From a virus, in the IMG/VR virus record IMGVR_UViG_3300032284_002538, positions 1 to 25,107 of that record: a stretch of 25,107 nt of DNA. One strand, given 5' to 3'. The notes beneath the pieces were generated by a model. That model was not told the DNA's origin. It saw only the letters and a list, made by a program, of their open reading frames with translations, and made no database searches. Below, piece after piece: positions 1-25,107 of the stretch (positions are counted from its first letter, which is position 1; each line of letters begins with the position of its first letter). The position numbers and the translations under genes were made by a program.

Positions 1-1758
1 GATCGATTTAAACAGGATCAGTACTTAGCAAGAATCATGCAAGAATTTCCTACAGTTTTGCCAACTATAGCAGGACAAAAAAATAAAAATGATAGTCACG
101 GGAGTCCAGTGCAAAAAGTAGGACAAGATGCAGAGGGCAAAGTTGTTACCTATCCAGGGCTTATCAGTAATGTAGAACCACAGAGTAGTGTAGCTGCCGG
201 TGTAGGTATTGTTAATACGTTTCCAGAAATAGACGGTGTTGTCCGTCGTATGCCATTAGTTATTATGGTAGGTGATACACTATATCCTAGCCTAGCAATG
301 GAAACATTAAGATTAGCCGCAGGAGATACAAAGATTCAAGTTAAGATTGGCGACACAGGTGTTGATGCATTGCGTGTTCCTAAACTAAGTAAAATTAACA
401 CAGATAGTCTAAGTAGGATTTGGGTAGATTGGTCAGCAACTCCTAAAGAATATTCCTTAGTTGATTTGCCAAAGTCGTTTGACAAAGGCATTGTTATTGT
501 TGGCCTAAGCGCCGCTGGTCTTGCTAATCCAGTTTCTACGGCCAAAGGAGAAGTTTGGCCACAATACCTTCAGGCTTCAACGTTAGGAACAATGCTTAAC
601 GGCACAACTATTCAACGTCCGGATTGGGCAGATAATTTAGAACTTTTATCTATCCTAATAGCAGGATTGTTGGTAATATTTTTATCAAGGTGGACTTATG
701 CTTTTATCCCTATTGTTTGTGTGCTTGCTGGCAGTCACTTCGCTGTTCTTTACATCTATGCTCATTACAAGTATTTGGTTGATGTCACGTTTTTTGTTAT
801 TGCTATTGGTCTTGTTTATAGTCATGCTTATACTGTAAAATTTGTTAGTGAGTTTTTACAGAAACAACAAATTAAAAAACAATTTGGCAGTTACTTGAGT
901 CCAGACTTAGTTGCTAAATTACAACGTAATCCCGAACTATTAAAACTTGGCGGAGAAGAACAGGAACTATCAATTATGTTCACCGACGTTCGTGGTTTTA
1001 CTAGTATCAGCGAACATTACGGTAAAGACGTTCAAGGACTTACTAAAATTATGAATCGTTATATGACAGCAATGACTAAAAAGATTCTTGAAAACGATGG
1101 TACACTAGACAAGTACATCGGCGATGCTCAGATGGCCTTCTGGAATGCGCCACTAGACAATACTAAACATTGTAAAGATGCTGTTAAGGCCGCACTTGAA
1201 ATGTTAGGAAGTCTAAAAGATTTTAACGATGAAATTACCAAAGAAGGTACTCCTCCCTTTGGTATGGGCATTGGTATTAATACAGGTATTGTTGTTGTCG
1301 GTAATATGGGTAGTGAGCAACGTTTCGATTATACTTGTCTTGGAGACGCTGTTAATTTGGCTTCAAGGCTTGAGGGACAAAGTAAAAATTACGGAGTGCT
1401 AATTGTACTAGGACCTACAACAGCAGAAAGAATAGGCGACGAATATTTTACATTAGAACTAGATTGTATTGCTGTTAAAGGTAAAAAAGAAGGCGTAACA
1501 ATTTACACGGTATTTGAAAATACAAACGCTAATGCAATAGTAGAATGGATAATGGCTCGAGAAACTCACAACGATATGCTTGCTTTATACAGAAAACAAC
1601 AATGGGATCAGTGCATTGAAATATGCGAACAGTTAAAAGGTGAGTTTGATGGTAACATGGATCATTATTATGAACTATGGATAGAACGTATCGAAGAAAT
1701 GCGTAAGGCAAATTTACCTATAGACTGGGATGGCGTGTTTAGAGCAACATCAAAATAA
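1..1758 (+). CDS. CHASE2-domain class III adenylate/guanylate cyclase (5' partial)
   Basis: The frame is open to the first base of the window, so the start lies upstream; the ATG at 37 is internal. The N-terminal part resembles the end of a CHASE2 extracytoplasmic sensor domain. About three hydrophobic segments follow (codons ~214-283), then a short linker and a class III cyclase catalytic domain. The two metal-binding Asp residues are visible in FTDVRGFT (D329, counted from base 1) and KYIGDAQ (D375), 46 residues apart as in the family, and the LGDAVNLASRLEG substrate/transition-state segment is intact, so the enzyme should be active. Expected role: membrane-anchored synthesis of cAMP (or cGMP) from ATP/GTP in response to a periplasmic cue. 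Substrate choice cannot be settled by eye. It ends at a strong terminator. Such a bacterial signalling gene is unexpected in a phage and may be an acquired cargo gene. Confidence 0.9.
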   Translation, partial: DRFKQDQYLARIMQEFPTVLPTIAGQKNKNDSHGSPVQKVGQDAEGKVVTYPGLISNVEPQSSVAAGVGIVNTFPEIDGVVRRMPLVIMVGDTLYPSLAMETLRLAAGDTKIQVKIGDTGVDALRVPKLSKINTDSLSRIWVDWSATPKEYSLVDLPKSFDKGIVIVGLSAAGLANPVSTAKGEVWPQYLQASTLGTMLNGTTIQRPDWADNLELLSILIAGLLVIFLSRWTYAFIPIVCVLAGSHFAVLYIYAHYKYLVDVTFFVIAIGLVYSHAYTVKFVSEFLQKQQIKKQFGSYLSPDLVAKLQRNPELLKLGGEEQELSIMFTDVRGFTSISEHYGKDVQGLTKIMNRYMTAMTKKILENDGTLDKYIGDAQMAFWNAPLDNTKHCKDAVKAALEMLGSLKDFNDEITKEGTPPFGMGIGINTGIVVVGNMGSEQRFDYTCLGDAVNLASRLEGQSKNYGVLIVLGPTTAERIGDEYFTLELDCIAVKGKKEGVTIYTVFENTNANAIVEWIMARETHNDMLALYRKQQWDQCIEICEQLKGEFDGNMDHYYELWIERIEEMRKANLPIDWDGVFRATSK

Positions 1759-1767
1759 AGTCATAAG

Positions 1768-1798
1768 AAAGCCCACTAAAAGTGGGCTTTATTTTTAA
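1768..1798. terminator. Bidirectional rho-independent terminator
   Basis: Perfect 9-bp stem (1768-1776 with 1782-1790), 5-nt loop, then a T-rich tail on the + strand and an A-rich start that serves the - strand. It separates the cyclase from the convergent small gene. Confidence 0.85.
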
Positions 1799-1989
1799 GC
1801 GTAACTGTTTTCAGCGATAGTTCCCGAATGAACTAAATCACCATCTGGATTGTAAATTTTAGCAGATTGTGCGCCGGATGTAGTAGCATGATCCATTGCA
1901 TCCTCAAATGTTTCAAACCAATCGTCAAGTACCTCAAGAACACCATTTCTCCATTTGTGTGATCTTACTCTATGTTTGCTATGTCTCAT
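1795..1989 (-). CDS. Small conserved-looking protein, 64 aa
   Basis: The product is basic at the N terminus (RHSKHRVRSHKWRNG) and has an aromatic/acidic middle (LDDWFETFEDAMDHA), with a C-terminal half reading KIYNPDGDLVHSG. I recognise the general look of small T4-type phage proteins but no function. A GGAG Shine-Dalgarno sequence sits 7 nt before the ATG. An AATAAATA late-type box at 2012-2019 inside the end of the upstream gene would give a 17-nt leader. The gene ends in the shared terminator with the cyclase. No membrane segment or signal peptide is seen. Confidence 0.75.
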   Translation of the reverse strand: MRHSKHRVRSHKWRNGVLEVLDDWFETFEDAMDHATTSGAQSAKIYNPDGDLVHSGTIAENSYA

Positions 1990-2001
1990 TGATGTTCTCC
2001 G

Positions 2002-3054
2002 TTAAGAAAAGTATTTATTCCAAATCTTGGCAGTATTGTTTGTGTAATGTGTCAAACTCCACTGATTAGATTTAACGTTAATTACAGGCCAATTATATGT
2101 TTTTTGTAATTTAGCAACAATATCTGTACTACTAGTTGGGTCAGCCGCAAACGGAGCTACCTTCCAAGGTATTTCAATACTACCTACAATAGGAACACCT
2201 TGGCTAACTAGGTCTGCACCTACAATGTTAAATGTTTCGCTAAAGCTAACCTGTAGTCCTATATCCATCGTAGAACATAGTTCTAAGAAACCTGCTCTTG
2301 GAGTCCATTGATGATTTACTAATTGATGTCCTTTATCGGATATCTGTTGAAACAATCCTTTTAGATTATTTAAAACAGGACTTCCATTCATTTCTATACG
2401 TCCCGCATTGACATGAAAGTTTAATTTTTTACCTATCTTATTTGCAAATTCTATAGCGGCAAATGCTTGAACTAAATGATTCTTCAAAGGACGTATAGCA
2501 CCAAAACAGGCAATATCTATAGTGTCCTTATTTTTGTTAAATGATTTTTTCTTGTATTCTTGAGGGTAAAAATTAGGAAGATAAATTACACGTTTGTTTA
2601 ATTGTTTATCGGTCCATGCATTTCTGTGTTGCAGATACATTCCCACTTCTCGCATCATTCTAGGAGCGTTTACTCCGATAATAATATTTTTAAATTCGCT
2701 ATAATCACCTAGCCAATCCATAGCCATGCCTTCACCGGCCATAAATGGCATTTCACTATGCAGACGAATAATCCATTTTACATTAGGATGTAATTTTTGC
2801 AATACTGTAAATTTTTGAGGAACAACCCACAGGGCTTCAATAATGACGTGTGTTGGTTTAAATTTAGTTACTTCTCTATCAATACAGTTATTGTCTGCAA
2901 CTACTACCAATTTACTTTCTATACCCTGTTCCAATAACATATCATTAACAAAACTAGCAGAATTAAACAAACCGGTACTTAATCCAATATTAGAATGCAA
3001 TATAGCGTGATAGTCTTCACGCCTTTTAAGAATGAATAAAACTCTAGATGCCAC
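2002..3054 (-). CDS. Glycosyltransferase, GT-B / group 1-like
   Basis: A 350-aa protein with the outline of a GT-B transferase. The N-terminal half alternates beta strands and helices (RVLFILKRR, SKLVVVADN, THVIIEALW, KWIIRLHSE). A second Rossmann half opens at about residue 178 (IDIACFGAIRPLKNH) and carries SETFNIVGADLVSQGVPIVGS, which resembles the E-x7-E nucleotide-sugar site of group 1 transferases. Likely role: transfer of a sugar to host or phage surface glycan. Start: the codon is GTG at 3054, not ATG, with AAGGA 7 nt upstream. A perfect TATAAATA late box at 3078-3085 precedes it. Donor and acceptor cannot be told. Confidence 0.75.
   Translation of the reverse strand: MASRVLFILKRREDYHAILHSNIGLSTGLFNSASFVNDMLLEQGIESKLVVVADNNCIDREVTKFKPTHVIIEALWVVPQKFTVLQKLHPNVKWIIRLHSEMPFMAGEGMAMDWLGDYSEFKNIIIGVNAPRMMREVGMYLQHRNAWTDKQLNKRVIYLPNFYPQEYKKKSFNKNKDTIDIACFGAIRPLKNHLVQAFAAIEFANKIGKKLNFHVNAGRIEMNGSPVLNNLKGLFQQISDKGHQLVNHQWTPRAGFLELCSTMDIGLQVSFSETFNIVGADLVSQGVPIVGSIEIPWKVAPFAADPTSSTDIVAKLQKTYNWPVINVKSNQWSLTHYTNNTAKIWNKYFS
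2012..2019 (-). promoter_or_regulatory. T4-type late promoter box (AATAAATA)
   Basis: On the minus strand AATAAATA lies 22 nt before the ATG at 1989. With T4 late geometry the transcript would start near 2006, leaving a 17-nt leader that holds GGAG. Confidence 0.5.
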
Positions 3055-3077
3055 GGCTGTGTCCTTGTTAAAAATTG

Positions 3078-3085
3078 TATTTATA
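3078..3085 (-). promoter_or_regulatory. T4-type late promoter box (TATAAATA)
   Basis: Exact match to the T4 late consensus on the minus strand. The predicted start near 3072 gives an 18-nt leader with AAGGA before the GTG start. A weak sigma70-like pair (3106-3111 and 3083-3088, 17-bp spacer) overlaps it. Confidence 0.6.
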
Positions 3086-3121
3086 ATAATGTTAGCAGAT
3101 AATGATTACAACATTATTATA
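3082..3121. other. 12-bp AT-rich inverted repeat between desaturase and glycosyltransferase
   Basis: Positions 3082-3093 and 3110-3121 are perfectly complementary with a 16-nt loop. The repeat spans the stop codon of the desaturase and overlaps the late box of the next gene. It has no T-run, so it is more likely a processing or stability hairpin than an intrinsic terminator. Confidence 0.5.
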
Positions 3122-3821
3122 CACGAATTTTTGCAAGACCTAAATACCTAAATATAGTTAACCATGTCCAACCGATATCAAATTCAAACCAACGACGACT
3201 AAGTTTTGTTGATCCAGGCAACAAATGATGATTATTGTGTAGTTCTTCTCCGCCTATAATAATACCCCAGGGCAATAGGTTTCGACTTCGATCTCTACTC
3301 TCACCATTTCGGTACCCGACCCAATGACCTAGCCCGTTGATAACACCTGCGGCCCAGAATGGAATCCATATCATTTGTATGCCCCATACTACAAATCCCC
3401 AAATTCCAAATAACAAAAGGTTTATTATCAACATTAGAATAATACCTTTAAAATTGTGAGGAGTATAGACATTACGTTCTAACCAATCGTCGGGTGTACC
3501 AACTCCAAATTTTTCTACCATATCTGTATCTTTAGCGGCACGGCTATAAAGTAATGCGCCTTGTGTCAAAAGTTTCCAAATTCCAAATACATGCGGACTG
3601 TGTGGGTCACCTTCTTTATCGCTAAACGCATGATGTTTACGGTGAATAGCTACCCATTGTTTGGTAATCATGCCTGTTGTTAACCAAAGCCAAAAACGCA
3701 TGAAATGTTCTAAGATAGGATGGAATTTAATTCCCTTGTGTGCCTGCCCCCTGTGCAGGAATAGTGTTACGCAAACTATGGTGATGTGTGTTACTATTAA
3801 AGTGTAAAAGATTATATGCAT
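3117..3821 (-). CDS. Membrane fatty-acid desaturase (acyl-CoA/acyl-lipid delta-9 type)
   Basis: About 234 aa with three di-iron histidine clusters of the integral-membrane desaturases: HRGQAH (H23, H28), HRKHH (H60-H64) and HNNHH near residue 198. Hydrophobic stretches lie at residues 4-22 and ~45-55, and two more at ~130-165. This is the layout of short bacterial DesC-like enzymes that insert a double bond into a saturated acyl chain. Two starts are possible (TTG 3824 or ATG 3821); I prefer the ATG. It follows the holin-like gene by 12 nt, so it is probably co-transcribed from the late box at 4675-4682. In a phage it would alter host membrane fluidity; the true acyl substrate is unknown. Confidence 0.88.
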   Translation of the reverse strand: MHIIFYTLIVTHITIVCVTLFLHRGQAHKGIKFHPILEHFMRFWLWLTTGMITKQWVAIHRKHHAFSDKEGDPHSPHVFGIWKLLTQGALLYSRAAKDTDMVEKFGVGTPDDWLERNVYTPHNFKGIILMLIINLLLFGIWGFVVWGIQMIWIPFWAAGVINGLGHWVGYRNGESRDRSRNLLPWGIIIGGEELHNNHHLLPGSTKLSRRWFEFDIGWTWLTIFRYLGLAKIRV

Positions 3822-3833
3822 CAATTACTTATC

Positions 3834-4190
3834 TTAATCATCACCGGCGGCAGATTTTATTTCTTCTTTCGTAGCTTTACGACCTTTACCAATAGGTTTT
3901 CCCTCATTGGCTGTTTTATTAATTTCTTGTTCAGCCATAATACGTTCTCGTTCGATACTCTTACCGCGAAGTTCCATGACAGTTTCTATTTTTTGGTTAA
4001 GTCGTATAAGGTCATTATCAAGCATCCGAATACGATCAATAAGAGCAATAAGTGTTCCATTGGCTTGTCCTATAACTGGTTTAATTTCTGTAGTTACCCA
4101 TGTCCACACGTAGTAAATGAAATATCCCATTCCTGCGGCCGCAATTATAGGAAACCCATATTTGTTAATTAAATCGGCTAGACTGTCCAT
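3834..4190 (-). CDS. Small holin-like (BhlA/UviB-type) membrane protein, paralogue 1
   Basis: 118 aa. An N-terminal KYGFPIIAAAGMGYF segment leads into a membrane span (residues ~10-33), followed by a charged, helical, coiled-coil-like tail (DRIRMLDNDLIRLNQKIETV) and a Lys/Asp-rich end. This is the architecture of BhlA/UviB-like holin families. The start ATG overlaps the preceding stop by one base (TAATG). It shares the GFPI..G.GYF motif and the tail pattern with the protein at 4374-4652, so the two are paralogues. Likely a lysis membrane protein or its regulator; function not proven. Confidence 0.65.
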   Translation of the reverse strand: MDSLADLINKYGFPIIAAAGMGYFIYYVWTWVTTEIKPVIGQANGTLIALIDRIRMLDNDLIRLNQKIETVMELRGKSIERERIMAEQEINKTANEGKPIGKGRKATKEEIKSAAGDD

Positions 4191-4372
4191 TACCTATATC
4201 CCCTTACAAACCTAACAATAGGTTCTACTTTTACTAACTGAGCCCTGCCGTCGACATTTATTAATTTAAAATGATCTCCGTGTTCCCAACCTAATTTATC
4301 TATATCTAAATCAGGATCAAGTACGATTTTGTCTTTATCAATACTCCAGTCATAATCGACATACATTGCCAT
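4190..4372 (-). CDS. 60-aa hypothetical protein between the holin-like paralogues
   Basis: I place the start at 4372 (MAMYVDYDW...) rather than further upstream, because AAAGGA lies just before it and it begins 1 nt after the upstream stop. The protein is acidic in its first half (DKDKIVLDPDLDIDKLGW) and basic at the end (RFVRGYR), with no membrane segment. It is translationally coupled on both sides. No family recognised; by position it could be an accessory of the holin-like pair. Confidence 0.65.
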   Translation of the reverse strand: MAMYVDYDWSIDKDKIVLDPDLDIDKLGWEHGDHFKLINVDGRAQLVKVEPIVRFVRGYR

Positions 4373-4373
4373 T

Positions 4374-4652
4374 TTAATCCTTTCTTTGATCAGCCTGTTC
4401 TGCACGAGCTATTCGGTCATAATCAGGTTGTAGACCTAATGCGTGACTAACCTTAACATCAATACGCTGTAGTTGATTAGTCATAGTATCAACACGAGCA
4501 TCTAGACCTTTAATAATTCCACCCATGCCATTAACGCTAGATGTAACACCAGCAAGAATAAATTTTAGTGTAAGAAAAACAAAATAGCCAGCACCACAGG
4601 CTCCTGCTATAGGGAAACCCAATTCAGCTACTAATTTAAAAAAGTCACCCAT
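4374..4652 (-). CDS. Small holin-like (BhlA/UviB-type) membrane protein, paralogue 2
   Basis: 92 aa: LGFPIAGACGAGYFVFLTLK forms one membrane span near the N terminus. A helical tail (GIIKGLDARVDTMTNQLQRIDV) and a charged end (DYDRIARAEQADQRKD) follow. Same design as the product of 3834-4190, shorter by about 26 residues. GGAG lies 6 nt before the ATG, and an AGTAAATA late box (4675-4682) precedes it with a 17-nt leader. It heads a transcription unit that runs through the desaturase. Confidence 0.68.
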   Translation of the reverse strand: MGDFFKLVAELGFPIAGACGAGYFVFLTLKFILAGVTSSVNGMGGIIKGLDARVDTMTNQLQRIDVKVSHALGLQPDYDRIARAEQADQRKD

Positions 4653-4674
4653 TTTTTACTCCAGTGTATGATAC

Positions 4675-4682
4675 TATTTACT
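4675..4682 (-). promoter_or_regulatory. T4-type late promoter box (AGTAAATA)
   Basis: AGTAAATA on the minus strand. T4 geometry puts the start near 4669, with a 17-nt leader carrying GGAG before the ATG at 4652. Confidence 0.5.
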
Positions 4683-4747
4683 GCGCAGATAATTATTAAA
4701 ATATACATAGTTAATTTACCAAATTAGAAAAACCAGGATATATACTG

Positions 4748-4776
4748 TTGCTTTTTTACAATATTAAATATATAAT
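4748..4776 (+). promoter_or_regulatory. Sigma70-type promoter of the outer-membrane protein gene
   Basis: TTGCTT (4748-4753), 17-bp spacer, TATAAT (4771-4776). The predicted start near 4783 falls in a hairpin (4781-4786 pairs with 4801-4806) ahead of the Shine-Dalgarno sequence AAAGGAAA. Confidence 0.65.
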
Positions 4777-4838
4777 ATATGTTGCTGGTACATGTTAACT
4801 AGCAACTTAAATTTAAAAAAACAAAAGGAAACTAAAAC

Positions 4839-5423
4839 ATGAAAAAATTCTTATTAGCCGCATTCGTGGCGTTATCAGTAACTGGTGCAATGGCAGCAAC
4901 TGTTACTATTGATGCCCAAAACACTGAGCCAGGTAATGGTAGTTCAGACATTAAGCAGTTGCAATTAACTGTTAAGCAACCAATTAATGATTTACTAGCT
5001 GTTGATGCGAGTATCTCTAATGCTATTATTGATGATAGCTATAAGCAAATTACTCGTTATGAAGCAGGTCTAACTGCTCAGAAGGCTGTATTTGGACCAG
5101 TTGATGCTTATGGTCGTGTTGGTCTTGGCCAAAAGAACATCAGTGCAAATACCGCAGGTGGTATGAATTACTACTCAGGTGAAATTGGTGTTATCTATCA
5201 CACACCAGTTGCAGGTCTAGATGCTAAGGTTGGTTATCGTTATCGTAATAGTTTTGACAGTGCATACGAGTTAGGTGAAAAGTCTAATTCATTCCGTTAT
5301 GCTTTAAGCTATGCGTTAACTAAGAAAGATACAATTGGTGTACGTTATGACCGTGTTAACGGTGATCTAAGCCAATTAGTTCAAGGAAACACCGTTGGTG
5401 CTTTCTACTCACGTAATTTCTAA
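4839..5423 (+). CDS. Secreted outer-membrane beta-barrel protein
   Basis: 194 aa with a clear Sec signal peptide: Lys-Lys start, a hydrophobic core, and an Ala-x-Ala cleavage site near residue 19 (GAMA). The mature part alternates polar and hydrophobic residues in strand-sized blocks (LQLTVKQPIND, AGLTAQKAVFG, YRYALSYAL-like). It ends in Phe after GAFYSRN, the usual BAM-recognition C terminus of outer-membrane barrels. The size suits an 8-10-strand barrel. It stands alone with its own promoter, a 5' hairpin and a terminator, so it may be expressed independently. In a phage such a protein could change host surface or block superinfection (inference). It resembles porin-like host proteins, so recent acquisition is possible. 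Confidence 0.8.
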   Translation: MKKFLLAAFVALSVTGAMAATVTIDAQNTEPGNGSSDIKQLQLTVKQPINDLLAVDASISNAIIDDSYKQITRYEAGLTAQKAVFGPVDAYGRVGLGQKNISANTAGGMNYYSGEIGVIYHTPVAGLDAKVGYRYRNSFDSAYELGEKSNSFRYALSYALTKKDTIGVRYDRVNGDLSQLVQGNTVGAFYSRNF

Positions 5424-5442
5424 TTAGAAATTATACATAATA

Positions 5443-5469
5443 AAAAAGCCCCTTCTGGGGCTTTTTTTA
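5443..5469. terminator. Bidirectional rho-independent terminator
   Basis: Perfect 10-bp stem (5443-5452 with 5457-5466), TTCT loop, with T-run on one side and A-run on the other. It ends both the barrel-protein gene (+) and the sugar operon (-). Confidence 0.92.
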
Positions 5470-6207
5470 TCACCACCCTGTATGATGACCTTTTAATCTA
5501 ATTTCGGCATCTATGAAACCGTAATTATTATATTTCATATTATGTGTAGATGGAGGAGTTAGACTATTTTTAATATGCCACCAAAGTAAACTTTCTGGAT
5601 GAAATCTACAACCTGCATCAATGTATTCATCTACTCTATCAACAAGTGAAGTAACCTGTGTCATAACATGTGGTTCAGCCATAAACCATTGATCGCATAA
5701 CATGCCATGCTGATCCCACTGATCAAACCAATGCCAGTTTTTAGTAAACATTACTAATTTATGATTTCTTAATAAATTTAATTCTCTTTGCCAATCTATA
5801 TTACCTACATAGTGGATATCTGGCCTTGAGCGCAATACAAAGTCATATTTTATATTATGTTCTTTTTCATAGGCTTGTCTAAACAAGTCAGCATTTTTAA
5901 TTCCACCAAACATAGATAACATAGCACCGGGAGAATTTGCTTGAGAGTAACAATCTTCTTGTGTATATTTTGTAGACCAATGATATTTTTCTGTAAACTC
6001 TACATTTACACTAACTTCATTTTTTAATAAATTAGGAATAGATTCTTTTAAAAAGTTTACAAGCCAATCATCTAATGGACTACTCCAATGACTAAAAAAT
6101 AAATCACAATACGGAAAATTTTTATAGTACTCTAATTGATGTAAAAAACTGGTAGGAAATTGTTGATATCTATCCGAACCACCACTGAAGCATACAGCCA
6201 CCCTCAT
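5470..6207 (-). CDS. Glycan-related protein of unknown family (glycosyltransferase-like)
   Basis: 245 aa, last gene of the minus-strand sugar operon. The start overlaps the previous stop by 4 nt (ATGA) and has TAGGAGA before it. The N terminus MRVAVCFSGGSDRYQ and the later KYDFVLRSRPDIHYVGNIDW block recall DxD-containing surface-glycan transferases in which the R-x-R-P-D segment sits at the nucleotide-sugar site. Many Trp and His residues in the second half suit a sugar-binding cleft. No firm family match by eye; acceptor and donor unknown. It ends at the shared terminator. Confidence 0.6.
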   Translation of the reverse strand: MRVAVCFSGGSDRYQQFPTSFLHQLEYYKNFPYCDLFFSHWSSPLDDWLVNFLKESIPNLLKNEVSVNVEFTEKYHWSTKYTQEDCYSQANSPGAMLSMFGGIKNADLFRQAYEKEHNIKYDFVLRSRPDIHYVGNIDWQRELNLLRNHKLVMFTKNWHWFDQWDQHGMLCDQWFMAEPHVMTQVTSLVDRVDEYIDAGCRFHPESLLWWHIKNSLTPPSTHNMKYNNYGFIDAEIRLKGHHTGW

Positions 6208-7226
6208 AGATAATCTCCTAATGTATCCGAATCTCGTTTTATATTAATAGCTATTGCTCTAGGGAATGGATTTGCTGAATTGTAATCATTAATCAGTATT
6301 CGTTTTGCATTAGGTAGACCAGTTAATAATTTTATATCTTCAAAACCTAAACCTTGTAACATTTCAATTGTTCTATCTCGAACATTATCAGGACGAGCAG
6401 TTGTAAAGATTATTACACTACCATCTTTTTCTAATTCTTGTATCTTTGAAATATTTTCTTTTAATGGAACAGGAGTATCGTAATATTCGTGTTTTCCCTG
6501 AGCACATATCAATGTACCGTCTATATCGCAAAATATTACCGCTTTATCGTTATAGTTAAACCATTCTTCTGCTGTGCCTACATCAACATAATTTGCAACA
6601 ACAAACTCTTTAAAAACCGCGTTATTGTTTAGGCATTCTTCTATTATGTGGCTAACAAATATTTCTTTAACATCTGCATCTAATAATGCTTGATAATTGT
6701 TTACAAATAAATCTGCAGATTCAAATTTGTAACCTCCTACACAAAATTTATTTGAAACAATTTGTTTTTCAATGATGTTAGTTATAATACCTTGATCATT
6801 AGTAATTACAAAACTCTTTGATGCTACTCGTCTGAGTATGTCGTGATCTTCTATTCTAGATACACAAACACCATTTCCTGTAATTGTAGGATAATCAAAA
6901 AAACTATCGCAGTCTTTTATTAATATTTCTTCTGTTGTAAATCCTGCTTTTTTTATAATTTGAAAAACTGTATCTGCAGGACCTGATGTTCTGTTAGGAA
7001 GAATAATTACACGGATCTTATCACCATATGTATCTTCTATGTATTTAGAGGTGTTATATATGTCGTTATGTTCTTTTAAGATTCCCATTGTAATTTGATG
7101 TTTGTTTAGATAAGGCGCAATAGCTTTTTCAAACATCATCTTACCGCTATAATCTGTTAGGGTGTATTTTGGTCGCATGTTAGGAAATCTAGTAGATAAT
7201 CCTGCGGCTGGGATAATTATTTCCAT
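6204..7226 (-). CDS. Nucleotidyltransferase fused to a HAD phosphatase
   Basis: 340 aa with two domains. Residues 1-~225 form an NTP-transferase (IIPAAGLSTRFP at 4-15, RPKY at 18-21, a DCD pair at 105-107), the type that makes NDP-sugars from sugar-1-phosphates. Residues ~228-340 are a HAD-superfamily phosphatase with DIDGT (D234, D236), FTTARP as motif II and INDY near motif IV. The fusion suggests consecutive phosphate removal and nucleotide activation of one sugar, as in heptose-like pathways (inference). It overlaps its upstream neighbour by 10 nt and its downstream neighbour by 4 nt, so it is tightly coupled in the operon. Confidence 0.85.
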   Translation of the reverse strand: MEIIIPAAGLSTRFPNMRPKYTLTDYSGKMMFEKAIAPYLNKHQITMGILKEHNDIYNTSKYIEDTYGDKIRVIILPNRTSGPADTVFQIIKKAGFTTEEILIKDCDSFFDYPTITGNGVCVSRIEDHDILRRVASKSFVITNDQGIITNIIEKQIVSNKFCVGGYKFESADLFVNNYQALLDADVKEIFVSHIIEECLNNNAVFKEFVVANYVDVGTAEEWFNYNDKAVIFCDIDGTLICAQGKHEYYDTPVPLKENISKIQELEKDGSVIIFTTARPDNVRDRTIEMLQGLGFEDIKLLTGLPNAKRILINDYNSANPFPRAIAINIKRDSDTLGDYL

Positions 7227-7966
7227 AGTGAATTTATACCTTGTTTTAAAAATGTTTTTTCAAATGAATCAATCTTAGCATAGTTGTATACTCGTAAAAG
7301 CATCAATATTAACAAATAATCGTTATCTGCTTCCGGGAAGATCGTCAATAGATGTTGCTGTGTATGTTTTAGTTTGACATCTATGCCCATGCCTTCCGGT
7401 GTATTTCTTACAAACCATCCTATTTGCAAATCTTGTCGCATTTTTGCAATATCAAAAATATAAGAATTATACTCTGTAGTAATAGGATCTATCAAAACAA
7501 ATTTGTTTGAATTAATATTGTAAAGTATATTTTCTAAAGTTAAATCTCCATGATATTCAGAAGATGGTAACTCTTTTGGTAATTTTTCTAAAAGCTGTTC
7601 TTTGGTGAACACTAGCTCCGAAAAATCAATCTGAGATAATTTTTTATTGTAATCGTCTGTGTAATTTTTTAATACGGCAGTAGATTTAAATTTTTCTAAT
7701 ACATCTACTATAAATTCTAATAGGTTATCATAGGAACGAGTTTTAAGATATGTTTTTATATCTAACCCATGGATGTATTCCATATCTAGATGATTATCAG
7801 AATAACTATATATCTTAGGGATGGGAAAATTACTAGAAAGAACTAACATGCGTTCTACGTTGCGCAATACGTTGCCTCTCTTTTTAACTATTAAATTACC
7901 ATTTTTAGATACCAAAAATATTCGGTTATCTGAAAACCCATGTAATTCTTTGATTATTTTGATCAT
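7217..7966 (-). CDS. Aminoglycoside/choline-kinase-like phosphotransferase (APH family)
   Basis: 249 aa. The catalytic loop YHGDLTLENILYN (H139, D141, N146) and the metal-binding FVLIDP (D160) are those of the APH/choline kinase fold; a Lys-rich N-lobe (LIVKKRG, residues 25-31) could hold the ATP-binding Lys. It lies between an RmlB-like enzyme and a nucleotidyltransferase-phosphatase fusion. It therefore probably phosphorylates a sugar or small alcohol that is then activated to an NDP derivative. Start overlaps the previous stop (TAATG). Confidence 0.8.
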   Translation of the reverse strand: MIKIIKELHGFSDNRIFLVSKNGNLIVKKRGNVLRNVERMLVLSSNFPIPKIYSYSDNHLDMEYIHGLDIKTYLKTRSYDNLLEFIVDVLEKFKSTAVLKNYTDDYNKKLSQIDFSELVFTKEQLLEKLPKELPSSEYHGDLTLENILYNINSNKFVLIDPITTEYNSYIFDIAKMRQDLQIGWFVRNTPEGMGIDVKLKHTQQHLLTIFPEADNDYLLILMLLRVYNYAKIDSFEKTFLKQGINSLWK

Positions 7967-8910
7967 TACCAGATAAAGTTTTTCTTATAGTATTTGACTA
8001 TTTGTTTAAGTTCTTTATCAAATACTGCTGTTGGGTTCCATCCTAAATCTTGTAACTTAGAATCGTTAACACTATATCGAACATCTTGTCCTTGACGCTT
8101 TACATTTAGATCTAACCACTCAGAACCTTTCAATCCCATTAGTTTAAGAATTTTATTAGCAACTACTAAATTTTGTTCTTCATGGTTACCGCTAATGTTG
8201 TATATCTCGTTTTGAACACCGTGATTGATAATTGTAATTACTGCACGAGCCGTATCACTGGCGTGTAACCATGTACGTCTTGGAGTTCCTGCATCGTGCA
8301 AAGGAGCAGGCTTTCCTAGGCTCAAATACTTAATTGTATGAGGAATAAATTTTTCTGTGTATTGTCCGATACCGTAATTGTTAGTAGGACGGACAATAAC
8401 GTAAGGAATATCAAATGTACGACTAAAAGCCGTAACTAGCATATCTGCGGCCGCTTTAGTAGCAGAATATGGATTACTAGGCTTTAGCATATCTGTTTCT
8501 TTGTGGGCTCCGTTAACAATATCACCATACACTTCATCTGTGCTAAAATGCAGGAACACAGGCATTTTAAACTTATGATGTTGTTTGATCATCTTAAGTA
8601 AGTGATGTACTCCATCTATGTTACTGTGAACAAACACATCACTTGAAGCAATACTGTTATCTACATGAGTTTCTGTGGCTGTATTAATAACATAGTTACA
8701 TTCATAAAGAAAATCTATGTCGTTGATGTCTTTGTGTTCAAATACAAATTTATTGTATTTTTTTAAATCTTTTAATAGATTCCAATTAGCCGCATAGGTC
8801 CCTTTGTCAATACCACGAACATACCAACCTTGTTCCAAACAGGCTTTGGTGACATGATATCCAATAAATCCTAAGCATCCTGTTACATATACAACTTTTG
8901 TATTAATCAT
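7966..8910 (-). CDS. NDP-sugar 4,6-dehydratase (RmlB-like SDR)
   Basis: 314 aa extended short-chain dehydrogenase/reductase. The NAD site is GCLGFIG (11-17). The dehydratase triad STDEVYG (T124, D125, E126) and YSATK (Y148, K152) are present, which separates 4,6-dehydratases from plain epimerases. RRTWLHASD near residue 210 matches the RmlB substrate loop. It should convert an NDP-hexose to the 4-keto-6-deoxy sugar. It overlaps the transketolase subunit upstream by 4 nt (ATGA) and the kinase by 1 nt. The exact nucleotide (dTDP, CDP, GDP) cannot be read. Confidence 0.88.
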   Translation of the reverse strand: MINTKVVYVTGCLGFIGYHVTKACLEQGWYVRGIDKGTYAANWNLLKDLKKYNKFVFEHKDINDIDFLYECNYVINTATETHVDNSIASSDVFVHSNIDGVHHLLKMIKQHHKFKMPVFLHFSTDEVYGDIVNGAHKETDMLKPSNPYSATKAAADMLVTAFSRTFDIPYVIVRPTNNYGIGQYTEKFIPHTIKYLSLGKPAPLHDAGTPRRTWLHASDTARAVITIINHGVQNEIYNISGNHEEQNLVVANKILKLMGLKGSEWLDLNVKRQGQDVRYSVNDSKLQDLGWNPTAVFDKELKQIVKYYKKNFIW

Positions 8911-9389
8911 ATTTTTCTCATTAAATTTAAGTAAGCTGGATTAGCAGTCCTAATCCAGTCTAAGAAATCTTCTTCTAATTCTTCTAGTGTTTCTGGTCGG
9001 TAGTTAATGATTCCAGGCAGAGTCTTTAGGACTGCTCTATCATCATGCGCCCAGTGTGTAATACCATCATGACTGTAATCTTTGTCTCGACCGCTACCTA
9101 ATAATTTGACAGGTATACGTTCATAGGCAACATAGTTACGCAGGAACTCAAATGGACGATACAACAAGAATGAACTCATGCTGTAACAAACAGGTTTAAG
9201 TCCTTCTTCTGCCATTCCAATTGCTACACCGATCATAAGTTGTTCGGCCGCACCTACATTGTAAAAACGATCTGGATAGGTATTACGAATATCATCTAAA
9301 ATACCAAAACCTAAATCAGCAGTAACAACACGAATTCGATCATCAACTGACATTTCTTCTAACAATAATTGAGCACATTCTTTTCTCAT
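8907..9389 (-). CDS. Transketolase-like, C-terminal (pyrimidine-binding) subunit
   Basis: 160 aa after choosing the start at 9389, where ATG overlaps the preceding TGA by 4 nt; an upstream in-frame ATG at 9461 lies inside the partner gene and is unlikely. NVGAAEQ contains the catalytic Glu (E49) that activates the thiamine diphosphate pyrimidine ring. KPVCYSMSSFLLYRPFEFLRN follows as in the family. The C-terminal domain of full transketolases is missing, making the protein shorter than usual split subunits. It should form a heteromer with the product of 9386-10000 and move a two-carbon unit between sugars. Confidence 0.85.
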   Translation of the reverse strand: MRKECAQLLLEEMSVDDRIRVVTADLGFGILDDIRNTYPDRFYNVGAAEQLMIGVAIGMAEEGLKPVCYSMSSFLLYRPFEFLRNYVAYERIPVKLLGSGRDKDYSHDGITHWAHDDRAVLKTLPGIINYRPETLEELEEDFLDWIRTANPAYLNLMRKI

Positions 9390-10000
9390 TTGATCAACTC
9401 CGCATAGTCTTCTGGTTTTAGTACATAATAGTGTGTGAGCAGGTCCTTGGCAAAACTCCATTTCAGTGGGTCGCTAATTCTAATGTTGATTCTAGGAAGG
9501 AATGCTCGTAGTCGATTTGATAGTTTTCCTACATCAACTGGATCATATGCACTCAATCCATTTATATTGACATAGACTTCCAAATTGTCTACAGGATGGT
9601 CATCAATGAAACGTAGACTTTCCCAAATACTTCCTTCTGCGGCTTCACCATCACTGATCATGCAGTAGACTTTCTTATCGGGAGTAGCTAATGCATGTCC
9701 AACAGCAATAGGAAGTCCACTTCCTAGACTGCCTGTTGAGCAATAAACATGATTATGGACATCCTTCATAGGGTGAATACCATATTCATGTAACATCCAC
9801 ACAGGATCAGTTCCGTAGTATTTTTCTAGAACAACGTACAGAGCCAGGCCTGCATGTCCATTACTAAGAATAAACACTTCATCGTCTTTACGTCGAGCGT
9901 ATATTTCTTCAATTATTGGTAGCGCACTTAATGTACTACTTAGGTGGCTTAATTTTTCTTGATACGTAATATCAATAATTCTTTTTTCAAGTGGGTTCAT
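9386..10000 (-). CDS. Transketolase-like, N-terminal (TPP pyrophosphate-binding) subunit
   Basis: 204 aa. SDGEAAEGSIWE (D117-G118-E119) is the thiamine diphosphate/metal motif and TGSLGSGLPIAVG (89-101) the upstream glycine-rich loop. H19 and H49 (SNGHAG) match substrate-site histidines of transketolases. It overlaps the epimerase upstream by 14 nt and its partner subunit downstream by 4 nt. A split transketolase inside a surface-sugar operon suggests synthesis of a branched or chain-extended sugar rather than pentose-phosphate turnover (inference). Confidence 0.87.
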   Translation of the reverse strand: MNPLEKRIIDITYQEKLSHLSSTLSALPIIEEIYARRKDDEVFILSNGHAGLALYVVLEKYYGTDPVWMLHEYGIHPMKDVHNHVYCSTGSLGSGLPIAVGHALATPDKKVYCMISDGEAAEGSIWESLRFIDDHPVDNLEVYVNINGLSAYDPVDVGKLSNRLRAFLPRINIRISDPLKWSFAKDLLTHYYVLKPEDYAELIK

Positions 10001-10814
10001 AATTTGCCGTAGTTAAAAATTCTTTGATTCCGTTCTCTAAATCGTATTCTACTTCGAAACCATATTGTTCTTTAGCATAAGTAGTATCACATACCCATAC
10101 TTCGCTTTCGTAGGCTTTAGTCAATCCTGGAACAATTTCAACTGGTGCTTTTTTACCTGTTGCTTGTTCAAACATTGCGTGAACTGCCCAATTGGTCCAG
10201 CTAGTGCCGGATCCAAAGTTTACAATATCACCTAACGGTTTATCGTTACGTTGCACTAATATATCTATGCCACGTACAAAGTCATCTATATATATAAAGT
10301 CATGAACACCATGAAATAATTTCATCGATTCATTTAAGTTAAAAGCTCTCCATAGCCTAGGAAATAGTCTATGTGATTTTTCATACCTACCATAAACACT
10401 ATATGGTCTTGCTATAGAAATGTCAAGTTTGTAAGTTCTTGCATATCCTTGACACAGTAGTGTACTTGCACCTTTAGTTGCTTGGTACATATCAACAGGA
10501 TTAATGCGATCTTTTTCTGCACTAGCTCTAGGCATAGGACCATATTCTGCACTAGACCCGATCTGTACCATTTTACAATTAGAGAAATTTTTAACATACT
10601 CTAAACATTCTTGTGTCCAGAGCACATTAGGTTTCCACATGTCTTCTGCTTTATAAATTTCTGCCGCACAGTTAATAATAACATCTGGTCTAAAATAATC
10701 TAACTTAGCGCCTACATTCATGTAGCGTTTATGTTCAAATATTTCATGGTCCTTGTAAAATTCAACTAGATTGCGGCCTACAAATCCAGTTGAGCCTGTA
10801 ATAAAAATTTTCAT
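9987..10814 (-). CDS. NAD-dependent sugar epimerase/dehydratase (extended SDR)
   Basis: 275 aa. GSTGFVG (7-13) is the NAD(P) site, IGSSAEYG (~85-92) supplies the catalytic Ser and YQATK (Y110, K114) the catalytic pair; IARPYSVYG and FIYIDDFVRG follow. No T-D-E triad is seen, so it is more likely an epimerase or 4-reductase (GDP-fucose-synthase/RmlD-like action) than a 4,6-dehydratase. Second gene of the operon, start overlapping the previous stop by 4 nt. Confidence 0.85.
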   Translation of the reverse strand: MKIFITGSTGFVGRNLVEFYKDHEIFEHKRYMNVGAKLDYFRPDVIINCAAEIYKAEDMWKPNVLWTQECLEYVKNFSNCKMVQIGSSAEYGPMPRASAEKDRINPVDMYQATKGASTLLCQGYARTYKLDISIARPYSVYGRYEKSHRLFPRLWRAFNLNESMKLFHGVHDFIYIDDFVRGIDILVQRNDKPLGDIVNFGSGTSWTNWAVHAMFEQATGKKAPVEIVPGLTKAYESEVWVCDTTYAKEQYGFEVEYDLENGIKEFLTTANYEPT

Positions 10815-11449
10815 TTTACGATAAATTGTTGCATGTGATTGGCTAGTTTAATACGATTATCTTGATCAACAGCAGGCCAATGAATAATAAAATCTCCCTG
10901 TTGCCAATTGCCGTCTTGCCATAGACAGTCTCTGTGATCTGTATAATGATAGATCTTATAGTCAAAACTATTAAAATAACGCTGATTAACAATTTTAACC
11001 ACGTTTGGATATTGTTTACATGTGTCTTGTATAACGGCCTGCTCGGCTTGCCAGTTATCGAGATAGTTAGGTTTGCTATCTAAAATCATCTGTAAGTATC
11101 CACGGCCTTCCTCAGAATTTCGTACTAAAAATACACCTGCGTTGATATCGTTAACATCAACAGCTACAATAAAATGATAGTCGTTGTTAACAAGATCTTC
11201 AATTTTTGTGGTGAAATTAGTAATCATTGTATCTGCTTCAGCAAACAATAACCACTCGTATTCTGGATGTTCTTTAAAAGCATTGAGTACTACAGGAATC
11301 TTTTCAAACCCGACCATCTTGTCAAATTTGATATCTGTTTTGCAGTGAAAGCCATAACCATGACGTTCACAATAATCTTTTTTATTTTTATCTGTTATAT
11401 CACCCAATCTTTGATAGCTGGGGTCATGCATGGTAGCTACGGCGTACAT
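10811..11449 (-). CDS. GT34-like galactosyl/mannosyl transferase (GMA12/MNN10 type)
   Basis: 212 aa. I set the start at 11449 (MYAVATMHDPSYQ), not at the upstream in-frame ATG at 11521, because AAAAGGA sits just before it and an AGTAAATA late box (11470-11477) gives a 15-nt leader. WLLFAEADTMITN (EAD at 71-73) is the metal/nucleotide site. NAGVFLVRN, a QAVIQ segment and GDFIIHWPA near the end match the GT34 plan. It probably adds a hexose to a surface glycan or to a product of the operon it heads. The longer form would add 24 hydrophilic residues. Confidence 0.8.
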   Translation of the reverse strand: MYAVATMHDPSYQRLGDITDKNKKDYCERHGYGFHCKTDIKFDKMVGFEKIPVVLNAFKEHPEYEWLLFAEADTMITNFTTKIEDLVNNDYHFIVAVDVNDINAGVFLVRNSEEGRGYLQMILDSKPNYLDNWQAEQAVIQDTCKQYPNVVKIVNQRYFNSFDYKIYHYTDHRDCLWQDGNWQQGDFIIHWPAVDQDNRIKLANHMQQFIVK

Positions 11450-11469
11450 AGGATCCTTTTTGTTATTTT

Positions 11470-11477
11470 TATTTACT
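11470..11477 (-). promoter_or_regulatory. T4-type late promoter box (AGTAAATA) of the sugar operon
   Basis: Minus-strand AGTAAATA; predicted start near 11464, then a 15-nt leader with AAAAGGA and the ATG at 11449. The position inside the longer reading frame supports the shorter start. Confidence 0.5.
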
Positions 11478-11507
11478 ACGTAGTTAATTCCAGGTCTAGT
11501 ATCTTGG

Positions 11508-11537
11508 TTGACCTTACTCATTAAATACTCTTATAAT
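11508..11537 (+). promoter_or_regulatory. Sigma70-type promoter of the methyltransferase gene
   Basis: TTGACC (11508-11513), 18-bp spacer, TATAAT (11532-11537). A late-type ATTAAATA (11520-11527) overlaps it and could give a second start near 11533. Confidence 0.55.
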
Positions 11538-11564
11538 TATAACACTAACATTTAGGAAAAACAA
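11536..11564 (-). promoter_or_regulatory. Divergent sigma70-like promoter of the sugar operon
   Basis: On the minus strand TTGTTT (11559-11564), 17-bp spacer, TATAAT (11536-11541), back to back with the plus-strand promoter so that the two -10 elements overlap. The start near 11529 could express the operon early. Confidence 0.4.
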
Positions 11565-11567
11565 CAC

Positions 11568-12167
11568 ATGGAACATTTTTATCAAAACGTCCCCGGCTAT
11601 TTTAGCTACGATTACCTTTACAAAGAAATGGTTGAACTTGCGGAAGACGGAGACCTTTTTGTAGAAATTGGATCATTCAAAGGACAGTCATCGTCTTTTA
11701 TGGGAGTTGAAATTATTAACTCTGGTAAGAAGATTAAGTTTGATGCTGTTGACACATGGCAGGGCAGTAAAGAACATCAAGCAGGAGGAGATTGTGAAGA
11801 TCCAAATGTTGTTGCAGGAACCTTATTTGAAGAATTTACTAAGAACACCGAACCGGTAAAGTCTGTAATAAATCCTGTTAGAATGCCTAGTACCGAAGCG
11901 GCTTCTCTATATGAAGATAAGAGCATCAGTTTCATTATGATCGATGGTGATCACACCTATGACGGTGTTGTAGCAGATGTATTGAGCTTCTACCCTAAGA
12001 TGAAACCAGGTGGCTTCATGACGGGTGATGATGCATGGGCTCCAGATGTTTGGAAAGCAGTCAATGATGCAATCCGTAGCATTGATCCAAATTTGACTGT
12101 ACAATTAATAAATGGGATTCATTTTTATATTGAAATTCCAGAAGAGGTTGACAACGAGACTAAATAA
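11568..12167 (+). CDS. Class I SAM-dependent methyltransferase (Methyltransf_24-like)
   Basis: 199 aa. LFVEIGSFKGQSSSF (residues 30-44) is the AdoMet-binding motif I with the E-x-G core, KFDAVDTWQGS holds the acidic residue of motif II, and SFIMIDGDHTYDGVVADV is the metal/catalytic region typical of Methyltransf_24/cephalosporin-hydroxylase-like enzymes, followed by KPGGFMTGDD. Likely an O- or N-methyltransferase acting on a sugar made by the neighbouring divergent operon (inference from position). AGGAAAAA lies before the ATG. Oddity: the last codons (EEVDNETK, stop) contain a complete consensus promoter for the downstream array. Confidence 0.82.
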   Translation: MEHFYQNVPGYFSYDYLYKEMVELAEDGDLFVEIGSFKGQSSSFMGVEIINSGKKIKFDAVDTWQGSKEHQAGGDCEDPNVVAGTLFEEFTKNTEPVKSVINPVRMPSTEAASLYEDKSISFIMIDGDHTYDGVVADVLSFYPKMKPGGFMTGDDAWAPDVWKAVNDAIRSIDPNLTVQLINGIHFYIEIPEEVDNETK

Positions 12168-12176
12168 ATGTACAAT
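12148..12176 (+). promoter_or_regulatory. Consensus sigma70 promoter P1, inside the 3' end of a gene
   Basis: TTGACA (12148-12153), 17-bp spacer, TACAAT (12171-12176). The -35 is within the methyltransferase C-terminal codons. The spacer contains TAAATA (12161-12166), a late-box core. Confidence 0.8.
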
Positions 12177-12248
12177 TAAGACATGCGTTAGAAATTCCTA
12201 GTAAAAATAAGATGTTGTGAAAAAACAACAACTTTGAACAACCAGGGG

Positions 12249-12277
12249 TTGACAACGAGACTAAATAAATGTACAAT
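12249..12277 (+). promoter_or_regulatory. Consensus sigma70 promoter P2 of the tRNA array
   Basis: TTGACA (12249-12254), 17-bp spacer, TACAAT (12272-12277). The start near 12284 is immediately within a 7-bp hairpin (12282-12288 with 12299-12305). Confidence 0.82.
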
Positions 12278-12334
12278 AGACACATAGGTTATAAAAAGCC
12301 TATGTAAATTTAAAAGAGAGAACTGGAAACAGAA

Positions 12335-12478
12335 ATGAAAAGCGTAACGAATTTTAGACAACATTGTTTCATAGCCAAACAGGCAGGCTTTATGCCCACC
12401 TATTGGTCTGCGACAAATAGTCTATCAAACGATCGCTTACCAGAGATTATCTCAGGGTCCTTGGAGGACAGCGTGTAA
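12335..12478 (+). CDS. Small protein of 47 aa, unknown function
   Basis: The frame from ATG 12335 to TAA 12478 (MKSVTNFRQH...LEDSV) lies between promoter P2 and an intrinsic terminator, with GGAAA about 7 nt before the ATG. It is the only sizeable frame in that short transcription unit. The product is soluble-looking, with basic residues and single Cys and Trp residues in the first half and an acidic end. No family recognised. Promoter, leader hairpin, reading frame and terminator together support a real gene, though a regulatory RNA in the same place cannot be excluded. Confidence 0.6.
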   Translation: MKSVTNFRQHCFIAKQAGFMPTYWSATNSLSNDRLPEIISGSLEDSV

Positions 12479-12507
12479 AGTAAAAAGTACACACAAACTT
12501 CAAAAGG

Positions 12508-12545
12508 ACCCTAGGATTAAAAACCCTGGGGTTTTTTGTTTTTAG
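12508..12545 (+). terminator. Rho-independent terminator or attenuator ahead of the tRNA array
   Basis: 8-bp stem with one G-U (12508-12515 with 12525-12532), 9-nt A-rich loop, then a run of T. It would stop most transcripts from P1/P2 before the tRNAs, so the array needs read-through or the internal promoters. Confidence 0.8.
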
Positions 12546-12779
12546 ACTTTCAAAGTGTGAATATGTGGAAACGAGGTCCACGTCCTGCACTTAAAACATG
12601 GGACAAACGGGCGGCCTACGGGATGGAGTTCCTTTTGTGGAATGAAAAATCGTAGCGTATTAAAGCATTCTCAGGCCGTAAGGCAAGTGGGTTCATCCAT
12701 GAAGAGTGCTTTAATACACACATTCTCCACTCCTTTGACGAGTAAACAGCGTAGCTGGAGAGTGTGTTTACAAATTAAT
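12546..12779 (+). ncRNA. Structured non-coding stretch upstream of the Tyr-like tRNA
   Basis: No convincing gene. The main structure is two adjacent helices that abut without a gap: 12657-12667 with 12707-12717 (11 bp, perfect), enclosing a GCC-GTAA-GGC tetraloop hairpin and a TTCA/TGAA hairpin, and 12718-12729 with 12756-12767 (12 pairs, one G-U). Smaller hairpins (GTGGA/TCCAC near 12565; CTACG/CGTAG around 12617-12655) precede them. The three-way-junction shape suggests a folded RNA of unknown role. Confidence 0.5.
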
Positions 12780-12868
12780 GGAGTGTGTTCCCTGTTGCCG
12801 GCTGTAACCCGGTAGGCGTTGTTAAGCAGGGTGGCCGCCAAGTAGTTCGATTCTATCACACTCCACCA
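12780..12868 (+). tRNA. tRNA-Tyr(GUA)-like, D-arm missing
   Basis: Acceptor 12780-12786 pairs with 12858-12864 (7/7), A73 and CCA encoded. T-arm with TTCGATT loop (one A-C in the stem). Anticodon arm GCCGG/CCGGT with loop CTGTAAC, anticodon GTA. Only 10 nt separate acceptor and anticodon arm, so the D-arm is absent. A 27-nt variable region holds CAGGG, which can pair with CCCTG (12790-12794). Confidence 0.6.
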
Positions 12869-12873
12869 AGTTT

Positions 12874-12947
12874 GCCCTGTTAGTTTAATGGTAGAGCACC
12901 GGTTTTGTAATCCGGGAATGGCAGTTCGATTCTGTCACGGGGCACCA
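12874..12947 (+). tRNA. tRNA-Thr(UGU)
   Basis: Complete cloverleaf with acceptor GCCCTGT/ACGGGGC, anticodon loop TTTGTAA, T-loop with TTCGATT context and encoded CCA. Confidence 0.93.
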
Positions 12948-12952
12948 TTTTT

Positions 12953-13008
12953 AGGATGCTTCCAGCAAATAAAAAACTTTTATGGAAAAAAAGCAAAAAC
13001 AGCATCCT
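12953..13008 (+). repeat. Inter-tRNA hairpin element, copy 1
   Basis: AGGATGCT (12953-12960) pairs perfectly with AGCATCCT (13001-13008) and encloses a TTCCA/TGGAA hairpin and A-rich segments. It shares its flanks (TTTTAGGATGC, CAGCAAA, AAAAAAAGC, ATCCTG) with the element at 13175-13236. No CCA. Confidence 0.7.
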
Positions 13009-13013
13009 GCTTT

Positions 13014-13087
13014 ACCCGGATAGTTAAATGGTATAACAATCGGCTGATAACCGGTCATCACAAGTTCGATTCTTGTTCTGGGTACCA
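13014..13087 (+). tRNA. tRNA-Ile(GAU)
   Basis: Acceptor ACCCGGA/TCTGGGT, anticodon loop CTGATAA, T-arm ACAAG-TTCGATT-CTTGT, A73 and CCA encoded. Confidence 0.93.
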
Positions 13088-13091
13088 AATT

Positions 13092-13168
13092 ATATGGCGT
13101 TGGACTTCTGGGTAGGTCCTCGGCCCTTCAAGCCGAAGAGACGGGTTCGATTCCCGTACGCCATACCA
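13092..13168 (+). tRNA. tRNA-Glu(UUC), first copy, with C33
   Basis: Acceptor ATGGCGT/ACGCCAT, D-stem GACT/GGTC, anticodon arm TCGGC/GCCGA, T-arm ACGGG/CCCGT, CCA encoded. The anticodon loop is CCTTCAA: C instead of the near-universal U at position 33, which may weaken decoding. The second Glu gene at 17136 has U33. Confidence 0.88.
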
Positions 13169-13174
13169 AGTTTT

Positions 13175-13236
13175 AGGATGCGTTCAGCAAACTTTATACA
13201 TTTGACTTTTAATCAAAACCGTAAAAAAAGCATCCT
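13175..13236 (+). repeat. Inter-tRNA element, copy 2: T-arm-less Lys(UUU)-like hairpin
   Basis: AGGATGC (13175-13181) pairs 7/7 with GCATCCT (13230-13236), like an acceptor. Inside is a perfect anticodon-like arm, TTTGA-CTTTTAA-TCAAA (13201-13217), reading Lys UUU. Where a T-arm belongs there are only 12 A-rich bases, and no CCA follows. Homologous at both ends to copy 1. Confidence 0.65.
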
Positions 13237-13248
13237 GTTTTATTCTGT

Positions 13249-13322
13249 TCCCTGATGGTGTAGTGGTAACACAACTGACTTTGACTCAGTCGTCCTAGGT
13301 TCGAATCCTGGTCGGGGTGCCA
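13249..13322 (+). tRNA. tRNA-Gln(UUG)
   Basis: Anticodon arm ACTGA-CTTTGAC-TCAGT, T-arm CTAGG-TTCGAAT-CCTGG, G73 and CCA encoded. The first acceptor pair is an unpaired U1-U72, in line with the weak 1-72 pair of bacterial Gln tRNA. Confidence 0.92.
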
Positions 13323-13329
13323 ACAATTT

Positions 13330-13405
13330 GCCGCTTTAGCTGATGTGGTCATAGCACCGGTTTGAAGCACCGAGGAACTAGGTTCGATCCCTAGGGGCGG
13401 CACCA
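13330..13405 (+). tRNA. tRNA-Phe(GAA)
   Basis: Acceptor GCCGCTT/GGGCGGC, D-stem GCTG/TAGC, anticodon loop TTGAAGC, T-arm CTAGG-TTCGATC-CCTAG, A73 and CCA encoded. Pair 27-43 is a C-A mismatch. Confidence 0.9.
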
Positions 13406-13413
13406 ATTTTTAT

Positions 13414-13421
13414 TTTAAATA
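13414..13421 (+). promoter_or_regulatory. Late-type box TTTAAATA, 5 nt before ATG
   Basis: TTTAAATA, then 5 nt, then the ATG at 13427. No Shine-Dalgarno sequence. T4 geometry puts the transcript start on the A of the ATG. Confidence 0.55.
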
Positions 13422-13426
13422 GTTAC

Positions 13427-13969
13427 ATGATAAACTTCAGGACTATTGAACTAGAAAATTTAGATGTAATAGTTGCCAAGTGTTTGGCAATTATACAACC
13501 GCATATAGTTAACTTTACAAATTTGTATTATCTAGATTCGTTTAACCAAAGTAATGGTAGAACAGATAGATTTAGACAAGTGCCAGAGTTAATGGATGCA
13601 ATGACAAAATTAGGATGGGACCAATGTTGGTGGACATCTGCGTTAGTTGTTAGTTATGATGATTTGCCAATACATTACGATCATGGTGATTTTAAGTATT
13701 CGCTTAACATTCCTATACTAAACACCAAGGGCACCAGCACAGTATTTTACAAAGCCAATGCCCCTGCAACATTAAAGAATCCATTCGAAGGACAATACTA
13801 TTACGAGTATGATCCAAAAGATGTAGAAGAAATTGAGCGGGTTGAAATAATTCAGCCAACTCTAATCAAAGTCCATACACCGCATACAGTATTGTTAGGT
13901 GCTGGACTTAAACCGAGAGTAGTATTAGCACTACGTCTACATGACGATGTGCCTAATACATTAATTTAA
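13427..13969 (+). CDS. 2-oxoglutarate/Fe(II)-type oxygenase (double-stranded beta-helix)
   Basis: 180 aa. PIHYDHGDF provides H83-x-D85, the metal-binding pair. After a strand-rich core (YSLNIPIL, STVFYK) the distal His (HTPHTVLLG, H153) and Arg (R164 in PRVVLALRL) for 2-oxoglutarate follow at family spacing, so all four key residues are there. Such enzymes hydroxylate a protein, nucleic acid or small molecule; the substrate cannot be read. Length suits a minimal core without extra domains. It lies between tRNA-Phe and a short leader-like frame; the spacing to the late-type box suggests leaderless late expression. Confidence 0.8.
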   Translation: MINFRTIELENLDVIVAKCLAIIQPHIVNFTNLYYLDSFNQSNGRTDRFRQVPELMDAMTKLGWDQCWWTSALVVSYDDLPIHYDHGDFKYSLNIPILNTKGTSTVFYKANAPATLKNPFEGQYYYEYDPKDVEEIERVEIIQPTLIKVHTPHTVLLGAGLKPRVVLALRLHDDVPNTLI

Positions 13970-13983
13970 AAAGAGGTAACGAC

Positions 13984-14007
13984 ATGAAACGTTTAGGTAA
14001 ACGATAG
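13984..14007 (+). CDS. Possible 7-aa leader peptide MKRLGKR
   Basis: An AGAGG Shine-Dalgarno sequence 7 nt before ATG is followed by seven codons rich in Lys and Arg and a TAG stop. The stop opens a long hairpin (14007-14043), and the next two genes are Lys tRNAs. The layout resembles an attenuation leader. Nothing but position, ribosome site and codon content supports it; it could be a chance frame. Confidence 0.35.
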   Translation: MKRLGKR

Positions 14008-14043
14008 TGTCGACTCGGATCCCGTATTGGTCCCAGTCGGCAC
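14007..14043 (+). promoter_or_regulatory. Long hairpin between leader peptide and Lys tRNAs
   Basis: 9 bp (14007-14015 with 14035-14043, one G-U), a C-C mismatch, then 5 bp (14017-14021 with 14029-14033) and a 7-nt loop. No T-run follows, so it is not a standard terminator. Confidence 0.6.
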
Positions 14044-14068
14044 ATTAAATCAATTTAATTACGACTAA

Positions 14069-14144
14069 CCCTTCGTAGCGCAATTGGTAGCGCAACGGAC
14101 TCTTAATCCGCTGGTTGGCAGTTCGAGTCTGCCCGGAGGGACCA
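14069..14144 (+). tRNA. tRNA-Lys(CUU)
   Basis: Acceptor CCCTTCG/CGGAGGG, D-arm with TTGGTAG, anticodon loop CTCTTAA, T-arm with TTCGAGT, A73 and CCA encoded. Pair 27-43 is A-C. Confidence 0.9.
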
Positions 14145-14148
14145 ATAT

Positions 14149-14223
14149 GGGATTGAAGCTTTAAGGTGAAGCAACGGACTTTTAATCCGTAGAACTGGGA
14201 TCGTCGGCCCAGCAGTCCTACCA
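14149..14223 (+). tRNA. tRNA-Lys(UUU)-like with abnormal 8-nt T-loop
   Basis: Acceptor GGGATTG/CAGTCCT (two G-U), D-stem GCTT/AAGC, anticodon arm ACGGA-CTTTTAA-TCCGT, T-stem CTGGG/CCCAG, A73 and CCA all fit. The T-loop, however, is ATCGTCGG (8 nt) and lacks TTCRA. Downstream sequence can pair with its T-stem and CCA end. Probably a decaying or specially regulated tRNA. Confidence 0.65.
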
Positions 14224-14293
14224 TATAAAAACACATTGTTCGGCATGCTGGGCCCTAGGTATAACCTCCAGTCAGTGTGTTTCTATATGGTAG
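14206..14293 (+). other. Competing helices masking the 3' end of the Lys(UUU)-like tRNA
   Basis: Helix A: 14206-14214 with 14246-14254 (9 bp). Helix B: 14218-14235 with 14276-14293 (17 of 18 paired). The order A-B-A'-B' is that of a pseudoknot or of alternative folds. Both use the 3' half of the tRNA, including CCA. A further hairpin with a 5-nt bulge lies at 14248-14271. Confidence 0.6.
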
Positions 14294-14310
14294 CAGTTCA
14301 AGTTCAATGG

Positions 14311-15033
14311 TCACACGCCCTTGCTTGAATTAACAGTTGCCATATTATTTTTAATTTGATTAGCATGATATACCTTTGGAAAATGTCCTCTAAAAAACGG
14401 AGGCCAATGTTTTGCTCTATGTGCAGAATCAAAATATTCTGCAGGAGGCAATCTAAGATATTCTCTACTAATATCGATTAGTAATACTAGTCGACGTTTA
14501 TCTGTATAGTTGTGTGCGCTGTGTGTATATCGATTATCAAATCCGTATATATCACTCCAGTCAATTTCATAACCTTCTACTTCGAGAAATATATCTCCTT
14601 CGGGAACAATTAAAGGAACATGAATACGAACAATATCACCGGCTTCGTTTTCTCCCCCAATGTGTCGTTTAATGACAAGACCTGGCTCAATTGAGCTATA
14701 GGTACATATTGGACAATGTTCTTTATATTTTTCAAGTAACTTTGTTGCTGTTGGATAACGATCTCTTATTGTTTGGTCAGCTAATGGATCAATAGATACA
14801 TTATGTTTTTTCCAATTATATTTGAGAGGATCAACACGCCATGCATCTTTTTTTGTTTGTAATCCGGATATATCTTCAACAGGATTATTATAAGGTATTG
14901 ATTTAGAAAAATCACCATCTATATAATCAGTGTGGTATGCTAAAAATTCTTCTCTTAACATAGGAGCGGCTTCCATGAGTTCATCGGCTACATGTAGCTC
15001 TTCTCTGAGCCAAAATAGTTTTTTAGTATTCAT
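14311..15033 (-). CDS. Aspartyl/asparaginyl beta-hydroxylase-like protein
   Basis: 240 aa, the only minus-strand gene within the array. PGLVIKRHIGGENE supplies H124 followed by I-G; the usual Asp of the H-x-D motif is replaced by Gly, exactly as in AspH-type hydroxylases that bind iron with two His only. The strand pair DIVRIHVPLIVPEGD, the distal His in YTHSAHN and the DKRRLVLLIDI Arg region complete the fold. Predicted to hydroxylate Asp/Asn side chains of a peptide or protein; substrate unknown. ATTAAATA lies 5 nt before the ATG and there is no Shine-Dalgarno sequence. Confidence 0.82.
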   Translation of the reverse strand: MNTKKLFWLREELHVADELMEAAPMLREEFLAYHTDYIDGDFSKSIPYNNPVEDISGLQTKKDAWRVDPLKYNWKKHNVSIDPLADQTIRDRYPTATKLLEKYKEHCPICTYSSIEPGLVIKRHIGGENEAGDIVRIHVPLIVPEGDIFLEVEGYEIDWSDIYGFDNRYTHSAHNYTDKRRLVLLIDISREYLRLPPAEYFDSAHRAKHWPPFFRGHFPKVYHANQIKNNMATVNSSKGV

Positions 15034-15038
15034 ACAAA

Positions 15039-15046
15039 TATTTAAT
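15039..15046 (-). promoter_or_regulatory. Late-type box ATTAAATA, 5 nt before ATG
   Basis: Minus-strand ATTAAATA, five bases, then ATG at 15033. Same geometry as at 13414, 17624, 20052 and 23127. Confidence 0.55.
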
Positions 15047-15058
15047 TTTTAAAATTAT

Positions 15059-15134
15059 AGAAGCGTAGCATAGTGGCTAATGCACCACCTTCATACGGTG
15101 ATTATCGTCGGTTCGAGTCCGACCGCTTCTACCA
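15059..15134 (+). tRNA. tRNA with CAU anticodon (elongator Met or Ile2)
   Basis: Acceptor AGAAGCG/CGCTTCT fully paired (so not an initiator), D-stem GCAT/ATGC, anticodon loop TTCATAC, T-arm GTCGG-TTCGAGT-CCGAC, CCA encoded. Sequence alone does not tell Met from lysidine-type Ile. Confidence 0.92.
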
Positions 15135-15141
15135 AAATATA

Positions 15142-15169
15142 TTGACATTAGATAAAAATAGTGTATGAT
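15142..15169 (+). promoter_or_regulatory. Sigma70 promoter inside the tRNA array
   Basis: TTGACA (15142-15147), 16-bp spacer, TATGAT (15164-15169). The start near 15176 is only about 4 nt before tRNA-Leu(UAA). Confidence 0.75.
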
Positions 15170-15179
15170 ATAAATCAAT

Positions 15180-15266
15180 GCGAGTGTGGTGAAATAGGTA
15201 GACACAACAGACTTAAAATCTGTCGGGCGCAAGCCCATGCCGGTTCGATTCCGGCCATTCGCACCA
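15180..15266 (+). tRNA. tRNA-Leu(UAA)
   Basis: Class II tRNA with acceptor GCGAGTG/CATTCGC, anticodon arm ACAGA-CTTAAAA-TCTGT, long variable arm, T-loop TTCGATT, A73 and CCA encoded. Confidence 0.94.
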
Positions 15267-15272
15267 ATCTAT

Positions 15273-15348
15273 GGTGTTAGTAGTGTAGTGGTCTGCACCC
15301 CGTTCTGTGAAATCGGTAGTATGGGCTCGATCCCCATCTAGCACCCCA
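15273..15348 (+). tRNA. tRNA-His(GUG)
   Basis: The extra G-1 pairs with C73, the His identity hallmark. Acceptor GTGTTAG/CTAGCAC, anticodon loop CTGTGAA, CCA encoded. Unusual: T-loop begins with C (CTCGATC) and pair 30-40 is U-U. Confidence 0.85.
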
Positions 15349-15355
15349 AAGTAAT

Positions 15356-15450
15356 GCCCTTGTAGTTTAGCGGTAAAACACCCGGCTTATACCCGGCACA
15401 TGTCCCCAGATTAGGGAGCGTCGGTGGTTCGAATCCACCCGAGGGTACCA
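15356..15450 (+). tRNA. tRNA-Ile(UAU) with an extra-long variable arm
   Basis: Acceptor GCCCTTG/CGAGGGT, anticodon loop CTTATAC, T-arm GGTGG-TTCGAAT-CCACC, A73 and CCA encoded. About 25 nt lie between anticodon stem and T-stem, including a TCCC/GGGA hairpin with 7-nt loop. Isoleucine tRNAs normally have a 5-nt variable loop. Confidence 0.8.
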
Positions 15451-15458
15451 AATAATAT

Positions 15459-15495
15459 ACTAGCGAACAGGGTTCGATCCCTTCCGCTGGTACCA
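15459..15495 (+). ncRNA. tRNA minihelix (acceptor plus T-arm only, CCA encoded)
   Basis: 15459-15465 pairs 7/7 with 15485-15491, then A73-like A and CCA (15493-15495). Between them, after two bases, lies a T-arm with an intact TTCGATC loop (stem 15468-15472 with 15480-15484; outer pair C-C). D-arm and anticodon arm are absent. It sits cleanly between two normal tRNAs. Confidence 0.65.
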
Positions 15496-15497
15496 AT

Positions 15498-15585
15498 GCC
15501 CCGGTGGCGAAATCGGTAGACGCACTTCTCTCAAAAGGAAGAAGGAAAAACCTAGTTGTGAGTTCGAATCTCATCCGGGGTACCA
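15498..15585 (+). tRNA. tRNA-Leu(CAA)
   Basis: Class II tRNA: acceptor GCCCCGG/CCGGGGT, anticodon arm CTTCT-CTCAAAA-GGAAG, long variable arm, T-loop TTCGAAT, CCA encoded. Confidence 0.93.
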
Positions 15586-15593
15586 AAATGTTC

Positions 15594-15601
15594 AGTAAAT
15601 A
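15594..15601 (+). promoter_or_regulatory. Late-type box AGTAAATA, 4 nt before ATG
   Basis: AGTAAATA then 4 nt then ATG at 15606, one base closer than at the other oxygenase genes. No Shine-Dalgarno sequence. Confidence 0.5.
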
Positions 15602-15605
15602 ATGG

Positions 15606-16175
15606 ATGTACAATAATTATTGTTATCGTTTAAATTTTAATTTTGATCTGTCGTTAGATAATTTAACAGCAGTACAACAATCATATAAAAATTTAGACCA
15701 AGTAATGATTTTTAATTTTCCATTAAAAACTGTTGATGTTAACCTGTTAAAGTTTTTAGAACCGTTAGGACTTATTGTAAGCCACTGTGAGGCATTTTAT
15801 ACTCCGCCAAACGATAATTTATTATTGCACGTTGATCGAGATCAACCAAATAATGATTGTAAATTAAATTGGGTTTACGGTGCAACTGGTAGTGTTATGG
15901 AGTGGTGGATACCAAAAGATCCTGATCAACCATTAAATGTAAAAACAAATCCAACAGGTTACCATTATATTGAGTATTCTAAAAAAGATTGTTCTAAGGT
16001 GTGGAGTGCCGAAATAGGTAAACCTAGTATGATTAATTCGGGTGTACCTCATTCGGTTAGTAATACCACAAGCGAACAACGATGGTGTTATAGTCACGTT
16101 ATATTTGACAAAAAGAGTAATAATATTTTACAATGGAAAGATGCCGTTGGCATATTCGAACCATGGATAATATAA
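15606..16175 (+). CDS. 2-oxoglutarate/Fe(II)-type oxygenase
   Basis: 189 aa. LLLHVDRDQ gives H75-x-D77, the distal His is in GVPHSVSN (H149), and R159 (EQRWCYSHVI) is placed to hold 2-oxoglutarate. Strand-forming stretches around them suit the double-stranded beta-helix. It differs clearly from the neighbouring oxygenases, so this is not a recent duplicate. Its stop overlaps the next oxygenase start by one base (TAATG), so the two are made together. Substrate unknown. Confidence 0.78.
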   Translation: MYNNYCYRLNFNFDLSLDNLTAVQQSYKNLDQVMIFNFPLKTVDVNLLKFLEPLGLIVSHCEAFYTPPNDNLLLHVDRDQPNNDCKLNWVYGATGSVMEWWIPKDPDQPLNVKTNPTGYHYIEYSKKDCSKVWSAEIGKPSMINSGVPHSVSNTTSEQRWCYSHVIFDKKSNNILQWKDAVGIFEPWII

Positions 16176-16723
16176 TGTTCGCTAAATTAAAAAATAATTT
16201 TAATATTGATCATTTTGTTGAAAGAGATAAAATCATATCATTTGGATTAATAGTCGATGAAGAATTCCAAGGAATAGAATATAAAAAAGTTGTTAGTAAA
16301 CATGCTTTTGAAATTTTTAATACAATCCCTGCAGAATACAGAAGACTATTCGATATTCAATTAATGAAAATTAATAGAGAAATTCCACCACACACTGATA
16401 GTAAAATTTCATGCGCTATTAATTTTTTCATAAAAACTAAAGATTGTGTAACAAAATTTTATAATTTTGGAAATAGCAATCCAGATCAAATACAGATCGA
16501 AAATCAAACCAATGGTTTTATTTTTAACGAAAAAGATTTGATATGGGAAGGCGATTCTTTTACTGCAAAATCGGGTGAAGCATGGGTACTTGATGTTACC
16601 AAACCTCATTCAGTTCATCCGGTAGATTCCGGCAATCCAGAAAGAATTGCAATTACCTTGGCTACTAAATCATTTACATTTGATCAAGTATGCATGATGT
16701 TACGTGCAACTAATAATCTATAA
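16175..16723 (+). CDS. 2-oxoglutarate/Fe(II)-type oxygenase, coupled to the preceding one
   Basis: 182 aa from the ATG at 16175, which shares an A with the upstream TAA; in-frame ATGs further upstream lie inside the neighbour and are unlikely. IPPHTDSKI gives H73-x-D75, VTKPHSVHPV the distal His (H145), and ERIAITLA the Arg (R157). The P-H-S-V sequence at the distal His is shared with the upstream gene, which suggests an old paralogous pair that may act together. No Shine-Dalgarno sequence; translation is probably by re-initiation. Confidence 0.78.
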   Translation: MFAKLKNNFNIDHFVERDKIISFGLIVDEEFQGIEYKKVVSKHAFEIFNTIPAEYRRLFDIQLMKINREIPPHTDSKISCAINFFIKTKDCVTKFYNFGNSNPDQIQIENQTNGFIFNEKDLIWEGDSFTAKSGEAWVLDVTKPHSVHPVDSGNPERIAITLATKSFTFDQVCMMLRATNNL

Positions 16724-16732
16724 ATTTATTAC

Positions 16733-16821
16733 GGAGGGTTAACTGGACTGGGTCCAGCTCTGTCTTGAAAACAGAAGGTGTGCGAAAGCGCATAGAGTTC
16801 GATTCTACTAGCCCTCCTCCA
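16733..16821 (+). tRNA. tRNA-Ser(UGA)
   Basis: Class II tRNA with acceptor GGAGGGT/GCCCTCC, anticodon arm TCTGT-CTTGAAA-ACAGA, long variable arm (GTGTGCGAAAGCGCAT) and CCA. Position 73 is U rather than the usual G of bacterial Ser tRNA. Confidence 0.9.
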
Positions 16822-16843
16822 AATATGCCACTAAGGGAACTAA

Positions 16844-16918
16844 CTCGTTATAGTTCAATGGATAGAACAAGACACTCCTAAGGTTTAGATGGAGGTTCGA
16901 TTCCTCCTAACGAGGCCA
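16844..16918 (+). tRNA. tRNA-Arg(CCU)
   Basis: Acceptor CTCGTTA/TAACGAG, D-stem GTTC/GAAC, anticodon loop CTCCTAA, T-arm GGAGG-TTCGATT-CCTCC, G73, CCA encoded. Anticodon stem is weak (A-G at 31-39). Confidence 0.88.
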
Positions 16919-16947
16919 TTGATATAGGGAGATAATTACTGTATAAT
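16919..16947 (+). promoter_or_regulatory. Sigma70 promoter abutting tRNA-Arg(UCU)
   Basis: TTGATA (16919-16924) begins right after the CCA of the previous tRNA; 17-bp spacer; TATAAT (16942-16947). The predicted start (about 16954) is one base from the tRNA 5' end. Confidence 0.72.
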
Positions 16948-16954
16948 ACTTTAT

Positions 16955-17031
16955 CTGCCCGTAGCTCAGTTGGATAGAGCAACAGCCTTCTAAGCTGTGG
17001 GTCGGGGGTTCGATTCCCTCCGGGCAGGCCA
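16955..17031 (+). tRNA. tRNA-Arg(UCU)
   Basis: Acceptor CTGCCCG/CGGGCAG, D-arm AGCTCAGTTGGATAGAGC, anticodon arm ACAGC-CTTCTAA-GCTGT, T-arm with TTCGATT, G73, CCA encoded. Confidence 0.95.
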
Positions 17032-17053
17032 GATTCTGTTGTAAAAATACAAC

Positions 17054-17082
17054 TTGACAAATTGTTAGAAGTCTAGTATAAT
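17054..17082 (+). promoter_or_regulatory. Perfect-consensus sigma70 promoter
   Basis: TTGACA (17054-17059), 17-bp spacer, TATAAT (17077-17082): a full consensus promoter. The start near 17089 is followed by a GTTAA-GAAA-TTAAC hairpin (17093-17106) and a boxA-like motif. Confidence 0.88.
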
Positions 17083-17108
17083 ACTAGCATACGTTAAGAA
17101 ATTAACTT

Positions 17109-17122
17109 GTTCTTTAAAAAAT
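17109..17122 (+). promoter_or_regulatory. boxA-like antitermination motif
   Basis: TGTTCTTTAAAAAAT resembles the rRNA-operon boxA core (YGCTCTTTAACA) bound by NusB/S10. It lies between a consensus promoter with a leader hairpin and tRNA-Glu, the same order as in bacterial rRNA leaders. Confidence 0.5.
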
Positions 17123-17135
17123 AGTTGTTATATTT

Positions 17136-17211
17136 GCTCGGTTCGTCTATCGGTCTAGGACACCGCCCTTTCACGGCGGGAAGAGGGGTTCGATTCCCCT
17201 ACCGAGTACCA
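17136..17211 (+). tRNA. tRNA-Glu(UUC), second copy
   Basis: Acceptor GCTCGGT/ACCGAGT, anticodon arm CCGCC-CTTTCAC-GGCGG with normal U33, T-arm with TTCGATT, A73, CCA encoded. Confidence 0.95.
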
Positions 17212-17452
17212 TTAAATGTATCGTTTTGGAAAAACTCGGTGTTCACCCGGGTAATGCACAGTCAATGGGTCCTCTGTCTAGCTAGCACGGCCAATACTGT
17301 TGATGTCAGAGTATATGGGTCATGCCTGTATATTCGTAACGAAAATAAGTAAACTTCGGCCGGAGTCCTTATATAAGTTGACACGTTAAAAGCAAACGAC
17401 AATAGGGTTATTGTTGTCCATAACGAAACGATACACTTAATGGTAAGATTAT
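17212..17452 (+). other. Non-coding stretch with hairpins and two very short frames
   Basis: ACTCGGT (17234-17240) can pair with the 3' acceptor strand of the preceding tRNA (17201-17207). A 9-bp hairpin with G-U pairs lies at 17311-17333, and a smaller one around 17400-17415. Two TAATG-linked frames of 12 and 32 codons (17216-17254, 17254-17352) lack ribosome sites. No firm gene seen. Confidence 0.4.
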
Positions 17453-17530
17453 GTAGGGGTACCAGAGAGGCTTAATGGCACTGATTGCAAACCAGTTGAT
17501 TCGTCGGTTCAAATCCGACTCCCTACTCCA
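17453..17530 (+). tRNA. tRNA-Cys(GCA)
   Basis: Acceptor GTAGGGG/TCCCTAC, anticodon loop TTGCAAA, T-arm GTCGG-TTCAAAT-CCGAC, U73 (Cys identity base), CCA encoded. Confidence 0.92.
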
Positions 17531-17539
17531 TACAATTTT

Positions 17540-17614
17540 GGTCTCATAGTATATCGGTTAGTATAATGGCCTGTCACGCCGTAGGGACGAGTTCGATTCT
17601 CGTTGAGACCGCCA
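17540..17614 (+). tRNA. tRNA-Asp(GUC)
   Basis: Acceptor GGTCTCA/TGAGACC, anticodon arm ATGGC-CTGTCAC-GCCGT, T-arm with TTCGATT, G73, CCA encoded. Confidence 0.94.
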
Positions 17615-17623
17615 AATTGTTTT

Positions 17624-17631
17624 ATTAAATA
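17624..17631 (+). promoter_or_regulatory. Late-type box ATTAAATA, 5 nt before ATG
   Basis: ATTAAATA, five bases, ATG at 17637, no Shine-Dalgarno sequence. Predicted transcript start on the ATG. Confidence 0.55.
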
Positions 17632-17636
17632 AGTTC

Positions 17637-18254
17637 ATGGATGAAGTTATAATTATTGATGATGTTGTATGGCCAGAAAAGCAAGATGAAATAGAAAATG
17701 TTTTTTTTACTAAAAATCTTGCCTGGAAATTCTTTACAGATGTTGCTATACCAGAAAATGAAATTAAAGCATTAGGTATAACAAAATTAACGCCGGGTAT
17801 CGGCGCTAGCATATTGCAAGATCAACCTCATTATATAAATCAACCATTATTAGATTTAACAGAAACCATAGTACATAATGCTTGCTCTAAACTAGGGTTA
17901 GTATGCGATAAGATTATACAAGGTAGAAGTTTTATAACTTTTCCATTACGTGAAGAATTAAGGAAAGAATACGACAACATACATATTGATTTAAATTATG
18001 ATCATATGGTATGTTTATATTATGTTAATGATGTAGATGGAGATACTGTTTTATTTGAAGAAACAGCAGGTAGTTTTAAAAATAAAACCGTGTTAAAAGA
18101 AAAACTTCAAAAAAATGAATTTAAAATTGCTTATAGAGTAACACCTAAAAAAGGCCGTTGTATAGTGTTTAATGGTAAAAGGTATCATTCAAGTAGTGGT
18201 CCCACTAAAGGAGTTCGCTGTATTATCAATTTTAATTTCAGTTTAATGCCCTGA
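17637..18254 (+). CDS. Prolyl-4-hydroxylase-like 2-oxoglutarate/Fe(II) oxygenase
   Basis: 205 aa. YDNIHIDLNYDHMVCLYYVND carries H116-x-D118. GDTVLFEE, RVTPKKGRCIVFNG and the distal H184 (YHSSSGP) with R194 match the P4Hc pattern common in marine phages. All metal and cosubstrate residues are present. Oddity: its TGA stop (18252-18254) and the last codons lie inside the acceptor stem of tRNA-Leu(UAG), so the mRNA and the tRNA share 7 bases; maturing the tRNA would remove the stop codon. Substrate unknown. Confidence 0.86.
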   Translation: MDEVIIIDDVVWPEKQDEIENVFFTKNLAWKFFTDVAIPENEIKALGITKLTPGIGASILQDQPHYINQPLLDLTETIVHNACSKLGLVCDKIIQGRSFITFPLREELRKEYDNIHIDLNYDHMVCLYYVNDVDGDTVLFEETAGSFKNKTVLKEKLQKNEFKIAYRVTPKKGRCIVFNGKRYHSSSGPTKGVRCIINFNFSLMP

Positions 18255-18330
18255 TGGTGGAATTGGTAGACACGCTGGTCTTAGAAGCCAGTGCTTAGGC
18301 GTGAGAGTTCGAGTCTCTCTTGGGGCACCA
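18248..18330 (+). tRNA. tRNA-Leu(UAG)
   Basis: Class II tRNA: acceptor GCCCTGA/TTGGGGC (two wobble pairs), anticodon arm CTGGT-CTTAGAA-GCCAG, T-arm GAGAG-TTCGAGT-CTCTC, CCA encoded. The first 7 bases overlap the end of the preceding coding region. Confidence 0.93.
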
Positions 18331-18331
18331 A

Positions 18332-18428
18332 TTTATTAAAATACATCTAACCTAGATATAATTTAGGTAGTAAGGACAGGGCACCAGGTTATAAAAGATT
18401 CCAAAAGCCATAGGTGTATTTTAATAAA
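18332..18428 (+). ncRNA. Inter-tRNA RNA element closed by a 14-bp perfect stem
   Basis: 18332-18345 pairs with 18415-18428 without mismatch, filling the space between tRNA-Leu and tRNA-Gly almost exactly (1 and 2 nt to spare). Inside is an ACCTA/TAGGT hairpin and further small stems. No reading frame of note. Confidence 0.55.
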
Positions 18429-18430
18429 AT

Positions 18431-18504
18431 GCAGGGTTAGTATAATGGTATTATGACAGCCTTCCAAGCTGATGACACGGGTTCGATTCCCGTACCCTGC
18501 TCCA
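18431..18504 (+). tRNA. tRNA-Gly(UCC)
   Basis: Acceptor GCAGGGT/ACCCTGC, anticodon loop CTTCCAA, T-arm with TTCGATT, U73 (Gly identity), CCA encoded. Confidence 0.94.
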
Positions 18505-18519
18505 TATTATAACTAATAT

Positions 18520-18593
18520 GTATCCCTAGTATAATGGCAGTACTGCGGTCTCCAAAACCGTTAGTCGGGGTTCGAGTCCCTGGGGGTACGCCA
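18520..18593 (+). tRNA. tRNA-Trp(CCA)
   Basis: Acceptor GTATCCC/GGGGTAC, anticodon arm GCGGT-CTCCAAA-ACCGT, T-arm with TTCGAGT, G73, CCA encoded. Confidence 0.94.
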
Positions 18594-18799
18594 AAAAACC
18601 CGGGATCCCTTACTCGTTAGTAAAAGGGGGTGTTGACGGTTACCATAATCCGTTGGGTACACTAGGACTCGACCTTCATTCCCGTTATATGGGAGAGTGA
18701 AAACTGCCTAGGGTGGACAACTACAGTCCTTCCATAAGACAAAAACGTGTGGACAGGGTAACAACTCAGTCTAGGGCTCTTGTGGTGAGAGTAGCTAGA
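18594..18799 (+). other. 206-nt gene-free stretch with serial hairpins
   Basis: No reading frame of note and no complete tRNA. Hairpins: 18607-18628 (CCCTTAC with GTAAAAGGG, AA bulge), 18680-18694 (TCCC/GGGA, 7-nt loop), 18715-18729 (GGAC/GTCC, 7-nt loop), and GTCTAG (18769-18774) with CTAGAC (18795-18800) enclosing CTCT/AGAG. It leads into the long stem at 18800. Confidence 0.5.
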
Positions 18800-18925
18800 C
18801 ACTTTAATAAAGTATACTAATTGAAAAGTGTCTTTGGACTAGAATGACTATCTAGTTAGATGCTTGGATAGGGATATAAAAAGACCCTGCTCGTCACAGT
18901 TGTCCTAGTATACTTTATTAAAGTG
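18797..18925 (+). ncRNA. Structured RNA with a 20-bp stem and a competing hairpin, before tRNA-Ala
   Basis: 18800-18819 pairs perfectly with 18906-18925 (20 bp), ending on the first base of tRNA-Ala. The same 5' strand can instead form a local 9-bp hairpin (18797-18805 with 18825-18833). GGAC/GTCC, ATCTA/TAGAT and GGG/CCC stems lie inside. The two folds exclude each other. Confidence 0.6.
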
Positions 18926-19000
18926 GGGGTGTAGCTCAGCTGGGAGAGCATCTGCTTTGCAAGCAGAGGGTAGCGGGTTCGAGTCCTGTCACCTCCACCA
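18925..19000 (+). tRNA. tRNA-Ala(UGC)
   Basis: Acceptor GGGGGTG/CACCTCC with the G3-U70 pair that marks alanine tRNA, anticodon loop TTTGCAA, T-arm with TTCGAGT, A73, CCA encoded. Confidence 0.96.
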
Positions 19001-19008
19001 ATGGTTAT

Positions 19009-19082
19009 AGCGGGATGGAGAAACGGTAACTCACGAGTCTCATAAGCTCGAGGTCCAGGTTCGATTCCTGGTCCCGCAACCA
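19009..19082 (+). tRNA. Initiator tRNA-fMet(CAU)
   Basis: Acceptor AGCGGGA/TCCCGCA has an A1-A72 mismatch, the bacterial initiator hallmark, and the end CCGCAACCA is like bacterial fMet tRNA. Anticodon loop CTCATAA, T-arm CCAGG-TTCGATT-CCTGG. The three G-C pairs usual in the initiator anticodon stem are only partly kept. Confidence 0.88.
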
Positions 19083-19087
19083 ATTAA

Positions 19088-19175
19088 GGAGAGTTGGCCG
19101 AGTGGTTAAGGCAACAGTTTGCTAAACTGTCGTCCAGAAATGGGCGCATAGGTTCGATTCCTATACTCTCCGCCA
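19088..19175 (+). tRNA. tRNA-Ser(GCU)
   Basis: Class II tRNA: acceptor GGAGAGT/ACTCTCC, anticodon arm ACAGT-TTGCTAA-ACTGT, long variable arm, T-loop TTCGATT, G73, CCA encoded. Confidence 0.94.
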
Positions 19176-19195
19176 AATTTTAAAAAGGAAAAGAA

Positions 19196-19393
19196 ATGTA
19201 CATTAAACCAGGTCCAAATTATAAGATGTCAAAACAGACTAAACGTAGTCTTGCTTTGATCGTTGATCCTCATGAACGAGGAATACAACGTCGACTCATG
19301 GTTCAGGCCGAACTAGCGGCACTTGTTTCACCAAAGCGCGAAAAGAAACAGAGCTACGGTAATCGTCCTATAGTTGAAACAACAGAAGAATAA
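19196..19393 (+). CDS. 65-aa basic hypothetical protein
   Basis: An AAGGAAAAG Shine-Dalgarno sequence precedes ATG 19196. The protein is rich in Lys/Arg (KMSKQTKRSLALI, DPHERGIQRRLM) with one amphipathic helix in the middle (VQAELAALV) and a polar tail; no membrane segment. It resembles small phage proteins of unknown role and could bind nucleic acid (inference from charge). Stop is 5 nt before tRNA-Asn, so mRNA and tRNA are probably cut from one transcript. Confidence 0.75.
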   Translation: MYIKPGPNYKMSKQTKRSLALIVDPHERGIQRRLMVQAELAALVSPKREKKQSYGNRPIVETTEE

Positions 19394-19398
19394 TTTAT

Positions 19399-19475
19399 TC
19401 CCTGATAGCTCAGTTGGTAGAAGCACTTGACTGTTAATCAAGGTGTCGCTGGTTCGAGCCCAGCTCGGGGAGCCA
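19399..19475 (+). tRNA. tRNA-Asn(GUU)
   Basis: Acceptor TCCCTGA/TCGGGGA, anticodon arm CTTGA-CTGTTAA-TCAAG, T-arm CTGG-TTCGAGC-CCAG, G73, CCA encoded. D-arm has one extra A (GTAGAAGC). Confidence 0.92.
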
Positions 19476-19495
19476 TTTTTAAAAAAGGAAATTGT

Positions 19496-19657
19496 ATGCA
19501 GGTAAGAGCAAACGCAAATGGTAAGATTGGAACGTGCGGATGTGGTCGTAGTCCTACAGGAGATTGCTGTGGATGGCACGGACTAAATGAAGATGCTTAT
19601 AAACAAGCATTGGAACAATATAACCAAAAATTAAATGAGAATAAGGATTCAAAATGA
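19496..19657 (+). CDS. CDGSH-like iron-sulfur protein (divergent)
   Basis: 53 aa from ATG 19496 with AAAAAAGGAA before it; a longer frame from 19427 runs through the tRNA and is rejected. CGCGRS (C14, C16) ... CCGWH (C24/C25, H28) follows the mitoNEET/CDGSH plan C-x-C-x2-S-x(n)-C-[D]-G-x-H, with the Asp replaced by Cys, Ser by Trp and the loop shorter by one residue. If it binds a 2Fe-2S cluster the ligands would be three Cys and one His, giving redox or electron-transfer function. A helical charged tail follows. It overlaps the next start by 4 nt (ATGA). Alternative: a small zinc-binding protein. Confidence 0.6.
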   Translation: MQVRANANGKIGTCGCGRSPTGDCCGWHGLNEDAYKQALEQYNQKLNENKDSK

Positions 19658-19878
19658 TTAAAGGTAGCAGATGTTCAGAGTTAGATAACGATCTGTGCGT
19701 AGAAAATGCAGGTGGTAATAGGTTTGATCTTATTATACTTGCTTCTGTGCGAGCTCGAGAAATCAGCGAACGTAATAAAAATAGCGAAAAATTTGAACAT
19801 CTGCACACTCCTGTTTCAGCCTTACTTGAAATACAAGAAGGAAAAATAGGAGCAGAGTACTTAAAAAAAGTACGTTAA
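19654..19878 (+). CDS. rpoZ: RNA polymerase omega subunit-like protein
   Basis: 74 aa. After a short N terminus, GGNRFDLIILASVRAREI (residues ~20-37) matches the omega core (NRF-[DE]-L-V-x2-A-x-R-A-R). HTPVSALLEIQEGKIGAEYL matches the downstream helix (V-x-A-L-x-E-I-x-x-G-K-I). Both conserved helices are present and the length fits the family. Bacterial omega wraps the beta-prime C terminus and stabilises core RNA polymerase, so this protein could replace or compete with the host subunit during infection (inference). It is coupled to the CDGSH-like gene by an ATGA overlap; AAGGATTCAAA is its ribosome site. Confidence 0.82.
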   Translation: MIKGSRCSELDNDLCVENAGGNRFDLIILASVRAREISERNKNSEKFEHLHTPVSALLEIQEGKIGAEYLKKVR

Positions 19879-19885
19879 GAATTTT

Positions 19886-19961
19886 GCCTGGGTGCGTAGA
19901 GAGGTGATACGTCTCCTTTACACGGAGAGCGATACTGGTTCGAGTCCAGTCCCAGGTACCA
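19886..19961 (+). tRNA. tRNA-Val(UAC)
   Basis: Acceptor GCCTGGG/CCCAGGT, anticodon loop TTTACAC closed by CTCC/GGAG, T-arm ACTGG-TTCGAGT-CCAGT, A73, CCA encoded. Confidence 0.94.
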
Positions 19962-19966
19962 ATCAT

Positions 19967-20043
19967 CGGAGTGTAGCGCAGTCTGGTAGCGCACCTGGTT
20001 TGGGACCAGGGGGTCCAAGGTTCGAATCCTTGTACTCCGACCA
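19967..20043 (+). tRNA. tRNA-Pro(UGG)
   Basis: Acceptor CGGAGTG/TACTCCG (C1-G72 as in bacterial Pro tRNA), anticodon arm CCTGG-TTTGGGA-CCAGG, T-arm with TTCGAAT, A73, CCA encoded. Confidence 0.95.
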
Positions 20044-20051
20044 TAATACTT

Positions 20052-20059
20052 TGTAAATA
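20052..20059 (+). promoter_or_regulatory. Late-type box TGTAAATA, 5 nt before ATG
   Basis: TGTAAATA, five bases, ATG at 20065, no Shine-Dalgarno sequence. Confidence 0.5.
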
Positions 20060-20064
20060 TATCT

Positions 20065-20838
20065 ATGTTTTACGAAAAACTTCCAATAAACATAGATATA
20101 GATAATCTTCAGCGAGACCTAGTGGAACATGTAATTTCACTAGGTCCTCCCGTTATACAAGGTGAAGAATTTATTACACCTGAATACTTTGGATTCGGAG
20201 GATGGAGCATCCTATCACGCACAGGCGATTGGCATGACGGTTGGGAAATGGGACATATAGCACAAAACGAAGCACGTGACTTAATATATCCAAATGGGAT
20301 TCCAAACTACCGAGCATTAAAATATTTGAATTTTTCTCATGGCGTAGAGCATAGGAACCCTACTCAGGCATGTAAGGGAGAATTTGTTAAAATAATATCC
20401 CAATTAGAAAAAATGGGTTTTTATCCTAGTCGTGCTAGGGTGAGTATTATGCAACCAGGAGCAAGTACAACTGTACATCAAGATGCACCCAGTAATGTTT
20501 ATATGGCTAGAATTCATATTCCTATTATAACAAACGAACAATGTATACACTCTTGCGAAGGGATAGATTTGCACATGCCTGCAGACGGTAGCGCCTATAT
20601 CATGTGGGTTAATTTACCTCATCAGGCTCGAAATACTTCAAATGAAAATAGGTATCATATGTTGATAGATGTGTACGACACTCAACATATAACCGATAAC
20701 TTTCATTATAAAGATAATTACAGTATATTAGAAACAGAAGCCAATCGTTACAGAGCAATATTAAATAACATTAATCTAACAGCACAAGAAATTAAAATAT
20801 TTGATGAATTTAAGCAAAAGTTTGTAACCAAAGATTAA
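20065..20838 (+). CDS. Aspartyl/asparaginyl hydroxylase-like 2-oxoglutarate oxygenase
   Basis: 257 aa. TVHQDAP gives H138-x-D140, NLPHQARN the distal His (H186) and R196 (ENRYHMLIDVYD) the cosubstrate Arg. ARIHIPIITNEQC between them is the strand pair typical of the aspartyl/asparaginyl beta-hydroxylase family. Unlike the related product of 14311-15033 it keeps the metal-binding Asp. A helical tail of about 50 residues follows the core. It stands alone between tRNA-Pro and tRNA-Gly and stops 1 nt before the latter. Substrate unknown. Confidence 0.82.
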   Translation: MFYEKLPINIDIDNLQRDLVEHVISLGPPVIQGEEFITPEYFGFGGWSILSRTGDWHDGWEMGHIAQNEARDLIYPNGIPNYRALKYLNFSHGVEHRNPTQACKGEFVKIISQLEKMGFYPSRARVSIMQPGASTTVHQDAPSNVYMARIHIPIITNEQCIHSCEGIDLHMPADGSAYIMWVNLPHQARNTSNENRYHMLIDVYDTQHITDNFHYKDNYSILETEANRYRAILNNINLTAQEIKIFDEFKQKFVTKD

Positions 20839-20839
20839 T

Positions 20840-20915
<76 letters not shown>

Positions 20916-20923
20916 AAGGATAT

Positions 20924-22102
20924 ATGAAAAAAAGAATAGCAGTGTTAGGAACAGGTACAGCAGGAATAATATCACTTTCAATTTTATTATCTTATGTAAC
21001 CAACAACTGGGATGTTGTTAGTGTCTATGATCCTACCAAACCTATCCTAGGAATTGGGGAAAGTACCAATCCTAACTTTATAGGTACCCTTCAAGAAGGT
21101 ACACAATTTAATATCGATGATTTAGGAGAACTTCACGGAACATTAAAGTTTGGAACAAAATATCGTCGATGGAGAGAAAACGATTTTGTTAACCCGTTGT
21201 TTGGTGCAGGTTATGCTATACACTTTGACAATTTTACCTTAAAAGATTATTGTTTCAAAAAGTTTTATAAATTGTGGCCTGAGAAATTCAAAGAGATAAC
21301 AGGTTCTGTTACAGAAGTTGTTCCGGGAAATAAATCTGCAAAAATTTTAATAGATAACCGTGTAGAAGAATTTGATTACATTGTAGATTGTAGAGGGTTT
21401 CCTCCCGACCTTAGTTTAGATTATGTCAAGTCTTCATGCAGTCCTGTTAATCATTGTGTTGTTTATTCTGTTCCTCCCGAAAATCAAGAAATGTACACAG
21501 ATCATATTGCTATGAATCACGGCTGGATGTTTGGTATTCCGTTAACAACTAGAACGACTTATGGATATCTGTTCAACGATACTATGTCTAACAAAGCTGA
21601 TGTTATCAAAGAGATGAGCGAATACTTAAAGATTGATATAAATGAAGACAAGATTATTGAATATAACTTCACACCATTTTATACTAAGAAAATTTTTGAG
21701 GGACGAGTATTAAAAAACGGCAATCGGGCTTTGTTTTTTGAACCATTATCTGCTAGTTCAATTTATATGTATATTCAAATTATGCAGAGTTTTATTGATT
21801 ATCTAGTAGATCCAGAGCGTGTATTACTTAACGAATCATTTCAAATGAACGCAGAGGGATTAGAAGATATGATCAGCTATCTATATCACGGCGGATCTAC
21901 CCTTGATACAGAATTTTGGCAACATGCTAAAACCCTAGGACAAAAAAAGTTGGCCAATAGTATTAAATTAAAGGCCGTGATCAAAGATTATAATGCACTT
22001 TTTGATCAAGGTCTCCTTATACAAGGCAAGGGTTGGTTGTTTGCTCCTATGACTATGCGCCTAGTAGATGAAAAATTTGGTTATAATTATTTCAAACGTT
22101 AA
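20924..22102 (+). CDS. Flavin-dependent tryptophan-halogenase-family protein (short form)
   Basis: 392 aa from ATG 20924, chosen for AAAGGA just before it; an in-frame ATG at 20855 lies in the tRNA. GTGTAG (residues 9-14) is the FAD site and GIGESTNPNF the second flavin motif of PF04820. GTLKFGTKYRRW holds the Lys corresponding to the catalytic Lys of PrnA/RebH, and NHGWMFGIPLTTRTTYGYLF retains G-W-x-F-x-I-P, close to the W-x-W-x-I-P motif. FFEPLSASS is the C-terminal flavin contact. Shorter than classical halogenases (about 500-550 aa), so substrate and even halogenation are uncertain. The stop directly abuts tRNA-Arg(UCG). Confidence 0.82.
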   Translation: MKKRIAVLGTGTAGIISLSILLSYVTNNWDVVSVYDPTKPILGIGESTNPNFIGTLQEGTQFNIDDLGELHGTLKFGTKYRRWRENDFVNPLFGAGYAIHFDNFTLKDYCFKKFYKLWPEKFKEITGSVTEVVPGNKSAKILIDNRVEEFDYIVDCRGFPPDLSLDYVKSSCSPVNHCVVYSVPPENQEMYTDHIAMNHGWMFGIPLTTRTTYGYLFNDTMSNKADVIKEMSEYLKIDINEDKIIEYNFTPFYTKKIFEGRVLKNGNRALFFEPLSASSIYMYIQIMQSFIDYLVDPERVLLNESFQMNAEGLEDMISYLYHGGSTLDTEFWQHAKTLGQKKLANSIKLKAVIKDYNALFDQGLLIQGKGWLFAPMTMRLVDEKFGYNYFKR

Positions 22103-22177
22103 CGGCCTTTGGTGAAATGGATATCATTTCGGTCTTCGAAACCGACGGTGGGAGTTCGATCCTCTCAAGGCCGGCCA
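22103..22177 (+). tRNA. tRNA-Arg(UCG)
   Basis: Acceptor CGGCCTT/AAGGCCG, anticodon arm TCGGT-CTTCGAA-ACCGA, T-arm GGGAG-TTCGATC-CTCTC, G73, CCA encoded. It begins on the base after the stop codon of the halogenase-like gene. Confidence 0.94.
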
Positions 22178-22178
22178 T

Positions 22179-22252
22179 GCTCTTGTAGTATAATGGTAGT
22201 ACACTGACTTGGTACGTCAGTAATCCAAGTTCGATTCTTGGCTTGAGCACCA
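22179..22252 (+). tRNA. tRNA-Thr(GGU)
   Basis: D-stem GTAT/GTAC, anticodon arm CTGAC-TTGGTAC-GTCAG, T-arm CCAAG-TTCGATT-CTTGG, A73, CCA encoded. The acceptor has two adjacent U-U mismatches (5-68 and 6-67). One nucleotide separates it from tRNA-Arg. Confidence 0.9.
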
Positions 22253-22255
22253 CGG

Positions 22256-22284
22256 TTGACTAAATGGTAAATTGAATGTATAAT
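22256..22284 (+). promoter_or_regulatory. Near-consensus sigma70 promoter giving a leaderless start
   Basis: TTGACT (22256-22261), 17-bp spacer, TATAAT (22279-22284), then 6 nt and ATG at 22291. The predicted +1 is the A of that ATG. Confidence 0.75.
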
Positions 22285-22290
22285 CAAGTC

Positions 22291-22518
22291 ATGTATAAAA
22301 TAATAGGTAAAGAAGAAACATTTAAGGTGTTAACACTAGATGAGGCAATGAATCTTGCCAAGCATATGAACGAATTCGTAACTATCAAAGGTGACGATTT
22401 TGAAGTATGCGGTATATTTGGTGTTGACAGCATTAAGGAAGGTAAGTGCCCAGACGGTGTTGCTTACGATTGGAACAAAGCAAGCCGAATAGGCCGTGTT
22501 AAAAAGGAGAGAGTCTAA
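22291..22518 (+). CDS. 75-aa hypothetical protein
   Basis: I take the ATG at 22291, not the in-frame ATG at 22276 that overlaps the -10 box and would not be transcribed. The protein reads as a small alpha/beta domain (KVLTLDEAMNLAKHMNEFVTIKGDDFEVCGIFGVDSI) with a basic end (GRVKKERV); no membrane segment. No family recognised. It appears to be translated from a leaderless mRNA and its stop overlaps the phosphatase start (TAATG), so the two are co-expressed. Confidence 0.72.
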   Translation: MYKIIGKEETFKVLTLDEAMNLAKHMNEFVTIKGDDFEVCGIFGVDSIKEGKCPDGVAYDWNKASRIGRVKKERV

Positions 22519-22961
22519 TGCCATGGATTGAAAATGTAGCCGCAAGTGATATTCCGATTGGGTTTCATCACGATGCTGGCCCTAATAGTATGCTGATCAG
22601 TATAGTTGATCCAGCAAGTTGGCGTCCTACTCCAAAACATCAGTTCAAAGAAATTCATAATTTTGAATTTTTAGATGTAGAAGAAAAGGACGAGGTTCTT
22701 GAAGAAGAAATGAAGTGCAGTCAAGAGCAAGCTAATCAACTTGTGGCTCTTTTACAACACGCTTTGGCTAATCGTATGAATGTTGTTGTTCATTGCTTCG
22801 CGGGTATTTGTCGTTCAGGTGCTGTATGCGAAGTGGGTGTAATGCTTGGATTTGAGGATACAGAACGTTTTCGTAGTCCTAATCTGCTTGTCAAGCATCG
22901 TATGATGAAGGCCTTAGGTTGGACATATGATGAAAACGAAAAGCCTAACATTGACAACTAG
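22518..22961 (+). CDS. Cysteine-based protein phosphatase (dual-specificity/tyrosine type)
   Basis: 147 aa. VVVHCFAGICRSG contains the H-C-x5-R-S signature (H92, C93, R99, S100) of Cys-dependent phosphatases: C93 is the nucleophile and R99 binds phosphate. An upstream acidic helix (EEKDEVLEEEMKCSQEQANQL) precedes the P-loop as in atypical dual-specificity enzymes; the general-acid Asp could lie in the LDVEEKDE region but cannot be fixed by eye. It could dephosphorylate protein, RNA 5' ends or a small molecule. Strong ribosome site AAAAAGGAGAGAG; coupled to the small gene upstream. Confidence 0.78.
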   Translation: MPWIENVAASDIPIGFHHDAGPNSMLISIVDPASWRPTPKHQFKEIHNFEFLDVEEKDEVLEEEMKCSQEQANQLVALLQHALANRMNVVVHCFAGICRSGAVCEVGVMLGFEDTERFRSPNLLVKHRMMKALGWTYDENEKPNIDN

Positions 22962-22975
22962 AGAGTTTTTAATCC

Positions 22976-23113
22976 ATGATAGATTGGCAATTAATTATTG
23001 TTGGATTAATTGTTATATTTGCCGTAGCAGTTATTGTTAAATCAATATGTTTTGGACCTAAAGAATCTAAATGTCATAATTGTAGTAACAATCCTGCTAA
23101 ATGTAATTTATAG
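22976..23113 (+). CDS. 45-aa single-span membrane protein with Cys-rich tail
   Basis: MIDWQLII begins a long hydrophobic span (residues ~5-22), followed by KSICFGPKESK and CHNC-x6-C. It is similar in design to FeoB-associated Cys-rich membrane proteins (one helix plus a metal-binding Cys cluster), though far too short for certainty. A weak GAGAG site precedes the ATG and the gene sits 14 nt after the phosphatase. The Cys cluster suggests metal or Fe-S binding (inference). Confidence 0.62.
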   Translation: MIDWQLIIVGLIVIFAVAVIVKSICFGPKESKCHNCSNNPAKCNL

Positions 23114-23126
23114 AGCTTTTGTACTC

Positions 23127-23134
23127 TATAAATA
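23127..23134 (+). promoter_or_regulatory. Perfect T4-type late box TATAAATA, 5 nt before ATG
   Basis: Exact TATAAATA, TTTTT, then ATG at 23140. No Shine-Dalgarno sequence. The best single example of the box-N5-ATG arrangement. Confidence 0.65.
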
Positions 23135-23139
23135 TTTTT

Positions 23140-24741
23140 ATGAAAAAAAACTATAAAATAGTCATAGTCGGCGGCGGAACTGCTGGATGGCTATGCGCGG
23201 CCTGGATCAGTAAAAAATTTCCTAATGTAGATCTTAGATTAATAGAGTCTCCTCAAATTCCCAAAATAGGCGTAGGTGAATCTGTTACTCCCCATGTTTC
23301 TGCGTTCTTCAATGAGTTAGGTATTGAAGATAAGCATTGGATGAAATATACTGGTGCTGTACACAAATATGCCAATAAATTTATTGGGTGGAGAGGAGAC
23401 TCAGATTTTGAACATTTTAGTTTTAGCTACCCAACTAAAACAACAATTTTACAAAAAGAATTAAATCATCCAACTTCTAAAGAAGATTTAATATTTAGAG
23501 AATCGGATGTTCGGACCACTGACACTCTAATGAAACTTCTAGCAGAAGGAACATTTGATAAGTTTGACAAGCATTTTAATAGTCAATATTACTATATGAT
23601 GCGCAATGTTGCTCCATTTGATGACAATGGAAATTATTTGCTTAATCCTTTTTATAGTTGGAGTCAGCATATCAACGCAGAACGTGCTGCCGATTATGCA
23701 AGAGATTACATAGCATTACCCAACGGGGTAAAGCATATACAAGCTAAAGTTAAAGAAGTTTTAACAGAAGGCAACAATATTAAATCTCTTATATTATGCG
23801 ACGATAGTATAATTGACTCTGATCTGTTTATAGATGCTAGCGGTTTCCACAAAGTTTTAGTTAAAAATTGGCCGACAAAGGATTACACAAATAATACCGT
23901 CAATAGCGCATGGGTTTGTCAACTTGATTACATTGATCAAGAAAAAGAAATGGTAAACTATACACAAAGTATTGCTCAAAACTACGGCTGGTTGTTTAAG
24001 ATTGGATTATATCATAGAATGGGCAGTGGGTATTGTTATGATTCCAATTATATTTCTGATGATGCCGCCAGAGAGTCTTACATTAATATGATTGGTAATC
24101 GACGTGCAGAACCAAGATTGTTAAAATGGAAACCTCAACGATTGCAAAACTCTGCAAATGGTAATGTAGTAGCTATTGGCCTTAGTTGTGGATTCGTTGA
24201 GCCTATGGAAGCCAATGCATTGTTTATCATAGTAAACAGTATTGTTTCGTTAACTAGTATATTTGATGGCTATAATAAAACTGGTGTTATGAATTTTAAA
24301 AATTATAACGAAAAAATTAGCTATTGCATTGATGACATAGCCGATTTTATTCTAGTCCATTATACATTAAGTTCTCGAAATACAACTAAGTTCTGGTTAG
24401 ATAAACAAGAACTAGGTTTAAGAAAAAATCACAAAGATCTTGTTTATAAAAAATATATGAACAAAAACAATACTATGGCAAGCGCACTAGATGGTTACTC
24501 TTTGTTTCCTGAGTATATGTGGGCACAATTAGCTCATAGTTGGGGATTAGATTTATCTCAATGGAAAGATAAAACATTTACGAACCTAGATTTGGAATTG
24601 ACTAGATTATACTATCAACACCTATCCGAAAAACATAATATCATTAGCCAGACTAGACCTAATAACTATCAATGGCTAAAAAACAATATTTTTAATGGTT
24701 TAGAATCAAAAGATTGGGAAAAACTTTATTTACAGGTTTAA
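23140..24741 (+). CDS. Flavin-dependent tryptophan-halogenase-family protein (long form)
   Basis: 533 aa from ATG 23140; an in-frame ATG at 23119 lies upstream of the late box. IVGGGTAGW (FAD site, residues 9-17), GVGESVTPH and TGAVHKYANKFIGW (K76, at the place of the catalytic Lys of PrnA/RebH) are all present, as is NVVAIGLSCGFVEPMEANALF near the end. The family motif W-x-W-x-I-P is degenerate: YGWLFKIGLYHR has neither the second Trp nor the Pro. Full-length for the family, so it should bind FAD, but chlorination or bromination is doubtful; it might act as a hydroxylase on a related substrate. It needs a flavin reductase, none of which is seen here. Confidence 0.85.
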   Translation: MKKNYKIVIVGGGTAGWLCAAWISKKFPNVDLRLIESPQIPKIGVGESVTPHVSAFFNELGIEDKHWMKYTGAVHKYANKFIGWRGDSDFEHFSFSYPTKTTILQKELNHPTSKEDLIFRESDVRTTDTLMKLLAEGTFDKFDKHFNSQYYYMMRNVAPFDDNGNYLLNPFYSWSQHINAERAADYARDYIALPNGVKHIQAKVKEVLTEGNNIKSLILCDDSIIDSDLFIDASGFHKVLVKNWPTKDYTNNTVNSAWVCQLDYIDQEKEMVNYTQSIAQNYGWLFKIGLYHRMGSGYCYDSNYISDDAARESYINMIGNRRAEPRLLKWKPQRLQNSANGNVVAIGLSCGFVEPMEANALFIIVNSIVSLTSIFDGYNKTGVMNFKNYNEKISYCIDDIADFILVHYTLSSRNTTKFWLDKQELGLRKNHKDLVYKKYMNKNNTMASALDGYSLFPEYMWAQLAHSWGLDLSQWKDKTFTNLDLELTRLYYQHLSEKHNIISQTRPNNYQWLKNNIFNGLESKDWEKLYLQV

Positions 24742-24787
24742 CCAAACTATAGTGCAAAGAAAATAATTTGGATCAAAAAGGATTAAT

Positions 24788-25107
24788 ATGCCAAAGTGTT
24801 ATCAATTGATTGGAGTGCCTGGTAGTGGTAAAAGTACATGGGTGGCCAATCAAGAATGGGCTAAGGACTGTTCTTACATAAGCACCGACTCCTGGGTGGA
24901 ATTGTATGCAAAGGAACAGGGCAAAACCTATTCAGAAGTATTTGTAGAATACATGCCCAAAGCCGTCAACATCATGACCGAACATGTTAAACTGGCTAGA
25001 GATGCTGGCCAAGATATTATTTGGGATCAAACTAGTACTACGGTAAAAAGTCGTACTCGTAAATTTAATATGTTACCTGACTATGAGCATATTGCTGTGG
25101 TGTTTAA
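24788..25107 (+). CDS. P-loop kinase, T4 polynucleotide-kinase-like (3' partial)
   Basis: 106 codons before the window ends. GVPGSGKST (residues 9-17) is the Walker A loop; the D in STDSW and the IIWDQTSTTVKSRTRK segment match the 5'-kinase domain of T4 Pnk and related phage RNA-repair or zeta-like kinases. AAAAAGGA lies 5 nt before the ATG. In T4 such a kinase repairs tRNAs cut by host anticodon nucleases, a fitting role beside a tRNA array (inference). Whether a phosphatase domain follows is outside the window. Confidence 0.8.
   Translation, partial: MPKCYQLIGVPGSGKSTWVANQEWAKDCSYISTDSWVELYAKEQGKTYSEVFVEYMPKAVNIMTEHVKLARDAGQDIIWDQTSTTVKSRTRKFNMLPDYEHIAVVF

Follow-up and report, generated by a model that had tools for sequence, protein, structure and literature searches.

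The question raised by this locus is whether a 37-nt unit with the acceptor end of a tRNA, from which the D-arm and the anticodon arm are absent, is a gene in its own right or the remnant of one. The unit lies at 15459-15495 (+) of the window, that is, of the whole stretch of DNA analysed here, the complete 25.1-kb IMG/VR record of a tailed phage. Its cyclase gene most resembles the cyclase genes of Melnitz-type Methylophilales phages and of Pelagibacter phage HTVC008M. The unit reads ACTAGCG AA CAGGG TTCGATC CCTTC CGCTGGT A CCA and forms an acceptor helix and a T-arm followed by an encoded ACCA (Table 1); we call it the minihelix. It starts 8 nt past tRNA-Ile(TAT) and ends 2 nt before tRNA-Leu(CAA). 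The first-pass annotation had described a 37-nt acceptor/T-arm/CCA unit between two tRNA genes, and both its coordinates and its features prove correct, with one of the seven acceptor pairs being a U.G (U3.G70). The T-stem, on whose pairing the first-pass annotation is silent, includes a G51.U63 wobble and leaves C49.C65 unpaired, so that the acceptor and T helices would lack continuous stacking. RNAfold gives -15.0 kcal/mol (z -3.4).

Table 1. Features of the minihelix and its surroundings in the window, and nested tRNA-like units on other viral contigs
Feature	Position in the window, or contigs	Strand	Remark
Sigma-70-like promoter TTGACA-16-TATGAT	15142..15169	+	11/12 consensus bases, by consensus match alone; 5' of tRNA-Leu(TAA)
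tRNA(UAU), called tRNA-Ile(TAT), long variable arm; presumed replacement tRNA	15356..15450	+	ARAGORN, Rfam
Variable arm TCCC-CAGATTA-GGGA of this tRNA(UAU)	15403..15417	+	loop CAGATTA common to parent tRNA(UAU)
Minihelix 5' acceptor strand ACTAGCG	15459-15465	+	pairs 7/7 with 15485-15491
Minihelix linker AA	15466-15467	+	single A in L058 and L287
Minihelix T-arm CAGGG-TTCGATC-CCTTC	15468-15484	+	4/5 pairs, C49.C65 open
Minihelix T-stem 5' strand CAGGG	15468-15472		
Minihelix T-stem 3' strand CCTTC	15480-15484		
Minihelix 3' acceptor strand CGCTGGT	15485-15491		
Minihelix A73 and CCA	15492-15495		
3' acceptor strand, A73 and CCA (CGCTGGTACCA)	15485-15495	+	invariant in all alleles and parent
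tRNA-Leu(CAA)	15498..15585	+	gene after the minihelix in the window and L147
Nested 44-50-nt minihelices (six)	L012, L025, L031, L053, L062, L094		
Nested 59-68-nt units, anticodon-armless	L070 (two), L071, L088		
Nested 75-86-nt units	L013, L032, L049, L067, L075, L091, L104		

The window holds 29 tRNAs found by ARAGORN and two more from Rfam, scanned permissively with E values as high as 10, and neither search gave a match at the minihelix, though its neighbours were found; at 37 nt, with no D-arm, no anticodon arm and no tRNA-model match, it fails as a tRNA gene. ARAGORN missed a tRNA-Tyr(GTA) and a tRNA-Ser(TGA) (12779-12868 and 16733-16820), whose long variable arms lead Rfam to score them as tRNA-Sec-like. 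The candidate promoter at 15142-15169 could drive the run Leu-His-Ile-minihelix-Leu, and no terminator-like site was found up to 15640, so the minihelix is probably co-transcribed with the four tRNAs. Among the array tRNAs (13427-24738) lie Asp/Arg-hydroxylase and 2OG-oxygenase-like genes (14314-15033, 17637-18251 and 20065-20835), and two genes within the array (20927-22099 and 23143-24738) are related to phage tryptophan halogenases. Four intergenic stretches (14224-14300, 17215-17450, 18331-18430 and 18594-18924) carry long inverted repeats with no ORF or Rfam match, and are possible further small structured RNAs.

The minihelix derives from a tRNA. In block-shuffled arrays, units that combined CCA with six or more of the seven acceptor pairs and four or more of the five T-stem pairs occurred at 0.005 per array, and units with 7/7 acceptor pairs, CCA or not, at 0.035 per array; this rarity excludes chance. 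The source can be named as a 92-nt tRNA(UAU) that is highly conserved on at least ~100 viral contigs and has a type-II long variable arm (loop CAGATTA), the acceptor strands GCCAGCG/CGCTGGT, A73 and an end of the form T-arm-CGCTGGT-ACCA. The 3' acceptor strand, A73 and CCA of the window minihelix are identical to those of this parent, and 31 nt (TGAGAGGGTTCGATCCCCTCCGCTGGTACCA) are identical between the 3' end of the tRNA on contig L100 and the minihelix on contig L058. A tRNA-Met at 15059, with a look-alike acceptor (AGAAGCG/CGCTTCT), was dropped as a source since the tRNA(UAU) parent has the same 3' end. The long variable arm, its loop and A73 mark a phage tRNA(UAU) class to which both the complete tRNA at 15356-15450 and the parents (e.g., L100:8248-8339 (-)) belong; the widespread form has an acceptor stem in common with some phage tRNA-Leu genes.

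To find relatives, we scanned all viral contigs for two T-arm/CCA motifs spaced too tightly for a whole tRNA between them. Contig L058, two of whose proteins share 82% (22276-22518) and 88% (22518-22961) amino-acid identity with the window, bears ATCAGTG A GAGGG TTCGATC CCCTC CGCTGGT ACCA directly after tRNA(UAU), as in the window. A narrower scan gave ACTGGCG AA TAGGG TTCGATC CCCTC CGCTGGT ACCA in L147, between a tRNA ending in GGTACCA and tRNA-Leu(CAA), in the same order as in the window, and a scan for the same acceptor with a short linker gave ATCAGTG A GAGGG TTCGATA CCCTC CGCTGGT ACCA in L287 and L288 (one allele on two contigs), with tRNA-Leu(TAG) on one side and tRNA-Phe on the other. 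There are thus four alleles, that of the window and three on four contigs, and in all of them a helix of seven acceptor pairs is followed by an RCCA end, the 5' strands ACTGGCG and ATCAGTG pairing 7/7 as well; pairs were counted by script because MAFFT placed a one-base gap wrongly. A 12-bp coaxial stack of acceptor and T-stem is found in L058 and L287 but for the 1-nt linker, and is interrupted in the window (C49.C65) and L147 (T49.C65), where the pair is open. Most tRNA-like leftovers from the spacing scan have no 7-bp acceptor, and other free-standing units with 7/7 acceptor pairs are rare (L016, L019 and L036, plus L212 with three G.U pairs, among 289 loci and 3,400 ARAGORN tRNAs). No near copies were found in an exact search with the 3' half of the minihelix, the neighbouring protein (15606-16175) returned no relatives as a query, and BLAST of the minihelix against 50,697 phage records gave weak matches to ordinary tRNAs and nothing else. 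Bacterial and archaeal genomes yielded one match, L289, which was rejected as protein-coding DNA.

How the 3' end of a tRNA came to stand behind a complete tRNA of the same anticodon is best seen in L058, where the order is a 5' piece of the parent, a homing-endonuclease-like gene, a tRNA(UAU) at 2144-2234 and the minihelix. A BLAST search with the parent hits L058 in two pieces 0.7 kb apart, one being the minihelix and the other a 5' end (acceptor strand and D-arm, 1494-1516) that is 100% identical. Between them, on the other strand, a 201-aa ORF (1512-2117) matches PHROG 314 homing endonuclease (E 1e-13) and SegE_GIY-YIG PF19835 (E 3.6e-5, 24.4 bits against a cut-off of 25). An independent case of the same layout with other sequences is found in L108: a 5' stump ACTCCTT-TAGTTTAGCGGTAAAACACCTGGCTT at 12740, an endonuclease-like ORF at 12788-13348 (PHROGs 'Holliday junction resolvase' 1.7e-9, 'endonuclease' 1.3e-8 and 'homing endonuclease' 1e-4), a complete tRNA(UAU) at 13339-13429 and a 3' stump of variable arm, T-arm, AGGGAGT and ACCA, the acceptor strands of the two stumps pairing 7/7. 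A 3' tRNA piece also lies directly behind tRNA(UAU) in L046/L086 and in L029. The same-anticodon tRNA(UAU) stands 8-9 nt upstream of the unit in the window and in L058, its relative position in L147 being judged from its 3' end; in L288 a tRNA-Leu(TAG) stands there instead. Since neither an endonuclease gene nor a 5' stump was found near the minihelix in the window, we infer its history there from the relatives.

The tRNAs upstream of the unit in L058 (2144-2234, UAU) and L288 (1054-1130 (-), UAG) have the 3' half, spacer and minihelix in common under different tRNA bodies, which indicates that the arrays recombine and suggests that tRNA bodies have been exchanged by recombination at the T-arm; a Leu-TAG gene with an L058-type 3' half upstream of the unit in L287/L288 is as expected in such arrays.

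At the level of sequence, we could demonstrate the descent of the unit from the 3' end of tRNA(UAU), the split layout in two relatives and seven acceptor pairs in every allele. The minihelix is probably a 3' stump, left behind when a homing cassette split an old tRNA(UAU) gene and took its place. Such a cassette, made up of an endonuclease gene plus a substitute tRNA that likewise has the UAU anticodon, would insert into the tRNA(UAU) gene and split it; the replacement tRNA would take over decoding, and the T-arm, 3' acceptor strand and CCA of the old gene would remain just downstream of it. A short stretch before the stump would then pair as the 5' acceptor strand to give the minihelix, and both endonuclease gene and 5' stump would since have been lost from the window. 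Beyond the layout itself, we infer that an endonuclease drove the homing, that the unit is transcribed along with the array, and that RNase P and 3' enzymes trim it to a ~37-nt by-product unable to decode. The minihelix would be a transcribed scar of tRNA replacement that is probably trimmed, since the contacts of RNase P are confined to the acceptor and T-stems, along with pairing to the RCC (PMC11221534). Impaired stacking reportedly slows this cleavage, which fits the window allele poorly. Against this reading, the window has neither an endonuclease gene nor a 5' stump near the unit, and an identical unit could come from a deletion in place between GAGA repeats of the parent. A bare stump also leaves the pairing 5' strand unexplained, as five bases of the cassette would pair by chance with the 3' strand of the old gene about 1 in 64 times (hand estimate), and neutral decay is not seen.

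A rival possibility is that the minihelix is maintained as a functional RNA. It might act on proteins that bind acceptor ends, for example by baiting host enzymes or toxins directed against CCA ends, or it might be a clean processing unit through which the stump does no harm to adjacent genes. Its excision from the tRNA transcript would fall to RNase P and 3' enzymes, and a stump origin is compatible with all this. The alleles are 0.92 (L147), 0.84 (L058) and 0.81 (L287) identical to the window unit, and for most tRNAs of shared anticodon the matching 35 nt are no more alike between the same two phages. All alleles keep seven acceptor pairs despite flanking genes near silent-site saturation (dS 1.1-2.1 to L058 and 0.8-3.2 to L287; 49-74% differing). 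None of the four changes to the 5' acceptor strand breaks pairing, and CCA, A73 and the T-loop are kept; in simulations with the same number of changes, all acceptor pairs were kept with p 0.01-0.11, varying with transition bias and ancestor. The alleles have three different downstream neighbour settings, so that the minihelix behaves as a module. Moreover, phage defences that target acceptor ends act on minihelix-like or truncated substrates: FaRel2 modifies minihelices (PMC11559606), and Cas12a3 cuts the CCA tails of truncated tRNAs (PMC12851939). Of the FaRel2 determinants (G1-C72, C2-G71, G4-C69 and G5-C68; PMC11559606), however, the window unit has only C2-G71 and G5-C68, with A1-U72 and A4-U69 in place of the other two. 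It also weighs against a function that only four alleles are known as against at least ~100 contigs with the parent, that re-homing into parent genes may keep the 3' half identical without selection, and that the 49-65 pair is lost in the window and L147. The paired stem and CCA kept in four related phages suggest that the minihelix may still be excised as a tiny RNA; we regard a present RNA function as conceivable, though on balance rather unlikely. The first-pass annotation took the unit for a minihelix gene that could serve as a decoy, a primer-like RNA or a processing signal, and argued that random deletion in a dead tRNA need not have spared all seven pairs and CCA. The related phages did not bear out the decay of the stem that would have told against this proposal, all seven pairs being present in four alleles from diverged phages. 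But the argument itself is not supported, as the unit is the 3' end of tRNA(UAU) and L058 and L108 show how a homing cassette would leave a 3' stump. A gene made for one of these roles finds no direct support, and the open 49-65 pair in the window and L147 speaks against a strict tRNA-like geometry.

A second rival, in which the parent tRNA(UAU) simply lost its interior by deletion between two direct GAGA repeats and no homing took place, we consider unlikely. Joining the parent at these repeats, of which one follows acceptor base 6 and the other precedes the T-stem, gives ACCAGCGAGAGGGTTCGATCCCCTCCGCTGGTACCA, two bases off the L058 unit, and some parents begin with A1 (L180, L219 and L260). 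In L058, however, the parent 5' end is a separate piece beyond the endonuclease gene and the new tRNA, and a deletion would therefore need two parent copies. The 5' strand could be the cassette end joined to the stump, a strand of the parent variable arm, or the parent acceptor through the GAGA deletion, and parsimony counts tie at 7 substitutions each way (hand count). The parent variable-arm strand ATTAGCG pairs 7/7 with CGCTGGT in most parents and is a possible source, but the variable arm itself covaries (L171 and L285), so the match is incidental. Finally, a chance hairpin or a decaying, unconstrained tRNA pseudogene is very improbable: tRNA fragments are frequent in these arrays and most leftovers lack a 7-bp acceptor, which speaks for it, but only 0.005 such units are expected per shuffled array, and the alleles keep their pairing and 81-92% identity to the window unit against silent-site differences of 49-74%.

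The split-and-replace origin can be compared with known systems. tRNA fragments left by insertions are common (PMC9897764), and in the partial tRNA genes of Thermococcaceae islands, likewise, one tRNA end is kept and adjoins a complete same-anticodon tRNA, with or without an element between. Those copies come from integrases and duplicate or restore the same tRNA (PMC9897764), whereas the present case involves a different tRNA(UAU) as replacement, a phage gene of homing-endonuclease type, and a 3' fragment whose acceptor stem is paired once more. SegB of T-even phages, a GIY-YIG homing endonuclease, cuts in phage tRNA regions and drives recombination and tRNA gene exchange there, and is the known precedent for the proposed homing (PMC13096335). 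In L058, too, a gene in a phage tRNA array resembles the GIY-YIG type, but there, though not in the window, the putative endonuclease gene lies inside a split tRNA, adjoins a same-codon substitute tRNA and leaves two stumps. Laboratory minihelices, which are substrates of RNase P, alanyl-tRNA synthetase and EF-Tu (PMC11221534), also have seven acceptor pairs, a T-loop and RCCA. In contrast to them, the window unit is natural and genome-encoded, and its T-stem of 4/5 pairs and 2-nt linker interrupt the stacking. Armless mitochondrial tRNAs (PMC12221289, PMC4033280) are reduced tRNA structures too, but they keep the anticodon arm and decode, whereas the minihelix is without anticodon.

Other tRNA-like units occur in viral tRNA genes. 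In 17 of them, a tRNA-like insert with 7/7 acceptor pairs, a T-arm and an encoded NCCA lies within or just after the anticodon (Table 1), and ARAGORN accepts the host tRNA once the insert is removed. These look like nested tRNA genes or tRNA-like introns, which would need cutting and RNA ligation. No clear association with the nested units was found for T4-type RNA ligase (PF09511) or RtcB. A link with Rnl2-type ligase (PF09414) is only suggestive: it is present in 6/9 nested contigs of at least 50 kb against 6/17 others (P = 0.13), or in 7/9 when one weak match is counted (P = 0.05). A literature search, mostly outside subscription journals, found no report of nested tRNA genes. A second group consists of permuted elements (L058:2281-2405, L058:2538-2660, L023:3752-3860 and L059:5616-5712; also L027, L039, L045, L055, L065, L093, L106, L114 and L117), in which an outer stem of AGGNTAC/GTANCCT type and a CAGCAA motif surround a circularly permuted tRNA-like unit, the T-arm and 3' acceptor strand (some with ACCA) preceding the 5' acceptor strand. 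One of these elements, L058:2281-2405, seems to hold an entire tRNA-Val(TAC) in permuted form. Two paralogous non-tRNA hairpins in the window (12954-13009 and 13176-13237; AGGATGC...CAGCAAA...GCATCCT) belong to this family minus its tRNA part, and have a weak likeness, below the Rfam cut-off, to Dictyostelium class I RNA. It is a speculative and improbable proposal that phage arrays hold a class of encoded minihelix RNAs, excised by tRNA processing and serving the phage, e.g., as bait for acceptor-end defences; its members would be free-standing (the window family, L036, L019 and L016) and nested (the six 44-50-nt minihelices).

For the turnover of phage tRNA sets, the split-and-replace origin would provide a concrete route, in which an endonuclease-linked cassette splits a tRNA gene, supplies a same-codon substitute and leaves readable stumps. 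Should the stump still be excised as a minihelix ending in CCA, it would give a natural and genome-encoded counterpart to a structure that has until now served chiefly as a tool in the laboratory and as a model for early tRNA.
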